Source: Salinibacterium amurskyense (GTDB taxonomy: Bacteria; Actinomycetota; Actinomycetes; Actinomycetales; Microbacteriaceae). Taken from it: a stretch of 64,000 bases of DNA. The stretch's first letter is position 1. Each line of letters begins with the position of its first letter. Below are positions 1 through 64,000 of the stretch, one piece after another. A program made the position numbers and the translations under genes. The DNA lies in contig NZ_PGFH01000001.1 in assembly GCF_002797685.1 (NCBI RefSeq), positions 434,001-498,000 of the forward strand. The letters run 5' to 3'. Below the pieces are notes generated by a model. The model was not told the DNA's origin, ran no database searches, and saw only the letters and a program-made list of their open reading frames with translations.

Positions 1-128
1 GGACTCCTTGGAACGACGGTGATCTCTGAGTGAGAGTAAACCTATAGAACCAGAGTTCATATTTCAAGCGTGTGTCCAAATCGTCACAAAAGGGCAACGG
101 CTCAGGTGATCGGTGCGAGAATTGAGCA

Positions 129-932
129 ATGCACTCGACCGACTCGGCAGACGCGCCGCGAAAAAGTGCGGTGGTCGCCGACGACACCGCACGCTCTCGC
201 GATGCCTCGAGGCCTGGCCGCTTGCAGGGTGCGCTCTTTCAGTCGATCGGCGATGCCGGTCGAGCCGAGCTCGTTGAACGCCGTCTCGCCAGTGCAATTA
301 CGGGCGGCCATCTGCGGGCAGGGGAGCGTCTTCCCTCTGAAAACGACCTCGCTCGAAGCTTCGGCGTAGCGCCGACAACCGTGCGCGAATCGCTGCTGGC
401 CCTGCGCAGCCAGGGCCTCGTGGTGACTCGTCGCGGTCGCAATGGCGGCAGCTTCGTGGCGGACTCAGCCGACCCCGTAGCTCACGCGCGCACCGCCTTG
501 GCGGCAACATCCCGCGTCGCCCTTCGTGATTTGGGCGCCCACTACGCCGCCATCACGGCTGCGTGCGTTCGCTTGGCTGCGCGCCGAGCGGTGCCCTCTG
601 AAGTGCAGCAAGTGCGCTCGCGCCTGAGTCGTCTCGACGAGTCGGATCTCGAACAGTGGCGCAGCACCCTCGACGATGCGCAGATCGAACTCGTCGCGCT
701 CAGCCAATCGGCCCGCCTCACCCGTGAACAGATGCGATTGCAGGCCGAAATGTCGCCGATGCTTCGCCTGATCGACGTGGATGAGACATCCCGTCGGGCT
801 CAACCAGTGCTGCTGGCCAGCGTGGTGGATGCCGTTGAAGCCGGCGATGACCACGAAGCCGTTGCGGCCACCGAACGCATGGTCGATGCCGTGATCAACG
901 CCCTCATCGATCTGCAGTCCCAATCGCGGTGA
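129..932 (+). CDS. GntR-family (FadR/FCD type) transcriptional regulator
   Basis: 267 aa. A winged helix-turn-helix at about residues 47-112 (LPSENDLARSFGVAPTTVRE, then a GGSFV wing) is followed by an all-helical region of about 140 residues that fits the FCD ligand-binding domain of FadR-like regulators. Such proteins usually repress a nearby catabolic operon and release DNA on binding a carboxylic acid. The first ~40 residues are a low-complexity extension, so the start may lie downstream. The ATG at 129 is preceded by GAGAAT ending six bases upstream, the leaderless pattern seen elsewhere in this window. The next gene, a Cache-domain protein, follows after 97 bases on the same strand and may be co-transcribed. 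The ligand cannot be read from the sequence. Confidence 0.85.
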   Translation: MHSTDSADAPRKSAVVADDTARSRDASRPGRLQGALFQSIGDAGRAELVERRLASAITGGHLRAGERLPSENDLARSFGVAPTTVRESLLALRSQGLVVTRRGRNGGSFVADSADPVAHARTALAATSRVALRDLGAHYAAITAACVRLAARRAVPSEVQQVRSRLSRLDESDLEQWRSTLDDAQIELVALSQSARLTREQMRLQAEMSPMLRLIDVDETSRRAQPVLLASVVDAVEAGDDHEAVAATERMVDAVINALIDLQSQSR

Positions 933-1029
933 ACTAGCGGTGCGGGGCATCTGGTGCATAGGATGCCACGAACAGGATCAGTCAGAGTAGGCGGCACCCG
1001 ATGATTACCAGCCAGAGCGCGGCGCAGCG

Positions 1030-1734
1030 ATGACGACAGCAACGAGCACGAGCACAGCAGCTCGCGCGGCGGCCATCGTCTCGCAGTATTTCAGCGCCCC
1101 GATTGCCAGCCTCGAAGCCACCGCAACCCAACTCGGCACTGAGCTCGCGGCATACGGAAACCTCGGCCCGCTCTCGTCTCAGCAGCTTGATGCGCTGGTC
1201 GAACCGCACGCTCTTGCGACGGTGTCGCTGCCCGATGTTCACATCTACGGCGCCGGGTTTATCGCCGCCGTTGGACTGCTGACGGATGAGCGAAATCACC
1301 TTTCGTGGTGGCAGGGCGATGACCCCAAACGCCTGCTTTTGGCCGCGCAATCGGTGAACAAAGAGCACATCGATTACAGCGAACTTGAGTGGTTCCGCGT
1401 GCCAATGGAGACCGGTCGCGGCCACGTTGCCGGGCCCTACGTCGACTACCTCTGCAGTGATGAATACACGATCACGATCGCCGCTCCCGTGCACATTGAT
1501 GGCACGTTCGTCGGCGTCGCTGGCCTCGATTTACTGATCGATTCGGTCGAGCGACAACTGCTGCCGAAGCTCGCCGAACTCGGCGACAAAGTCACTCTCG
1601 TCAACAGCGTCGGTCGCGTTGTGATCTCGACGGATGCGCGTCACGCCACCGGCGATGCCGTGCGTGCCGGAGCACTCGCCGAACTCGCGCGCACAGCCTG
1701 TGAGGGCGTCGCGTTGGAGATTATCGCGGAGTAG
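1030..1734 (+). CDS. Cache-domain-like sensory protein, no membrane segment
   Basis: 234 aa with no signal peptide or hydrophobic helix, so probably cytoplasmic. Residues ~150-180 (AAPVHIDGTFVGVAGLDLL) match the typical end of a PDC/Cache small-molecule binding fold: a conserved aromatic and strand region, then 'G..G.AG.D'. Cache domains are normally extracellular parts of chemoreceptors and kinases. Stand-alone soluble forms next to FadR-type regulators occur in actinobacteria, where they may act as ligand-binding partners. That role is inference. No output domain is present. It lies 97 bases downstream of the FadR-like regulator and is followed by a 13-bp tandem repeat. Confidence 0.6.
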   Translation: MTTATSTSTAARAAAIVSQYFSAPIASLEATATQLGTELAAYGNLGPLSSQQLDALVEPHALATVSLPDVHIYGAGFIAAVGLLTDERNHLSWWQGDDPKRLLLAAQSVNKEHIDYSELEWFRVPMETGRGHVAGPYVDYLCSDEYTITIAAPVHIDGTFVGVAGLDLLIDSVERQLLPKLAELGDKVTLVNSVGRVVISTDARHATGDAVRAGALAELARTACEGVALEIIAE

Positions 1735-1743
1735 TTCGACGCA

Positions 1744-1886
1744 GCGATAGCCGGCGGCGGTCGTCGACGGCTATGGCCGGTCGCGATGGTTGGCAGCCAT
1801 GAGCGGCTGCGACGGCCGACCGCGATGCTCGGTCACGATGCCCGACAGCGATGGCCGACCGCAAGCTCCGGCCACGACCCCGAACG
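1744..1886. repeat. Degenerate 13-bp tandem repeat, 11 units
   Basis: Eleven contiguous 13-base units run from 1744 to 1886 with consensus GCGATGGCCGRCC. The clearest units are at 1809, 1822, 1848 and 1770. The period is not a multiple of three and the array lies just after the stop of the Cache-domain gene, so it is not coding. Units are diverged, suggesting an old minisatellite or a string of protein-binding sites. It ends directly before the hairpin at 1890-1922. Confidence 0.7.
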
Positions 1887-1889
1887 CAC

Positions 1890-1922
1890 AAACGGCCTCC
1901 CGGTTATCCCGGAAAGCCGTTT
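1890..1922 (-). terminator. Terminator-like hairpin after the FMN reductase gene
   Basis: Arms AAACGGC (1890-1896) and GCCGTTT (1916-1922) are perfectly complementary, with an inner CCGG pairing and a short loop. It sits 18 bases past the stop of the minus-strand reductase gene and is followed on that strand by only a short T stretch, so termination is plausible but not strong. It may work in both directions, since the + strand gene ends upstream. Confidence 0.55.
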
Positions 1923-1940
1923 GAGGGGGTGTGCGTGAGC

Positions 1941-2522
1941 TTAGGCGGCGGCGGTGGCCAGCTGCTCGGTGCGAACGAATGCCATTCCGCGCGTCCATGC
2001 GGTGAGCTGGTCAACCATCGGCGCGAGCGTGCCGGCGTTCTGCTCGGTCGGTGCGAAGACGCTGAAGCTTTCGAAGTCGGTGAACAGCGAGAACATGACG
2101 GAGCGCTGCACGTGAGCGACCTGAAGTTCGGAGAGCACTCCGCGCAGGTGTTCGACGGCGCGAACGCCACCCATCGAACCGTAGGAGACGAAGCCGGCGG
2201 CCTTGTTGTTGAACTCGGCGTTCAGGTACGACAGGGCGTTCACGAGAACGGGCCCTGCGCTGTGGTTGTACTCGTGGGCTACGAAGATGAAGCCGTCGAA
2301 CTCGCTGATCTTGGCTGACCACGCCTTGGTGTGGTCGTTTTGGTAGTTCTGGTACGCCGCGGGGTAAGGCTCGTCGAGCATCGGAAGGTCGAAGTCGGCG
2401 ATGTTGACGAGTTCGAACTCAGCATCGTCGCGGGTCGAAACCTGGGCGAGAACCCATTCTGCTACGGACTGGTTGACGCTGCCGGGGCGGCTGGCGCCCG
2501 TGATGATCGCAATCTTGGTCAT
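1941..2522 (-). CDS. NAD(P)H-dependent FMN reductase (flavodoxin-like)
   Basis: 193 aa, the usual length of the NADPH-dependent FMN reductase family. The N-terminal phosphate loop GASRPGSVNQSVAEW (residues 9-23) binds FMN phosphate, and the YNHSAGPVLVNALSYL segment (~105-120) matches the family's isoalloxazine-contact region. Members reduce FMN, quinones or azo dyes with NAD(P)H in the cytoplasm. The ATG at 2522 has a good ribosome site (AAGGGG about seven bases upstream). It is divergent from a MarR regulator 105 bases away, a layout common for redox- or quinone-responsive pairs. Regulation by that MarR protein is inference. Confidence 0.88.
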   Translation of the reverse strand: MTKIAIITGASRPGSVNQSVAEWVLAQVSTRDDAEFELVNIADFDLPMLDEPYPAAYQNYQNDHTKAWSAKISEFDGFIFVAHEYNHSAGPVLVNALSYLNAEFNNKAAGFVSYGSMGGVRAVEHLRGVLSELQVAHVQRSVMFSLFTDFESFSVFAPTEQNAGTLAPMVDQLTAWTRGMAFVRTEQLATAAA

Positions 2523-2549
2523 GCTGTATCCCCTTAGGACGAGTTTTGT

Positions 2550-2582
2550 TGACGTGTCACTAAAGATGTTGTCATATCAACA
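2550..2582. promoter_or_regulatory. Candidate MarR operator between reductase and regulator genes
   Basis: The divergent intergenic region holds TGTTG-N6-CAACA (2567-2582, perfect arms) and TGAC-GT-GTCA (2550-2559). It is AT-rich compared with its neighbours. MarR proteins bind such 14-20 bp inverted repeats, often between themselves and a divergent target. Assignment is from position and symmetry only. Confidence 0.55.
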
Positions 2583-2627
2583 ATAAAGTGTCAAACTAAA
2601 TCTTGCGAGTGATGAAAAGAGGCTGTC

Positions 2628-3119
2628 GTGACGAACGCACGAGAAATGGATGACCGCGAAAACGCCGTGTGGCGCGGTTTTGTGAGCGCAACGCAGCAGT
2701 TGGTTTCGTCTCTCGACAAGCAGCTGGTGCAGGATGCACAGCTCTCCGGCCCGGAACACGCGGTGCTCACCGCCCTCGCCGAGCACGCCGAACAATCGGA
2801 CACTCTCGTTCGCGCCCGCGACCTCGGATTGTCCCTGGGCTGGGATCGCAGCCGGCTCTCTCACCTGCTCAAGCGGATGGAAGCTCGCGGCCTCCTTGAG
2901 CGCACAAGCTGCCCCTCGGATGCGCGCGGCCTAGACGTGCAAATCACCGCCGCGGGTCTCGAAGCTGTGCAGCAGGCCTCATCCGGCTATGCCGAGTTTG
3001 TGCGCACGCACTTCTTTGACGTGCTGACCCCCCAGGAGCAGGATGCTCTGGCCTCGGTCAGTCGCAAGATCAAGTCCACCCTCGAGCCGCAGTGCGACTC
3101 GGAGGCGGGCGCCGCGTAG
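2628..3119 (+). CDS. MarR-family transcriptional regulator
   Basis: 163 aa. The winged helix region at ~70-125 (LGLSLGWDRSRLSHLLKRME, then RTSCPSDARGLDVQITAAG) has the MarR recognition helix and the D-R-G wing motif typical of the family. Flanking N- and C-terminal helices form the dimer interface. The GTG at 2628 is preceded by AAGAGG with a five-base gap. It is divergent from the FMN reductase, with an inverted repeat in between, suggesting autoregulation and control of the reductase. Cysteine 97 or so in the wing (SCPSD) could be redox-sensing, but this is speculative. Confidence 0.88.
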   Translation: MTNAREMDDRENAVWRGFVSATQQLVSSLDKQLVQDAQLSGPEHAVLTALAEHAEQSDTLVRARDLGLSLGWDRSRLSHLLKRMEARGLLERTSCPSDARGLDVQITAAGLEAVQQASSGYAEFVRTHFFDVLTPQEQDALASVSRKIKSTLEPQCDSEAGAA

Positions 3120-3146
3120 TTGCCGCGCTAGTGACGCAGAGTCAGG

Positions 3147-3674
3147 TCAGTCGAGCGTCTTCGTGAGAACTTCAAACTGCAGGTCGTCGCGCCGCGGGGT
3201 GCCGACGCGCTCATCGCCATACGGGAACGGCTTCGTTATTCCGGTGCGCACGTAGCCGCGGCGTTCGTAAAACGCGATGAGTTCTTCCCGAACATCGATC
3301 ACGGTCATCTGCATCACAGCGACGGCCCACTCGCGAGCCGCATAGTTCTCGGCCTCGGCGAGCACCACGGATCCGAGACCGCTGCCCTGCTGAGCGGGAT
3401 CGACCGCGAACATCCCGAAGTAGCCCTCGCCGTCGACATCCGCCACGTGCGCGCACGCCACAAGCTGGTCGCCGCGCTCCGCCAGCAGGATGATCGAACG
3501 ATCCCGCGACAGATCCGCTTCCAACGCTGCAGCGTCGATGCGCTCGCCATCGATCAAGTCGGCTTCGCTCGTCCATCCGGCGCGGCTAGCGTCGCCCCGA
3601 TAGGCCGACGTAACCAGCACAACCAGGGCGGGGATGTCGTCGGTCGTTGCTGCGCGGAACGTCAGGGTCGTCAT
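3147..3674 (-). CDS. GNAT-family N-acetyltransferase
   Basis: 175 aa. It has the GNAT fold: a strand-4 region (GMFAVDPAQQGSGLGSVVL, with the Q-x-x-G-x-G acetyl-CoA pyrophosphate loop) followed by AENYAARE and the terminal ELIAFYERRGYVRTG motif. It transfers acetyl from acetyl-CoA to an unknown amine. The start is supported by TAAGCT (3681-3686 on the minus strand) ending six bases before the ATG, with no Shine-Dalgarno, so the transcript is probably leaderless. It converges on the MarR gene and diverges from the shikimate-dehydrogenase-like gene. Confidence 0.85.
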   Translation of the reverse strand: MTTLTFRAATTDDIPALVVLVTSAYRGDASRAGWTSEADLIDGERIDAAALEADLSRDRSIILLAERGDQLVACAHVADVDGEGYFGMFAVDPAQQGSGLGSVVLAEAENYAAREWAVAVMQMTVIDVREELIAFYERRGYVRTGITKPFPYGDERVGTPRRDDLQFEVLTKTLD

Positions 3675-3782
3675 GGCAGCAGCTTAGGCGCGATCGGAGG
3701 GTGGGGCGAAGCCTCCGCAAGCCAGGCCGGCCGTGTAGCCGTCGGCGGACTGCCGGGAAGTCAACGCGGCGATAATGGGTCA

Positions 3783-4595
3783 ATGCCGATCCTCAATAAA
3801 GACATGACGCTGTGCATTTCGTTGGCCGCGCGCCCCTCCAATCTCGGCACGCGGTTTCACAACTATCTGTACGAAGAACTCGGTATGAACTTCATCTACA
3901 AGGCCTTCACGACCAGCAACATTGAGGATGCCATCGCCGGAGTACGCGGCCTGGGCATCCGGGGTTGTTCCGTTTCGATGCCGTTCAAAGAGGCAGTGCT
4001 TGAGCTTGTGGATGTCGTCGAGCACTCCGCCGCTGCGATCGAGTCGGTGAACACGATCGTGAACAATGACGGCGTGCTCACGGCATCCAACACTGACTAT
4101 GAGGCTGTCGCCGACCTGATCGCCCGCTACCAGCTCGACCCGTCTTTGCCGGTGCTGGTTCGCGGATCGGGTGGCATGGCCAAAGCGGTCGTAGCCGCCT
4201 TCCACGGTGCCGGCTTTGCTGATGTGACCGTGCTCGCCCGCAATAGCGAGGCGGGCGAAGCGCTCGCCACGAAGTATGGCTACCGCGCCGTGAGCGTCGA
4301 CCCGCAGCCCGGCCACGCGGTGATCGTCAACGTCACCCCACTCGGGATGGCAGGCGACGCCGCCGACGAACTCGCATTCACGCCCGACCACATCCGCGCC
4401 GCGCAAACGGTGTTCGATGTGGTGGCGTTCCCAGCCGAGACCCCGCTCATTCGGGCCGCTCGGGATGCCGGAAAACTGGTCATCACGGGTGCCGAAGTCA
4501 TCGCACTCCAGGCCGCGGCGCAGTTCGTTCGCTACACCGGCGTCACGCTGACGCCCGACCAGATCGCGCGCGCTTCGGCGTTCTCGCGGGAGTAG
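3783..4595 (+). CDS. Shikimate 5-dehydrogenase-like protein (AroE-like/SdhL type)
   Basis: 270 aa from the ATG at 3783. The N-terminal catalytic domain carries LAARPSNLGTRFHNYLYEEL and SVSMPFKEAVLELVD (the catalytic Lys of M-P-[FH]-K), then ESVNTIV and SNTDYEA. The C-terminal Rossmann part has VRGSGGMAKAVVAA and VNVTPLGM. The pattern closely follows the Haemophilus HI0607-type shikimate dehydrogenase-like proteins, which reduce dehydroshikimate poorly and probably have another substrate, so this is not confidently the biosynthetic AroE. GATAAT (3771-3776) ends six bases before the ATG, indicating a leaderless start. An upstream in-frame extension exists but has no family similarity. Confidence 0.85.
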   Translation: MPILNKDMTLCISLAARPSNLGTRFHNYLYEELGMNFIYKAFTTSNIEDAIAGVRGLGIRGCSVSMPFKEAVLELVDVVEHSAAAIESVNTIVNNDGVLTASNTDYEAVADLIARYQLDPSLPVLVRGSGGMAKAVVAAFHGAGFADVTVLARNSEAGEALATKYGYRAVSVDPQPGHAVIVNVTPLGMAGDAADELAFTPDHIRAAQTVFDVVAFPAETPLIRAARDAGKLVITGAEVIALQAAAQFVRYTGVTLTPDQIARASAFSRE

Positions 4596-4631
4596 TGGCT
4601 CGTTCTGAGGCTGGCCCGCTACAGGCCTCCC

Positions 4632-4666
4632 TTGTCGATGGTCGATTTTCGTATTACATTAAATAT
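4632..4666 (+). promoter_or_regulatory. Leaderless promoter of the toxin-antitoxin pair
   Basis: TTGTCG (4632-4637), a 17-base spacer and TACATT (4655-4660) precede the ATG at 4667 by six bases. The -10 region (4651-4668) is strikingly AT-rich for this genome. No ribosome-binding site is present. Confidence 0.6.
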
Positions 4667-4930
4667 ATGAGTACAGGTGAATCGGTAAACGGAGTGCCCG
4701 TCACGGAAGAGCAGATCGCCGCATGGGCTGCTGAGGCAGAGGCTGGGTGCGACGTCGCCAAGTTGAAAGAGCGCGGACGGGGCCGCCCCGGGCGAGGCGC
4801 CGAGCCTTCGCAGGTCGTAGCGCTTCGGCTCACCCCAGATGAACTTGCCGCGATCGATGCCCGCGCGGCACGCGAGCACAAGACGCGGTCGGAGGCGATC
4901 CGCGACGCACTCACTTCATACGTCGCGTGA
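4667..4930 (+). CDS. Ribbon-helix-helix (CopG-type) antitoxin
   Basis: 87 aa from the ATG at 4667. The C-terminal ~37 residues form a ribbon-helix-helix unit: strand VVALRLT, helix PDELAAIDARAAREH, turn KT, helix RSEAIRDALTSYV. An earlier GTG at 4595 would add 24 residues unlike the family, and it overlaps the preceding stop. The promoter just upstream argues for 4667. The gene overlaps the next by four bases (GTGA), the usual translational coupling of type II toxin-antitoxin operons. RHH antitoxins normally repress their own promoter. Function is inferred from domain and layout. Confidence 0.75.
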   Translation: MSTGESVNGVPVTEEQIAAWAAEAEAGCDVAKLKERGRGRPGRGAEPSQVVALRLTPDELAAIDARAAREHKTRSEAIRDALTSYVA

Positions 4931-5166
4931 GGGTTCACGATTCGGCTCTCAAACACGGCGTTCGGTCAGAAGACTCAATCCAAGCTGCGACATGGGCGCT
5001 CTGGATTGAAGACCTTGATGATGACTCGCCCGCGCGCCAACTTCGCCTGGGGTTCGACACGCAGGGTCGTCTCCTTGAGACGGTTGTTCTCGTTTTCGAC
5101 AGCGGAAACGAACTAATCATCCACGCTATGAAAGCTCGGCCGCAGATGCTGGATCTGCTGCCCTAG
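4927..5166 (+). CDS. Putative toxin partner of the CopG-type antitoxin
   Basis: 79 aa, GTG start inside the antitoxin stop codon. It has the compact alpha-beta layout HDSALKHGV - LWIEDLDDD - LRLGFDTQGRLLETVVLVFD - ELIIHAMKARPQMLDLL. This resembles an actinobacterial family found next to RHH genes, distantly like BrnT/RelE-fold toxins (initial strand, helix, three-strand sheet, then HAM..R). RNase activity would be expected for that fold, but no catalytic residue can be assigned with confidence. Size, coupling and partner support a toxin role. Toxicity is not shown. Confidence 0.6.
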   Translation: MRVHDSALKHGVRSEDSIQAATWALWIEDLDDDSPARQLRLGFDTQGRLLETVVLVFDSGNELIIHAMKARPQMLDLLP

Positions 5167-5184
5167 AAATTACTTGGAAAGCAC

Positions 5185-6321
5185 CTACGCCCGCACCGAA
5201 ACCGTCACGGTGAACTTGCTGTTGCGTCCGGCCTGGCGGGTGGGGCCGACGGTGCGGTTCAAGTAGTCGCGATACCCGAGGTGCGTGTTGAAGACGACCC
5301 ACAGTTCGCCGCCGGGTTTGAGCACGCGGCGGGCGTCAGCCAGCATCCGCAAAGCAACGCCGGCGTGCACGGTGGCGCCGGTGTGGAAGGGCGGATTGCA
5401 CACGATCAGATCAGCACTGGCTGTCGGTCGTTCGGTGAGGGCGTCTTCGCGCGCGGCCTCAACGCGCGCTCCGACACCGTTTGCGTCGGCCGTTTCGCGG
5501 GTCGATGCCACGGCGGCGGCAGACTGGTCAATCGCCACAATGGCGAGATCGGGGCGGGCGAGAGCGAGCGAGACAGCGAGCACTCCGGTGCCGCTGCCGA
5601 GGTCGATCGCGGTGGCGGCATCCGGCTTCATCTCGGGCAGGAAGGTCAGCAGAAAACGGGTGCCGATGTCGAGAGCTGCACCGGCGAAGGCGCCACCGTG
5701 GGCGCTGACCGTGAGTTCGTCAACGGGAAGCTCAGGCTCCCGCAAGACCGACGTCGTGGGAAAACGCAGCTCGGTGTCGTCGTGCCCAATGCCGAACGCG
5801 GTCAGGGTGCGCGACTTCTGCCGTGCGCGCCCCGCGTTCACCTCGTTAAAGGAACGGCCCAACACCTCGTTCATTGCGAGCGTCATGTGTTTGATGCGGC
5901 CACCCGCAATCACCGTCACGTCGGGGGCAGCGTGCCGGGCAATCGCCTGGGCCCACTCGTCGAGCTCAGCCAGGCTGCGCGGCAATTGCATCAGCACCAC
6001 GCGCGCACCCGACAGTAGCGAGGCATCGAGCGGGTGCGATTCGTAGTGAATAGAGAGGTCGCCCGCATTGGCGGCCAGCGCCAGCTCTGACACGAGAGAA
6101 TCCTGAAAGACGCGGATGCCGCGGCACCCCGCCAGCGTCGCAGCTCCGAGAGTGAGCGCCCCATAGTTGTCGCCCATCACCACGAGTTCGCCGGCCTGCA
6201 AGCCTTCGAGCTGGGTCGCGGCTTCATCAAGGATGAGGCGATCGCTCGCATCCACCGCAAAAAGGTTGGGGGCTTCGAGGTCGGGCCAACGTCGCAGAGA
6301 GGCGAAAAGGTGGTCAGACAT
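5185..6321 (-). CDS. RlmG/RsmC-type rRNA (guanine-N2) methyltransferase
   Basis: 378 aa from the ATG at 6321. The C-terminal half is a class I SAM methyltransferase: motif I AIDLGSGTGVLA (~236-247), acidic loop IDQSAAAVA, and motif IV CNPPFHTG (~307-314). NPPF is characteristic of RsmC and RlmG, which methylate guanine N2 in 16S (G1207) or 23S (G1835) rRNA. The N-terminal half looks like the degenerate duplicate methyltransferase domain of these proteins, which helps RNA binding. Which of the two sites is modified cannot be told. An upstream start at 6357 adds 12 residues without support. It is convergent with the toxin gene. Confidence 0.8.
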   Translation of the reverse strand: MSDHLFASLRRWPDLEAPNLFAVDASDRLILDEAATQLEGLQAGELVVMGDNYGALTLGAATLAGCRGIRVFQDSLVSELALAANAGDLSIHYESHPLDASLLSGARVVLMQLPRSLAELDEWAQAIARHAAPDVTVIAGGRIKHMTLAMNEVLGRSFNEVNAGRARQKSRTLTAFGIGHDDTELRFPTTSVLREPELPVDELTVSAHGGAFAGAALDIGTRFLLTFLPEMKPDAATAIDLGSGTGVLAVSLALARPDLAIVAIDQSAAAVASTRETADANGVGARVEAAREDALTERPTASADLIVCNPPFHTGATVHAGVALRMLADARRVLKPGGELWVVFNTHLGYRDYLNRTVGPTRQAGRNSKFTVTVSVRA

Positions 6322-6399
6322 AGAGGAAGCTCTTTCGGTGGCGCGGCACCGCAGCAAGGCTGAGCGGCTGAGCCCAATCGTAGTCGAGGCCGTTAACCC

Positions 6400-6440
6400 A
6401 AAAAGCGAGCAGCCCCGGCACTAGGCGGGGCCACTCGCTC
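6400..6440 (-). terminator. Intrinsic terminator of the gabT-gabD operon
   Basis: On the minus strand, GCGAG-N2-3-GCCCC/GGGGC-CTCGC arms (6405-6417 with 6426-6438) form a stable interrupted stem followed by TTTTT (6404-6400). It begins nine bases after the stop of the small cysteine-rich frame, so that frame lies inside the gab transcript. Confidence 0.75.
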
Positions 6441-6448
6441 ACGGGAAT

Positions 6449-6532
6449 CTAGTTGTAGCCGCGCGTGATGTTCGGCTCGTCAACGCACAGAGGACATTCC
6501 TCGAGATGCGCCGACGGGATACAGTTGCACAT
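6449..6532 (-). CDS. 27-residue cysteine-rich microprotein coupled to gabD
   Basis: A small reading frame starts at an ATG that overlaps the gabD stop (TAATG, one-base overlap of TAA and ATG) and encodes 27 residues: MCNCIPSAHLEECPLC, then VDEPNITRGYN. It has four cysteines arranged as C-x-C and C-P-L-C plus a histidine, which suits binding of one zinc or iron atom. It ends nine bases before the operon terminator. Restart at a TAATG junction is a known way to couple translation. No known family is recognised. It may be a regulatory or metal-binding peptide, or a chance frame, but the coupling and cysteine pattern make expression likely. Confidence 0.5.
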   Translation of the reverse strand: MCNCIPSAHLEECPLCVDEPNITRGYN

Positions 6533-7998
6533 TAGCTGTTGGGAACGAGCGTGTACTTAGTAGAGAGGTACTCGTGGATGCCTTCCGAGCCGCCTTCGCG
6601 ACCGATGCCGGACTGCTTCACTCCGCCGAAGGGGGCGGCTGCGTTGGAGAGCACGCCCACGTTGAGGCCCATCATGCCGGTGTCGAGAGCATCGATCATC
6701 CGGTTTCCCCGGGCAAGGCTTTCGGTGAACACATACGAGACAAGACCATATTCGGTGTCGTTCGCGAGGCGTACACCTTCGGCTTCGTCGGTGAACTCCA
6801 CGATCGAGACAACCGGTCCGAAGATTTCTTCGCGCAGGATGTCGCTGTCGGTGGGTACGCTCGACACGATCGTGGGCTCATAGAAGCTTCCATCGCCCTC
6901 GACGCGCTTGCCGCCGGAGACGAGGGTAGCGCCGCGCTTCACGGCATCCTGAACCAACTCGTCGGCCTTGTCGACGGCCTTGTCGTTGATGAGCGGGCCG
7001 ATGTTGACGCCGTCTTCGGTGCCGCGACCGATTTTCATGTCGGCGACGCGAGCGGCAATCTTCTCGGCGAACTCGGCAGCAACTGAGCTGTGAACGATGA
7101 AGCGGTTGGCGGCGGTGCAGGCTTGGCCGATGTTGCGGAACTTAGCCGCAATCGCACCATCTACAGCCTTGTCGAGGTCAGCATCGTCGAAGACGACAAA
7201 CGGGGCGTTGCCGCCGAGTTCCATCGACGTGCGCAGAACGTTTTCGGAGGCCTGCTTGATGAGGGCCTTGCCCACCGGAGTGGAGCCAGTGAACGAAAGT
7301 TTGCGCAGGCGAGAGTCCGCGATGATCGGCTCCGACACTTCGGAGGAGCTCGACGTCGTGACAACGTTGAGCACGCCAGCGGGGAGGCCGGCCTCTTCGA
7401 AGAGCTTCGCCAAGAACAGTGTGGTGAGCGGGGTGAGCGCGGCGGGCTTCACGACAACCGTGCAGCCGGCGGCCAGCGCTGGCGCGATCTTGCGGGTCGC
7501 CATTGCGAGCGGGAAGTTCCACGGCGTGATCAAGAAGCACGGACCGACCGGACGCTGCGACACAATCATGCGACCGGTGCCCTCAGGGGTGTTGCCGAAG
7601 CGACCCGAGATGCGCACAGCCTCTTCGCTGAACCAGCGCAAGAACTCGCCACCGTAGGTGACTTCACCGTTGGCTTCGGCAAGCGGCTTGCCCATCTCGA
7701 GCGTCATGAGCAGCGCGAGGTCGTCGCGGTGCTCCTGCACGAGGTCGAAGGTGCGACGCAGAATCTCGCCACGTTCCCGAGCAGGTGTCGCTGCCCAGGA
7801 ATCCTGAGCGGCAACCGCAGCGTCGAGCGCTCGCATGCCGTCCTCTGCCGAAGCATCCGAAATGGTGCGGATGACCTTGCCGGTAGCGGGGTCGGTCACG
7901 TCGAGCGACTTGTCGCCCGAGGCGGCAATCCACTCACCGCCGATGAAGAGCTGATTCGGCACGGCTTCGAGAAGCTGGGTTTCGGTGGAGTTCGTCAT
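6532..7998 (-). CDS. gabD: Succinate-semialdehyde dehydrogenase
   Basis: 488 aa, usual for the aldehyde dehydrogenase superfamily. The catalytic cysteine is C294 in GQACTAANRF and the general base is E260 in MELGGNAPF. The oxyanion asparagine is in TPWNFPLAMATRKIAPALA (~158-176), followed by the cofactor-binding lysine of VVVKPAALTPL. The sequence is closest to NAD(P)-dependent succinate-semialdehyde dehydrogenases, which oxidise succinic semialdehyde to succinate as the last step of GABA breakdown. It lies downstream of gabT on the same strand, with a perfect stem-loop in the 119-base gap. A GAAAGGTG ribosome site precedes the ATG. Confidence 0.92.
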   Translation of the reverse strand: MTNSTETQLLEAVPNQLFIGGEWIAASGDKSLDVTDPATGKVIRTISDASAEDGMRALDAAVAAQDSWAATPARERGEILRRTFDLVQEHRDDLALLMTLEMGKPLAEANGEVTYGGEFLRWFSEEAVRISGRFGNTPEGTGRMIVSQRPVGPCFLITPWNFPLAMATRKIAPALAAGCTVVVKPAALTPLTTLFLAKLFEEAGLPAGVLNVVTTSSSSEVSEPIIADSRLRKLSFTGSTPVGKALIKQASENVLRTSMELGGNAPFVVFDDADLDKAVDGAIAAKFRNIGQACTAANRFIVHSSVAAEFAEKIAARVADMKIGRGTEDGVNIGPLINDKAVDKADELVQDAVKRGATLVSGGKRVEGDGSFYEPTIVSSVPTDSDILREEIFGPVVSIVEFTDEAEGVRLANDTEYGLVSYVFTESLARGNRMIDALDTGMMGLNVGVLSNAAAPFGGVKQSGIGREGGSEGIHEYLSTKYTLVPNS

Positions 7999-8077
7999 AC
8001 GGTGTGCACCTTTCGTGGTGGGAAATCTGCGAGTCAGTCAAACAGCGCAAGCTGAACTTCGGCTTGGCGCCGCGTGG

Positions 8078-8107
8078 GCGGGCACTGAACGCGCGCTCAG
8101 TGCCCGC
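8078..8107. other. Perfect 11-bp stem-loop between gabT and gabD
   Basis: GCGGGCACTGA (8078-8088) and TCAGTGCCCGC (8097-8107) are exact inverted repeats around an eight-base loop. No T-run follows on either strand, so it is not a normal terminator. It may be an mRNA processing or stability element that sets the gabT:gabD ratio, or a partial attenuator. Confidence 0.7.
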
Positions 8108-8117
8108 TGGCCGCGAG

Positions 8118-9479
8118 TTAGGCCTTGGCGAGAGCGTCGCGAACGACGTCGAGGCCGTCAGCGATGAGCTCGTCAGAGATCGAGAGCGGCGGGAGGAAGC
8201 GGATGACGTTGCCATAAGTTCCACAGGTCAGCACGACAACACCGGCGGCGTGCGCTGCAGCCGCGATCTTCGATGTGAGGGCCGCGTCGGGCTCTTTCGT
8301 GGTGGGGTCGACGAGTTCCATGGCGATCATGGCGCCGCGGCCACGAACGTCTCCGATGCGGGGGTCGCCGGCGCGGAGTCCGTTGAGGCGGCCACGGAAG
8401 GTAGTTCCGATTTCGCGGGCACGCTCGATGGCGCCCGACTCTTCGAAGGTGCGGATGGTGGCGAGCGCTGCGGCACAGGCGATGGGGTTTCCACCGTAGG
8501 TTCCGCCGAGTCCGCCGACGTGAGCGGCATCCATGACATCGGCGCGACCGGTGACGGCCGAGAGCGGAAGGCCGCCGGCGATGCCCTTGGCGGTCACCAT
8601 GATGTCGGGAACGAGGTTCTCGTGGTTGGAAGCGAAGAGGTCTCCGGTGCGAGCGAAGCCGGTCTGCACTTCGTCAGCGATGAAGATCACGTTGTTGGCG
8701 GTGGCCCACTCGGCGAGTGCCGGGAGGAATCCGGGGGCGGGCTCAATGAAGCCACCCTCGCCCTGGATGGGCTCGATGATGATCGCGGCGAGGTTGCTGG
8801 CGCCGACCTGCTTCTCGATCTGCAGGATGGCGCGGGCTGCGGCATCCTCACCACTGATTCCGCCATCGCGGAACGGGTACGACATGGGGGCGCGGTAGAT
8901 CTCCGAGGCGAACGGACCGAAGCCGCTCTTGTAGGGCATCGACTTGGCGGTGAGGCCCATCGTGAGGTTGGTGCGGCCGTGGTAAGCGTGGTCGAAGGCC
9001 ACAACGGCCTGCTTGCCGGTGAAGTAGCGGGCGATCTTGATCGCGTTCTCGACAGCTTCGGCGCCCGAGTTGAAGAGCGCGGTGCGCTTCTCGTGCGTAC
9101 CGGGGGTGATCTCGTTGAGCTTCTCGGCGACCTCGATGTAGCTTTCGTAGCCATTGATCATGAAGCAGGTGTGCGTGAACTGGGCGACCTGAGCGGTGAC
9201 GGCTTCGACAACGGCGGGTGCCGAGTTGCCGACGCCGGTTACGGCAATGCCGGAACCGAAGTCGATGAGGGTGTTGCCGTCGACGTCACGAAGAACGCCA
9301 CCGCCGGCAGCTTCGACGAAGACGGGAAGGGTGATGCCGATAGCGGCGGCGACGGACTGCTTCTTGCGCTCGAGCAGTTCGAGCGAGCGCGGTCCGGGAA
9401 TCGCGGTGACGAGTTCGCGCTTCTGCGGAAGCGAGGGGCCGCCGACCGGGGCCGTGGTGCTGGAAGAAGAAGTAGACAT
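8118..9479 (-). CDS. gabT: 4-aminobutyrate (GABA) transaminase
   Basis: 453 aa from the ATG at 9479. It is a class III PLP aminotransferase: phosphate-site NSGAEAVENAIKIAR (~137-151), the PLP-ring aspartate in IADEVQTGFARTG (D269), and the Schiff-base lysine K298 in TAKGIAGGLPLSA. GGNPIACAAA completes the fold. The sequence agrees with bacterial GabT, which converts GABA and 2-oxoglutarate to succinic semialdehyde and glutamate. An upstream start at 9542 would add 21 unrelated residues and overlap the regulatory region. It is first in a minus-strand operon with gabD and divergent from a PucR-type regulator. Confidence 0.92.
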   Translation of the reverse strand: MSTSSSSTTAPVGGPSLPQKRELVTAIPGPRSLELLERKKQSVAAAIGITLPVFVEAAGGGVLRDVDGNTLIDFGSGIAVTGVGNSAPAVVEAVTAQVAQFTHTCFMINGYESYIEVAEKLNEITPGTHEKRTALFNSGAEAVENAIKIARYFTGKQAVVAFDHAYHGRTNLTMGLTAKSMPYKSGFGPFASEIYRAPMSYPFRDGGISGEDAAARAILQIEKQVGASNLAAIIIEPIQGEGGFIEPAPGFLPALAEWATANNVIFIADEVQTGFARTGDLFASNHENLVPDIMVTAKGIAGGLPLSAVTGRADVMDAAHVGGLGGTYGGNPIACAAALATIRTFEESGAIERAREIGTTFRGRLNGLRAGDPRIGDVRGRGAMIAMELVDPTTKEPDAALTSKIAAAAHAAGVVVLTCGTYGNVIRFLPPLSISDELIADGLDVVRDALAKA

Positions 9480-9586
9480 GGCCACCGGAATCCAATCTGT
9501 GTAGACGACCCGCGACCGCTGACGGCGGGCGGTGTCGTGCAAAACGTTTGGTTCAACCTAGTTCGCGGATGCCCGGCGCAACAGTC

Positions 9587-9630
9587 ACAAAATGGCAGTA
9601 TCGGCGGCGATTGCTGACAGAATGGCAGCA
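9587..9630. promoter_or_regulatory. Two direct repeats 30 bp apart between gabT and pucR-like gene
   Basis: ACAAAATGGCAGTA (9587-9600) and ACAGAATGGCAGCA (9617-9630) share 12 of 14 bases and begin exactly 30 bp apart, close to three helical turns. They lie in the divergent region and the second directly precedes the GGAGG of the regulator gene. PucR-family activators bind direct repeats near gab promoters (known in Corynebacterium glutamicum GabR), so these are the likely operator half-sites. Confidence 0.65.
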
Positions 9631-9641
9631 GGAGGATTGCC

Positions 9642-11201
9642 ATGCCCACACCCCTCAGCGAAATCATCGCGACCGAGCGCCTGGCGCTGCGCCCGCTCAC
9701 CGATTCGAGCACCTTCGACCGCTCGGTCACGTGGGTGCACAACTCCGACCTCAACGACCCGACGCCGTTCGTTTCTGAGGGCCAGTTGCTGCTCACGACC
9801 GGCCGCCAATTCGTCGATACCGCCGACCCGACCGCAGAACCAGTCGCTGAGCCTGCGGCAGAGGCAGACTTCGTCGGCTACGTCGCTCGGCTCGTCAGCG
9901 CCGGGGTCGCCGCAATCGGTTTCGGCACCGAAGTGATCACCCACGGAGTGCCCGCCGGCCTCGTCGCCGCGTGCGCCACGGCCGGCCTGCCGCTCTTCGA
10001 AGTGCCGTACCGCATCCCGTTCATCGCCATCAGCCGTCTCGTCGCCGACAACGAAGCCGAACAAGCGCGTGCCGGATTCGACCGCGCCCTCGCCGCCCAA
10101 AACGACATCGCTCGCGCCGCCGTCGGCAAGGGGCGCTTGAGCTCCGCCGCGATCAGCGCTGCCGAGCACCTCGACTGCCGAGTGTGGATCTTCGACGCCG
10201 ACGGCGAGCTCGTGAATGAACCCCACCGCGACAGCCACACCCGACGATCGCTGGATGCCGCCCCCGACATCCGCCGATCGGTCACGGACCTGCTGGGGCG
10301 GGCTCGTCGCGCGCGCGTCGCCGATGACGCAGCGGACGAGCATCGCGTCGTGCAGACTCTCGGCTCTACCGGGAGGCTGTGCGGCGCCATCGCGTGGGCC
10401 CGCGACACCGAATTCGGGGCGCTCGATCGTTCGGTGATGACCGTGTTGGCGGCGCTCGCCGAGGTGTCGCTCGAGCAGACGGAGAATTTGCGGGTGGGGC
10501 ATCGGGCGATTCTGGAGCAGTTGTTTCAGCTGCTCAAGGATGGCCGGGTCGACAGCGTGCGGCGTGCGGTGCGGGTGGCGGGCATCGAGTTACCGGCCGA
10601 CCGGTTTGCGGTGGCGGCGCTCGACCTCAGCGAGACGAGCGCGAGCGTGCGGGACGTGCTCGAGCGGCGAGCTGCGCGGTCGGACAGTCGCATCTTCGCC
10701 GTGGCGGATGGCCGCCACTTGCTCGTGCTGATCGATGCCAAGCAGCTCGCCGCCGAACGTCGGTTCTTTGCCGCGAGCGATCTCACCGTCGGTCTTTCGG
10801 CCGAGGTCGGCTGGCCTGAGCTCACGGTCGCGATCACTCAGGCCGTGCGCTCACTCGAAGCATCGCCACCCGCGACGGTCACCGAATTCGCGAGTCTCGT
10901 GGGCGAAAGTTTCTTCGGCCTGCTGGCGTCGAGTTCGGTCGCCGATATTGCTCACGCCAGGCTCGCGAGCGTGATCGAATCTGCCGAGGGAATCGGGCTG
11001 CTGCGGTTCGCGCAAGTGTGGCTTCGGCACAACGGTCAGTGGGATCCCGCGGCGCGTGAGCTGGGCATCCATCGGCACGGTTTGAAGTCGCGGATGCAGC
11101 GGCTCTCCGAGCTCACCAATCTGAGCCTCGACACCTTCCAGGGCCGCGCCGAATTGTGGGCGATGTTGGCCGCGATCGACCTCGGCGAAACCGGCTCCTA
11201 G
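9642..11201 (+). CDS. PucR-family transcriptional regulator, probable GABA-catabolism regulator
   Basis: 519 aa. The N-terminal ~125 residues fit the PucR-type ligand-sensing domain (FVSEGQLLLTTGRQF, then a GVAAIGFGTEVITHGVPAGL stretch). The middle is the GGDEF-like PucR region. The C-terminal ~60 residues hold the PucR helix-turn-helix: LLRFAQVWLRHNGQWDPAA, then ELGIHRHGLKSRMQRL. The start is fixed by AGGAGG seven bases before the ATG. It is divergent from gabT with a pair of direct repeats between, and is followed by a second succinate-semialdehyde dehydrogenase. By analogy with PucR-type GabR it probably activates gabTD in response to GABA or succinic semialdehyde. The effector is inferred. 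Confidence 0.85.
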   Translation: MPTPLSEIIATERLALRPLTDSSTFDRSVTWVHNSDLNDPTPFVSEGQLLLTTGRQFVDTADPTAEPVAEPAAEADFVGYVARLVSAGVAAIGFGTEVITHGVPAGLVAACATAGLPLFEVPYRIPFIAISRLVADNEAEQARAGFDRALAAQNDIARAAVGKGRLSSAAISAAEHLDCRVWIFDADGELVNEPHRDSHTRRSLDAAPDIRRSVTDLLGRARRARVADDAADEHRVVQTLGSTGRLCGAIAWARDTEFGALDRSVMTVLAALAEVSLEQTENLRVGHRAILEQLFQLLKDGRVDSVRRAVRVAGIELPADRFAVAALDLSETSASVRDVLERRAARSDSRIFAVADGRHLLVLIDAKQLAAERRFFAASDLTVGLSAEVGWPELTVAITQAVRSLEASPPATVTEFASLVGESFFGLLASSSVADIAHARLASVIESAEGIGLLRFAQVWLRHNGQWDPAARELGIHRHGLKSRMQRLSELTNLSLDTFQGRAELWAMLAAIDLGETGS

Positions 11202-11342
11202 CCGCACCACTTGTGCGAGCCGCGACCGCCCCTCACAGCGCCCCGCAAAAACCCTGACTTCCAATTTTTAGGATTTCGCATGTAGCCTACGAACAATTCT
11301 CGGCGGCGTCGCCGGTCCTTTTCGAGCAGCGAGGAACCTCTC

Positions 11343-12707
11343 ATGAAGACTTTTCAAGTGATCAATCCCTACACCGGCGAAGAGGGCCCAGCGCACCCCG
11401 CCGCGAGTGACGAAGTCATCGAGCAGATTGTCGCTGCAGCGCACTCTGAGTACAACGGCGGAATGAACCGTGATCAGGTAAAAGACCGCGCAGCGATCGT
11501 CACTCGCATTGCCGATCTCCTCATGGAACGCTCGGCCGAATTTGGCGAAATCATCGTGCGCGAAATGGGCAAGCCCTTGGCCCAAGCGGTGGGTGAAGTG
11601 GAGTTCTCCGCTGACATTTTCCGCTACTTCGCCGACAACGCTGAGGAGTTCCTCGCCGACGAGCAAATTCCCGCCGGAGCCGGCACCGCGTGGATTCGTA
11701 AGAGCCCCATCGGTCCCGTTTTGGGCATCATGCCGTGGAACTTTCCCATCTACCAGATCGCTCGTTTCGCCGGGCCCAGCATCATCCTCGGCAACCCCGT
11801 TTTGATCAAGCCAGCGCAGCAGTGCCCCGAGTCTTCGGCGGCTCTTGAAGCGCTCATTCACGAGGCCGGTTTGCCGATCGGTGGCTACCAGAATGTGCTC
11901 GCCGACAACGACCAAATCGCCGCGATGATCGACGACCCGCGCATCCAAGGAATCTCTCTCACGGGTTCCGAGCGTGCCGGTGCAATCGTGGGCGCCGCCG
12001 CGGGCGCCAACCTCAAGAAGAGCGTGCTCGAATTGGGCGGCTCGGACCCGTTCATCCTCATGTCGACGGACGACATGGAGGCCACGGTCGAGGCCGCGGT
12101 CGCCGCTCGCATCGACAACAATGGTCAGGCCTGCAACGGCGCCAAGCGCTTCGTTATCATCGACTCGCTCTACGAAGAGTTCGCCGAGAAGTTCAGCGCC
12201 GCGATGGGTGCCATCACGGTCGGCGACCCCATGGATGAGAGCACCGAGCTCGGCCCGATGTGTTCGGTAGCCGCGGCCAAGGGTCTCGAAGAGCAGGTCG
12301 CTGAAGCGGTTGCTGCTGGCGCCACCTTGCGCGTCGGAACCGGCAAGCGCGATGGCACCAAGTTTGCTCCCGCAGTACTCGAGAACATCAGCCCCGAGAA
12401 CCCCGCGTACGTCACCGAGTTCTTCGGGCCGGTTGCTCAATTGCACCGCGTGAGCAGCGAAGAAGAAGCGATCGTTCTCGCCAACGCAACGCCGTTCGGT
12501 CTCGGTTCGTACGTCTTCACGACGGATGCCGAGCAGGCCGACCGCATCGCTGACGGCATCGACGCTGGCATGGTCTACATCAACGAGGTCGGCGCGGATG
12601 CTCCCGAGCTGCCCTTCGGTGGAGTCAAGAACTCCGGCACCGGTCGTGAGCTTGGTCCTTACGGCGTCGACGAGTTCGTGAACCGCAAGCTGGTCAAGCG
12701 CCCGTAA
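11343..12707 (+). CDS. Aldehyde dehydrogenase, second succinate-semialdehyde dehydrogenase type
   Basis: 454 aa. ALDH motifs are complete: MPWNFPIYQIARF (~130-142), catalytic base E230 in LELGGSDPF, nucleophile C264 in NGQACNGAKRF, and the C-terminal PFGGVKNSGTGRELG. The short N-terminus and the GGSDPF signature resemble the Sad/GabD2 subgroup rather than the GabD at 6532-7998. It begins 141 bases after the PucR-like gene on the same strand, with GAGGAACC before the ATG. It may oxidise succinic semialdehyde or a related short-chain aldehyde, giving redundancy in the GABA pathway. Exact substrate is uncertain. Confidence 0.85.
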   Translation: MKTFQVINPYTGEEGPAHPAASDEVIEQIVAAAHSEYNGGMNRDQVKDRAAIVTRIADLLMERSAEFGEIIVREMGKPLAQAVGEVEFSADIFRYFADNAEEFLADEQIPAGAGTAWIRKSPIGPVLGIMPWNFPIYQIARFAGPSIILGNPVLIKPAQQCPESSAALEALIHEAGLPIGGYQNVLADNDQIAAMIDDPRIQGISLTGSERAGAIVGAAAGANLKKSVLELGGSDPFILMSTDDMEATVEAAVAARIDNNGQACNGAKRFVIIDSLYEEFAEKFSAAMGAITVGDPMDESTELGPMCSVAAAKGLEEQVAEAVAAGATLRVGTGKRDGTKFAPAVLENISPENPAYVTEFFGPVAQLHRVSSEEEAIVLANATPFGLGSYVFTTDAEQADRIADGIDAGMVYINEVGADAPELPFGGVKNSGTGRELGPYGVDEFVNRKLVKRP

Positions 12708-12716
12708 CGGGGGCGC

Positions 12717-12749
12717 ACGCTCGGCGGCGGGTCAGCTGCCGCTGAGCGT
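12717..12749. terminator. Bidirectional hairpin between convergent genes
   Basis: Arms ACGCTC..CGGC (12717-12728) pair with GCCG..GAGCGT (12738-12749) with one internal mismatch step. It lies nine bases past the aldehyde dehydrogenase stop and 26 bases from the end of the convergent TPR gene. There is no T-run, so termination strength is uncertain. Confidence 0.5.
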
Positions 12750-12774
12750 CAGCATCCGTGTGTCACTAGACGAG

Positions 12775-14442
12775 TTACGGCTGCGCTTTTTCCGCCAGGG
12801 AACGCGTGCCCGTAGCTCGTCTTTTCTTTCCTAGCGCGTCGTAGCAGTCGGCCAATTCGCGGTTCGCTCCGGCGAGCATCTCGGCATCACCGCGGGCGTT
12901 CTTCACGACTGTTTTGAGCAGTTTGATGGCGTCTTTGGTTCGCCCCTGCTCGGCAAGTAGCTCCGCAGCGAAGCGCTCGATAGTGAGGGCTTCGCGGGGG
13001 TCACCGGCTGAGCGAAGGGCCGCAGCAGCCTTCGCCGCGTGCTCGATGGCATCCGGGGTTTCTCCCAAAATATGGAGAGCGCGAGCCTTGCCATCGAGCG
13101 CTGTCGCCCAGAGTCGCATCGCGTTGTTTCGCGAGGTTTCCGTGGCTATTTCGTCGAACGTTGCGAGGGCGGTGCGATCGCCCACTCGTGCCTGGGTCAT
13201 GCCGAGCGAGTGCAATACGCCCACGTAGAGTGCGCCGTCACCCTCTGATTCTCGTACTGCAGCGGCCGCGACCATCAAGAGTTCCCGGGCAGCTTCGTGG
13301 TTATCCCGTTGTGTCTGAAGAGCCGCAGCGTTGTAGTTGGCGCGCGCGAGGTCGTCGAGAGCGCGGGCCTCGGTATAGAGGTTCGAGGCCATGGCCCACA
13401 CTTCGATGGCGGCGTCCGGTTGCTCGGTTGCGGCGAGTGAGTGCGCCATGAAATCGAGGCTTTCGGCCCGCACCTCTGGGGGTGCTCCCGTGGCGGTCTC
13501 GTGGTTATATACCTCGGTGAGCATGCCGATGGCTTCGGTGTGGTTGTCTGTTGCCACAAGAGTGTTGGCGACAGCCTTCCGGGCTTCGCTATTGTCGATG
13601 TCTAGCTGATCGGCGAGCGTCACTGCGTCGCGGAAACGACCCAGGGCGACAGCACGCTCGCGAGCGTCCACCGCCAGGCGCCCTCCCAGAAGCGTGGTGT
13701 TGTAGAGCCGTTCGGGCAGGTCGATGGCGGCATAGAGGTCGATGGCGAGATTGACCGCATGAAGGGCTTCAGTCGGTTGGTGCACGCCGCTCAGAGCCAG
13801 TGCGTGAAACGTGTGTGCTTCCGCGCGTGCAGTTCGGTTGCGTGCTGAGGCGAGGAGAAGATCGCAGAACTCCAGCATCCGTGGTGCGTCGCCTGCGTCG
13901 TAGGCAATCTGCACGAGATAGCGAAGAGCGCGGAACTGGGTCGACCCTTTGTCCTCTGCGACGTCAGCCTGCAAATAGGCCAACCCTGCTGAGGAATGGA
14001 TGTTCTCGAGGTCACGAAAACTCTGGCGCCACATCGCATCAGCGTGCGCGAGTAGGGCGATGGCGTGGAGTCGCGGAGGGAGATCGGCCGCTGCTCTAGC
14101 CTCACGTTCGAGGGCGGCGAGGTCGTAGGGCTCCGCCCGCCCGAAGCGCGCCAAGCCCATTTTTGCTTGGCTGGCGGCTTCGAGGGGACGGTCGAGTTCG
14201 ATCAGGAGGTCGTGGCGCTGCTGAGCAACGATGTCGGCAGTCTCGAACTGGCCGAGTTGCACGCAGCATGCCGTCACTACTTCGAGAGCGTTGACCCGGG
14301 CCACGCCACTCGTGAGTAGCACGGCTTGGTTGCCTGCGCTGAGTGCTGGCGCAAATTCTTCTCCGGTGAAGAGCTCTTCGGCGCGAAGCAACCATTGCTC
14401 GCCCTCGGTGGGGGCGTCGATGTCAGAAAGAGCGAAGACCAT
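12775..14442 (-). CDS. Tetratricopeptide-repeat protein, shorter paralogue
   Basis: 555 aa, almost entirely helical TPR-like hairpins (repeated ALxALGxxxxAxxxLxxA pattern), no signal peptide, so cytoplasmic. It aligns throughout with the C-terminal ~550 residues of the 934-aa protein encoded next to it: both begin this region with WLLRA.EL and end with FAAELLAEQGR / FVGGVLAEEGR and ADCYDALGK / AESFDALGR. The extra N-terminal domain of the neighbour is missing. The ATG at 14442 is favoured over a TTG at 14448 because GATAAT ends six bases before it, giving a separate leaderless promoter. Function unknown. Context with an Hsp90-family gene suggests a chaperone-linked scaffold. Confidence 0.7.
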   Translation of the reverse strand: MVFALSDIDAPTEGEQWLLRAEELFTGEEFAPALSAGNQAVLLTSGVARVNALEVVTACCVQLGQFETADIVAQQRHDLLIELDRPLEAASQAKMGLARFGRAEPYDLAALEREARAAADLPPRLHAIALLAHADAMWRQSFRDLENIHSSAGLAYLQADVAEDKGSTQFRALRYLVQIAYDAGDAPRMLEFCDLLLASARNRTARAEAHTFHALALSGVHQPTEALHAVNLAIDLYAAIDLPERLYNTTLLGGRLAVDARERAVALGRFRDAVTLADQLDIDNSEARKAVANTLVATDNHTEAIGMLTEVYNHETATGAPPEVRAESLDFMAHSLAATEQPDAAIEVWAMASNLYTEARALDDLARANYNAAALQTQRDNHEAARELLMVAAAAVRESEGDGALYVGVLHSLGMTQARVGDRTALATFDEIATETSRNNAMRLWATALDGKARALHILGETPDAIEHAAKAAAALRSAGDPREALTIERFAAELLAEQGRTKDAIKLLKTVVKNARGDAEMLAGANRELADCYDALGKKRRATGTRSLAEKAQP

Positions 14443-14514
14443 GCTCAAATTATCCCTGCCACCGCGCGAACTGCACTCCCCGCCTTCGTGGGGCAGAACA
14501 GCGTTTCTCGCGGG

Positions 14515-17319
14515 TTAGCTAGCGCCCTCCGCGATCGCCCGGGCGGCAGCAGCATCAGCCGTGCGCCCGAGGGCGTCGAAGCTTTCGGCAAGTTCGAACG
14601 CGGCCAGGGTGCGCAATTGCTCGTGGTTGGCGGCCTGCTCGATGACCGACTGCAGCACGGTTACTGCTTCGTCGTGGCGCCCCTCTTCGGCCAGCACGCC
14701 TCCCACGAAACGTTCGGTGTTGGCGGCCGAGAGCGGGTCACCCGCGGCGCGATAAGCATCAGCGGCGGTCAAGGCAAGCGCGACGGCTTCCTTCGCGCGA
14801 CCCAAACTGGCCAGCGAGCGCGCTTTTGAGTCGGTGACGTCGGCGTGCAGCCAATCGGCGTCGTGCTCGGTGGCGAGGGCGAGAACCTCATCCAGCGTCG
14901 TCAGGCCTTCGGCGTTGCCGACGTCAGCTTGGGCGCGACCCTGCTGGTGCAGCACGCGCACGAGCAGGTTGAGGTTGTCTGGCGTGGCCCGGGCATGGGT
15001 CGCTGCGGCTTCGAGCAAGGTCGCTGCTTCTTCGGGGCTGCCATTGGCGCTGTGCAGGCTCGCGTTTTCGGCGAGGGTGCGGGCAGCGCTCTGGGTGTCT
15101 CCCGATTCGAGGTAGAGCTCGGTTGCCGTCTCCCACGTGCCGACGGCGGATGCCGGTTCTCCGGCAGCAACGAAGCCATGGCCGAGCCAGTACAGGGTTT
15201 CACCACGGCTGCCGGGAGCAGCTTCGGCGGCAGTCTCTTCTTCGTAGAGAGCAATGAGCAGGTCGATGGCTTCGGAGGTTTCACCGCTGCGCACGAGCGC
15301 GCGACCGAGGGCGTACCGAGCGCCGACCGTATCGATCTCCAGTCGCTCGGCGTAACGCACCGCGAGACGGAAACGGCTGCCCGAGTCAGCGAACATCTCG
15401 GCCTCGTCGTAGAGGCGGCCAGCAAGAACGGTGGTGTCGTGCAGCGGCCCGAGAGCGTCGGTCGCATGGGCGCATTCGCTCGCGGCATCCGCACTGCGGG
15501 CACCCTCTTCGAACTGGCCGGTGCTGCCCATGATGCGGGCGCGGAGTGCGTGGGCATGAGCCGCAACACCGCGGTTCTCCGTTGCCGCAAGAATCGCGTC
15601 GACGTACTCGAGCGACTTCTCGATCTCGCCCATCGAAGCCGAAAGGTCAGACAGGTAGCGCAACGCATTGGTGCGAGCGAACACAGCGTCGCCCTCCTCG
15701 GCGTGGCCGAGAGCGCGCACGGCAAGAGCGTGAGCGGCCGCCACATCGGGCTCTTCAGCGCGCAGGGTCAGCCCCAACAGCGACAGCTCGAGATCGGCGA
15801 CCTGCGTCGGTGCGAGATCGCCCGACACCTCCACGGCCACGCGCAAGGCATCGAAGTCAGCCTCTTCGCCGCGGCCGAACAGCGCCAAGCCGAGCAGTTC
15901 CTCGAGCGAGGCCTGAGCATCGTCGCCGTGCTCGCGCAGAGCCGGGATGCGTTCCTCCAGTGCCGATTGTGCCGCCGCGAGGTCGCCGGTAGCCACTAGC
16001 CCGGCAATCAACGCTCCGAGGGCGGTCGTGCGATCCTTGCCGGTCGTCAACTCCGCAGCCTTGCGAGCTGCGGGGATCGCGGCTGGAAGCCAACCAATTG
16101 CGGTCAGTTCTTGCGCACGCAGCAGCCAGCCGGCGGCATCCGTCGGCGTAGCGTCTGCGGGAGCAACGAGGCCGAGCGTCTCGCTCGACAGCTTCAGCGG
16201 GTAGCGCTCGTTGGCCAGCTCTTTAGCCTTCTGGATGCGGTTAGCCCGGTAGTCGTTGCCGGCCCGCTGGTCGAACTGGTCGCCGATGCGGCGCGCAGCA
16301 GCCCACACGGCGGTGGCGAGTTCTTCGGCGGTCCAGGCGCCGTCGTGTTCTCCGAAGAGCACCTGCAGTTCGCGGCTCTCGGCGCCCCGAACGGTCTGCT
16401 CGCCGAAGCCGGCAGCGGTCACCGCGTCGAGCAGAACGCCCGCGGCGAGGAGGCCGGCGAACTGGCCGTCGGCGTTGAGCTGATCGTGCACGAACCACGA
16501 GAGGTGGCGTTCGAGCATCGAGAGGCCGCGTGCTTCGTTGCCGGTGACAGCGCAGAAGATGAAGTGGTTGGCGATGATGCTGAGGTTGTCGGCATTGTCG
16601 CGGGCGAGGTTGTAGCTGCGAAAGTGGGCGGCGCGAGCGTCGTCGAGGCGGCCAGCGCGCAAGTAGGGGAGCAGGGCACGCGAGAGGGCGGCTTCGGGCT
16701 CATCGCCACAGCTATAGCCGCCTTCGATGAGTTCGTCGAAGAGCACAATTGCCTCGGCGTCGCGGCCCATTTCGGTGAGGAACCCGCTGGCATCGCTGCG
16801 CACGCAGGCATCGCAGTGGCTGTAGTGGTCGCGCGGGGTCACCACGAGCTGGGCCCGCAATTCTTCGGCGCGCTCGAGTTCGCCCAAACGCCAGGCGGTA
16901 GCGAATTGCGAGGTCAGTACGCCGCTCTGGCCGATGCCGGCCTTGCGGTAGTGGCTCTCCATGTCGGCGAGGGCGCTAGAGATGTCATCCGTACCGAAGA
17001 TGGGCGAGCTCGCCAGCGTGGTGGCAATCCATTTGAACTGCCACATGAGGCCGGCACCTTGGTGACCAACCTCATCCGGAAAACGCACGGGGTCTTCGTC
17101 GTGCTTGGCCAAGCACCAGGCGAATGACGAGAGCAAAGTCTCGGTGTCACCGAGCATGTTGGCGGATGCCGTCTGCCGAATCCGTGCCCGATATTCGAGC
17201 TCTTCGTCACCGATCTCAATCGCGAGCGCGATCGCTTCGTCGACGCGAGAACGCTCCTCGGGGCCGTAAGCCATGCCATCGATCTCAGCGAACAGTTCTT
17301 GGATGCGGGCCACGCTCAT
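14515..17319 (-). CDS. Large tetratricopeptide-repeat protein coupled to Hsp90-family gene
   Basis: 934 aa of TPR-like helical repeats without signal peptide or membrane helix. The N-terminal ~385 residues form a distinct unit with a conserved-looking HCDACVRSDASGFL segment (~168-181) and a GYSCGDEPEAA segment, which may bind metal or close a helical turn. Residues ~390-934 are paralogous to the adjacent 555-aa protein. The ATG overlaps the stop of the Hsp90-family gene (ATGA), so the two are translated together and probably act together. TPR proteins are classic Hsp90 partners in eukaryotes; here that is inference from coupling. No enzymatic motif is seen. Confidence 0.72.
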   Translation of the reverse strand: MSVARIQELFAEIDGMAYGPEERSRVDEAIALAIEIGDEELEYRARIRQTASANMLGDTETLLSSFAWCLAKHDEDPVRFPDEVGHQGAGLMWQFKWIATTLASSPIFGTDDISSALADMESHYRKAGIGQSGVLTSQFATAWRLGELERAEELRAQLVVTPRDHYSHCDACVRSDASGFLTEMGRDAEAIVLFDELIEGGYSCGDEPEAALSRALLPYLRAGRLDDARAAHFRSYNLARDNADNLSIIANHFIFCAVTGNEARGLSMLERHLSWFVHDQLNADGQFAGLLAAGVLLDAVTAAGFGEQTVRGAESRELQVLFGEHDGAWTAEELATAVWAAARRIGDQFDQRAGNDYRANRIQKAKELANERYPLKLSSETLGLVAPADATPTDAAGWLLRAQELTAIGWLPAAIPAARKAAELTTGKDRTTALGALIAGLVATGDLAAAQSALEERIPALREHGDDAQASLEELLGLALFGRGEEADFDALRVAVEVSGDLAPTQVADLELSLLGLTLRAEEPDVAAAHALAVRALGHAEEGDAVFARTNALRYLSDLSASMGEIEKSLEYVDAILAATENRGVAAHAHALRARIMGSTGQFEEGARSADAASECAHATDALGPLHDTTVLAGRLYDEAEMFADSGSRFRLAVRYAERLEIDTVGARYALGRALVRSGETSEAIDLLIALYEEETAAEAAPGSRGETLYWLGHGFVAAGEPASAVGTWETATELYLESGDTQSAARTLAENASLHSANGSPEEAATLLEAAATHARATPDNLNLLVRVLHQQGRAQADVGNAEGLTTLDEVLALATEHDADWLHADVTDSKARSLASLGRAKEAVALALTAADAYRAAGDPLSAANTERFVGGVLAEEGRHDEAVTVLQSVIEQAANHEQLRTLAAFELAESFDALGRTADAAAARAIAEGAS

Positions 17320-19175
17320 AGGGAGTTTCCTTCGGGGAGGTCGTCGCCGAGCTTCACGCTCATCGCGATCAGGTCGGACATGGAGTTGGTCATCATGGCG
17401 CGGTCGCGCACGCTGAGCGGACGCTGGCTGGTGAGGAGGGCCTGCACGTAGAGCAGCTGGATCGTGCGGGAGAACACCGCGTCGTCGCTCAGCGTTGAGA
17501 GAGTGACGACAACGGGATTGTTCCAGTTGAGGCAGAGGCGAGCGAGGCTCTTGCTGATGCCGTCGCTCGCGAGGCGTTCGTCAGCGAAGGCATCCACTTT
17601 GCCGAGCACGTTTTGCCACAGGCCGGGCTTGCTCACTTCGCGCGCCGAACGGCGGTCGATCGAGCGGAGCACTTCGGGGTCGGCCAAGTAGAGCCCGGTC
17701 ACGTCGGCGCTCGGCACGCTGCGCACGATCACCGAGCAGTTGGCGTCGGCGAGCACGGCGCTGGCACGGTCTTCGAGTCGCGCAACAGCGGTACGGGCAT
17801 CCAGCGGCGGTACTTCTAAGAAGTCGAGTTCGTCGAGCACGCTCACGCGGTCAACGGTGAGGCCATCAACAATCGTGGGCAGCAGGCGGGCGATTTCAGT
17901 GTCGTACACATAGCCGCCGTTGATCACGGGGCGGTCGGCGCTCGCGATGCTCGCGATCTGGCGGAACTCATCCACTGACTCGGCGTACCGCAGCGCCTTG
18001 TGGTCGCGAGTGAGGGTCTCGATGGTCATGCGCCCCAGCGTCGTTTCGACACTGAGCCAGGGCGTGATGAAGGTCGCCAACTCTTCGTCGTGAATCACGA
18101 GCGACTTGAGGGCGAGCGAGTGCAGGTTCACAAAGTCGCTGAGTTGGCCCGGATTGCGGGCGGCAAGCTCCAACACCCACTGGCGAAGCGTCGTGCCGAT
18201 CGCGGAGCGCGTGTGCTCGAGCAGGTCATCATCCACGAGCGATTCCCGGCTCGCGGTGGGGGTGAGGGCGGTGCTGTTCAGCACGACGCGCACGAAGAAA
18301 GCCCAGTCGGGCAGTAGCGCGTCAACGTTTTCACTGAGCAGCATGCGGCCGAGGTAGACGCGGTTGGCTTGGCGAGCACCGGGAGGCGGCGAGCTGGGAA
18401 GCACGTACGCCACACCGGTGGTGCTCGTGCCCGGCACGCTCAGCGGGATTGCGGCAAAAGGATCGGCCCCCAGCAGCTCTCGGCCGTACGCCAGCAGCTC
18501 GACCGGGTCGGTGGTGTGCGGCTCGATGAACGGTGCCGCGTGTGTGACTGTCTCGCTGCCGCCGTGGGGGAGGTCAACCCGCACAGTCACGGGCAAGAAC
18601 TCGGCGAAGGTCTTCGCGAGTGCCATTACGGTCGTTGTGCTCAACAGGTCGTGCTGATCGAAGCGCGGCTTGAGCGACACGGTGGTGCCGATGGGCAGGT
18701 CGCCCTCCAACTCGCGCACGCTGAACGTGCCGTCGCTATTGCCGATCCATTCGACCGGGGCTGAGCCGCGAGCGGAGCGTGACTGAATCACAATCTGGTC
18801 GGCCACCATGAAGCAGCTGAGCAATCCGATGCCGAACTGGCCCAGGTAGTCGCTGCGGGGCAGGTCAAAGATGTCGCGCTTGGATGATCGGCCCACGGTC
18901 GACAACAGCTCGGTCATCTCGGCGGCGGTCAACCCGATGCCATCATCCTGAAAGCGGAACGTGTCGTTCGAGTCGCTCAACGGAGTGATGCGGATGCCGC
19001 GGCTCGCGTCGTCGCCGTCGAGCTCAACCCGTGCGGCCAGAGCGTCGCGCCCGTTCTGCAGCAGTTCGCGCAAATACACGCGCGGACTCGAGTAAATGTG
19101 CTTGCTCAGGAGGTCGACAACCCCCGTGAGGTTCACTTGAAAGGATTGGAGATCGTCGTCGGGAGTCGCGGTCAC
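17316..19175 (-). CDS. Hsp90-family (HtpG-like) ATPase
   Basis: 619 aa. The GHKL ATP site is present: YLRELLQNGRDAL (Bergerat box N, residues ~33-45), FQDDGIGLT (box G1), GQFGIGLLSCFMVAD (box G2) and GTTVSLKPRF. This matches HtpG, but the sequence is diverged (QNGRDA in place of SNASDA) and the C-terminus ends without any MEEVD-like tail. It fits the actinobacterial 'HSP90 family protein' group rather than classical HtpG. GTG start, with GACAAT ending six bases upstream, so leaderless. It is the first gene of an operon with the coupled TPR protein and is divergent from clpB, 118 bases away, with a HAIR operator between. Confidence 0.85.
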   Translation of the reverse strand: MTATPDDDLQSFQVNLTGVVDLLSKHIYSSPRVYLRELLQNGRDALAARVELDGDDASRGIRITPLSDSNDTFRFQDDGIGLTAAEMTELLSTVGRSSKRDIFDLPRSDYLGQFGIGLLSCFMVADQIVIQSRSARGSAPVEWIGNSDGTFSVRELEGDLPIGTTVSLKPRFDQHDLLSTTTVMALAKTFAEFLPVTVRVDLPHGGSETVTHAAPFIEPHTTDPVELLAYGRELLGADPFAAIPLSVPGTSTTGVAYVLPSSPPPGARQANRVYLGRMLLSENVDALLPDWAFFVRVVLNSTALTPTASRESLVDDDLLEHTRSAIGTTLRQWVLELAARNPGQLSDFVNLHSLALKSLVIHDEELATFITPWLSVETTLGRMTIETLTRDHKALRYAESVDEFRQIASIASADRPVINGGYVYDTEIARLLPTIVDGLTVDRVSVLDELDFLEVPPLDARTAVARLEDRASAVLADANCSVIVRSVPSADVTGLYLADPEVLRSIDRRSAREVSKPGLWQNVLGKVDAFADERLASDGISKSLARLCLNWNNPVVVTLSTLSDDAVFSRTIQLLYVQALLTSQRPLSVRDRAMMTNSMSDLIAMSVKLGDDLPEGNSL

Positions 19176-19252
19176 CGTGAAATTGTCTCATCCGAGGGTG
19201 GTTCTCTGCGAGCGCACAGGAATCACCTAGCCACGAGCGTGGTCGCAGGTAT

Positions 19253-19279
19253 AAACTTGAGTCGTCTTAACTCAAGTTT
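19253..19279 (+). promoter_or_regulatory. HAIR operator (HspR-binding inverted repeat) upstream of clpB
   Basis: AAACTTGAGT (19253-19262), seven bases, ACTCAAGTTT (19270-19279): ten-base perfect arms containing the exact HAIR consensus CTTGAGT-N7-ACTCAAG. HspR represses clpB and dnaK through this site in Streptomyces and mycobacteria. A TATAAA (19250-19255) abuts it, so bound HspR would block the promoter. The site ends two bases before the GGAGGG ribosome site. It is 78 bases from the start of the divergent Hsp90-family gene, which it may also affect. Confidence 0.9.
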
Positions 19280-19293
19280 GTGGAGGGTTTGTA

Positions 19294-21459
19294 ATGGCGA
19301 ACATGCAGGGTGCCCCAAGTACCGATGAAGAGCAAAAGAGTGCTCTCGAAAAGTACGGGGTAAATCTCACCGAGATTGCCCGCAGCGGCAAGCTCGACCC
19401 TGTAATCGGGCGAGACGCCGAAATTCGTCGAGTGAGCCAAGTGCTGACCCGCCGCACGAAGAACAACCCGGTATTGATCGGTGAGCCCGGCGTCGGAAAG
19501 ACTGCCGTGGTGGAGGGCCTCGCTCAGCGCATCATCGCGGGCGACGTTGCTGACTCGCTCAAAGACAAGCAGCTCATCTCGCTCGACCTGGCAGCGCTCG
19601 TCGCCGGCGCCAAGTACCGCGGTGAATTTGAAGAGCGTCTCAAGGCCGTACTCAAGGAGATCAAAGACTCCGACGGCGAGATCATCACTTTCATTGACGA
19701 ACTTCACACCCTCATGGGCGCTGGCGGTGGCGACGGCTCGGTAGCGGCATCCAACATGCTCAAGCCCATGCTGGCCCGCGGTGAACTACGCCTCATTGGT
19801 GCGACAACCCTCGACGAATATCGCCAATACATCGAGAAGGATGCCGCCCTCGAGCGACGCTTTCAGCAGGTGTTCGTTGGCGAACCGTCGGTTGAAGACA
19901 CCGTCGCGATTCTGCGTGGACTCAAGGAGCGCTACGAAGCGCACCACAAAGTTGCGATCGCTGACTCTGCTCTCGTCTCAGCAGCGACGCTCAGCAACCG
20001 CTACATCTCCGGCCGGAAGCTTCCCGACAAGGCAATCGACCTGATCGACGAGGCCGCTAGCCGCCTCAAGATGGAGATCGACTCTTCGCCGGTTGAGATC
20101 GACCAGTTGAAGCGTGCCGTCGATCGACTCCGCATTGAAGAACTCGCGCTGAAGAAAGAAAAAGACGACGCCTCGAAGGCTCGTTTGACCAAGTTGCGCG
20201 AAGACCTCGCGGTGCAGAGCAAACACTTGAGCGAACTCGAAGCGCGCTGGAAGCTCGAAAAGTCGAGCCTCACGGGTGTCGGTGACCTCAAGACTCGCCT
20301 CAACGATGCTCGCATCGAGCTTGACCGTGCGATGCGCGATGGCGAATACCAGAAGGCTTCCAAGCTCAACTACGAGACGATTCCTGCGATCGAAGAAGCG
20401 ATTGCCACGGCCGAAAGCAACGAGCCCACGGGCCCGCGCATGGTCAATGACCAGGTGACCGAGGAAGACATCGCTGCCGTCGTCGCGGCGTGGACGGGCA
20501 TCCCCGTCGACCGTCTCACCGAGGGCGAGACCGAGAAGCTGCTTCACCTTGAAGCAGAACTCGGCAAGCGCCTCATCGGCCAGAAGGATGCCGTGCAGGC
20601 CGTTTCTGAAGCTGTGCGCCGTACCCGCGCCGGTATCTCCGATCCCGACCGCCCCACGGGTTCGTTCCTGTTCCTCGGCCCCACCGGTGTCGGAAAGACC
20701 GAGCTCGCCAAGGCCCTGGCCCAGTACCTCTTCAACGACGAGAAAGCTCTCGTACGCATCGACATGAGCGAGTACGGCGAGAAGTTCTCCGTCTCGCGAC
20801 TCGTCGGTGCCCCTCCCGGTTACATCGGTTACGAACAGGGTGGTCAGTTGACCGAGGCTGTTCGCCGGCGCCCTTACTCGGTCATCCTGCTCGACGAGGT
20901 TGAGAAGGCGCACCCCGAAGTCTTCGACGTTCTCCTGCAGGTGCTCGACGACGGTCGTCTGACCGACGGTCAGGGCCGCACTGTCGACTTCCGCAACGTG
21001 ATTCTGATTCTGACCAGCAACTTGGGCAGCCAGTTCATCACCGACCAGGAGTTGCCGTGGGATGCCCGCAAGGCCGCCGTTGACGACCTCGTGCGCAAGT
21101 CGTTCAAGCCCGAGTTCATCAACCGTCTTGACGACATCGTGGTCTTCCAGCCGCTGTCGACCGACGATCTCAGCCAGATCGTTGAGCTCGATATCGACCG
21201 TCTCAGCAAGCGTCTCACCGATCGCCGTCTGCAACTGGCGGTGACTCCGGATGCTCGCAGCTGGCTCGCCGAGCGCGGCTACGACCCAATCTACGGTGCG
21301 CGTCCGCTGCGCCGCCTCATGCAGCGCGAAATCGACGACAAGCTCGCCAAGGCGTTGCTCGCCGGTCACATTCGCGATGGAGATACCGTGCTCGTGGGGC
21401 TCGCCAGCAGTGGCGATGGCCTGCAGGTCACGCGCGGCCCCGGCACTGCTCCGGCCTAG
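19294..21459 (+). CDS. clpB: ClpB-type disaggregase without the N-terminal domain
   Basis: 721 aa against about 860 for full-length ClpB. The usual N domain (~150 residues) is absent and the protein starts just before NBD1 ([20 protein letters not shown]). NBD1 has Walker A GEPGVGKT (63-70) and Walker [11 protein letters not shown] complete ClpB coiled-coil M domain follows (~265-385). NBD2 has Walker A GPTGVGKT (462-469) and the [13 protein letters not shown] pore loop. There is no ClpP-binding loop, so it is a disaggregase rather than a protease subunit. GGAGGG precedes the ATG by six bases and a perfect HAIR operator lies upstream, implying HspR control. It threads aggregated proteins, normally with DnaK. 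Confidence 0.93.
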
Positions 21460-21523
21460 CGGACTTTCGGTTTAGCGGACAACTGCCGACCGCTGATCGC
21501 TAAGCCAGCCTCCGGCCTAACGG

Positions 21524-22360
21524 TTAGAGGAACATCGGCCGATCGTCGTCGTTCTCGGTATCGATCGCGAGATCGACGACGACGGGGACGTGGTCGCTCG
21601 GGCCATCGCCCTTGCGCTCTTCACGGTCGATGGATGCTTCGGTAACGAGTTCATCGAACGCGGGTGAGCCCATCACAAAGTCGATGCGCATGCCCTCGTT
21701 GCGGGGAAAGCGCAGGCGCTGGTAATCCCAGTAGGTGTAGCCCTCGATGTTGCGGCTGCGGAGAGCATCGATCATCCCGGCCTCTTCGAAGGCGCGGAAG
21801 GCGGCGCGCTCGGCGTCGCTCACGTGAGTCTTGCCCTCGAACGCCGCGATGTCCCAGACGTCGTGGTCGAAGGGGGCGATATTGAAGTCGCCCATCAGCG
21901 CGAGCGGCTGCTCGGGGTTCTCACTCATCCACTGGGCGGCCTGCGTCTTGAGGTTCGCGAGCCATTCGAGCTTGTAGGGGTAGTGGGGGTTGTCGAGCTC
22001 GCGACCATTGGGCACGTACAGGCTCCAGAGGCGTGCGCCTTCAACCGTGACGCCAATGGCGCGGGCTTCGATGGGCACCGTGCCGTCATCGAGGGGCTTG
22101 CCGAAACCGGGCTGGGTATCGAAACCGACTGTCACGTCATCCATCGGGAGACGGCTCGCGAACGCGACGCCGTTCCACTGATTGAGCCCGTGGAGTTCTA
22201 CCTCGTAGCCAGCCTCGGTGAAGGCGTCCATCGGAAACTGTTCGGGCTTGCACTTGATTTCTTGCATCGCGAGAACGTCAATATCTTCGCGAAGAAGCCA
22301 GTCGACGACGCGACCAACTCGGGTTCTGATGGAGTTCACGTTCCAGGTGGCAATACGCAT
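21524..22360 (-). CDS. xthA: Exodeoxyribonuclease III
   Basis: 278 aa, typical length. The endonuclease/exonuclease/phosphatase fold motifs are all present: RIATWNVNSIR at the start, MQEIKC (metal-binding Glu ~34), LMGDFNIAPFDHDVWD (~148-163), RIDFVMGSP and the terminal SDHVPVVVDL (catalytic Asp-His). XthA is an AP endonuclease and 3'-5' exonuclease of base-excision repair. TACCGT ends six bases before the ATG, so the message is probably leaderless. It is divergent from a small membrane-protein gene. Confidence 0.93.
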   Translation of the reverse strand: MRIATWNVNSIRTRVGRVVDWLLREDIDVLAMQEIKCKPEQFPMDAFTEAGYEVELHGLNQWNGVAFASRLPMDDVTVGFDTQPGFGKPLDDGTVPIEARAIGVTVEGARLWSLYVPNGRELDNPHYPYKLEWLANLKTQAAQWMSENPEQPLALMGDFNIAPFDHDVWDIAAFEGKTHVSDAERAAFRAFEEAGMIDALRSRNIEGYTYWDYQRLRFPRNEGMRIDFVMGSPAFDELVTEASIDREERKGDGPSDHVPVVVDLAIDTENDDDRPMFL

Positions 22361-22431
22361 GGTTCAACGGTAATAGGTCTACCCCTGTATTGGGCGACGA
22401 CAGTGTCAGAGCCGCACCGTAGAGTCGAAAC

Positions 22432-22596
22432 ATGCAGCCGCTCACCCTCGTAGACGACGAAGCGGAGCAGTGCCTCAAAGCGGCAGAACAGGCTGATCGT
22501 CTCGACCGTCGCAACGCCACCATCGTGGCCGTATTGGGCTTTATCGGCGTCGTTCTCTCGGGCGCTTTGCTGATTCTGGGCCAGAGCAGCCTCTAA
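22432..22596 (+). CDS. Small single-pass membrane protein, unknown function
   Basis: 54 aa: a charged N-terminal part (DDEAEQCLKAAEQADRLDRR) followed by one membrane helix (ATIVAVLGFIGVVLSGALLI) and a short tail. TAGAGT (22420-22425) ends six bases before the ATG, matching the leaderless start pattern of this genome. The next gene, pyrE, starts 30 bases after the stop but has its own -10-like hexamer. No family recognised. The soluble face has an amphipathic look and could act as an anchor or small regulator. Confidence 0.6.
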   Translation: MQPLTLVDDEAEQCLKAAEQADRLDRRNATIVAVLGFIGVVLSGALLILGQSSL

Positions 22597-22626
22597 AGCC
22601 TTGCCCACAATGGGTATTCTGTACTC

Positions 22627-23178
22627 GTGACCGACGCCAAGCAGCAGCTCATTGAGCACATTTCCGCCGATGCCGTGTTCCACGGCGACTTCACTTTGAC
22701 GAGCGGAAAGAAGGCTACTTACTACGTCGACATGCGTCGCGTGAGCCTCGACCACCGTGTTGCGCCCCTCATCGGTCAGGTCATGATTGACCTCATCGCT
22801 GACATCCCCGACATCTTTGCTGTCGGGGGGATGACGATGGGCGCCGACCCGATCGCCTCGGCCATGCTTCACCAAGGTGCCGCTCGCGGCCTCAGCTATC
22901 ACGCCTTCGTTGTTCGCAAGGAGCCCAAGGATCACGGCCGCGGCCGCCAAGTTGAGGGCCCTGAGCTCGAAGGCAAGCGCGTCATTGTTCTCGAAGACAC
23001 CTCTACCACGGGTGGTTCGCCGCTCGCTGCGATCGAAGCGCTCGAAAAGGTTGGCGCGATCATCGCCGGCGTTGCCGTCGTCGTCGATCGCGACACGGGT
23101 GCCAAGGAACGCATCGAAGCTGCCGGCTACCCCTACTACTCCGCGATTGGGCTGGGTGAACTGGGGCTGACTCCGTGA
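22627..23178 (+). CDS. pyrE: Orotate phosphoribosyltransferase
   Basis: 183 aa. The PRPP-binding motif is VIVLEDTSTTGGS (~119-131), and the upstream TSGKKATYYVDMRRVSLD and VGGMTMGADPIASAM segments match OPRTase. It makes orotidine 5'-phosphate from orotate and PRPP in pyrimidine synthesis. The start is GTG, supported by TATTCT (22615-22620) ending six bases upstream, i.e. leaderless. It overlaps the next gene by four bases (GTGA). Confidence 0.92.
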   Translation: MTDAKQQLIEHISADAVFHGDFTLTSGKKATYYVDMRRVSLDHRVAPLIGQVMIDLIADIPDIFAVGGMTMGADPIASAMLHQGAARGLSYHAFVVRKEPKDHGRGRQVEGPELEGKRVIVLEDTSTTGGSPLAAIEALEKVGAIIAGVAVVVDRDTGAKERIEAAGYPYYSAIGLGELGLTP

Positions 23179-24686
23179 CATCCGGAGATAACTCCTCGGG
23201 AGCCGGCAACGGCAACGAGCCTCGGCAGTCCTCATTCAACTGGGGACTGACTCCGAGCGACCCCGAGGTGCCTCCGGCCACACCGCCGAAGAAACCTCTC
23301 GAGCCGACCGAGCCCGAGGAACCCACCCGCGTACTGCCTCGCCAGCCCGACGAGGCGGCAGCACCCGCCGCTCCGACGGTTCCGCTATCTCCCGCTTCGC
23401 CGCCCGTGATGCCTCCGGCCGCGGCAGTACCGCCGGTTCCGCCTGCTGCGTCAGCTCCTCCGGTTCCGCCTGCCGCGGCAGCACCGCCGGTTGCGCCTGC
23501 TGCGCCGCCCGCACCTGTTGTTCCGGGCGCGACCGCGCTCGAGGTTCCGCTGCCGCCACTGACTCCTGCTCCTGCGACTCCACCCGCCGCACCCCCTTCG
23601 GCGAGCCCAGAGATTCCCGGGCTGCTCAAGCTCCCGCCTGTCGCGGGTGAGGTGACGCCCGCGTCGCAGCCGGCTTCGCCCCCGGCACCGCTCGTCGAGC
23701 CGCCCGCGACCGAAGCGATGAACGTCGCCGAGCTGCCCACGAGCGCCATGAACCTGAGCGACCTCCCGACCGGTGCGATGGACGTCGCCGACCTACCAAC
23801 CGGCGCGATGGACATCAGCGATCTCCCCACGGGAGCGATGGATGTGGCCGACCTTCCCACTGCGGCAATGGCGGCGCCCACTCGTCGTCAGAGTCACGTG
23901 CCTCCGGCCGTGGATCCTGCGCTCGATGGTGCAACCGAAGTCATGAACGCACAGTCGCTCGCGGGCATCTCAGCGGAAGCGGAATCCGTCGAGCATGACG
24001 CGGTCGGTGACCTTTTTGGCGAGGACAAATTCGTTGAGTACGACGACCAGGTTCTTGCCGCACCCTCGTCGGCTGTTGTGGTGCGCCAGCAGCGGGTTCC
24101 CCCACCCCCGCGCCCGCCGATTCCGCGCGGCCAGATGATCGCGCTCGCGGTCGGCGGCGGGCTCGTTGCAGCGCTCGCATTGGTCGCCCTGTTCTTGCTG
24201 GGCACGCGCATCGGCGACAGCATGGAACCTGCCGTGGCCGTCTCGGCAACCCCCACGGCCGTCCCCACCGAGACCGTCCCGGTAGTGGGGCCCGTCGCGC
24301 CCGGAACCTACCAGTGGGATGAGCTTGCCGGCGGCGAATGCCTCGAGCCTTTCGCCTCCGCATGGGAGCAGGAATACACCGTCATCGAGTGCGCTCAACC
24401 GCACGCCGCCCAACTGCTCACGATCGGTCAGTTCGACGACGCGGCATCCGATCCGTATCCGGACGCCGAACAGCTGGCCTCGCGCACAGCGCAAGCTTGC
24501 TCAACCGACTCCGTTATCGACTTCGCGGCCGCTAAATCATTTGCCGATCTCGAGATTGTCGCCAGCTTCGCCGCGACCGCCGACGACTGGGATGCCGGAA
24601 ACCGCGACTACTACTGCTTCGCCACGCGAGCGGGAGACGATGCCCTCACGGCATCCGTCTCCCAGCCACAAACGCCTGAGAACTAG
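23175..24686 (+). CDS. Proline-rich membrane protein with septum-formation-like domain
   Basis: 503 aa, GTG start overlapping the pyrE stop. Residues ~1-180 are Pro/Ala-rich and disordered. Residues ~181-230 hold five copies of a ten-residue repeat (x-A-M-D-V-A-D-L-P-T). A single membrane helix at ~321-345 (ALAVGGGLVAALALVALFLL) puts the C-terminus outside. The outer domain (~370-500: YQWDELAGGECLEP, then TVIECAQPHAAQ and YYCFA) has the paired cysteines and pattern of the actinobacterial Septum_form family, linked to cell division. Type II topology with a long cytoplasmic disordered arm is inferred. The coupling to pyrE is probably just positional. Confidence 0.7.
   Translation: MTSGDNSSGAGNGNEPRQSSFNWGLTPSDPEVPPATPPKKPLEPTEPEEPTRVLPRQPDEAAAPAAPTVPLSPASPPVMPPAAAVPPVPPAASAPPVPPAAAAPPVAPAAPPAPVVPGATALEVPLPPLTPAPATPPAAPPSASPEIPGLLKLPPVAGEVTPASQPASPPAPLVEPPATEAMNVAELPTSAMNLSDLPTGAMDVADLPTGAMDISDLPTGAMDVADLPTAAMAAPTRRQSHVPPAVDPALDGATEVMNAQSLAGISAEAESVEHDAVGDLFGEDKFVEYDDQVLAAPSSAVVVRQQRVPPPPRPPIPRGQMIALAVGGGLVAALALVALFLLGTRIGDSMEPAVAVSATPTAVPTETVPVVGPVAPGTYQWDELAGGECLEPFASAWEQEYTVIECAQPHAAQLLTIGQFDDAASDPYPDAEQLASRTAQACSTDSVIDFAAAKSFADLEIVASFAATADDWDAGNRDYYCFATRAGDDALTASVSQPQTPEN
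23712..23870 (+). repeat. Five in-frame ~30-bp repeats in the septum-like protein gene
   Basis: The coding repeat encodes [ST]-x-A-M-[DN]-[VLI]-[AS]-[DE]-L-P-T about five times (protein residues ~181-230). The period is 30 bases. The acidic, methionine-bearing units lie in the cytoplasmic arm and look like short linear motifs for a partner protein. Confidence 0.75.
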
Positions 24687-25456
24687 TTCAGTAGGTCGGC
24701 GACGCTGTCGAGAACTTCGTTCGGGCGGAACGGGTAGCGGTCGATTTCTTTCTGATCACTAATGCCCGTGAGCACCAAAACGGTGTGAAGCCCTGCCTCG
24801 ATGCCGGCGACGATGTCGGTGTCCATGCGGTCACCGATCATGCCGGTCGTCTCGCTGTGCGCGCCAATCTTGTTGAGTGCTGAGCGGAACATCATGGGGT
24901 TGGGCTTACCGACGATGTACGGCTCGCGTCCCGTGGCCTTGGTGATGAGAGCGGCGACCGCGCCCGTGGCGGGCAGGGGGCCGTCGGCGCTCGGACCCGT
25001 GGCATCCGGGTTGGTCACAATGAAGCGGCTGCCGTTGCCAATGAGGCGGATGGCCTTAGTGATGGCTTCGAAGGAGTAGTTGCGGGTCTCACCGATCACG
25101 ACGTAGTCGGGGTTGGTCTCAGTCATGATGAAACCGGCCTCGTGGAGGGCCGTTGTGATGCCGGCCTCACCGATGACGAAGGCGCTGCCGCCGGGGATCT
25201 GTTCCTTCAGGAAGTCTGCTGTAGCAAGAGCCGAGGTCCAGATCGCTGACTCCGGTACGTCGAGGCCAGAAGCCTTGAGGCGGGCGCTGAGATCGCGCGG
25301 GGTGAAGATCGAATTGTTGGTGAGAACCAAGTAGGGCTTCTCTTCGTCACGCCACTTCTGTAGAAGTTCGGCGGCGCCGGGCACCGGGTGGTTCTCGTGT
25401 ACGAGCACACCGTCCATGTCGGTGAGCCAGCACTCGATTTCGTCGCGATTTCTCAT
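24683..25456 (-). CDS. HAD-IIA family phosphatase (NagD-like)
   Basis: 257 aa. HAD motif I WLTDMDGVLVHE (nucleophile D13, acid D15), motif II LTNNS, the C2-type cap between ~75 and 180, motif III lysine in VGKPNPMMF, and motif IV GDRMDTDI. This agrees with NagD/4-nitrophenylphosphatase-type sugar or nucleotide phosphatases. The natural substrate is unknown. It starts inside the stop of the DNA methyltransferase gene (ATGA), so the two form an operon, and it converges with the preceding + strand gene with a four-base overlap of stops. Confidence 0.88.
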   Translation of the reverse strand: MRNRDEIECWLTDMDGVLVHENHPVPGAAELLQKWRDEEKPYLVLTNNSIFTPRDLSARLKASGLDVPESAIWTSALATADFLKEQIPGGSAFVIGEAGITTALHEAGFIMTETNPDYVVIGETRNYSFEAITKAIRLIGNGSRFIVTNPDATGPSADGPLPATGAVAALITKATGREPYIVGKPNPMMFRSALNKIGAHSETTGMIGDRMDTDIVAGIEAGLHTVLVLTGISDQKEIDRYPFRPNEVLDSVADLLN

Positions 25457-26313
25457 GCGCTCACTTTAGCGAACGCGGTCTCATTTGAGAGGCGACTCGT
25501 GATGATTTCAATCGCGGCGGCGTTTTGTTCTACGAGCACAACGCGACGCTTGAGCGCTTGAGCAACGGCGCCGGTGGTTCCGCTGCCGGCAAAGAAGTCG
25601 AGTACCCAGTCGCCAGGTTGGCTGGATGCCTGAACAATGCGCCGCAGAATGCCCTCGGGTTTCTGGGTGGCATAGCCCGTCTTCTCTTTGCCGGTGGGCG
25701 AGACGATGGTGTGCCACCACACATCCGTGGGCAGTTTTCCACGGGCGGCCTTCTCCGCGGTTACGAGGCCGGGAGCCATGTAGGGCTCGCGGTCGACTTC
25801 TTCGTTGTTGAAGTAGTAGTTCTTGGGGTTCTTCACGTAGACAAGAATCGTGTCGTGTTTCGACGGCCACTTTTTGGTGGCCCGAGCGCCATAGTCGTAG
25901 GCCCAAATGATTTCGTTGAGAAAGCTGTCGCGGCCGAAGAGGGCATCGAGAGCGACCTTGGCGTAATGGACCTCGCGGTAGTCGAGGTGCAGGTAAAGGG
26001 TGCCGCGGTCGTCGAGCAACCGCCATGCTTCCTGCAGTCTCGGCTCCAAGAATTCCCAATAGTCGGCGAACGTATCGTCGTAGGAGTAAAGCACTCCCTT
26101 AATCGTGTCGTAATTGTTGCCTCCGAAGCCCACGCGCGTTCCTTCGGTCGATCGCTGCGTGGTCAGCGCCTGACGACGCTGCGTTCGGCCCGTGTTGAAC
26201 GGGGGGTCGATATAGATCAGGCGAAAGCTTTCGTCAGGCAAAGTGCTGATCACAGGCAGGTTATCGCCGTGCACAACAAGGTCGGGTCCATCGGGAGTCC
26301 AAGGCGGCTGCAT
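25453..26313 (-). CDS. Solitary site-specific DNA methyltransferase, beta class
   Basis: 286 aa. Motif IV IDPPFN (35-40) comes before the SAM-binding motif I FFAGSGTTG (~240-248), the permuted order of beta-class amino-methyltransferases (N6-adenine or N4-cytosine). The target-recognition part is ~60-200. No restriction gene is adjacent, so it is an orphan methylase and may act in gene regulation or replication timing like CcrM. The recognition sequence cannot be predicted. TAATCT ends six bases before the ATG, so the message is probably leaderless. It is coupled to the HAD phosphatase gene. Confidence 0.85.
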   Translation of the reverse strand: MQPPWTPDGPDLVVHGDNLPVISTLPDESFRLIYIDPPFNTGRTQRRQALTTQRSTEGTRVGFGGNNYDTIKGVLYSYDDTFADYWEFLEPRLQEAWRLLDDRGTLYLHLDYREVHYAKVALDALFGRDSFLNEIIWAYDYGARATKKWPSKHDTILVYVKNPKNYYFNNEEVDREPYMAPGLVTAEKAARGKLPTDVWWHTIVSPTGKEKTGYATQKPEGILRRIVQASSQPGDWVLDFFAGSGTTGAVAQALKRRVVLVEQNAAAIEIITSRLSNETAFAKVSA

Positions 26314-26482
26314 CCCTTGAGATTAACAGTCAGTGACGCGCGCGGGAGCGTTCGTGACCGAGATGCCTGAATTGAACTCCGAGAACCAACGTTCTAGCCC
26401 CAGTGCAGGGCAGATTCGGGTGGACTGCGGGTGGTTAGGCTGTCCAAAACTTCGACCTGCGGTTTATGGTTGAGGGAGATGC

Positions 26483-26552
26483 GCTCACCCGAAGGGCAAA
26501 TCATTGACGATGCGATGACCCGCAAAGTCAGGGATTTAAACCCGGGGGAGAG
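26483..26552 (+). promoter_or_regulatory. Riboswitch-like leader resembling the 5' half of a c-di-GMP-I (GEMM) element
   Basis: The leader contains CTCACCCGAAGGGCAAA (26484-26500), a hairpin UCAUUG/CGAUGA (26501-26506 with 26513-26518, six-base loop), then CCGCAAAGTC (26520-26529) and TTTAAACCC (26535-26543). The order and bases match the conserved GEMM-I core: CACGCA.AGGGCAAAC - hairpin - ACGCAAAGCC - CUAAAcC. The usual 3' half (GGUAG..GCGGGGUU) is missing. Instead the strong GGGGGAG ribosome site follows, suggesting a shortened or translational form. The surface adhesin downstream fits known GEMM targets. The match was made by eye. Confidence 0.4.
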
Positions 26553-26557
26553 AGAAA

Positions 26558-29500
26558 TTGCGGCACAACAGCATCAACGTGGAGCGCACGCAGCGTAGCG
26601 CTCGAAGCGCGTTCATGCGGGGCGTGGCGTCAATCGTCGCCTTCGGTCTTCTGCTGGCCGGTCTCACCGTGATGCCCGCCACTCCGGCCGAAGCTGCCGT
26701 TGTGCAGTGGGGTACCAACGCAGGTACATCGCCCAGCTACCAAACCACCGTCAACGGTGACTTCCTTATGGCCGGTAACGGCGTTCTTTCCTGTAACCGG
26801 CCGCTCTACACGGCTGCCCAAATTGGTACCTGTACCGATCTGCACTCTGCCTCCGGCGGCAACGGCAACACGGCAAACGACAACTTCTTCCTTGAGAACT
26901 CGAACACGGTAGCCGGTTTCACCACCAACTCGAGCTCGGCGAACATCACGATCCCCGCTGGCGCCTCAGTCAAGAAGGCTTTCCTGAGTTGGAGCGCCAA
27001 CACCGGTGCCTACACCGGCATTAGCGACTACGCCTGTGCAACTCCCAACGCGACTCGCGGAGTCGCCACCATGCCCGCCGGTTCTCCCACGGGCTATCGC
27101 ACTGCCCCCGCCAAGTTGAAGGTGGGGCTTGGTCCCGTCACCACTGTGGCACCGACAACGATGCTCGAAGACCCGGTCGGCACACCCTCATCGATTTACT
27201 ACAGTGCGAGTGCCGACGTCACAACAGCATTCGCTGGAGCAACCACGGGAACGCCGCTCACGGTATCCGCCGGTGACCTCTGGGCTCCTCAGGGTGCTGG
27301 TTGCTACGCGGGCTGGACGCTCACGGTCGTTTATGACTACGGCATCTACATCCCGAGTCAGCCGCTCTCGCAGCCCCACCGCATCATTTTCTACGAAGGT
27401 CACGTTCGCATGACCGCCGCCGAGGCGCCGCTGACGGTTGCCTTCAACGGCTTCAGCGCAATCGCGACGGGAACCCGCGCAGGCTTCTCGCTCTACGAGG
27501 GCGACCGCATCATTCAGGGCGACATTGCCGAGTACTCGCGCGGAAACGGCGGCTACACCCAGATAGCCAACAGTGCCGGTAGTACGGGCAACATCGGAAT
27601 TGGTCGTGGAGAGGGCTCTGTCCGCTACACAGCACTGACCGACATTGGGCCGTTCACTAACCAGAGTGTGGATGTCGCCACCGTCGATCTGGCGAATGTG
27701 CAGTCTGGCGACACCTCGGTGAACCTCCGCATGAGCACGAGTGGTGACTCGTACCTGCTGCAAAACGCGATCCTTTCGGTGCCCAGCGCCGGAATCAATA
27801 TCTCCAAGACGTACGACGGAACGCTCGACCAGCAGTCACGTACCGCAACAGAAGCGGCGACCTTCACGATCACGGTGACGAACTCGGGCGTCGGTATTCT
27901 GCAGAACATCGTTGTTGCCGACGATCAAACAGATTGTGCGCGCACTCTCACGGGGGTAACGCTCGCTCCGCTTCAGTCATATACCTACACGTGTGTCGCC
28001 AATGGGCTAACCACAGCCAGTTATGACTCAACCGCCTCGGCGACGGCAAGCACTGTCGTGGGCAATAGTCCCGCATCAGGCTCCGACTCCACGCGTGTAC
28101 TGCTGTCCTCCCTCTCGCTCGCCAAGACGAGCGCGCTCGCCGGTGGAGCTACGGGCCGCGCAGGTGACACCCTCAACTACACCTTCACGATCAAGAACAA
28201 CGGCGACTCGCCCCTCACCGGCGTAGCCGTCACCGACCCGCTTCCCGGTCTCTCGGCGATCACCTACACCTGGCCAACGGGCACCGCTGGTGCACTCGCT
28301 GCGGGAGCCTCGGCGACCGGAACGGCGACGTACACCCTGACTCAGGCCGACGTGGACGCGGGTTCCATCGCGAACACCGCAACCGCAACCGGTACAGATG
28401 CTGACGGCGGCATCAAGCCCGTAGCGACAGCCAACCGCACCACCCCCATCCCGGTGAATGCTGTTCTCGAAACCAAGAAGACTGCCGCGTACGCCGGCGC
28501 TGGAGTCGGTAACGTCGGCGACACCGTGAACTACTCGTTCTCGGTCAAGAACACTGGAAACGTCACCCTTACCTCGGTGACGCTGACCGACCCCCTCACC
28601 GGGTTGTCTGCCATTGCAGTCACGTGGCCAGGAACCGCCGGTCGTCTTGCCCCAGGCCAAACCGCCACGGGAACCGCGACCTACACGGTGAAGCAGGACG
28701 ACGTTAACGCGGGCAAGATCGTGAACCAGGCCACGTCGAGTGGCCGCACCCCCAAGAACGTTGCCGTCACGGGCCTCAGCAACGAAGTGACCTTGGCCAC
28801 AGCGCCAGCAGCTCCCGGGCTCACCACGACGAAGTCGGGCACCGTTGCTGAGCCCAAGGGCGTCGGCAGTGTTGTCACCTACAACTTCAGCGCCAAGAAC
28901 ACCGGAAACGTCACCCTCACCGGCGTGACGATCGCTGACCCGCTCGTCGGTCTCTCCGCACTGACGTACTCGTGGCCGGCAACCGCCGGAACTCTCGCTC
29001 CGGGCCAGACCGTGACCGCCACCGCGACCTACACCGTGAAACAGTCCGACGTGGATGCCGGACTGGTGCGCAACACGGCCACCAGCTCGGGAACATCTCC
29101 CAGCGGCACTGCCGTTACTGCGGCATCCCCTCGCGTGGATGTCCCGCTGCAAACGCGCGCCCCTGCGGTATCGCTGACCAAGTCGGGAGCGCTCGCGGGC
29201 GGCTCGACCGCGGGCAGTACCGTGAACTACTCGTTCGTTCTGACCAACTCAGGCAACGTGACCCTCACGAATGCGGGCATCACCGACCCGCTCTCGGGAC
29301 TCTCGGCCATCACGTACGGCACGTGGCCCGGCACCGTCGGCACCCTTGCTCCCGGCCAGTCCGTTACCGCCACGGCAACGTACACAGTGAAGCAATCGGA
29401 TGTCGACGCCGGTGCTGTTGTGAACAGCGCGACCGCAAAGGGCACCCCTCCGACCGGAGCTGACGTGACGCGCACGACGCCCGCGACCGTTCCGATCACG

Positions 29501-32500
29501 GCCGATGCCAAGATGATCGTCACCAAAACGGGTGCTTACACCACGGGATCCGGCGCTGTCGGGTCGGTCGTCACGTACACCTTCAGCGTGAAGAACGACG
29601 GAAACGTCACCCTCAGCCAGGTCGTTCTGGCTGACCCGCTCTCGGGCCTGAGCCCCATCTCGGTAACGTGGCCCGGTGCATCCGGAGTTCTCACACCAGG
29701 GCAGACGGCCACCGGAACCGCGACGTACACGGTCAAGCAGTCTGATGTGGATGCCGGCTCGGTCAAGAACACGGCAACCGCTACGGCAAAGACTCCGACC
29801 GGCGCCACGGTGACCCAGCCTTCAGCCGAGTCTGTTGTGCCCACGGTCACACCGACCCGGGTGATCACCACCACAAAGTCGGCCGTCATCGCCGGCGGTG
29901 CGACCGGCAAGGTCGGCGACGTCATCACCTACTCGTTCAGCGCGAAGAACGACGGAAACGTCACGCTCTCGGGTGTGACCATCGCTGACCCGCTGACTGG
30001 ACTCTCGGCGCTCACCTACACGTGGCCGGGCGCCACGGGCGTGCTCGCGCCAGGCCAGGCCGTCACCGCCGTAGCGAACTACACGATCAAGCAGTCTGAT
30101 GTGAATGCCGGCTCGGTCAAGAACACGGCAACCGGTAGCGGAACCCACGGCGGCACTACCGTGACTGACCCCTCGGACGAGGTCACCGTTCCGACAGTGG
30201 CCGCGAACCCCGTCATCACCACGCTCAAATCGGGTGCGCTCGCTGCCGGTTCGACCGGCCGCGCTGGCGACACCGTGAACTTCTCGATCAAGCTCACTAA
30301 CTCGGGCAACGTCACCCTGACCTCGGTGTCGGCAACCGACACGCTTCCTGATCTCTCGGCACTCACCTACGGCACGTGGCCCTCCGGCGCCGCCGGAACG
30401 CTCGCGCCCGGCCAGTCGGTTACCGCTACCGCCACTTACACGCTCAAGCAGAGTGACGTGGATGCCGGCTCGGTATCGAACACGGCAACCGGTTCAGGCA
30501 CCCCGCCCACCGGTGCCGCCGTCACCAGCGTCAGCCCCGCCACGGTTCCGATCACGGCGGGCCCCGCGCTCACCGTCTCCAAGTCGGGGGCGATCACGAC
30601 CGGTAACGGCTCTGTCGGAGACACCATCACGTTCTCCTTCGTCGTGCGCAACACCGGTAACATCACCGCCACGAGCGTCGGCATCACCGACAGCCTTGTG
30701 GGCCTCTCCGCCGTCACCTTCGGAACCTGGCCAAGCGGCACGGCAGGCACGCTTGCCCCCAACACTCAGGTCACCGCAACCGCGACCTACGAGATCAAGC
30801 AGGCAGACGTTAACGCTGGTTCTGTTAAGAACACGGCTACGGCATCCGGCAGCACGCCCTCGGGCGGAACCGTCTCGGCGACGTCGCCGCAGGCAGTCGT
30901 TCCGACAGTGGCCTCGGCTCCCGCGATCGACACGCAAAAGTCCGCAAGCGTTGCAGGAACCGGCGCTGTGGGCGACGTCATCACGTACACGTTCATCGCC
31001 AAGAACACCGGTAACGTCACGCTCACGGGCGTCTCGATCGCTGATCCGCTCACCGGGCTTTCGGCTCTGACCTACGGCACGTGGCCTGGCGGAGTCGCAG
31101 GAACGCTGGCGCCCAACGCGCAGGTCACCGCCACGGCGACCTACACAATCGTGCAGTCCGATGTCGATGCTGGCTCGGTCAAAAACACGGCAACCTCCAC
31201 GGGCACCTTCGGTGGAACCGCTGTGACTGACCCCTCGCCGCAGGTGACGACCCCCACGATCGCCGCCGTGCGCACGATCTCTCTCGCTAAGGATGGCGCT
31301 CTCGCCGCCGGTGCCACGGGAATCGCGGGCGACACCGTTAACTACACCTTCGTCGTGCGCAACACGGGTAACGTCACGCTCACGAGCGTCGGCATCACCG
31401 ACCCGCTGCCCGGCCTCTCCGCTGTCACGTTCGGTACGTGGCCCAGCGGAACCGCAGGCCGCCTGCTGCCGAACACGCAGGTCACTGCCACGGCAACCTA
31501 TATTTTGAAGCAGTCGGATGTTGATGCTGGCTCGGTAGCCAACACGGCAACGACGCGCGGTACACCTCCCACCGGAGCTGCTGTCTCGGCCACTGACCCG
31601 GCCACCGTTGCTGTCGCCGCGAACGGCGCTCTCGCCGTGGCGAAGACGGGTGCCGTTACTTCGGGCACCGGCGGAGTCGGCAGCACGATGACCTTCTCGT
31701 TCACGATCACGAACCCCGGAAACGTCACGATGACGGGGGTCGCCATTGCGGACTCGCTCGTGGGGCTTTCGGCACCCGTCTACACCTGGCCCACCGCGAC
31801 TGCCGGGCGCATTGCTCCGGGCGAGACAGCGACAGCAACGGCCACCTATACGGTGAAGCAGGCTGACGTCAACGCTGGTTCGGTATCGAACACGGCGACC
31901 GTCTCGGGTAAGACTCCGACAAACGCAACCGCGACCTCTGCGCCGTCGACCGCCAACGTGCCCACGATCACTGGTGCGCCTCAGCTCACCACCACGAAGT
32001 CGGCCAACGTGACTTCGGGTGCCAAAGTTGGCGACTCGATCACGTACTCGATCGCGATCGCGAACACGGGAAACCAGACCATTACCGGCGTCACCCTGAC
32101 CGACTCGCTCGCGGGTCTTGCAACACCGGTCATCACGTGGCCCGGCGTTGCGGGCACGCTCGCTCCCGGCCAGACGGCAACCGCTCTTGCGAGTTACACC
32201 GTGAGGCAGTCGGATGTTGATGCGGGCTCGATCGCCAACACCGCATCGGCAGCGGGAACAGCTCCGGGCGCGACTCCCGTTGACGATGACTCCAACCCCG
32301 TGGTCACGACTACGGTCGCACCGGCCCCCACTCTGTCGCTCGTGAAGTCGGGCACGCTGCCGGCTGGTTCCACGTCGGTTGCTGGCGAGGTCGTCACGTA
32401 CAGCTTCGTCATCCGCAACACCGGCAACGTCACGATCACGGGTGCTGCGGTCACCGACCCGCTCTCGGGTCTTTCTGCGATTACCTACGGCACCTGGCCG

Positions 32501-35500
32501 TCGGGCACCACCGGAACCTTGGCACCGAACAGCCAAGTGACGGCCACCGCTACCTACACGGTGAAGCAGACGGATGTCGACGCGGGTTCGATCGCGAACA
32601 CCGCGACCGCAACGGGAACGGGTGTGAGCGGCGGCGCCGCAACTCCGAAGACCAGTAGCGCCACGGTTCCGCTCGTCTCGACCGCCAAGCTCACCGTCTC
32701 TAAGACCGGTGCAGTCGCTGCGGGCGCGAACAAGGTCGGCGACACCGTCACCTTCTCGTTCGTCGTCAAGAACACCGGTAACGTCACGCTCTCGAGCGTC
32801 GGCATCACTGACTCTCTCGCGGACCTCTCGGCTGTCACCTTCGGCACCTGGCCGGGTGGCACGACCGGAGTTCTCGCTCCCAACGCGCAGGTAACCGCGA
32901 CGGCGACGTACACAATCAAGCAGTCCGACGTGAACGCTGGCTCTGTGAAGAACACGGCTACGGCATCCGGAACCCCGCCGTCGGGCCCCGTTGCTACTGC
33001 CACGTCGCCGGAGGCCGTAGTGCCGACGGTCGCGGCCTCGCCCGCGCTCGTCACCACCAAGAGCGCTGTGGTGGGTGGCACCGGAACCGGTGTAATCGGC
33101 GACACGATCACGTACACGTTCACCGCCAAAAACACCGGTAACGTCACGCTCACGAGCGTCACTCTCGCCGACCCGCTTTCCGGACTCTCCACGCCCACTT
33201 ACGTGTGGTCGGGTGGCGTGAGCGGCCAGCTCAACCCCAACGGCACCGTCACCGGAACCGCCACGTACACAATCACGCAGGCGGATGTCGACGCCGGTTC
33301 CGTCAAGAACATTGCGACGGCCACGGGAACGCCTCCGACCGGTGCTGTCGTCACTGCTCCGTCGCCGCAGCTCGTCACGCCGACGATCGCGTCTGCACCG
33401 AAGATCGGTGTGACCAAGTCGGGCGCTCTCGCGCCGGGCGCGCAGGGTGTTGCTGGCGACGTTGTGACGTGGAGCCTGACGCTCACGAACTCGGGCAATG
33501 TGACGCTCACCTCGGTGTCGGTCACTGATTCCCTTCCCGGCGTCTCCGCCGTCACCTACGGCACGTGGCCCTCGACGGCAGGAACCTTGGCTCCAGGCCA
33601 GAGCGTTTCCGCTACCGCAACGTACGTTTTGACGCAGGCCGATATTGACGCTGGTGCTGTCTCGAACACCGCCAATGGTTCGGGTACACCGCCGCGTGGT
33701 TCACCCGCAACGGCCACTGCTCCGGCAACCCTTCCCCTTGCATCGAACTCCACCATCACGCTCGACAAGACCGCGGCCATCGTTTCTCCCGGCACTGGCG
33801 TTGTGGGCGACACCATCCGCTACACCTTCACGGCCCAGAACACCGGTAACGTCACGCTGACCAACGTGATCATCGCCGACCCGCGCCCCGGTCTCAGCGC
33901 ACTCACCTACGGCACCTGGGCCAGCGGCACTGTAGGCCGTCTCGCCCCGGGCCAGACCATCACGGCAACGGCTGACTATGTGATCCGTCAGGCCGACCAG
34001 AACGCTGGCGTTGTCAACAACACGGCGTCTGTTTCGGGCAAGCCGCCCGCTGGCCCGAACACCACGGCATCGTCTGCTGCGGTAGCTACTCCGACCGCAA
34101 CGCGCGTTCCGGGCATCCTCACCACTAAGACTTCCAGCGTTGCCGGAACCGGCGCCGTTGGCGATGTCATCACGTACACGATCACCGTGCGCAACACGGG
34201 AAACACAACCCTCACGTCGGTGTCGGCAAGTGACCCGCTCTCTGGCCTCAGCACGCTCACCTACGGTGCGTGGCCCGGTGGAGTCACCGGAACGCTACAG
34301 CCCAACACGCAGGTGGTCGCCACCGCGAAGTACACGATCAAGCAATCCGACGTGAATACGGGTTCCGTCGCGAACACAGCAACAGGTCAGGGCACGTCGC
34401 CCTCCGCCGGCGTCATCACCGACCCCTCGGATGACGTCATCACTCCGACGGTTGCCGCCAACCCTGTGGCCACCTTCGCGAAGTCTGGGGCGCTTGCTCC
34501 CGGTTCTGTTGGAGCCGCGGGCGACGTGATTACCTACACCTTCACGACGAAGAACACCGGAAACGTCACGCTCACGGGAGTTGTTGTCAGCGACCCCCTG
34601 GCCGACCTTGGTGCGATCACGTACACGTGGCCGGGCGCCACGGGCGTGCTCACCCCGGGTCAAACCGTCACGGCAACCGCCAACTACACGGTGAAGCAGT
34701 CCGATGTGGATGCTGGCTCTGTCAGCAATGCCGCAACCCTCACGGCCACGCCGCCGTCGGGTACGCCGTTCACCGAAACGGACTCGGAGACGGTCTCGAT
34801 CGCTCCTGCCCCCGGCATCACGGTGAGCAAGGTAGCGTCCGTCGGCGGAACGGGTGAAGAGGGCGACGTCATCACGTACACGATGACGATTCGCAACACG
34901 GGTAACCAGACGCTCACCGTCGTTACGCTCATCGACAACCTGCCCGGGCTGAGCGCTCCAACGTTCGTGTGGCCGGGTACTCCCAACGAGCTCGCGCCGG
35001 GTCAAACGGCGACGGCGACGGCGACGTACTCGATCGATCTCGACGACCTCAACGCCGGTGAAGTAACGAACACCGCCAGCGTGACCGCCCAGACTCCTGG
35101 TGGTGGCCCCGAGGTGAATGCAAGCTCCGGCCCCGTCGTGGTGAAGACCGGTGATCAGCGTCCCGAGCTCAGGACAACGAAGACTGCCAGCGTTGTGCCG
35201 AGCCCGGCCGCTGAAGGCACCACCATTACGTACTCCTTCCTTGTGGAGAACACCGGAAACGTGACGATTGAGAACCTCGTTCTCAACGACCCGCTACTGG
35301 GCGCTGCAACGCCAACGTTGTCGGCTACATCGCTTGATCCCGGTGAGTCCGCGACGGCAACGGCGAACTACACGATCACCCAGGCGGATGTTGACGCCGG
35401 TTCGGTGACGAACACCGCGAAGGCTGTCGGCGACACCACCGGGGGCACTCCCGCAACGGTCGAAAGCCCGGTCTCTTCGGTGACAACTCCGACCGAGCCT

Positions 35501-38500
35501 GCTGCCCCTGGTATCTCGGTCACGAAGACAGGTACCGCCGCGCAAGATGCTGGCGACCTGATCGACTGGAGCTTCACGGTTACCAACACCGGAAACGTCA
35601 CGCTCAGTGGCGTGACCCTCAACGATGCCCTTGCTGGAGTCACGCCCGTCTTCGGTGCCTTCCCCAGCGGTGTCTCGGGTCAGCTCGACCCCGGCGATAG
35701 CGTGCTCGCAACCGCCGACGACTATGTCGTAACGCAGGCGGATGTCGACGCGGGTTCCGTCGTGAACACCGTGACCGCATCCGGTACTCCGTCTCGTGGT
35801 GCGGTCGCAAACGCGACCACCGCGGCGACCGTGCCTTTGGCTCCCGACGCTGGAATCACCATCGTCAAGTCTGAAGACGCCTCGCCCGCAGACCGCGGGC
35901 TCGGCGACACCGTGAGCTTCACGTTCACCGTCACTAACACCGGTAACGTCACGCTGAGCTCGATCAGCATCATTGATCCCCTCGATGGTGTTTCGGCGAT
36001 CAGCTACGACGACTGGGACGGCAACGCCGCCGGCTCGCTCGGCCCGAACGATGTGCTGACCGCAACTGCCACGTACGTGCTCACGCAAGCCGACATCGAC
36101 CGCGGTTTCGTCGACAACGACTCAAGCGTGCTCGCTTCGACGCCCGCGGGAGTGATCCTCGACGAAGACTCCAACATCGTCACCGTCACGACCGATGCAA
36201 CGGCTCCCGTTCTCGTCACAACTAAGGCCGCAGTGCTCAACGGCACCGGCGTTGTCGGCGACACGATCAGCTACACGATCACCCTGCTGAATGACGGAAA
36301 CGTCACGCTGACGGATGCTGCGATCACCGACTCGCTCGCGGGGCTCAGCGCTCTCGTGTACGGCGAATGGGTCTCTGGCGTCGATGGCGAACTTGCTCCT
36401 GGCGAGTCTGTATCGGCCACGGCGAACTACACAATCACTCAGGCGGATGTCGATGCTGGGTCGGTCAGCAACATCGCGACCGGTGACGCCGAGTCCGCTC
36501 GCGACGGCGCTGCCGTTACGGATGACTCGCCCGCCGCAGTCACCCCTCTCGTCACTCAGGCCGCTGCTATTTCGGCGACCAAGACCGGCGCGCTGGAATC
36601 CGGCTCTGAGGGTGAAGCGGGAGACCTCATCGAGTTCTCCTTCACGATCACAAACGACGGAAACGTCACACTCACTGGCGTGACGTTGGCTGACCCGCTC
36701 ACCGATCTCTCGGCCATCACGTACACCTGGCCCACCGCGACCGACGGCGTCTTGGCTCCGGGCGAGACCGCAACGGCGGTAGCGACCTACGAGCTCAAGC
36801 AGAGCGACGTGGACTCCGGCTCTGTCGTGAACTTGGCCACACCATCCGGTGTCGACCCCAACGCCGTTGACGTTGATGGCACCGAAGTCGCCGCGACAGT
36901 GGTTGTTGAACCCGACGCAAGCCTGAGCGCGATCAAGACGGGCGAACTGCGTGCGGGGGGAATCGGCGAAGTCGGCGACATCATCGACTACTCCGTTACC
37001 GCCACCAACACCGGTAACGTCACGGTGCACGACGGCCAGCTTCTTGATCCACTTCCCGGCATTAGTGACCCCAACATCGTCTGGCCAGACCCGGCTCAGC
37101 CCGGCGTTCTCGGCGTCGGCGAGTCCGTCACCGGAACCGCGGAGTACACGCTCACCCAGGCCGACGTCGACCTCGGGTACATCGAGAACACGGCAGAAGT
37201 TCAGGCCCTCACACCGAACGATGCCGTTGTTCCGGCGACCACCAACACCGTCGTCATCCCGACGGTACGGCCCGCTCCGATCCTGACCGTCGACAAGACT
37301 GCCGTTGTCGCTGATGACGGCGAGCTCGGTGACGAAATCGCGTACTCCTTCACGATTACGAATGATGGAAATGTCACGATCGACGCCATCACCCTTGCGG
37401 ACCCACTGCCCGGTCTCACCGGCCTCACGGTCAACTGGGATGTCGCGAACACCACCCAGACGCTCGCCCCCGGTGACAGCGTCACCGCCACGGCAACGTA
37501 CGAAATCACTCAGGATGACGTGAACGCGGGAGAGGTCGTCAACACGGCGAACGCCAGCGGAACCGGTGCGCAAAGCACTCCGGTTACTGGCTCCTCACCC
37601 GAGGTCGTCACCGAGATCGTCGAGGCTGATCCCTCGCTCAGCGCGACAAAGAGCGCGGCACTCGCGACCGGCGCTACGGGCGTCGCGGGCGACACCGTGG
37701 AATTCAGCTTCACCGTGACCAACGACGGAAACGTTTCGCTGACATCGGTCGATCTGATCGACCAGTTGCCGGGTCTCACCGGAGTAACCTTCGGTGCCTG
37801 GCCTACCGCGACCGAGGGGCTTCTGAACCCGGGTGATGACGTTACGGCAACCGCAACCTACACGCTGCTTCAGAGCGACATCGATGCTGGTTCGCTCGCG
37901 AACAGCGTCAACGCCATGGGCGTTCCGCCGACGGGATCTGCTGTTACCCAGCCGGCCTCCGCGACTCTTCCTCTGACGGCAACACCGAACTTCACCATCA
38001 CGAAGTCGGGCGACTTGGGAGCCCAGTTAGGCGAAGTTGGCGACGTCGTTGACTACAGCTTCAGCATCACCAACTCCGGAAACGTCACCCTCACCGGTGT
38101 CGTTCTCATCGACTCGATGCCCGGTGTTAGCTCGCCGGTCATCACTTGGCCCGGCGTCGACCGCGTGCTTGCTCCGGGCGAGACGGCGACGGCTACAGCG
38201 AATTACACGATTACTCAGGAAGATGTCGACGCGGGTTCAGTAACGAACACTGCTGAAGCCGTGGGATCACTGCCCGATGGCACCGAGTACCTCGAGTTCT
38301 CTGACCCTGCGGTGAACCCCACGATCGCACGCACGGCTTCGGCCACGATCGACAAGGTCGGAACTACGCCGGATGGCGCGGCTCTGGGCGATCTCGTGCA
38401 GTACGAGTTCACGCTAGAAAACACCGGCAACACGACCCTCACGGGTGTCGCGATCGACGACCCGCTGGTGGGACTGTCGACCATTGTGTACTCGTGGCCC

Positions 38501-41500
38501 GGTGCTGACGGCGAGCTTGCTCCCGCTGAGGTGGCCACGGCTACCGCGTGGTACGCGATCACGCAGGACGACATTGACCTCGGATACGTGAGCAACTCGG
38601 CGGATGTCGACGCCACGTCACCACTCGGTGCCGTCGATGATTCGGTTGGCCCCATTGATGTGCCAACTGTCACTGCTGCTGCCGCGATCGAGACCACTAA
38701 GGACGGTGAACTCGAGGCGGGTGCTACCGGCTTCGCCGGCGACATCGTCGAGTACTCGTTCACTGTGCGCAACACCGGTAACGTCACGCTCACCGATGTC
38801 GAACTCTCCGACCCGCTCACGGGTCTCAGCGCTCTAACCTACTCGTGGCCGACCGCTACTGATGGAACGCTCGCCCCGGGCGAAAGCGCGACCGCGGTTG
38901 CGACCTACGAGCTCACGCAGGCTGACGTGGATGCCGGCAAGGTCGACAACATAGTGACGGCCGAGGGAACCACTCCTACGGCGACCACGGTGGATGACAC
39001 CGCTGCTGAAACGGTGACCATCACTCCTGCTCCGGTACTCACTCCGTTCAAGGAGGGCGTCATCCTCAACGGCGGCGTCGGCGCTGTCGGAGACACGATT
39101 GAGTACACCCTCACCGTGACCAACGACGGAAACGTCACGCTCTACGACGGCCAGTTGCTCGACCCGCTGCCTGGATTGTCTGTTCCGGTCATTACGTGGC
39201 CAGACCCCGCCAAGCCTGGCGAGATCCCGGTCGGCCAGTCGGTCGTCGGCGTCGCAACCTACGAGCTGACGCAGGAAGACGTTGACCGCGGCTTCATCTC
39301 GAACATTGCAGATATGTCTGCCGAGACTCCAAAGGGCGTTCTCGTGGTCGAGACCTCCAACGAGGTCATCGTTCCGACCGTTCTGCCTGCTCCGAACATC
39401 ACCGTGACCAAGTCGGGCGCGCCTCAGGGCACGGCCGACCTCGGCGACACGATCGACTACTCGTTCGAGATTCTCAACTCGGGTAACGTCACGCTGGACT
39501 CAGTCACGCTGACGGATCCGCTTCCGAACCTCTCGGCGATCACGATCACGTGGCCCACCCCGGCGACCCCCGGTGTGCTCGCTCCCGGTGAGATCGCCAC
39601 GGCGACGGCCGACTACGAAATCACACAGGACGACGTGGATGCTGGCGCCGTTCTGAACATCGCGACCGCTGATGGCGTTGACCCCAACGGCACCGATGTC
39701 ACGGATGACTCTGAAGCGAACACTGTTCCGACCGAAACGATTCGTGCCGAGGTGGAACTCACTAAGAGCGGTGTACTCGCCGACCCGGCTCGCGCCGATG
39801 AGGGCGACACCGTCAACTGGTCGTTTGAGCTGAGCAACACCGGCAACGTCACGCTCACGGGTGTAGAGATCGTTGATTCCCTCGCGGACATCTCGGCTCT
39901 GACCTACACGTGGCCCGGCGCCGACGGCACGCTCGAGGTGGGCGAATCGGTCACCGCAACGGCAACATCCACATTGACGCAGGCGCAGATCGATGCGGGA
40001 ACCGTAGAGAACGATGCTGTTGGTTCGGGAACGCCTCCGCGCGGCGACGCCGTCAGCGACCCCGCAACAGCCGCGGTCGTGCTCGCCTCGCAGGCCAGCA
40101 TGGATGTCACCAAGGCCGGCACCGTCGACGGTGCCGGCAACGCGGGCGACACGATCGATTACGACTTCGGCATCACGAACTCCGGAAACGTCACCTTGAC
40201 TCTCGTGGATCTGGTTGATGCGCTCGTCGGCGTCAGCAGCCCAGTCTTCTCATGGCCGGGAACGCCCGGAGAGCTGCAACCAGGTGAGACGGTTACGGCT
40301 ACGGCCAACTACACGATCACTCAGGATGACGTCGACCGCGGCACTGTATCGAACGTGGCGACGGCCAGCGGAAAGCCGCCCATCGGAGACACGATCACGG
40401 TGAGCACGACAGTTACCGAGACGACTGTTGCTCCGGCCGCTGCTTCGCTGCTGTTGACGAAGTCATCGAGCACGGGCGCGAGCGCTGGTGTGAACGACAT
40501 CGTCACCTACACATTCGAGGTGGAGAACACCGGAAACGTCACGGTCGACGAGATCGTGATTGCCGACCCCCTGCCCGGCCTCAGTTCTCCTGTGGTCAAC
40601 TGGCCAGGCGCCAACGGTGTTCTCGCCCCCGGCGAGACGGCAACGGCAACGGCGACCTACGCGATCACTCAGGCCGATGTTGACGCGGGCAAGGTTGACA
40701 ACACTGCCGTGGCCAATGGCACCTCTCCGACCGACGCTGCCGTTGCGAGCAACACGGCTCTTGAATCGACGCCGACGGATGCGGCTGCGCCCGACATCCT
40801 CGTCACCAAGAGCGGTGCCCTCACACCCGGTGCTGCCGGCTTCGAGGGTGACCTCGTGGAGTACGAGTTCTCGCTCACGAACAACGGTAACCAGACACTG
40901 ACAGCAGTCTCGCTGGCTGACCCGCTTCCTGGCCTGTCTGCACTCGTCTACTCGTGGCCCACCGCTACAGCCGGAACGCTTACACCCGGTGCCGTCGTCA
41001 CCGCCACGGCTACCTACGAGTTGACTCAGGATGACATTGACTCCGGCTCCGTCGCGAACATCGTCACCGGTAGCGCGACGCCGCCATCAGGCACCGCGTT
41101 CACCGAGACTGCGCCCGCCGCTGTCCCAATCGCCGCAAACGGCGAACTCGAAGCCACAAAGTGGGGCGAACTGCGTGCCGGTGGAATCGGGCAGGTTGGC
41201 GACTGGGTCGACTACCGTCTCGAAGCAACCAACACGGGCAACGTCACGCTCATCGACGGCGAACTGCGCGATCCGCTTCCTGGACTGAGCGTTCCCGTCA
41301 TCACGTGGCCGAACCCCGCGCAGCCCGGCGTTCTGTTGCCCGGCGAAACCGTCATCGGTGAAGCATCGGTCCAGCTCACGCAGGCCGACGTTGACCTTGG
41401 CTACATCTCGAACATTGCGGATGTTGGTGCTACCGATCCGAACAGTGATGACGTTCCGGCGACCACCAACGAGGTCATCGTGTACACGGTTCAGCCGCAG

Positions 41501-44500
41501 CCGAGCATGACGATTGTGAAGTCGGGCGAGATCGCTCTGACGGGCGAGAACGGCGTTGGCGACACCGTGGACTTCGAATTCGAGGTTCGCAACACCGGTA
41601 ACGTCACGATCGGTTCGATCGTTGTCACCGATCCGCTGCCCGGAATGAGCACGCCTGACGTGCAGTGGCCGACCGCAGTAGAAACTCTCGCTCCGAACGA
41701 GACGGTAACCGCAACGGCTACCTACGACATCCGTCAGTCGGATGTTGACCGTGGTTTCGTCGAGAACACGGCGAGTACCACAGCGGTTCCGGTGCGCGGC
41801 GACGCCATCGCAGCCACCTCGAACACGGTTGAGGTGCCCACTGAGGCTCCGAGCGTTGTCGTTTCGGTGACCAACGTTGGTGCCTTGACGAACCCGGGCC
41901 CGGCTGTGGAAGGCGACACCGTCACCTGGAACTACAGCTTCACGAGCACGAGTAACGTGACGCTCTCCGGCGTTGAGCTGAGCGACTTCCTCGGTTCGCT
42001 GCCGGCGGGAGACTACACCTGGCCTAACCCTGCAGCTCCGGGCGTTCTCGCTCCTGGCGACACCGTCACGGCAGTGCGCGTGCAAACGCTGACGCAGGCC
42101 GATATCGACTCGGGTGCTGTGTCGAGCGTTGTCACCGGTGAGGGAACTCCTCCGGTGGGCGCTGCGGCAACCGCCACTGCTCCGGCGACCGTCACTCTTG
42201 CGGCTGACGGCCTGCTGCAGGCGACGAAGTCGAGCGAGCTGGCTGTTGCGGGCGAGAACGGTCCTGGCGACACCATCGATTACACGATCGTGGTTACCAA
42301 CATCGGAAACGTCACGCTGCGCACGGTGACCATCACCGACAGCATCGACAACGTCTCGATCAACTCGATCGCGTGGCCCGCCAACAGTGGCGTGCTGGCT
42401 CCGGGTGAGTCGGCGACGGCGAGCGCGACCTACGTTCTCGAACAGGATGACGTCGACCGCGGTTACGTCGACAACACCGCATCCGTTCGTGGCGTCACGC
42501 CCGGCGGCGACCCTGTCACGGCGACGTCGAACGTTGACCGCGAGCTCACAGCGGTGGCTGACCCCAGCATTACCGCTGAGAAGTCAGGCGTGATGACTTC
42601 GGGTTCGGGTGAAGTCGGTTCTGAAATCACCTACAGCTTCATCGTGAAGAACACCGGAAACGTGACCCTGCGCCTCGTAGGAGTTATTGACCCGCTGATC
42701 GACGTCGTTCCCTCTGACCTCACGTTCCCCTCGGCCACCGGTATTCTCGGCCCGAACGAGCAGGCCGTCGGTTCCGTCGTGTACACCGTGACGCAAGCCG
42801 ATGTCGATAGCGGCACCGTGGAGAACACGGCGACGGCGATCGGAACGGCGCCAGACGGTACCGAAGTGACCGGTGTCTCGAACACTGTGCTCAACCCGAC
42901 CGTGGAGGCCGCGCCATCCATCGTCACTTCCCACACCGCGGCTCTCGCTGCGGGAGCAACGGGTGTGCTCGGCGACGGCATGGACTACACGTTCACGATC
43001 ACGAATGACGGAAACGTCACGCTCGATGGTGTGACGCTCTCGAACACGATCCCCGGCCTCACCGGCTTCGTCTACACCTGGCCAGACCCGGCCGCTCCGG
43101 GCGTTCTCGCCCCGGGCGAAAGTGTCACGGTCACGGCGACCCGTCTTGTTGATCAGGCGGATGTCGACGCTGGTGAAGTACGCAACGTCGCGACCGGCGA
43201 GGGTAACTCTCCCGCCGCAACCGCCGTTGATGCTGATTCTGCGGTCACCGTGGTTCCGCTCATCGAGGCGCTGTCGAGCATTGACATCGCTAAGGCGGGC
43301 GAACCGCGCGACGCCGTGAACCCCGTCGTCGTGGGTTCGTGGATCGATTACACCTTCACCGTCGAGAATACGGGCGAAACCACACTGAGCGGTGTCACTG
43401 TTGCTGACCCCAAGGTCGGAACGACAGCAGTCGTGTACGGCGCTTGGCCCGCAGCAGTCGGCGTATTGGCTCCGGGGGAGTCGGTTACGGCAACCGCGAG
43501 CTACCAGGTCACGCAGGCTGAGTTCGATGCCGGTTCGGCGTCCAATACTGCAAACGTGACTTCGACGAATCCGGCGGGCGACGACATCCTCAACACGTCG
43601 AACACCGTCGTTGTTCCGACCGCGGCAGGCTCGCCTGACATTGAGATCACGAAGACTCAGGTGCTCGCCGCTGGCGCGACCGGCAACGCGGGAGACACCG
43701 TGGAGTACAGCTTCGAGGTCACCAACACCGGTGATGTCACGCTGAACGGTGTCACGATCGCCGACGACCAGATCGATCTCAGCACGCTGACGATCACCTG
43801 GCCGGGCACTCCGGGCGTTCTCGCTCCGGGCCAGTCGGCCACGGCAACCGCAACGTACGTGCTCACTCAGGATGACGTGGATGCTGGTTCGATCAGCTCC
43901 GATGCTTCCACGGCGGGAACGCCGGTCGTGGGCGCTGTGGTGACGGACACGGCCACCGGCTCAACGCCGATTGTCGAAAACCCGTCGATGACCATCACGA
44001 AGACGAGTTCGTTCGCGACCTTCGCCCAGCAGGGTGCAACCGTGAACTACGTCATCGAGGTCGTCAACACCGGTAACGTCACGCTCACCGGCGTCGTAAT
44101 CACCGACCCCAAGCCGGGCGTATCCGCGCTCACCTACAACTGGCCGGGTACTCCTGGCGAGTTGGCTCCGGGTGAGTCAGTCACGGCAACGGCGACCTAC
44201 GTGATCACTCAGGGTGACGTGGATGTCGAACAGACCACGAACGTGGCCACGGTCGACGCGAACGCGCCCTCGGGCCCCATCGCGCCGGAAGAGGCAACCG
44301 ACGTTCTCCCGATTCCGAATGTGCCGAACATTGCGCTGACGATCTCGGGTGTGCTCGGTGCGGGCCAGCAGGGCTTCCCCGGCGATGTCGTGATCTTCAC
44401 GTATGTGGCAACCAACACGGGAACGCTGCCGTTGACGAACGTCTCGATTGCCGATCCGCGCTCCGGTCTCTCGCCCATGAACTACGGTGCGTGGCCCGGC

Positions 44501-44794
44501 GCGGTCGGCGTTCTCGCTCCTGGTGAGTCGATTACGGCAACGGCGACCTACGTCATCCGTGAAAGCGACGCGGGAACGACGCTGTACGAAACGGCAACGG
44601 TCACCAGCACCGAAATCAACTCGGGAGACCCCGTGGTGGCAGCTGCACAGACAACTTTGCAGCTACCTACCAAGGCTCTCTCTTACACTGGGTCGGATCC
44701 CCGAGGAACACTCGCAACCGGGTTGGGCACACTGCTCGCCGGCCTCGCTCTGATCCTGCTCGCACGCAGAAGACAACGACAGGAAGAATCATGA
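26558..44794 (+). CDS. Giant repetitive surface protein (DUF11-type repeats, LPxTG-like anchor)
   Basis: 6078 aa, TTG start with GGGGGAG about seven bases upstream (an ATG at 26615 is the alternative). Residues 1-46 are a signal peptide (hydrophobic VASIVAFGLLLAGLTV, cleavage near AEA). Residues ~47-400 are a unique N-terminal domain. I find six cysteines, all before residue ~485, and none in the repeats. About 47 Ig-like DUF11 repeats of ~117 residues follow (core NTGNVTLT..DPL.GLS...WP....LAPGQ). The C-terminus has LSYTG (6041-6045), a hydrophobic helix and RRRQRQ, a cell-wall sorting signal. A rod-like adhesin or cell-surface filament is likely. No sortase gene lies in the window. A lipoprotein gene is coupled at its 3' end. 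Confidence 0.85.
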   Translation: MRHNSINVERTQRSARSAFMRGVASIVAFGLLLAGLTVMPATPAEAAVVQWGTNAGTSPSYQTTVNGDFLMAGNGVLSCNRPLYTAAQIGTCTDLHSASGGNGNTANDNFFLENSNTVAGFTTNSSSANITIPAGASVKKAFLSWSANTGAYTGISDYACATPNATRGVATMPAGSPTGYRTAPAKLKVGLGPVTTVAPTTMLEDPVGTPSSIYYSASADVTTAFAGATTGTPLTVSAGDLWAPQGAGCYAGWTLTVVYDYGIYIPSQPLSQPHRIIFYEGHVRMTAAEAPLTVAFNGFSAIATGTRAGFSLYEGDRIIQGDIAEYSRGNGGYTQIANSAGSTGNIGIGRGEGSVRYTALTDIGPFTNQSVDVATVDLANVQSGDTSVNLRMSTSGDSYLLQNAILSVPSAGINISKTYDGTLDQQSRTATEAATFTITVTNSGVGILQNIVVADDQTDCARTLTGVTLAPLQSYTYTCVANGLTTASYDSTASATASTVVGNSPASGSDSTRVLLSSLSLAKTSALAGGATGRAGDTLNYTFTIKNNGDSPLTGVAVTDPLPGLSAITYTWPTGTAGALAAGASATGTATYTLTQADVDAGSIANTATATGTDADGGIKPVATANRTTPIPVNAVLETKKTAAYAGAGVGNVGDTVNYSFSVKNTGNVTLTSVTLTDPLTGLSAIAVTWPGTAGRLAPGQTATGTATYTVKQDDVNAGKIVNQATSSGRTPKNVAVTGLSNEVTLATAPAAPGLTTTKSGTVAEPKGVGSVVTYNFSAKNTGNVTLTGVTIADPLVGLSALTYSWPATAGTLAPGQTVTATATYTVKQSDVDAGLVRNTATSSGTSPSGTAVTAASPRVDVPLQTRAPAVSLTKSGALAGGSTAGSTVNYSFVLTNSGNVTLTNAGITDPLSGLSAITYGTWPGTVGTLAPGQSVTATATYTVKQSDVDAGAVVNSATAKGTPPTGADVTRTTPATVPITADAKMIVTKTGAYTTGSGAVGSVVTYTFSVKNDGNVTLSQVVLADPLSGLSPISVTWPGASGVLTPGQTATGTATYTVKQSDVDAGSVKNTATATAKTPTGATVTQPSAESVVPTVTPTRVITTTKSAVIAGGATGKVGDVITYSFSAKNDGNVTLSGVTIADPLTGLSALTYTWPGATGVLAPGQAVTAVANYTIKQSDVNAGSVKNTATGSGTHGGTTVTDPSDEVTVPTVAANPVITTLKSGALAAGSTGRAGDTVNFSIKLTNSGNVTLTSVSATDTLPDLSALTYGTWPSGAAGTLAPGQSVTATATYTLKQSDVDAGSVSNTATGSGTPPTGAAVTSVSPATVPITAGPALTVSKSGAITTGNGSVGDTITFSFVVRNTGNITATSVGITDSLVGLSAVTFGTWPSGTAGTLAPNTQVTATATYEIKQADVNAGSVKNTATASGSTPSGGTVSATSPQAVVPTVASAPAIDTQKSASVAGTGAVGDVITYTFIAKNTGNVTLTGVSIADPLTGLSALTYGTWPGGVAGTLAPNAQVTATATYTIVQSDVDAGSVKNTATSTGTFGGTAVTDPSPQVTTPTIAAVRTISLAKDGALAAGATGIAGDTVNYTFVVRNTGNVTLTSVGITDPLPGLSAVTFGTWPSGTAGRLLPNTQVTATATYILKQSDVDAGSVANTATTRGTPPTGAAVSATDPATVAVAANGALAVAKTGAVTSGTGGVGSTMTFSFTITNPGNVTMTGVAIADSLVGLSAPVYTWPTATAGRIAPGETATATATYTVKQADVNAGSVSNTATVSGKTPTNATATSAPSTANVPTITGAPQLTTTKSANVTSGAKVGDSITYSIAIANTGNQTITGVTLTDSLAGLATPVITWPGVAGTLAPGQTATALASYTVRQSDVDAGSIANTASAAGTAPGATPVDDDSNPVVTTTVAPAPTLSLVKSGTLPAGSTSVAGEVVTYSFVIRNTGNVTITGAAVTDPLSGLSAITYGTWPSGTTGTLAPNSQVTATATYTVKQTDVDAGSIANTATATGTGVSGGAATPKTSSATVPLVSTAKLTVSKTGAVAAGANKVGDTVTFSFVVKNTGNVTLSSVGITDSLADLSAVTFGTWPGGTTGVLAPNAQVTATATYTIKQSDVNAGSVKNTATASGTPPSGPVATATSPEAVVPTVAASPALVTTKSAVVGGTGTGVIGDTITYTFTAKNTGNVTLTSVTLADPLSGLSTPTYVWSGGVSGQLNPNGTVTGTATYTITQADVDAGSVKNIATATGTPPTGAVVTAPSPQLVTPTIASAPKIGVTKSGALAPGAQGVAGDVVTWSLTLTNSGNVTLTSVSVTDSLPGVSAVTYGTWPSTAGTLAPGQSVSATATYVLTQADIDAGAVSNTANGSGTPPRGSPATATAPATLPLASNSTITLDKTAAIVSPGTGVVGDTIRYTFTAQNTGNVTLTNVIIADPRPGLSALTYGTWASGTVGRLAPGQTITATADYVIRQADQNAGVVNNTASVSGKPPAGPNTTASSAAVATPTATRVPGILTTKTSSVAGTGAVGDVITYTITVRNTGNTTLTSVSASDPLSGLSTLTYGAWPGGVTGTLQPNTQVVATAKYTIKQSDVNTGSVANTATGQGTSPSAGVITDPSDDVITPTVAANPVATFAKSGALAPGSVGAAGDVITYTFTTKNTGNVTLTGVVVSDPLADLGAITYTWPGATGVLTPGQTVTATANYTVKQSDVDAGSVSNAATLTATPPSGTPFTETDSETVSIAPAPGITVSKVASVGGTGEEGDVITYTMTIRNTGNQTLTVVTLIDNLPGLSAPTFVWPGTPNELAPGQTATATATYSIDLDDLNAGEVTNTASVTAQTPGGGPEVNASSGPVVVKTGDQRPELRTTKTASVVPSPAAEGTTITYSFLVENTGNVTIENLVLNDPLLGAATPTLSATSLDPGESATATANYTITQADVDAGSVTNTAKAVGDTTGGTPATVESPVSSVTTPTEPAAPGISVTKTGTAAQDAGDLIDWSFTVTNTGNVTLSGVTLNDALAGVTPVFGAFPSGVSGQLDPGDSVLATADDYVVTQADVDAGSVVNTVTASGTPSRGAVANATTAATVPLAPDAGITIVKSEDASPADRGLGDTVSFTFTVTNTGNVTLSSISIIDPLDGVSAISYDDWDGNAAGSLGPNDVLTATATYVLTQADIDRGFVDNDSSVLASTPAGVILDEDSNIVTVTTDATAPVLVTTKAAVLNGTGVVGDTISYTITLLNDGNVTLTDAAITDSLAGLSALVYGEWVSGVDGELAPGESVSATANYTITQADVDAGSVSNIATGDAESARDGAAVTDDSPAAVTPLVTQAAAISATKTGALESGSEGEAGDLIEFSFTITNDGNVTLTGVTLADPLTDLSAITYTWPTATDGVLAPGETATAVATYELKQSDVDSGSVVNLATPSGVDPNAVDVDGTEVAATVVVEPDASLSAIKTGELRAGGIGEVGDIIDYSVTATNTGNVTVHDGQLLDPLPGISDPNIVWPDPAQPGVLGVGESVTGTAEYTLTQADVDLGYIENTAEVQALTPNDAVVPATTNTVVIPTVRPAPILTVDKTAVVADDGELGDEIAYSFTITNDGNVTIDAITLADPLPGLTGLTVNWDVANTTQTLAPGDSVTATATYEITQDDVNAGEVVNTANASGTGAQSTPVTGSSPEVVTEIVEADPSLSATKSAALATGATGVAGDTVEFSFTVTNDGNVSLTSVDLIDQLPGLTGVTFGAWPTATEGLLNPGDDVTATATYTLLQSDIDAGSLANSVNAMGVPPTGSAVTQPASATLPLTATPNFTITKSGDLGAQLGEVGDVVDYSFSITNSGNVTLTGVVLIDSMPGVSSPVITWPGVDRVLAPGETATATANYTITQEDVDAGSVTNTAEAVGSLPDGTEYLEFSDPAVNPTIARTASATIDKVGTTPDGAALGDLVQYEFTLENTGNTTLTGVAIDDPLVGLSTIVYSWPGADGELAPAEVATATAWYAITQDDIDLGYVSNSADVDATSPLGAVDDSVGPIDVPTVTAAAAIETTKDGELEAGATGFAGDIVEYSFTVRNTGNVTLTDVELSDPLTGLSALTYSWPTATDGTLAPGESATAVATYELTQADVDAGKVDNIVTAEGTTPTATTVDDTAAETVTITPAPVLTPFKEGVILNGGVGAVGDTIEYTLTVTNDGNVTLYDGQLLDPLPGLSVPVITWPDPAKPGEIPVGQSVVGVATYELTQEDVDRGFISNIADMSAETPKGVLVVETSNEVIVPTVLPAPNITVTKSGAPQGTADLGDTIDYSFEILNSGNVTLDSVTLTDPLPNLSAITITWPTPATPGVLAPGEIATATADYEITQDDVDAGAVLNIATADGVDPNGTDVTDDSEANTVPTETIRAEVELTKSGVLADPARADEGDTVNWSFELSNTGNVTLTGVEIVDSLADISALTYTWPGADGTLEVGESVTATATSTLTQAQIDAGTVENDAVGSGTPPRGDAVSDPATAAVVLASQASMDVTKAGTVDGAGNAGDTIDYDFGITNSGNVTLTLVDLVDALVGVSSPVFSWPGTPGELQPGETVTATANYTITQDDVDRGTVSNVATASGKPPIGDTITVSTTVTETTVAPAAASLLLTKSSSTGASAGVNDIVTYTFEVENTGNVTVDEIVIADPLPGLSSPVVNWPGANGVLAPGETATATATYAITQADVDAGKVDNTAVANGTSPTDAAVASNTALESTPTDAAAPDILVTKSGALTPGAAGFEGDLVEYEFSLTNNGNQTLTAVSLADPLPGLSALVYSWPTATAGTLTPGAVVTATATYELTQDDIDSGSVANIVTGSATPPSGTAFTETAPAAVPIAANGELEATKWGELRAGGIGQVGDWVDYRLEATNTGNVTLIDGELRDPLPGLSVPVITWPNPAQPGVLLPGETVIGEASVQLTQADVDLGYISNIADVGATDPNSDDVPATTNEVIVYTVQPQPSMTIVKSGEIALTGENGVGDTVDFEFEVRNTGNVTIGSIVVTDPLPGMSTPDVQWPTAVETLAPNETVTATATYDIRQSDVDRGFVENTASTTAVPVRGDAIAATSNTVEVPTEAPSVVVSVTNVGALTNPGPAVEGDTVTWNYSFTSTSNVTLSGVELSDFLGSLPAGDYTWPNPAAPGVLAPGDTVTAVRVQTLTQADIDSGAVSSVVTGEGTPPVGAAATATAPATVTLAADGLLQATKSSELAVAGENGPGDTIDYTIVVTNIGNVTLRTVTITDSIDNVSINSIAWPANSGVLAPGESATASATYVLEQDDVDRGYVDNTASVRGVTPGGDPVTATSNVDRELTAVADPSITAEKSGVMTSGSGEVGSEITYSFIVKNTGNVTLRLVGVIDPLIDVVPSDLTFPSATGILGPNEQAVGSVVYTVTQADVDSGTVENTATAIGTAPDGTEVTGVSNTVLNPTVEAAPSIVTSHTAALAAGATGVLGDGMDYTFTITNDGNVTLDGVTLSNTIPGLTGFVYTWPDPAAPGVLAPGESVTVTATRLVDQADVDAGEVRNVATGEGNSPAATAVDADSAVTVVPLIEALSSIDIAKAGEPRDAVNPVVVGSWIDYTFTVENTGETTLSGVTVADPKVGTTAVVYGAWPAAVGVLAPGESVTATASYQVTQAEFDAGSASNTANVTSTNPAGDDILNTSNTVVVPTAAGSPDIEITKTQVLAAGATGNAGDTVEYSFEVTNTGDVTLNGVTIADDQIDLSTLTITWPGTPGVLAPGQSATATATYVLTQDDVDAGSISSDASTAGTPVVGAVVTDTATGSTPIVENPSMTITKTSSFATFAQQGATVNYVIEVVNTGNVTLTGVVITDPKPGVSALTYNWPGTPGELAPGESVTATATYVITQGDVDVEQTTNVATVDANAPSGPIAPEEATDVLPIPNVPNIALTISGVLGAGQQGFPGDVVIFTYVATNTGTLPLTNVSIADPRSGLSPMNYGAWPGAVGVLAPGESITATATYVIRESDAGTTLYETATVTSTEINSGDPVVAAAQTTLQLPTKALSYTGSDPRGTLATGLGTLLAGLALILLARRRQRQEES
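28110..44670 (+). repeat. Array of about 47 DUF11-like coding repeats, ~353-bp period
   Basis: Counting the N-[TDS]-G-N-V core by eye gives 47 units, from ~28196 to ~44409, mean spacing ~353 bp. The preceding segment (27790-28100) is a degenerate extra unit. Units follow a three-unit higher-order order (see findings). Units 2-20 and 21-47 differ in charge at fixed positions, with a switch near 35.2 kb. DNA identity between units is moderate, not exact, so the array is old and maintained as protein. Confidence 0.85.
44678..44784 (+). other. LPxTG-like cell-wall sorting signal of the giant protein
   Basis: LSYTG-SDP, a helix TLLAGLALILLA and a basic RRRQRQ tail form the standard tripartite sorting signal, but the motif is LSYTG rather than LPxTG. 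Related LxxTG forms occur in actinobacterial sortase substrates. It probably marks covalent attachment to peptidoglycan by a sortase encoded elsewhere. Confidence 0.65.
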
Positions 44795-45243
44795 AGCTCC
44801 GCACACGACTGACCGCTACCGCAGTACCTTTTGCGATCCTCGCGCTGACGCTTGCGGGTTGCACGAATGATGGCACCGACGGTCAGCCCGACCCCGAAGA
44901 GACGTCGAGCTCGGCTGAGCAGACTCCGGGCGTGACCGACATTACGGATGCTCCCGGCACCGGTGAGAACCTGCAGGGTGCTCTCGCTGACTCCACCGTC
45001 AACGAGTGCGAGCGCACGGGCGACGAATGGACCGTGTCGGGTGTCGTGACGAACTCGACCGATGCCAGCGCCACGTACCGCATCTACGTCTCACTGCTCA
45101 ACGGCGCCAACGACACTCGCGCTCTTACTCAGGTGGATGTCGCTGCGACCGAGCCGGGAGACACCACCGACTGGGAGACCGTTATTCCTGTCGCTGAAGA
45201 CGAGCTCACCTGCGTGCTGCGCGTCGAGCGCTACGAAGGCTAG
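44791..45243 (+). CDS. Small lipoprotein translationally coupled to the giant surface protein
   Basis: 150 aa. A signal peptide with lipobox LTLAGC (Cys24) is followed by an acidic, Ser/Thr/Glu-rich linker to ~70. A small beta domain (~75-150: WTVSGVVTNSTDASATYRIY..LTCVLRVERY) resembles FxLYD-type surface domains and has two cysteines for a disulfide (NEC..LTC). The ATG overlaps the stop of the 18.2-kb gene (ATGA), so synthesis depends on translation of that gene. It may help the adhesin cross or attach to the envelope, or simply shares its regulation. That is inference. Confidence 0.8.
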   Translation: MKLRTRLTATAVPFAILALTLAGCTNDGTDGQPDPEETSSSAEQTPGVTDITDAPGTGENLQGALADSTVNECERTGDEWTVSGVVTNSTDASATYRIYVSLLNGANDTRALTQVDVAATEPGDTTDWETVIPVAEDELTCVLRVERYEG

Positions 45244-45336
45244 TCGCGCGGGGTCGCCCCGAATGGCAGTGCTCCAGCCTGTGGTGCCGCTCCGAGGCGG
45301 TACTCAGGCGGGGCCGCCGACGACTATCGTGGAATG

Positions 45337-45972
45337 GTGACTGAACCGAACCCCAGCGTCGAGCTGTCGACCAACGGGGTGGGGCCGTGGCAGGGCGAAT
45401 GGCCCACCGAACCCCACTACGATCCCGTGCTGCTCGAACGCGGCGATACCCGCAATGTTATTGACCGGTATCGCTACTGGAACATGGAAGCGATCGTTGC
45501 CGATCTCGACGTGACGCGGCATCCATTCCACGTGGCCATCGAGAACTGGCAGCACGACATGAACATCGGTTCCATCGTGCGCAGCGCCAACGCCTTCGGT
45601 GCCGACACCGTGCACATCATTGGGCGTCGGCGCTGGAACAAACGCGGCGCCATGGTCACTGACCGTTACCAGCACGTGCTGCATCATCCGGATGTCGCGG
45701 CCTTCGTCGAGTGGACTGAAGCCAACGACCTGCCGATCATTGCGATCGACAACGTGCCCGGCAGCGTCATCATCGAAACTTTTGACATCCCCCAGCGCTG
45801 CGTGCTGCTGTTCGGCCAAGAGGGCCCCGGGCTCTCTCCCGAAGCAATCGACGCTGCCACGGATGTCGTGGAGATCAGCCAGTTCGGTTCAACCCGATCC
45901 ATCAATGCGTCAGCCGCGGCTGCCGTAGCGATGCATAACTGGATTACCCAGCACGTCAGCTTCACGAAGTAG
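45337..45972 (+). CDS. SpoU/TrmH-family (SPOUT) RNA 2'-O-methyltransferase
   Basis: 211 aa from the GTG at 45337. The three SPOUT motifs are present: NIGSIVRSANAFGADTVHI (motif 1, catalytic Arg), VLLFGQEGPGLS (motif 2) and SINASAAAAVAMHNW (motif 3). It transfers a methyl group from SAM to ribose 2'-OH of tRNA or rRNA. Which nucleotide is modified is unknown. TATCGT (45325-45330) ends exactly six bases before the GTG, favouring it over the ATG at 45334. It precedes a D-amino-acid dehydrogenase gene by six bases and may be co-transcribed. Confidence 0.85.
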   Translation: MTEPNPSVELSTNGVGPWQGEWPTEPHYDPVLLERGDTRNVIDRYRYWNMEAIVADLDVTRHPFHVAIENWQHDMNIGSIVRSANAFGADTVHIIGRRRWNKRGAMVTDRYQHVLHHPDVAAFVEWTEANDLPIIAIDNVPGSVIIETFDIPQRCVLLFGQEGPGLSPEAIDAATDVVEISQFGSTRSINASAAAAVAMHNWITQHVSFTK

Positions 45973-45978
45973 GGAACC

Positions 45979-47226
45979 ATGACACAGCCCGCGAAAGTCA
46001 CCATTATTGGCGCCGGAATCGTAGGGCTGTGCACAGCCTGGTTTTTGCAGGAGCGTGGCGTAGAAGTCACGGTTCTCGACCGCTCGGGTGTTGCTGCCGG
46101 TGCTTCGCTCGGTAACGCTGGCTGGGTTGCTCCCGCACTGACGCTTCCGCTGCCCGAGCCCTCGATCTTCAAGGTCGGCATCAAAGCCGTCATCGACCCC
46201 ACCTCGCCGGTGTACGTGCCCGTCGCCGCCAACTCGACGCTGCTGCGCTTCCTCGCCGGTTTCGCGCGTCACTCGACGCCCAAGATGTGGCGCCGCAACA
46301 TGGTCACCTTTGCCGAGATCAACAAGTGGAGCCTCGAATCCTTCGACCGCATGGAAGACGGGGGAGTCTCCGCCGCGCTCAAGCACGCCGAGCCCTTCCT
46401 GGCCGCCTTCACGAGCGACGCCGACCGCCAGATCATCACCCACGAATTCGATGAGGTTGCTGCCGGTGGCGGACACGTGAGCTTCGAGAAGATCACCGGC
46501 GACGAGCTGCGAGAGTTCGAGCCGAGCGTCTCGAAGATCGTGACGCATGGGCTGCGCGTGGATGGCCAGCGCTTCATCAACCCGCCCTCGTTCATGCAAG
46601 TGCTGGCGGCATCCGTGCGCGCTCGCGGCGCCACGATCGTGGAGGGTGCGAAAGCGACCGGCATCCGTGACCTCGGTGCTGCCGGCGTAGCCGTTGATGT
46701 CGAAGGCCAGAGCGCCGTGCTCAGCAACGAAGTTGTTATTGCTACCGGAACCTGGCTCGGCGACCTCGCCCGCCAGTTCGGTGTGCGCCAGGTCGTGCAG
46801 TCGGGCCGAGGTTACAGCTTCAGTGTGAAGCCGCCCGTGATTCCGACGCACCCGATCTACCTGCCCGCTCAGCGCGTAGCCTGCACGCCCCTCGGGGATC
46901 GCCTGCGCGTGGGAGGCATGATGGAATTTCGGTCGGCCGATGCGCCCGCCGACTCTCGTCGCATCCAAACCATCGTCAACGCGGCCAGCCCCATGTTCGA
47001 CGGGGTCGACTGGGATGCCCGCGAAGAAGAGTGGGTCGGCTCGCGCCCCTGCACTCCCGACGGCTTGCCACTCGTCGGTGGCACGCGCTCGCCGCGCGTT
47101 CACGTTGCTGGCGGTCACGGCATGTGGGGAGTCACCCTTGGTCCGCTCACGGGGCGGATCCTTGCCGACTCGATCACCGGTGGCGAAAAGCACCCACTGC
47201 TCGAGGCGTTCGACCCGCTGCGCTAG
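45979..47226 (+). CDS. FAD-dependent D-amino-acid dehydrogenase-like oxidoreductase
   Basis: 415 aa. N-terminal dinucleotide fold IIGAGIVGLCTAWFL (G11-x-G13-xx-G16) and VLDRSGVAAGASLGNAGWV give the DadA/DAO pattern. A C-terminal RPCTPDGLPLVGG and HGMWGVTLGPLTGR complete the family. DadA oxidises D-amino acids, often D-alanine, to 2-oxo acids and ammonia. Related enzymes act on sarcosine or proline, so the substrate is a best guess. GGGAA just before the ATG. It is six bases after the SPOUT gene and converges with the emfourin-like gene, overlapping its stop by four bases. Confidence 0.82.
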   Translation: MTQPAKVTIIGAGIVGLCTAWFLQERGVEVTVLDRSGVAAGASLGNAGWVAPALTLPLPEPSIFKVGIKAVIDPTSPVYVPVAANSTLLRFLAGFARHSTPKMWRRNMVTFAEINKWSLESFDRMEDGGVSAALKHAEPFLAAFTSDADRQIITHEFDEVAAGGGHVSFEKITGDELREFEPSVSKIVTHGLRVDGQRFINPPSFMQVLAASVRARGATIVEGAKATGIRDLGAAGVAVDVEGQSAVLSNEVVIATGTWLGDLARQFGVRQVVQSGRGYSFSVKPPVIPTHPIYLPAQRVACTPLGDRLRVGGMMEFRSADAPADSRRIQTIVNAASPMFDGVDWDAREEEWVGSRPCTPDGLPLVGGTRSPRVHVAGGHGMWGVTLGPLTGRILADSITGGEKHPLLEAFDPLR

Positions 47227-47666
47227 CGTTCGCCGTCGGGCTCGTCCGCACCGCCGAGCGGGTCGGGCTCGTGCGGCTCGTCCGTGCCGCCGAGCGGGTC
47301 GGTCTCATGCTGCGCGTCAGAACTGTCTTCGGTCTCTGTCGCGGGTGAAGCTTCAGCGTCGCATTCCGGTGCGGGCTGCGACTCGGGCTGCGGGCGTCGC
47401 GGGCTCGAATCTGCTTCCCGCACGCGATCAACCAGCTCTCGCCACGGTCCCACGAGCTGCTGCTCGGGAACGACGGCTTCGTGCGGTTCGCAGTGGATTT
47501 CGTAGGTGTAGCGGTCGGGCATCGTGCTTTCGGCCGGATGCTCGTTCCACGGGATCTCGGCAATGAGCACGTACCACTGGTCGGGGTCGGGCTGCTCGTC
47601 AACAACGACAGCCCACTCCACGCGTCGACCGAGGAGGCCACCGCTTCGCCACACCTGTACCTTCAC
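47223..47666 (-). CDS. Emfourin-type inhibitor of the adjacent M4 peptidase
   Basis: 147 aa. Residues ~1-90 (VQVWRSGGLLGRRVEWAVVV, W..LI..IPW, PDRYTYEIHCE, LVGPWRELVDRVR) match the protealysin-inhibitor emfourin, a small protein found beside protealysin-like peptidases that binds the active site of its neighbour. Residues ~90-147 are an acidic, proline-rich disordered tail with two PLGG repeats that emfourin itself lacks. GTG start with TAGCAT ending six bases upstream gives its own leaderless promoter, 109 bases after the peptidase gene, which would keep the inhibitor in excess. Inhibitory function is inferred from similarity and position. Confidence 0.72.
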   Translation of the reverse strand: MKVQVWRSGGLLGRRVEWAVVVDEQPDPDQWYVLIAEIPWNEHPAESTMPDRYTYEIHCEPHEAVVPEQQLVGPWRELVDRVREADSSPRRPQPESQPAPECDAEASPATETEDSSDAQHETDPLGGTDEPHEPDPLGGADEPDGER

Positions 47667-47775
47667 ACGTGCATGCTATCCCGTTGCCGTGAGGGCGAAC
47701 AGGGCGCGAGCCACCGGATGCGAAAGGCGGGGGAGCTAACAGCGCTGAACCCGCGGGCGCTTAGTGCGCAGCGGT

Positions 47776-48891
47776 TCAGTTGGTGGTCGGCACTACTCCG
47801 ACGAGTGCCCAGCCCGCCTCGACCGCGCGCTGTTCTTCCGACCCGTCGCCGAAGCGCGCCACCGCCGCCGCGATGGTGGCCGCAGCGAATTCCGAGAAAT
47901 CGCTGCGGGGCGTGAGCGAGCCATTGGTGAGGGTGTCGAACCAGATCTGACCGGCACGCTCCCATGCAAAGCCGCCGAGGGTATCGGCAGCGCTCCAGAA
48001 GGCGCGGTTGGGGATGCCCGAGTTGAGGTGCACGCCACCGTTGTCTTCTTGCGTCACGATGAAGTCATCCCAGTGCGCCGGCTGCGGGTCTTTGCCGAGC
48101 ACGTCGTCGTCATAGGCGGTACCCGGAGCGCGCAGGGAGCGCAGCGCATTGCCTTCGACCTCGTCGGTGAAAATGCCCTCGCCCACGAGCCACGATGCTT
48201 CGCCTGCGGTCTGGCCCCAGGCGTACTGCTCGACGAGAGCGCCGAAAACGTCGGAGACGTGCTCGTTGAGCGCGCCGCTCTGCCCGCGGTACACAAGCCC
48301 GGCGGTGAACTCAGTAACTCCGTGCGCAAGCTCGTGCCCGATAACGCTGAGCGAGCGAGTGAAGCCGGTGAAGATCTCACCGTCACCGTCGCCGAAGACC
48401 ATGCGGCTGCCATCCCAAAAGGCGTTGTCGTAATCCCGGCCAAAGTGCACGGTTGCCTCGAGCGGCGAGGAGCGATCGTCGATCGAGTCGCGCTCGAACA
48501 CTTCCCAGAACAGCGCGAAGGTATGGCCGAGGCCGTCGTACGCCTCCGAGACTGAGACGTCGCCCGTCTCGGGCTCGCCCTCTGACCGCACCAGAACGCC
48601 GGGAAGGATCTCGCCGGTCTGAGCATCCGAGATGGCCCGGCTGATGGTGCCGCGTGCGACGGCCGTCTGATCCGGGCGCAGCGACCGCGGCGGGAGCGTG
48701 TGCTCGTGGCGGCCATGATCGAGGTGATCGTGGCCGATATCGGTCAACGAGCGTCGCGCGGCATGAGCGGCTCGCTCAAAACGAGGGTCGTCAAGCGTCG
48801 CGATTCGCGACAGCAAAAACGGGGGCACAATCGCGCACAGGGCGCGGGGCGATTTGGTGGGGGAAACGGGGGAGTTCGGCATCCGGAACAT
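47776..48891 (-). CDS. M4-family (protealysin-like) metallopeptidase
   Basis: 371 aa. Zinc site HELAH (H186, E187, H190) and third ligand E210 in GALNEHVSDVFG, and the proton-donor histidine H288 in GGVHLNSGIPN, are all intact, so the protein should be active. The N-terminal ~75 residues form a short propeptide with an IVPPFLLSRIA segment that corresponds to the PPxL motif of protealysin precursors. No signal peptide is visible, as for protealysin, which is made as an unexported proenzyme. The emfourin-like inhibitor follows on the same strand. The start may be the ATG at 48891 or 48882. Confidence 0.88.
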   Translation of the reverse strand: MFRMPNSPVSPTKSPRALCAIVPPFLLSRIATLDDPRFERAAHAARRSLTDIGHDHLDHGRHEHTLPPRSLRPDQTAVARGTISRAISDAQTGEILPGVLVRSEGEPETGDVSVSEAYDGLGHTFALFWEVFERDSIDDRSSPLEATVHFGRDYDNAFWDGSRMVFGDGDGEIFTGFTRSLSVIGHELAHGVTEFTAGLVYRGQSGALNEHVSDVFGALVEQYAWGQTAGEASWLVGEGIFTDEVEGNALRSLRAPGTAYDDDVLGKDPQPAHWDDFIVTQEDNGGVHLNSGIPNRAFWSAADTLGGFAWERAGQIWFDTLTNGSLTPRSDFSEFAAATIAAAVARFGDGSEEQRAVEAGWALVGVVPTTN

Positions 48892-49051
48892 GCTTCATGC
48901 TGACACGGACCACTGACCTTGGCGACGATGGCTCACGATTCTCACGGAGTCCCCAGCAACGCGCGCCACGCAAGAAATCGCTACGACAAGCAAAACTCCG
49001 CTCTCGGGTAGACTGAGGTGTAATCCCCCCACTTCTTCGAAGGGATCCACC

Positions 49052-50338
49052 ATGCCAGCAATCGTCATCATCGGCGCCCAATGGGGCGACGAGGGCAAGG
49101 GAAAAGCAACCGACCTCCTCGGTAGCCGCATCGACTATGTCGTCAAGTTCAACGGTGGCAACAACGCCGGTCACACGGTCGTGATCGGTGATGAAAAGTA
49201 CGCTCTTCACCTTCTGCCGTCGGGCATCCTCACTGAAGGTGTCACCCCGATCATCTCCAACGGTGTCGTTATCGACGTCGAAGTTCTCTTTGAAGAACTG
49301 GATGCTCTGATCGCCCGTGGCGTCGACGTCTCCAAGCTGCTGATCAGCGCCAACGCGCACATCATCACCAACTACCACCGCACCCTCGACAAGGTGACGG
49401 AACGCTTCCTCGGCAAGCGCCAGATTGGTACGACCGGTCGTGGAATTGGTCCGGCGTATGCCGACAAGATCAACCGCGTTGGCATCCGAGTTCAAGACCT
49501 CTTTGACGAGAACATTCTTCGTCAAAAGGTCGAGGGCGCTCTTGACCAGAAGAACCACCTGCTCGTGAAGGTCTACAACCGTCGCGCAATCGAGGTTGAA
49601 GAGATCGTCACCGAGCTGCTCAGCTACGCCGACCGTCTGCGCCCCATGGTCGCCGACACCGGGCTGCTGCTGAACCAGGCACTCGACAAGGGCGAAGTTG
49701 TGCTCTTCGAGGGTGGCCAGGCCACGATGCTGGATGTCGACCACGGTACGTACCCGTTCGTCACGTCCTCCAACTCCACCTCCGGTGGCGCGGCGACCGG
49801 TTCGGGCGTTGCCCCTAACCGCCTCGAGCGCATCATCGGAATCGTCAAGGCCTACACAACGCGTGTGGGTGCTGGCCCGTTCCCGACCGAACTGCACGAT
49901 GAGTCGGGCGAGTTCTTGCGCTCCAACGGTTTCGAGTTCGGAACCACCACCGGGCGCCCGCGTCGCTGTGGTTGGTACGACGCCCCCATCGCTCGCTACA
50001 CGGCGCGCGTCAACGGTGTCACCGACTTCGTGCTCACCAAGCTCGACGTGCTCACCGGCCTCAAGACCATCCCCGTCTGCGTCGCCTACGACGTTGACGG
50101 CGTGCGTTTCGACGAAATGCCGGTATCGCAGTCCGACTTCCACCACGCGGTGCCGATCTACGAAGAGTTCCCCGGCTGGGATGAAGACATCACCGGCGCT
50201 CGCACCTTCGACGACCTGCCCAAAAATGCGCAAGACTACGTGCTCGCCATCGAAAAGATGAGCGGCGCCCGCATGTCGGCAATCGGTGTCGGCCCCGGCC
50301 GCGACGAAATCATCGTTCGTCACGACCTCGTCGACTAA
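49052..50338 (+). CDS. purA: Adenylosuccinate synthetase
   Basis: 428 aa. The GTP-binding loop [14 protein letters not shown] (11-24), [21 protein letters not shown] and the C-terminal [14 protein letters not shown] region match PurA throughout. It converts IMP, aspartate and GTP to adenylosuccinate in AMP synthesis. A TAGACT hexamer near 49010 with a ~35-base leader and GAAGGG before the ATG mark the start. A strong terminator follows. Confidence 0.95.
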
Positions 50339-50363
50339 GCACTTCAGCAGTTAGCTCGCAGCC

Positions 50364-50401
50364 AAGCGGCACGCACCGGAAAGATCTGGGGCGTGCCGCT
50401 T
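50364..50401 (+). terminator. Terminator hairpin after purA
   Basis: AAGCGGCACGC (50364-50374) and GCGTGCCGCTT (50391-50401) are a perfect 11-bp stem with a 16-base loop that itself contains CC/GG pairing. Only TTCTG follows, so it has a weak U-tract, as is common in actinobacteria. Confidence 0.75.
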
Positions 50402-50566
50402 CTGCGTTGGCGGGCTTTGTGAGACGTGCCGCGGGGTGCCGTGCCGTGCCGTGCGGCGCTGGGCGGGGTAGCCAATTGGGGATTGCTGGACTGAACGGCC
50501 GAAATCGGTGGGTGAACGTCCGAAAACCGCGGGTGTGCGCCGCTCGCGAGGTGGGAAGATTTGTGA

Positions 50567-51271
50567 GTGACCGTAACGCGCCCGCAGCCCCGCATCCTTC
50601 AGGGAACCTTCGTCTCCGTTGAGCCCCTGACCGAAGCGCACCTTGCCGACCTCTGGCCTGCCCTCGGTGTGCCCGAAGTGTTCGCCGGTGGCTACGGCGG
50701 CGGCCCTGCCGGGTTGCCCGCCGACGAAGCATCCTTCATCGACTGGATGCGCGCCGGCTACCTCGGTTACGCCGACCGGATGCCGTTCGCCATCCGCCTG
50801 AGCTCCGGCCTCGACGCCGGCCGTCTCGTAGGGGTCAGCACCCTAGGAGACCTCGACGAGGCCCACGCCAACGCGCACATCGGCTGGACCGCGTACGCGC
50901 CGAAGGTTTGGGGTACCGCAGTGAACCCTGAAACGAAACTCCTGCTCCTCGGCTTCGCCTTCGACAGCGGCTACAACCGCGTGCGGCTCCAAGCGGATGC
51001 CATCAATGTCCGTTCGCGTGCTGCCATTCTCAAGCTCGGTGCCACCTTCGAGGGCATCCAGCGTCAACACCTGCTGCGGGCCGACGGCTCGTGGCGAGAC
51101 ACTGCCGTGTACTCCGTGATCGACACAGACTGGCCAGATGTGAAGGCCGGGCTACTCGCCCGCCTCGACGGGACTGCTGCGCCCAGCGTTGTTGCTGCGT
51201 CCAGCGCGAGCACTGCGACCGGCGCTGGCGCGACCTCCCGTGACGCTGCCGAGCAGGAGCCGCGCGCGTGA
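50567..51271 (+). CDS. GNAT-family N-acetyltransferase (RimJ/RimL type)
   Basis: 234 aa. Pattern is that of the GNAT group similar to RimL: PRILQGTFVSVEPL at the start, VGVSTLGDLDEAHANAHIGWT, and the acetyl-CoA helix region YNRVRLQADAINVRSRAAILKLGA. These enzymes acetylate a protein N-terminus or small amine. Substrate not predictable. A Ser/Ala-rich tail of ~40 residues is added at the C-terminus. GAAGAT ends six bases before the GTG at 50567 (leaderless pattern). It overlaps the next gene by four bases (GTGA), so the acetylase and exporter are coupled. Confidence 0.8.
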   Translation: MTVTRPQPRILQGTFVSVEPLTEAHLADLWPALGVPEVFAGGYGGGPAGLPADEASFIDWMRAGYLGYADRMPFAIRLSSGLDAGRLVGVSTLGDLDEAHANAHIGWTAYAPKVWGTAVNPETKLLLLGFAFDSGYNRVRLQADAINVRSRAAILKLGATFEGIQRQHLLRADGSWRDTAVYSVIDTDWPDVKAGLLARLDGTAAPSVVAASSASTATGAGATSRDAAEQEPRA

Positions 51272-52227
51272 GCGCTCCCGTTGCTCCCGTTGGCCGGGTC
51301 GAGAAGCATGACACGGCATCCACTTTGGGCACGACGCTGCGCTTTGCCGCAGCCGGTCTCGTGTGGGGTTCAAGTTTTCTCTTCATCAAGGTGGCGTTGG
51401 ATGGCGTGAGCTTTGGCCAGGTCGCGTGGAGCAGAGCGGTGCTTGGCGCTCTTGCGCTCGTCGTGGTGTTTGCGGTCAGCCGCCGTAAGCTCCCGCGCCA
51501 ACCGATCGTGTGGGCGCACTTCACCGTGCTGGCGTTTCTCTTCGCGGTGTTCCCGTATCTACTGTTTGCGTGGGCAGAACAGTACGTGAGCTCGGGGCTC
51601 GCCAGTATTTACAACGCGACGACGCCCATCATGACGGCGATCTTCGCGACACTCGTCTTCCGGGTCGAAAAGCTGACGCGCTCGCAGATTGCGGGCGTCA
51701 CGCTCGGCATCTTTGGCGTACTGGTGATCATCGCGCCCTGGCAGGCCGGCGACATCAGCGGCAGCCTGCTGGGTCAACTCGCGTGCCTCGGTGCCGCGCT
51801 CTGCTACGGCGCCGCCATGAGTTACCAACGCAAGTTCGTGGCGCCCTACAAAGTGCCCGGCGTCACCTCCGCCACCATGAACATCGGAATCGCGGCCGTC
51901 ATCTACCTTCTGCTCACCCCGATCATCGCGACCGGACCGGTGAACCTCACCCTCCCGGTCGTGGCCAGTCTGCTCGCCCTGGGCATCCTTGGCACCGGAA
52001 TGGCGTACGTCTGGAACTACCGAGTGCTCGCCGAATGGGGCCCCACCCGCACCTCGACCGTCACGTACATTACGCCAGTGATCGGCGTGATCCTCGGCTT
52101 CGTCATCCTCAAAGAAACAATGTCGTGGCATGAGCCTGTCGGCGCCGTGATCGTGCTGGTGGGAGTATTGCTCGCGCAGGGGCGGCTCAAGCTGCCCGGG
52201 CAGGGTTTCCGGAACGCTACCCGTTGA
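51268..52227 (+). CDS. EamA-family (DMT) transporter
   Basis: 319 aa with about ten membrane helices and two EamA halves. Half one begins LRFAAAGLVWGSSFLFIKVAL and half two has YGAAMSYQRKF and WNYRVLAEWGPTRTS, giving the glycine/tryptophan-rich EamA layout. DMT proteins export amino acids, metabolites or toxic compounds. The substrate is unknown. GTG start inside the GNAT gene's stop, so the pair may detoxify and export a compound. Its 3' end overlaps the convergent phosphoglucomutase by 11 bases. Confidence 0.88.
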   Translation: MSAPVAPVGRVEKHDTASTLGTTLRFAAAGLVWGSSFLFIKVALDGVSFGQVAWSRAVLGALALVVVFAVSRRKLPRQPIVWAHFTVLAFLFAVFPYLLFAWAEQYVSSGLASIYNATTPIMTAIFATLVFRVEKLTRSQIAGVTLGIFGVLVIIAPWQAGDISGSLLGQLACLGAALCYGAAMSYQRKFVAPYKVPGVTSATMNIGIAAVIYLLLTPIIATGPVNLTLPVVASLLALGILGTGMAYVWNYRVLAEWGPTRTSTVTYITPVIGVILGFVILKETMSWHEPVGAVIVLVGVLLAQGRLKLPGQGFRNATR

Positions 52228-53860
52228 GGGCAGCGTCGACAATCGCCTTCGCTTCGGCCTGCACGAGGCGCAAGTGCTCGGCGCCCTTGAATGACTCGGC
52301 GTAGATCTTGTAGACGTCTTCAGTGCCGCTGGGGCGCGCAGCGAACCACGCAAACTCCGTGGTCACCTTCACGCCGCCAATCGCGGCGCCATTGCCCGGA
52401 GCCTCCGAGAGCTTGGCCGTGATGGGGTCACCCGCGAGTTCGGTGGCCGCGATCGCAGCCCCACTCAACTTGCCCAGCTTGGCCTTCTGCTCTTTGCTAG
52501 CCACGGCATCCACTCGTTCGTAGGCCGGGTCGCCGAACTCTTCGACCAGCTCGGCGTAGAGAATGGATGGCGTCTTGCCGGTGACCGCCAGAATCTCGGC
52601 GGCCAGCAGGGCGAGCAGAATGCCGTCTTTGTCGGTCGTCCAGACAGAGCCGTCTTTGCGCAAGAAGCTCGCGCCAGCGCTCTCCTCGCCGCCGAACGCG
52701 ACCGAGCCATCAACGAGTCCGGGCACGAACCACTTGAAGCCGACGGGCACCTCGATGAGGTCGCGGCCCATGGCGGCAGCAACCCGGTCAATCATGGAAC
52801 TGGAGACGAGCGTCTTGCCGACAGCGGCATCCGGGTTCCAGCCCTCGCGGTGCGTGTAGAGATACTGGATGGCGACAGCCAGGTAGTGGTTGGGGTTCAT
52901 AAGGCCGGCGTCGGGGGTGACGATGCCGTGGCGGTCGGCGTCAGCGTCGTTGCCCGTGAGGATGTCGAACTCCTCGCGGCGGGCGACGACCGAGGCCATG
53001 GCCGACTTCGATGACGGATCCATGCGAATCTTGCCATCCCAGTCGAGCGTCATAAACGCCCACGTGGGATCAACGTCGGGGTTCACGACCGTGAGGTTCA
53101 GGTCGTACTTCTCCGCGATCAACTTCCAATAATTGACGCTCGCGCCACCCAGCGGGTCTGCTCCGATGTGGATGCCGGCAGTGCGGATCGCATCGATATC
53201 GATGATGTTCTCAAGGTCGTCAACGTAGTGCCCGCGGAAGTCGTAGCTGCCCGCTGCCGTGTTCTCGGCGTCGGCTGCATCGGCCGAGCCTGTGCGCTTC
53301 ACGGCCGTGTTCCCGTCGGCGATGATCGCGTTCGCGCGGTCGGCGATCCAGCCGGTCGCATCGCTATCGGCGGGGCCGCCGTGCGGCGGGTTGTACTTGA
53401 AACCACCATCGCGGGGCGGGTTGTGGCTCGGGGTGATGATGATGCCATCGGCCTGGTCAGCGTTGCCCGCCGCGTTGTAGGCAATGATCGCGTGGCTCAG
53501 TGCGGGAGTGGGCACGAAGTCGTCGAATTCGTCTTTCAGCGCGAGCACACCGTTGGCGGCAAGCACATCGAGCGCAGTGGTTTCGGCGGGCTGGGAGAGC
53601 GCGTGGGTGTCACGACCGATGAACAGCGGGCCCGTGATGCCCTGGCTGGCGCGGTATTCCACGATCGCCTGCGTGATGGCAGCGATGTGCACTTCATTGA
53701 AAGCAGTGTCGAGCGAAGAGCCACGGTGGCCGCTCGTGCCGAACACCACGCGCTGCTCGGGGATCGACACATCCGGAACCAGCGCGTAATACGCCGCCAC
53801 CAACTCGGTGACGTCAATGAGGTCGGATGCCTGGGCTGTCGTGCCTGCGCGATCGTTCAT
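52217..53860 (-). CDS. pgm: Phosphoglucomutase, alpha-D-glucose-specific
   Basis: 547 aa from the ATG at 53860. It has the alpha-D-phosphohexomutase signature: VVFGTSGHRGSSLD (38-51), the phosphoserine loop IIITPSHNPP (S145), metal loop NDADADRHGIV and substrate loop GGEESAG. It interconverts glucose 1-phosphate and glucose 6-phosphate. Long N-terminal form typical of Pgm of this type. An upstream start at 53902 adds 14 unrelated residues. It is divergent from the chorismate mutase gene. Confidence 0.93.
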   Translation of the reverse strand: MNDRAGTTAQASDLIDVTELVAAYYALVPDVSIPEQRVVFGTSGHRGSSLDTAFNEVHIAAITQAIVEYRASQGITGPLFIGRDTHALSQPAETTALDVLAANGVLALKDEFDDFVPTPALSHAIIAYNAAGNADQADGIIITPSHNPPRDGGFKYNPPHGGPADSDATGWIADRANAIIADGNTAVKRTGSADAADAENTAAGSYDFRGHYVDDLENIIDIDAIRTAGIHIGADPLGGASVNYWKLIAEKYDLNLTVVNPDVDPTWAFMTLDWDGKIRMDPSSKSAMASVVARREEFDILTGNDADADRHGIVTPDAGLMNPNHYLAVAIQYLYTHREGWNPDAAVGKTLVSSSMIDRVAAAMGRDLIEVPVGFKWFVPGLVDGSVAFGGEESAGASFLRKDGSVWTTDKDGILLALLAAEILAVTGKTPSILYAELVEEFGDPAYERVDAVASKEQKAKLGKLSGAAIAATELAGDPITAKLSEAPGNGAAIGGVKVTTEFAWFAARPSGTEDVYKIYAESFKGAEHLRLVQAEAKAIVDAALNG

Positions 53861-53942
53861 GCAAACCAGTCTTCCACCTTCACTCGGCGGTGCGCGCGTC
53901 ATGTGGCAAACACGCAGCCTTCAGAACCCCTAAAGTCGTTGT

Positions 53943-54287
53943 ATGGCAGCAGGAGATCAGGCCCACAACGACAACGTCGACCCCGAAGTGCGCGAGCAGC
54001 TTCTGGGCGCCCGCCGCAGCATCGACAACATTGATGCGGCCCTCATTCATTTGCTTGCCGAGCGCTTCAAGTACACGCAGCAGGTTGGTCATCTCAAGGC
54101 CACTAAGGGTCTGCCCGCGTCAGACCCCAACCGTGAGCGCGATCAGATCGCGCGTCTCAAGTCGCTCGCCGAAGAGTCCCACCTCGACCCGGCCTTCGCC
54201 GAGAAGTGGTTCAACTTCGTCGTTGCCGAGGTTATTCACCACCACGAGCAGATTGCGTCGGGCAGCGAGCCTGACTCCGCCAACTAG
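53943..54287 (+). CDS. AroQ-type chorismate mutase
   Basis: 114 aa. The all-helical AroQ fold is clear: LLGARRSIDNIDAALIHLLAERF (first helix with R..ID.ID..L), QVGHLKATKGLPASDPNRER (active-site K-x-x-x-x-x-P-x-x-D-x-x-R-E), and a third helix ending EVIHHHEQI. It rearranges chorismate to prephenate for Phe and Tyr. TAAAGT (53931-53936) ends six bases before the ATG, a likely leaderless start. Actinobacterial AroQ is often secreted or bound to DAHP synthase. No signal peptide here. Confidence 0.9.
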   Translation: MAAGDQAHNDNVDPEVREQLLGARRSIDNIDAALIHLLAERFKYTQQVGHLKATKGLPASDPNRERDQIARLKSLAEESHLDPAFAEKWFNFVVAEVIHHHEQIASGSEPDSAN

Positions 54288-54321
54288 GCACGCAGGAGGC
54301 TAGCGCGCGGCACGCAGCAGG

Positions 54322-55158
54322 CTAGACCGCGCGGATGCCGTGCTGGTCGAGCACGTCGAGGAACGTCGTCGGCTCTGGCCGCACCCGGTGATTGTCGGTG
54401 TGCTCGGCCCAGAGCACGGTTCCGGTGGCGTCGGTGATGATCACGGTCGGTACGACGGTGTCGCCATTGGCTGGGGCTCCCGCGCTGAAGATGACGGGCG
54501 TGCCGCCGGACTGCACGATGTCGAGCGCGGCGGCGGCCGAGGCATCCGCATCGATGTAATAGGTGACCGGGATGTCGAAGCGCTGCGAGAGCTCGACGGT
54601 GTCTTCGGGCTTTTGTGGGCTGATGATCGCGACAGCGACGCCGCGGCGGTTGAGCTCGCGGTATTGATCGGCGATCTGGGCGACCTGGGCCATGCAGAAC
54701 GGGCACCAGTTGCCGCGAATGAACATGATCACGTGCGGTTGCTGGGTGAGCACGCTGCTGTCGACGACAGCGCCATCCAGGGTGGTGAGCGGGAACGAGG
54801 GCAGCGGCTGCCCGACCGTGACCGGCCCGCTGGAGACGTGCTGCACGGAGTACCAGTAGTTGTAGCCGAGAATCACGGCTAGGCCGAGGGTGGCCACGAG
54901 CACGGCAAGCGGCCCGGCGAGGATGGCGGCAAATATTGCTACCCCGGCGGCAGCAAGCTGAACCCACGGATGCCGGCGCTGTACGACGACGAGGCGCGTC
55001 ATCAGCAACCCCAAATAGAGCGCGTACGCCACCCACGGCAGGGCAGCAGCGAGCCACCACGGCTGTGATTCCGTGATGGCGCGCACGACGACGAGTGCGA
55101 TCACCCCGAGGGCGAGCGCGGCCGTTACCTCGCCGTAAACCCTCTTGATGAACTGCAC
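54322..55158 (-). CDS. Membrane-anchored thioredoxin/AhpC-TSA-like protein
   Basis: 278 aa. The N-terminal ~100 residues hold about four membrane helices. A thioredoxin-like domain (~115-275) carries the redox motif GNWCPFCMA (C152, C155) and the FPLTTLDGAVVD entry strand of AhpC/TSA peroxiredoxins. The PTVIITDATGTVLWAEH cis-Pro region follows. It probably reduces thiols or peroxides, with the redox domain placed on one side of the membrane. GTG start one base after the purL stop (TAACGTG), so translation is coupled to purL, an unusual partner. No DsbD/CcdA-type gene is nearby. Confidence 0.8.
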   Translation of the reverse strand: MQFIKRVYGEVTAALALGVIALVVVRAITESQPWWLAAALPWVAYALYLGLLMTRLVVVQRRHPWVQLAAAGVAIFAAILAGPLAVLVATLGLAVILGYNYWYSVQHVSSGPVTVGQPLPSFPLTTLDGAVVDSSVLTQQPHVIMFIRGNWCPFCMAQVAQIADQYRELNRRGVAVAIISPQKPEDTVELSQRFDIPVTYYIDADASAAAALDIVQSGGTPVIFSAGAPANGDTVVPTVIITDATGTVLWAEHTDNHRVRPEPTTFLDVLDQHGIRAV

Positions 55159-55159
55159 G

Positions 55160-57511
55160 TTAGGCGCCGAAAGCCTCCGCGAGCGTTCCGCGGTGAGCCG
55201 TGAGCAGCTCTTCGAGGGTCAGTGTGAACTGGTCCTGGATTTCGAGGGCGGGAGCGGCAGCATCCGTAACTCCGATGCGCACGGCCGGGTAGCCGCGGCC
55301 TTCGCAGAGTCCGCGGAACTTCACGTCGTCTTCGCGAGGGATCGACACGATCATGCGACCGGTCGATTCGCTGAAGAGGGCCGTGGCGGCATCGATCTCG
55401 TCACGCTCAAGTAGGTCGCCCAACCAGATGCGAGCGCCAACGCCGAAGCGCATGACGGACTCGGCGAGGGTCTGAGCGAGCCCACCATCGGCGAGGTCGT
55501 GCGCGCTGGCGATGATGTTGAGCTCGTTGCCAGCCTTGATCAGGTCGGCAAGCTGGCGCTCGGCGGCGAGATCAACCTTGGGCGGCAGGCCACCGAGGTG
55601 GTCGTGAATGGTGCCAGCCCAGGCTGAACCGTCAAGCTCGAGTGAGGTGGTGCCGAGCAGGTAGATGTTGTTGCCTTCGTCTTGCCATCCACTCGGGATG
55701 CGCTCAGCAACGTCACGGATCAGGCCGAGCACCGCGACCACGGGGGTTGGGTGGATGGGCACATCGCCGGTCTGGTTGTAGAACGAGACGTTTCCGCCGG
55801 TGACAGGGATTTCCATCTCGAGGCAACCGTCGGCGAGACCTTCAACGGCGCGGCTGAACTGCCACATCACTTCGGGGTTCTCGGGGCTACCGAAGTTGAG
55901 GCAGTCACTGACGGCGACCGGGTTCGCGCCGGTGGCGGCAACGTTGCGGAATGCTTCAGCAAGAGCAAGCTGGGCTCCGGCGTAGGGGTCGAGCTGGCAG
56001 AAGCGGCCATTGGCGTCGGTCGCGACAGAGAAGCCGAGGCCACTCTCTTCGTCGATGCGCACCATGCCGGCGTCATCCGGGAAGCTCAACGCGGTGTTGC
56101 CGAGCACGTAGCGGTCGTACTGGTTGGTGATCCAGCTCTTGTCGGCGAGGTTGGGGCTCGCGAGAAGCTGAAGCATTTGGTCGCGGAGTTCGGCGCCATC
56201 CTTGGGGCGGGCGAGGCCTGAAGCGCTGTCGGCCTGAAGCTTGTCAATCCACTTGGGGTACGCAACGGGGCGGTCGTAGACGGGGCCATCGATCGCGACG
56301 GTGCGCGGCTCGACGTTCACGATTTCTTCGCCGTGCCAGTTGATGATGAGGCGGCCGGTGTCGGTGACTTCACCCAGCACGCTGGTTTCGACATCCCACT
56401 TCTCAACAACCTTGAGGAAGCCTTCGAGCTTCTCGGGCTTCACGATAGCCATCATGCGTTCTTGGCTCTCGGACATCAGAATTTCTTCTGCCGTGAGGGT
56501 GGGGTCGCGCAGCAGTACCTTCTCGAGTTCGATGAACATTCCACCGTCACCGTTGGAGGCGAGCTCGCTCGTTGCACAGCTAATGCCGGCCGCGCCGAGA
56601 TCTTGGATGCCCTCAACGAGGTCACCCTGGAAGAGTTCGAGGCAGCACTCGATGAGTACCTTCTCGGCAAAGGGGTCGCCGACCTGAACGGCTGGACGCT
56701 TGGTGGGGCCGCCCTCTGAGAAGGAATCCGAAGCGAGGATGGATGCTCCGCCGATACCATCGCCACCGGTGCGGGCACCGAACAGCACAACCTTGTTGCC
56801 CACGCCGCGAGCGTTAGCCAGGTGCAGGTCTTCGTGGCGCAGCACTCCAACGGCGAGTGCGTTGACGAGCGGGTTGGCCTGGTAGACGGAGTCGAAGTAG
56901 GTTTCGCCGCCGATGTTGGGCAGGCCGAGGCAGTTGCCGTAGAAGCTGATGCCCGAGACCACGCCTTGAGCAACGCGCGCGGTGTCGGGGTTGTCGATGG
57001 CGCCGAAGCGGAGCGCATCCATGACAGCAACGGGGCGAGCGCCCATGGAGATGATGTCGCGGACGATTCCGCCCACACCGGTCGCCGCACCCTGGAAGGG
57101 CTCGATGTAGCTGGGGTGGTTGTGGCTTTCGATCTTGAAGGTCACAGCCCAGCCCTGACCGACGTCGATGACGCCAGCGTTTTCGCCCATGCCGACCATG
57201 AGGTTCTTCGACATGTTGTCGTTGACCTTCTTGCCGAACTGGCGCAGGTAGTTCTTGGAGGACTTGTAGGAGCAGTGCTCGCTCCACATCACGGAGTACA
57301 TGGCAAGCTCGCCGCTCGTGGGGCGGCGGCCGAGAATTTCGCGAATCTTCGCGTACTCGTCGTCTTTCAACCCAAGTGCGCCATAGGGCTGCACTTTCTC
57401 GGGAGTTGCGGCGGCGTTCGACACCGTGTCGGCAACATGCTGGCGGGAATTGGTTGAGACGTCAGTCACGAGGGGCTTCTCCCAGAAGATGGTGGATGCC
57501 GGGGTGCTCAC
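55160..57511 (-). CDS. purL: Phosphoribosylformylglycinamidine synthase subunit II
   Basis: 783 aa, typical of the small PurL of the PurQLS type. The N-terminal [21 protein letters not shown] and [13 protein letters not shown], with [19 protein letters not shown], are family landmarks. The AIRS-like ATP halves are ordered. It amidates FGAR in purine synthesis with PurQ and PurS, which are not in this window. The GTG at 57511 has GGAGG eight bases upstream. A second GTG at 57469, nearer to family starts, is a possible alternative. Confidence 0.93.
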
Positions 57512-57558
57512 GCCGGCCGCCTCCAGTCTACCTAGGTGTGCCGGCGCATTTCAGCGCG

Positions 57559-57954
57559 TCAGAACGCCATCAGCGCGAAGCCCGCAACGACGCTCAGAAG
57601 GCCGATTCCGGTGAGTATCGAGCCGATGATGATGGCGGCGTTCGTGCGGCGGGGCCGCGCGAGACTCCACCGAGAGGGATGGCACTGGTCGTAGTACAGA
57701 GTGACGTGTGTGCCGACATCCATGATGGGAGCTTCTGACGGCTCGTGAAGGATGGAGTGCTGCCTGCCATCGCTATCGGACCAGCGGAAGCCCTGAAAGC
57801 CTCCGGCTTCGAATACCTCGGCAGTGGCCGCGATCCACTTGCATGCCCGCAGAGCGAGAATCCAGCCGAAAAGCAGCAGCGGGATGCCGGGAACGAGGCC
57901 GACCCACGACATCGTTTCGAGCACCACTCCTAAAGCGCCCTCAGGTCCGGTCAT
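57559..57954 (-). CDS. DUF3592-like small membrane protein
   Basis: 131 aa with an N-terminal and a C-terminal membrane helix (GLVPGIPLLLFGWILAL and AAIIIGSILTGIGLLSVVAGF) and a short extracellular/cytoplasmic loop between them (GFRWSDSDGRQHSI..VTLYYDQCHPSRW). The loop matches the DUF3592 pattern (V.V.YD...P..). Function unknown. TAATAT ends six bases before the ATG, so leaderless. Confidence 0.7.
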   Translation of the reverse strand: MTGPEGALGVVLETMSWVGLVPGIPLLLFGWILALRACKWIAATAEVFEAGGFQGFRWSDSDGRQHSILHEPSEAPIMDVGTHVTLYYDQCHPSRWSLARPRRTNAAIIIGSILTGIGLLSVVAGFALMAF

Positions 57955-58104
57955 CCTGCAATATTATCCGTTGTGCTGCCGACAGATCGCGAGCCCTGAG
58001 ATGGCTTCACTGCGGGTTATTCCAACGTGCTTTCGACCACTTTGCTGACTTTCGGTGCATCGCGAAGAGTGGCTTCGCTGGGAGTCCGATCGCGCACCCA
58101 TCGC

Positions 58105-58506
58105 TCACCACCTGACGTCCGTTACGCACAGACCGTCTGCGCGCTCGCGGTAGAAGACGAAACTTGGGCTGACGTCGCTAGTCTCGCTCGATCCTTCGAG
58201 GTTGATGCTCCAGGAGGCATCGAGCGACGGTCGATCGATAGAGGTGTCGGCATCAAACTGTTCGGGTTCTCCGGCACGCAATCCGTTCCAGGCTTGCGCG
58301 TCGCCAAAGTCCGCTGAAAAGTCGTCGCACGCGAGCGCGTCTTGACCACCTGAGGATGCAGCGCGGATGAGCTGCCTCGTCGTGTCGATGACACGAGCAC
58401 CGTCGGCGCCCCAGATGGCGGTGTCGATCCAACGCCCCGAAAGGATCGCTAAGGCGATGATCGCAATGATCACGCCAGCGATCGGCAGTAGCCTTCGCGT
58501 CTTCAT
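58105..58506 (-). CDS. Small exported protein, paralogue that has lost its lipobox cysteine
   Basis: 133 aa from the ATG at 58506. A basic N-terminus and hydrophobic helix (IAGVIIAIIALAILSG) lead to R25 where its paralogue at 61341 has the lipid-accepting C25: codon CGT against TGT, a one-base change at 58434. The mature parts are about 85% alike (VIDTTRQLI, ACDDFSADFGD, DTSIDRPSLDASW, PSFVFYRERADGLC). TATGGT-GGCCCC precedes the ATG, identical to that of the paralogue. With no Cys25 the protein should stay as a membrane-anchored or secreted form. Function unknown. Two remaining cysteines may form a disulfide. Confidence 0.75.
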   Translation of the reverse strand: MKTRRLLPIAGVIIAIIALAILSGRWIDTAIWGADGARVIDTTRQLIRAASSGGQDALACDDFSADFGDAQAWNGLRAGEPEQFDADTSIDRPSLDASWSINLEGSSETSDVSPSFVFYRERADGLCVTDVRW

Positions 58507-58522
58507 GGGGCCACCATAATCG

Positions 58523-59041
58523 TCACGCGTTGCGGTCGGCTGTCGGCGTGGTCTGGGCGCGCAGTCGCGCACGAATGTACTTCGCTGCAGACCTGAAATG
58601 ACTGGGGCCTGCTGCTTCGGCCCAACGCCCTGGCGTCCAGTCGTTGTTCGCACCTTCCATCGGTCCGCCATAGAGGTCGGCGTCAGACTTACCGGTGATG
58701 AAATCGACAAGGTCATCGTGCGCTGTCTGCAGCGCTGACCGCGCATCGGACCACCCGAGGTCGGATTGTTGCGCGCGAATAGTGGCGTTGTATTGCTTCA
58801 GGTCGTTCCACTTGTAGCCCTTCGCGGGGAAAAACACTTCCTTGCCGGCGCGGCCATCCTCGTACCAACCGAGGAACAGGTGGATCCAATTCGTGCGGTG
58901 CCCGACGATGTCTTTGATCGATGTGTCGTCGGCGTCTTTCGCCACAGCGAAGTCGGCTTCCACCTTCTCGAGAGCTTGCTGCAGCTTCTCAAATTCCTTG
59001 TGGGTCACGGCCAAGAGTTCGTCCTTGGATGTCGCGGCCAT
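58523..59041 (-). CDS. ClbS/DfsB-family four-helix protein
   Basis: 172 aa. The DinB-like four-helix bundle has the ClbS pattern: ELLAVTHKEFEKL, GHRTNWIHLFLGWYEDG, then FFPAKGYKWNDLKQYN and a terminal W..GRW segment. E. coli ClbS is a cyclopropane hydrolase that protects against colibactin; DfsB proteins are its relatives of unknown role. This is a single gene away from any toxin cluster, so it is more likely a stress or detoxification protein. AGGGG six bases before the ATG. It is the third minus-strand gene after the GntR/ABC pair but with an 82-base gap. Confidence 0.72.
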   Translation of the reverse strand: MAATSKDELLAVTHKEFEKLQQALEKVEADFAVAKDADDTSIKDIVGHRTNWIHLFLGWYEDGRAGKEVFFPAKGYKWNDLKQYNATIRAQQSDLGWSDARSALQTAHDDLVDFITGKSDADLYGGPMEGANNDWTPGRWAEAAGPSHFRSAAKYIRARLRAQTTPTADRNA

Positions 59042-59123
59042 GATCGCCCCTGCTCCCTAGTGTGCTTGTGCTGGTAGCCAATCACAGAACGTCGACGGTG
59101 AGGTAGTGCTCCGTCAGCTCAAG

Positions 59124-59990
59124 TCAGCCACCGGCCGAAACCGCGGCGAGATCGAGCGACCGCTTGCGGCCCGGGAGCGCGAACCAGCGGCCATCGTGTT
59201 GGCCGACGCGAATTGGATGCGCGAAGGCGGTCGTGACGTTCTCGGTGGTCAGGACTTGTTCGGCTGGCCCGGCCTGGGAGATCCGCCCGTTCGCGATGAG
59301 CGCGGCATGGGATGTCGTGGAGGGAAGCTCTTCGAGGTGATGCGTCACGAGAATCGAGGCCAGGTGCGGAAAGCTGTGGGTGAGCGCGTCGACAGTTTCG
59401 AGGAGTTGCTCGCGCGCCGCGACATCCAACCCGGTGCTGGGTTCGTCGAGAAGCAGCAGGTCGGGTTCGGCGATCAGTGCGCGCGCGATGAGTGCTCTGC
59501 CGCGTTCTCCTTGCGACAGGGTCGGCCAGCGGTGGGCGTCCTTGCCTGCCAGCCCCATCTGTTCGATGAGCTCTGTCGCGCGGTGCGTCTGCTGCGTGGT
59601 GGGTTCCCAGCGCGGGGGAGTCTCGAGGGATCCGGTGAGGCCGGTGAGCACGACATCCCGAATCGTGAGGGGTGCGTGAAGCGGATGACGCGGGTTGACG
59701 TGCCCGATCGAGCGACGCAGTGCCTGCAGTTCGACTCGGCCGAGGCGTTGCCCCAGGATGTGCACGGTTCCGGAGGTCGGGTGTGCTGAGGCGCCGACGA
59801 AACCGAGGATGGTGCTTTTGCCGGCACCGTTGGGCCCGAGGAGTGCCCAGTGTTCGCCCGCGCGCACGGTGAGGTCGACCTCGTTCAGGATGGTGCGCTC
59901 GCCGCGGCGGAAGGTGACGCCGCGCAGCTCGACGACGGTGGGGGTGCTGTTCACGGAGGCGCTTTCGCTCGTGGTGGTGCTGTCGCTCAC
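59124..59990 (-). CDS. ABC-type ATP-binding protein without a permease
   Basis: 288 aa from the GTG at 59990. Walker A GPNGAGKST (52-60), signature LSQGERGRALIAR, Walker B LLLLDEPSTGLD and the H-loop VTHHLEEL are complete. The sequence is close to the single ATPases of the ModF/YlmA type, which have no linked permease. The GTG overlaps the GntR stop (GTGA), so they form an operon. A start at 60032 would run into the regulator gene. The partner or substrate is unknown. Confidence 0.82.
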   Translation of the reverse strand: MSDSTTTSESASVNSTPTVVELRGVTFRRGERTILNEVDLTVRAGEHWALLGPNGAGKSTILGFVGASAHPTSGTVHILGQRLGRVELQALRRSIGHVNPRHPLHAPLTIRDVVLTGLTGSLETPPRWEPTTQQTHRATELIEQMGLAGKDAHRWPTLSQGERGRALIARALIAEPDLLLLDEPSTGLDVAAREQLLETVDALTHSFPHLASILVTHHLEELPSTTSHAALIANGRISQAGPAEQVLTTENVTTAFAHPIRVGQHDGRWFALPGRKRSLDLAAVSAGG

Positions 59991-60658
59991 GAGAGGGCTC
60001 GGTGCACGCCGGTGAGGTGCGCCCGGCTGCACTCGGAAGCGGCGGCCGGGTCTCGTTCGGCGATCGCTTCGACCAGAGCGCTGTGGGCGGCTTGGTCGGC
60101 CTCGTAGTCGTGGATGGGGCGCAGCTTCAGCATCTCGATCATCGCAACCCGCACTCGCGGCACGAATCCGTCGAATAGTTCGAGCAGCACTTCATTGTGG
60201 GATGCCGCGACGACTTCCCGATGAAGAGCCATGTCAACGTCAGCGAACTCTTCGGCAGAGTGGTGCGAGCCCGAGCGGCGGGCGAGCGCTCGGCGCATCG
60301 CGCGCAGGTCTGACGGTGTACGTCGATGTGCTGCGAGGGCGGCAGCCTCGGCCTCGATGGCGACCCGCGCCTCGATGACGGATGCAACGGAGACTCGACG
60401 TAGCACGACATCCCAGTCCTCGGCGATGTCGGTCGAGATCACGAAAACGCCCGAGCCTTGACGGCTTTCGAGCACGCCTTGGCCGGCGAGTTCACGGATG
60501 GCCTCCCGCAGCGTTGAGCGCCCGACCCCGATCTCGGCGGCCAGTGTCGTCTCGCCCGGTAGCTTGTGCCCCAGGGGCCACTCGCCGGCACGGATGCACC
60601 CGAGCAGGACTTCGGCCGCTTGCGCTGCGAGCCGACCTTGTTGCACTGCTGGTGCCAT
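59987..60658 (-). CDS. GntR-family (FadR/FCD type) regulator
   Basis: 223 aa. Winged helix at ~10-75 (LPGETTLAAEIGVGRSTLRE, then GSGVFV) and an FCD-type ligand domain (~80-220: SVASVIEARVAIEAEAAALAA, ADVDMALHREVVAASHN) with the histidine set that binds metal in this subfamily. Overlaps the ABC ATPase start by four bases, so it probably controls its own operon. GGAG eight bases before the ATG. Confidence 0.87.
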   Translation of the reverse strand: MAPAVQQGRLAAQAAEVLLGCIRAGEWPLGHKLPGETTLAAEIGVGRSTLREAIRELAGQGVLESRQGSGVFVISTDIAEDWDVVLRRVSVASVIEARVAIEAEAAALAAHRRTPSDLRAMRRALARRSGSHHSAEEFADVDMALHREVVAASHNEVLLELFDGFVPRVRVAMIEMLKLRPIHDYEADQAAHSALVEAIAERDPAAASECSRAHLTGVHRALS

Positions 60659-60802
60659 ACAGGCGCTCCGATCCCGGTGTTTGTCTGCCTCGCAACTCTA
60701 CACCTCAGACAAGTTGGGTTCGCCGTGCGCGCTTGGCCGGTGGGTGTAGCCGGGTCTGTCTGACGCATCGCTTCGTTGCTGGGGCCTCGGTGGGATCGAA
60801 CG

Positions 60803-61201
60803 ATGTCAGATGCATTCTTATTCTCGCTCGCCTCATTCCTCACGGGCAGCTTTCTGATGCTGGCGGGATGGTTGTTTCTGTGGCTCGCCCGGCGAAGTGG
60901 GCAAGGGTTGCTGAAGCGCAATCCGATCGCTGGAGTGCGTACCGCGCTCACGTTGTCGTCTGATGCTGCGTGGTATCCGGCTCAGCGTGCCGCAGCGCCC
61001 AAAACCAGGGTCGCCGCCTGGGGCCCATTGGCTGGCGGTGCAGCGCTAGTCGCGCTCGGCCTGTTGAGCGTGCTGTTTGGCGCCAGCATGGTTGTCTACG
61101 TGGTTCTCACCTTCGGCAGCGCAGGCTGGCTACTCGGTTGGGTTCTCGCCGGGGCCGGAGATGCGCAGCGCGCCGCTCGCGATGCCGTCGCTCACGGCTA
61201 A
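60803..61201 (+). CDS. SdpI-family small membrane protein
   Basis: 132 aa, about three membrane helices (5-29, 71-93, 96-117). Between them LLKRNPIAGVRTALTLSSDAAWYPAQRA is the SdpI signature (N-x-x-x-G-R-T.....S-x-x-A-W..A). Bacillus SdpI gives immunity to the SdpC toxin and binds its repressor; most relatives have unknown roles. No sdpC-like gene is seen nearby. The ATG at 60803 is chosen since an upstream start at 60776 adds nine residues without support. Confidence 0.78.
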   Translation: MSDAFLFSLASFLTGSFLMLAGWLFLWLARRSGQGLLKRNPIAGVRTALTLSSDAAWYPAQRAAAPKTRVAAWGPLAGGAALVALGLLSVLFGASMVVYVVLTFGSAGWLLGWVLAGAGDAQRAARDAVAHG

Positions 61202-61340
61202 GGTGCGGCTGGGCGAGATAGATTCCGCACAGCTCCCCGAATGTGAATGGCAACCTAAGCGATAGAAGTGATTGGCCTCTCCATGATCATTGAGGCGACA
61301 TCAATGTGCGTCTGGCATTGCCGGCTGCTGCCACCACAGG

Positions 61341-61742
61341 TCACCACATAACGTCCGCTACACAAAGACCGTCGGCGCGCTCGCGATAGAACACAAAACT
61401 GGGGCTCACGTCGTTGGTCTCGCTCCATCCTTCGAGGTTGATGCTCCAGGAAGCGTCGAGCGACGGTCGATCGACGGATGTGTCGGCATCGAACTGTTCG
61501 GGCTCTCCGGCGTTCAATCCATTCCACGCTTGCGGGTCGCCAAAGTCCGCTGTGAAATCTTCGCACGCGAACGCGTCTTGATCGCCAGCCGGCGCAGCGG
61601 CGATCAGCTGCCTCGTCGTATCGATGACACGAGCGCCGTCAGCACCCCACACGGCGGTGTCGATCCAACACCCCGAAAGTATCGCCAAGGATGCTCCCGC
61701 AGCAAGCACGCCAGCGATTCGGGTTCGAGTTCGCATATTCAT
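61341..61742 (-). CDS. Small lipoprotein, paralogue of the 58105 gene
   Basis: 133 aa. Lipobox ILSGC with C25 after a basic N-terminus and a hydrophobic helix, so it should be a membrane-anchored lipoprotein. The mature part has WGADGARVIDTTRQLI, ACEDFTADFGDPQAWN and PSFVFYRERADGLCVAD. Function unknown. The paralogue 3.2 kb away shares at least 12 bases before the start (TATGGTGGCCCC), the leaderless promoter. Whether the two copies arose by local duplication cannot be shown, but order and orientation fit. Confidence 0.78.
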   Translation of the reverse strand: MNMRTRTRIAGVLAAGASLAILSGCWIDTAVWGADGARVIDTTRQLIAAAPAGDQDAFACEDFTADFGDPQAWNGLNAGEPEQFDADTSVDRPSLDASWSINLEGWSETNDVSPSFVFYRERADGLCVADVMW

Positions 61743-61880
61743 GGGGCCACCATAAGTGTCGTGTGTGGAAGTCGGTTAGCAGCTCGGCCCGACTTGCTGG
61801 TGCCCCTAGCTCGGTGGTGCGGTGGACGATCGATCCGCCGCGTTTCTCTCGGTGAGTTTGTTGTTCTGAGGGGGCCGAGG

Positions 61881-62741
61881 CTAGTCGCTAGTCGCGGATA
61901 GTTTCACGCCAGCGAAGTAGTCGTCCCAGGATTGGTGGGGGCGGCCGACTACGGCGCCGAAATCGCTCTCGGTGTCGTACGCGCCTTCGCGGATGCCCTG
62001 ATAGATGCCCGCGATGATTGGCCCGAAGAAGTCGCCGAGCGCGGCGGACCTATCGGCGACGTACTCTGCATCGTTGATCGGGCGGTAGGTAATCTCTGTA
62101 CCCACAGCCTCACCGATGCGCTCTGCTAATTCGTACTGGCTGAGTGTTGAGCCGCTGAGGTTAACGGTGCGTCCGTCGTGTCGGTCGGTGGTGAGCAGCG
62201 CAGCGTAAGCCTCGGCCAGTTCGGGGCGTGTGGTGTACGCGCAGCGTCCGTCTCCGGCGCTGTTGACTATTTCGCCTTCTAGCGCATAGGTCGCGGCATA
62301 CTCGACGTCAGGTTCGATGTAGATTCCGTTGCGGCCGATGGACCACTGCAGTCCACTGGCCTTGATCAAATCTTCGGTTTCGATGCTCACCTGCACGACA
62401 GGGGAGAAGGGCGTGCCGGTTTCTGGACCTTGGATGCCCGTGAAAACGATCTTGCGCACGCCGCTCGCGACAGCCGCCTCGATGACGTTTCGGTGCTGCT
62501 CGATTCGCTCGGAGGGGGCGCTGATACCGGAGACGAGAAGCACAGTATCGACGCCTCGAAGAGACTCTGTCAGTTCATCGCGGTTGTCGTAGTCGCCGGG
62601 ACGTACCTCGACCCCCAAGTGTTCGGCTTTCTCTGGCGTCCGAGCGAGGGCAACGATATCGTTCGGTCCGATTTTCGCGATGAGAGCTGAGGTGACAGCA
62701 GACCCGAGCTGGCCGCTCGCTGTGGTGATTGCAATGGTCAA
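61881..62741 (-). CDS. NmrA/QorB-type NAD(P)H-dependent oxidoreductase
   Basis: 286 aa. N-terminal Rossmann motif ITTASGQLGSAVTSALI (G-x-L-G) and VEVRPGDYDNRDELTESLRGVDTVLLVSG, with the NmrA-like Y-less active area, fit the QorB subset of NmrA-type reductases. QorB reduces quinones with NADPH. It starts at TTG with GGGGAG six bases upstream. Divergent from the fur gene; oxidative-stress role is inferred from that context. Confidence 0.8.
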   Translation of the reverse strand: MTIAITTASGQLGSAVTSALIAKIGPNDIVALARTPEKAEHLGVEVRPGDYDNRDELTESLRGVDTVLLVSGISAPSERIEQHRNVIEAAVASGVRKIVFTGIQGPETGTPFSPVVQVSIETEDLIKASGLQWSIGRNGIYIEPDVEYAATYALEGEIVNSAGDGRCAYTTRPELAEAYAALLTTDRHDGRTVNLSGSTLSQYELAERIGEAVGTEITYRPINDAEYVADRSAALGDFFGPIIAGIYQGIREGAYDTESDFGAVVGRPHQSWDDYFAGVKLSATSD

Positions 62742-62869
62742 GGCGACTCCCCGGTGGTGAACGCTGGGTCGTCCGACCCAGACCTAGATATTTTACCGCC
62801 GGAGCACCCGCTGCGTAGCGGCAGCGCTCTCTCGCGCGATGCCGCCCAACACTCGACGCCTTCACAACA

Positions 62870-62911
62870 AGTTGTCTTGAATTATTCAAAACAACTGGTA
62901 CCGTCGTAGGT
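62870..62911 (+). promoter_or_regulatory. fur operator overlapping a leaderless promoter
   Basis: AGTTGT-C-TTGAAT-T-ATTCAA-A-ACAACT (62870-62896) is a 27-bp palindrome with one mismatched pair, centred on 62883. A second palindrome ACAAC-AA-GTTGT (62864-62875) overlaps its left arm. TTGAAT (62877-62882), a 16-base spacer and TACCGT (62899-62904) form a promoter whose -35 is inside the operator, and the ATG follows TACCGT by seven bases. Fur-type repressors of catalase genes bind such sites and repress themselves. Confidence 0.72.
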
Positions 62912-63361
62912 ATGGAAACAGTGACGGATGCGGCGCTCGCCGACACTCTGCGAGAGGCCGGTCTGAAAGTGACTGAGCCCCGCGTCGCTGTACTCAGCGC
63001 CCTCACCGACATCCCTCACTCTGACGCCGACACGATCTTCGGGGCTGTGTTGCCGAGCTTGCCCGGCACCTCCCTCCAAGCCGTGTACGGAGTACTGGCG
63101 GCGCTGACGACGGCAGGCTTGCTGCGCAAGATCGAACCGGCAGGGTCATCCGCTCTCTATGAACGCCGCATTGGCGACAACCACCACCACCTCGTGTGCA
63201 CCGAATGCGGTGCCGTTCGAGACGTGGACTGTGTTGTCGGTCAGGCGCCCTGCCTCACGCCATCCGAAGCCGGTGGCTTCACCGTGCACACCGCCGAAGT
63301 GAACTTTTGGGGAGTATGCCCCGATTGCCAGAGCGCTCTCAAGCAAAAGAGCGCAGACTGA
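62912..63361 (+). CDS. Fur-family regulator of the adjacent catalase
   Basis: 149 aa. Winged helix (LREAGLKVTEPRVAVLSAL, then SLQAVYGVLAAL) with the metal site HHHLVCTECG and CPDC: zinc cysteines C96, C99, C136 and C139, and histidines 91-93. Directly upstream of a catalase, it fits the FurA/CatR subgroup that senses peroxide through a metal site. Leaderless ATG with a palindromic operator over the promoter indicates autorepression. The linked catalase would be induced by peroxide. Confidence 0.88.
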   Translation: METVTDAALADTLREAGLKVTEPRVAVLSALTDIPHSDADTIFGAVLPSLPGTSLQAVYGVLAALTTAGLLRKIEPAGSSALYERRIGDNHHHLVCTECGAVRDVDCVVGQAPCLTPSEAGGFTVHTAEVNFWGVCPDCQSALKQKSAD

Positions 63362-63438
63362 ACAACAGAGACAGAGCTGTCTACGCTGTCGCCCAATCTT
63401 CAATTCGCCAATAATCCCACCCACACAAAGGAGACATC

Positions 63439-64000
63439 GTGACCAAACCCACGACTACCCAGGCCGGCGCACCCATTGCGAGCGACGAACATTCGCTCAC
63501 CACGGGTCCTGATGGCGTAACCGCACTCCACGACCGTTTTCTGGTCGAGAAGCTCGCCTCGTTCAACCGTGAGCGTGTGCCGGAGCGCAACCCTCACGCC
63601 AAGGGTGGTGGAGCATTCGGAGAGTTCGTCGTCACTGAAGACGTATCACAGTTCACGAAGGCAGCCGTCTTCCAAAAGGGTGCCAAGAGCGAAACGATTC
63701 TGCGCTTCTCGTCCGTAGCCGGTGAACAGGGTTCCCCCGACACCTGGCGCGACGTTCGTGGATTCGCACTGCGCTTCTACACGACCGAGGGCAACTACGA
63801 CATCGTCGGAAACAACACCCCCGTGTTCTTCCTCCGCGACGCCATGAAGTTCCCCGACTTCATCCACTCGCAGAAGCGCATGGGCGACTCCGGCCTGCGC
63901 AACGGCGACATGCAGTGGGACTTCTGGACCCTCTCGCCCGAAAGCGCCCACCAGGTCACGTACCTCATGGGTGACCGCGGCCTCAGCAAGTCTTGGCGTC
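63439..64000 (+). CDS. Catalase, 5' part only (runs off the window)
   Basis: GTG at 63439 with AAAGGAG five bases upstream; 187 codons are present and the frame is open at the window end. The first 187 residues hold the catalytic histidine H53 in [14 protein letters not shown]91 in RFSSVAGE, and the distal asparagine N125 in [13 protein letters not shown]. This is a haem catalase of the small-subunit type; the haem-ligand tyrosine lies beyond the edge. It decomposes hydrogen peroxide. Directly follows the fur gene by 77 bases and is probably in the same transcript. Confidence 0.9.

Follow-up and report, generated by a model that had tools for sequence, protein, structure and literature searches.

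The window, that is, the whole stretch of 64,000 nucleotides of Salinibacterium amurskyense DNA analysed here, carries on its forward strand the gene of a giant surface protein (Table 1); the host is probably a marine bacterium. The protein runs from a signal-peptide region through a head and a long array of tandem units to a C-terminus whose LSYTG motif, hydrophobic stretch and RRRQRQEES tail we take to be a sortase-like anchor. Two sortase genes are present in the host genome, away from the giant gene. The head has no sequence match in Pfam, NCBIfam or PDB, and accompanies unit arrays in other genera too. With its tandem-domain stalk and its surface anchor, the latter read by eye, the protein has the layout of a fibrillar adhesin. 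The 47 array matches to PF24346 lie above Pfam's cut-off of 27 bits and the degenerate unit 0 lies below it; a search by protein halves returned 22 + 25 DUF7507 stretches. The original prediction also counted 47 units but ended the array at 42300, and the array continues about 2.4 kb further, to 44677. A structure model of U07-U09 has three Ig-like domains (pLDDT 97), and Foldseek and VIA-align liken it, at low TM or moderate Z, to extended multi-Ig, integrin-leg or cadherin-like chains.

Table 1. Features of the giant surface protein gene and its unit array in the window.
Feature	Position	Strand	Basis
Giant surface protein gene, 6078 aa	26558..44794	+	ORF; TTG start, start codon inferred
Purine-rich GGGGGAGAGAG	upstream of TTG start of the gene	+	sequence
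Signal-peptide region (MRGVASIVAFGLLLAGLTVMPATPAEA)	26558..26695	+	sequence, by eye
N-terminal head, ~395 aa	26696..27877	+	database searches
Degenerate unit 0	27821..28075	+	unit HMM 4.5 bits; PF24346 22.5 bits
Array of 47 DUF7507 (CLIPPER_2) units, 114-120 aa each	28106..44677	+	unit HMM, Pfam
Fourteen A-B-C triplets, U01-U42	28106..42913	+	identity, permutation, profiles, unit tree
Six-unit beat, U25-30 / U31-36 / U37-42	36563..42913	+	offset-6 excess; U26/U32/U38 residuals 0.185-0.258
U40, A slot, triad broken (N-D-S for K-D-N)	41855..42208	+	alignments
Tail U43-U47, register slip A-B-A-B-A	42914..44677	+	profiles; window U43 itself scores C
U43, A slot by position and start only, triad broken (H-N-N)	42914..43273	+	alignments
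U45, A by profile, triad broken (K-D-S)	43634..43981	+	profile, alignments
U47, A by profile, triad broken (I-D-E)	44324..44677	+	profile, alignments
C-terminal anchor: LSYTG, hydrophobic stretch, RRRQRQEES	44678..44794	+	sequence, by eye

Is there order among the 47 units? Mean unit identity at offsets 1 to 6 is 0.453, 0.443, 0.484, 0.438, 0.445 and 0.500, and over offsets up to 24 the multiples of three exceed the remaining offsets by 0.0329, a value that none of 2000 permutations reached (null mean -0.0001, sd 0.0032). The three-unit repeat that had been predicted is thus borne out by all-against-all identity, and the mean triplet measures 1058 bp, in keeping with the predicted period of ~1.06 kb. 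The excess is +0.0535 in units 1-20 (0/2000 permutations) and +0.0247 in units 21-47 (1/2000); the strongest 20 unit pairs all lie at offsets that are multiples of three, and the whole window array has no excess for periods 2, 4, 5, 7, 8, 10 or 11. Similarity therefore peaks at block multiples, as in a super-repeat. In the last 27 units offset 6 (0.459) exceeds offset 3 (0.426). One might think that such a pattern serves to keep neighbouring domains dissimilar, as a guard against misfolding, and adjacent identity of about 0.45 is indeed below the 50% given as usual for adjacent domains (PMC8201768). Neighbours, however, are no less alike than other pairs at non-multiples of three, the residual being +0.5 at offset 1 versus -0.2, 0.0 and -0.5 at offsets 4, 5 and 7, and we regard this explanation as very improbable.

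The three classes differ in sharpness. Class A is sharp: 14 of the 15 units at positions 1, 4, ..., 43 are assigned to A by leave-one-out profiles, and the unit tree requires a single A/non-A change, against 11.9 in shuffles. Classes B and C are weakly distinct; the profiles recover the label of 23/28 B and C units in U1-U42, whereas the tree needs 9 B/C changes, scarcely fewer than the 9.8 of shuffles. Every third unit had been predicted to have both an A start and an A tail, but U43 has the start without the tail, and its profile score is that of C. Beyond it U45 and U47 score as A and U46 does not; in other genera, a genus-trained profile finds A at 43, 45 and 47, except in G264 (genomes are given by G numbers). 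The triplets carry a six-unit beat over U25-U42, and the tail slips to A-B-A-B-A.

How old is this pattern? Fourfold silent sites of the window array match at 0.366-0.413 over offsets 1-18 without period, and the period-3 excess is at the amino-acid level only. The growth of the array must therefore be ancient, and recent tandem duplication was rejected as the source of the period. Across 12 arrays, silent sites at offsets 1-6 have no clear peak at each array's own period: in the period-2 arrays G260, G305 and G214 offset 2 is above offset 1 by a mere 0.016-0.031, in G370, also of period two, it is not higher, and the short array of G028 is noisy. As history, the predicted growth by blocks of three is supported. 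The 35-unit array of G097 matches that of G166, of the same genus, best at shifts of 0, 6 and 12 units (0.423, 0.443 and 0.452; other shifts 0.368-0.414). Adjacent pairs of units also tend to be alike together along diagonals (r 0.28 against a null sd of 0.057), an indication of shared block history that falls to r 0.10 when offset means are taken out. Block duplication is a common growth mode of domain repeats (PMC1553488). Such growth is not an ongoing process, since the silent sites of the window lack the period and the count of units is constant across species of the genus that are nearly saturated at such sites.

Our family sample comprised 28 head-bearing genomes; G309 and G416 (a fragment and a weak match) were left out of the array set, no units were found in G109 and G229, the arrays of G105 and G184 stop at contig ends, and the first counted unit of G375 is weak. 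Exactly 47 units occur in 15 arrays from four genera. Nine of these are orthologs of the window array within the genus, in which 46 or 47 of the 47 units find their best match at the same index, even though silent sites in G018, G016 and G005 match at 0.39-0.42 versus a background of 0.34-0.37, which is near saturation. The other genera contribute G159, G070, G166, G268 and G220, for which mean identity is highest at shift 0 (0.48-0.54) and next best at shift 6 (0.45-0.49). Correspondence is thus unit by unit inside the genus, and holds as an average between genera. Deviating counts include the 35 of G097 and the 46 of G264, which excludes a weak first match treated as unit 0. The count may have become fixed passively, the units being too diverged to recombine and selection for a ruler playing no part; we hold this to be evenly balanced, and it is compatible with the explanation that we favour below. 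Between units, the longest exact match has a median of 11 bp in the window and of 10-15 bp in 11 other arrays, as such passivity would have it, and G097 and G264 tell us that changes do happen. Yet 11 of 12 arrays have at least one unit pair with an exact match of 26-45 bp, and a single count is kept in 15 arrays.

The units also carry a chemical mark. A Lys-Asp-Asn triad, whose residues we assigned by analogy with those listed in PMC12617251, is intact in 43/47 window units by two alignment methods, the second being pairwise alignment to 11 reference units. Each K-D-N unit is predicted from its sequence to close an internal Lys-Asn isopeptide bond. A DUF7507 triad is likewise predicted in PMC12617251, where replacing Lys by Ala in the related DUF11 domain is described as lowering thermal and protease stability. 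The two methods disagree at U18 and U30 of G159, U19 of G305, U13 and U71 of G183, three units of G221, one each of G375 and G040, and much of the distant G042 array, and one alignment, which includes G183, misplaces window U23 and U24. An alignment-free motif count, which wrongly flagged U1, U16 and further units, proved too crude and was dropped.

In the window every triad of U1-U39 is intact, and the breaks are confined to U40, U43, U45 and U47, near the C-terminus. These four are broken in 15/15 47-unit arrays, and the equivalent four A slots in G097, while U42, U44 and U46 are intact in 15/15. U41 is broken in G166, G268 and G220, so that the full tail pattern is exact in 12/15. Throughout the ten Salinibacterium arrays U41, U42, U44 and U46 are intact; non-A breaks there are confined to U38 of G018 and of G016 and to a frame-broken U05 in G016. 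Breaks fall in 4/17 A slots versus 0/30 others in the window (p 0.013) and in 10/17 versus 1/30 in G070 (p 3.4e-5), values that assume independent units although duplicated units are not independent and species share descent. Under the strict register of the original prediction, units 1-42, and with the same assumption, G070 has 7/14 versus 1/28 (p 8.4e-4), the window 1/14 versus 0/28 (p 0.33) and G159 3/14 versus 4/28 (p 0.43); p is 0.11 in G005, 0.25 in G018, 0.064 in G264 and 0.037 in G166 and G220. G166, G268 and G220 also break the C-slot units 27, 30, 33 and 36, and G264 several non-A units. K7 or N91 tracks the register more closely than most other near-invariant columns in G070 and the 38-unit arrays. 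In the window this control is not clean, as losses of T36 (3/3), N34 (3/4) and Y77 (4/5) also fall in A; the same holds for Y77 (7/10) in G070 and D83 (4/5) in G260. Close to the anchor, then, the register of the repeat doubles as a register of predicted locks.

A second set of arrays has its own register. The four sister arrays of G260, G305, G214 and G370 have 38 units and a period of two, strong in units 12-38 (z 8.3-10.4 with the columns of the triad masked); their even units 12-36 are broken in 13/13 cases and their odd units in 0-2/19. In units 1-11, which are few, no period 2 is detectable and all triads are intact. Units 37-74 of G183 are similar (broken even 19/19, odd 6 or 7 of 19). 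G221, however, has period 2 (z 4.3) with triads intact in 30/33 or 33/33 units, depending on the method, so that the period is not always coupled to loss of the lock. The distant arrays of G042 (17 units), G028 (8) and G040 (27) have no period. The head tree nests the 38-unit arrays within the period-3 ones at uncertain support, and period-3 monophyly is compatible with the AU test (p 0.43).

What accounts for the coincidence of register and lock? The amplified block may simply have held one divergent unit, leaving the period and the lock pattern as useless by-products of copying. In the period-2 arrays almost every even unit from 12 to 36 is in one state, K-D-S, as expected of copies; class-discriminating columns evolve no more slowly than others (singletons per site 0.184 vs 0.177); and block duplication is commonplace, as noted. 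Against this, six A slots (19, 25, 28, 31, 34 and 37) are intact in the window and broken in G070, so that the lock state changed after the array was built, and the tail alternation is kept in 15/15 arrays despite near-saturated silent sites between distant species of the genus. We consider copying alone unlikely, though a serious contender. Somewhat less probable still is that constraint has relaxed, the last domains being buried in the wall where the bond decays and gene conversion among A units spreads the loss. Broken triads in period-3 arrays do lie mostly toward the C-terminus, and the period-3 excess of G070 rises from 0.035 in units 1-18 to 0.067 in units 19-42, as if A units were kept alike there. 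Decay of this sort, however, would have to spare U41, U42, U44 and U46 in all ten Salinibacterium arrays, and the period-2 alternation sets in as early as unit 12 of 38, a long way from the anchor.

Selection that acts on ordinary residues by class is not clearly indicated. With singletons conditioned on the ancestral residue, the unconditioned version being biased, derived singletons by class give p 0.30 over all columns (N 825) and p 0.025 over discriminating columns. For A versus non-A, discriminating columns give p 0.001, which becomes 0.063 without G016 and 0.265 without G016 and G005; G016 alone gives 0/1000, but it is the most distant species, and unclear polarity could be the source of its signal. 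By hand counts, discriminating columns cluster at unit ends (18/48 vs 8/71, p 0.0012), which may perhaps simply be the most variable parts.

We somewhat favour a wall-anchored rod built of ancient A-based triplets and fixed at 47 units, whose A slots give up the lock near the anchor. The product would be a fibrillar rod bearing its head atop 47 Ig-like CLIPPER_2 domains, and would measure about 190 nm at an assumed length of about 4 nm per domain. A Microbacteriaceae-like ancestor may have amplified a block made up of an A-type unit and two others; later amplification, to judge from the pattern, would have proceeded partly by pairs of triplets before the array froze at 47. Each domain would normally close its isopeptide bond, as the triad suggests, and the A slot would be the one to lose it; the triads are broken at U40, U43, U45 and U47 of all the 47-unit arrays, and in other genera also at A slots higher on the rod. 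The distal rod would then be fully cross-linked, stiff and protease-resistant, and at the anchor end regularly spaced uncross-linked domains, lying between locked neighbours, might open under pull and fold again, buffering force without altering the reach of the head. A fuller reading, in which position within three or two domains sets locked and unfoldable slots along a stiff distal spacer, an anchor-proximal force buffer and an exact-number ruler, is tentative, and we lean slightly against it. The functional triplet of the original prediction survives in part: the A slot is the slot of the broken triad near the anchor, but the triads of U1-U39 are all intact in the window, selection tests on other residues are negative or ambiguous, and three is not the required number because sister rods use period two.

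Long bacterial stalks are often taken to be simple spacers, of a length that recombination lets drift. The window rod has the same number and order of units in different species and genera, and near the anchor register and predicted lock coincide in two differently built sets of arrays, of period 3 and period 2. The question whether a super-repeat has mechanical meaning can thereby be put to the test in a bacterium, one expressed domain at a time.

Several known systems are comparable. Fibrillar-adhesin stalks of CLIPPER_2 (DUF7507, PF24346) and CLIPPER (DUF11) share with the window rod the domain family, the Lys-Asp-Asn triad, the tandem stalk, the signal peptide and the C-terminal anchor; as described in PMC12617251, the bond is missing from some DUF11 domains, and DUF11 often alternates with DUF7507. 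The window rod differs in its constant cross-genus count, its register of three or two, and its register-tied loss of triads. Multi-domain repeat expansions share autocorrelation peaks at multiples of block size (PMC1553488), and the present case differs in being bacterial, in its unit-by-unit orthology and in the chemical correlate of its register. Periscope Proteins are likewise bacterial tandem-domain stalks that project a head, but they have near-identical repeats in variable counts (PMC8201768), whereas repeat DNA identity here averages 0.526-0.570 by offset, and 47 units occur in all ten genus arrays found, a comparison between species. The A-band super-repeats of titin share Ig-like blocks, recursive block duplication, similarity by block position and a fixed length (PMC10665226, PMC7427331, PMC5648799). 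In titin the repeat is coupled to the thick filament, and in likening the window rod to it we make no claim of homology.

The 47 tandem DUF7507 units of the giant surface protein (table) were originally predicted to form a three-unit higher-order repeat with slots A, B and C, and the array does carry such a register: identity between units at offsets that are multiples of three exceeds that at the remaining offsets by 0.033 (permutation sd 0.0032, 0/2000 permutations). With identities averaged across ten species and row effects removed, multiples of three account for all 20 of the strongest unit pairs, where 6.4 would be expected, and for 41 of the strongest 50, where chance predicts 16.0. Three equally distinct classes were not recovered. 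Class A is sharp: in the unit tree the 14 A units of U1-U40 form two groups free of B and C units, with U45, itself A by profile, inside, and a single change suffices to divide A from non-A, where shuffles need 11.9. B and C are unseparated there (9 changes; shuffles 9.8), though leave-one-out profiles assign 23 of the 28 B and C units as labelled. Over the last 27 units offset 6 exceeds offset 3, chiefly due to U25-U42. After U42 the register slips, units 43, 45 and 47 being A by a genus-trained profile in five arrays from three further genera (genomes G159, G070, G166, G268 and G220). That profile does not give this pattern in G264, another relative, and U43 of the window is C by the leave-one-out test.

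Layout of the giant surface protein gene
Feature	Position	Strand	Description
Giant surface protein ORF	26558-44794	+	single open frame, 6078 aa
Signal-peptide region	N-terminal start of ORF	+	
Head	after signal-peptide region	+	~395 aa
Degenerate unit	between head and 47-unit array	+	
47 units	28106-44677	+	
C-terminal end		+	LSYTG, then hydrophobic stretch, arginine-rich finish

All 47 units score above Pfam's DUF7507 cut-off, and a structure model of U07-U09 shows three Ig-like domains in series (pLDDT 97, pTM 0.79). The head has no sequence match in Pfam, NCBIfam or PDB. The genome has two sortase genes; elsewhere in it a 583-aa frame (G000:C2:527055-527648) bears two DUF7507 matches, and within the window a frame at 23175-24686 (+) combines a Septum_form match with 27-bp and 30/60-bp tandem repeats.

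How old is the array? It is old and frozen, and carries a block pattern. Fourfold silent sites in the window array have no period across offsets 1-18, and silent sites in 12 arrays give no clear peak at offsets 1-6; in the three most distant species of the genus they are close to background. Each of the ten Salinibacterium arrays has 47 units (that of G016 spread over two frames), and in the nine others the best match is the same-numbered window unit for 46 or 47 of the 47. The five arrays from the three further genera also have 47 units; their mean identity peaks at shift 0, and individual units are often closer to a differently numbered one. G264 has 46 units, lacking U47, and G097 has 35, which match G166 at shifts 0, 6 and 12. 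U20 of G021 (locus L022) is 51% identical to window U20 and 90% to U20 of G026 (L025), most remaining G021 units exceeding 80% identity to the window; this looks like an allelic block swap through recombination. A frame break inside U05 of G016 (L027), and a head spread over two frames in G010 (L029), are sequencing errors or true breaks.

The head is present in 10 of 27 genus genomes, the identical ten having the C-terminal match, and in 28 of 398 genomes of the family, the Microbacteriaceae. As in the window, a HAD hydrolase and a SpoU methylase flank the gene in the nine other genus carriers. Outside the genus the gene is close to these two, but on the opposite side or some 10 kb away, and in G264 it is on a different contig from the pair. 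Among seven gene-free genus genomes tested, the neighbours are 0.9-2.0 kb apart in six and 11.4 kb apart in G017, and two of these sites, read through, contained no array. In G017 (L066) the genes for SpoU and the methyltransferase enclose ~10 kb with other open frames, at the site where carriers have the array.

Other arrays keep a different beat. Four whose head is related contain 38 units each, in period 2 (z 7.9 to 10.2), with no period 3; they align mutually at shift 0 and, unit 1 excepted, do not correspond unit by unit to the arrays of 47. The 74 units of G183 (L053, L060), spanning a frame break, start in period 3 (units 1-25, z 3.4) and continue in period 2 (z 6.2 for units 26-50, z 9.1 for 51-74), and its first and last 12 units align best to the first and last 12 of 47-unit arrays. 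G183 may capture a moment at which one repeat register is growing over another. Since the beat differs among arrays and along G183, block size belongs to the lineage and the segment, not to the domain.

Does the triplet have a function, as was also suggested? DUF7507 owes its name CLIPPER_2 to a survey (PMC12617251), which predicts an intramolecular Lys-Asp-Asn isopeptide bond for it and reports a solved structure of the related DUF11 domain. The triad (K7, D44, N91; two alignment procedures, concordant for the window and most arrays) is intact in 43 of 47 window units. The broken ones, U40, U43, U45 and U47, all occupy A slots and are broken in 15 of 15 47-unit arrays, as are their four equivalents in G097; U41 is additionally broken in G166, G268 and G220. 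In G070, units 19, 25, 28, 31, 34, 37, 40, 43, 45 and 47 are broken, as is a single non-A unit (p 3.4e-5). In the four 38-unit arrays all even units from 12 to 36 are broken and at most two odd ones; with triad columns masked, period 2 is strong across units 12-38 and undetectable in units 1-11. In G183 units 37-74, 19 of 19 even units are broken; among the odd units the number broken is 6 or 7, according to the alignment used. Against this, C-slot units are broken too in several arrays, and window losses in some other conserved columns likewise lean to A. Strict register over units 1-42 is non-significant in the window (p 0.33), G005 (0.11), G018 (0.25), G159 (0.43) and G264 (0.064). Near the anchor, triads are lost mainly in the A slot, which lends a functional triplet some support; in window U1-U39 we assign the triplet no role beyond history.

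Locked domains would resist unfolding and proteolysis and unlocked ones would open under load, so that the rod might pair a stiff distal spacer with periodic buffering at its anchored end. Searches of the open-access literature, mostly at listing level, yielded no report of a repeat register coinciding with isopeptide presence, or of a constant 47-domain rod like this one. Duplication of domain blocks is already described in PMC1553488, and isopeptide stalks are already known.
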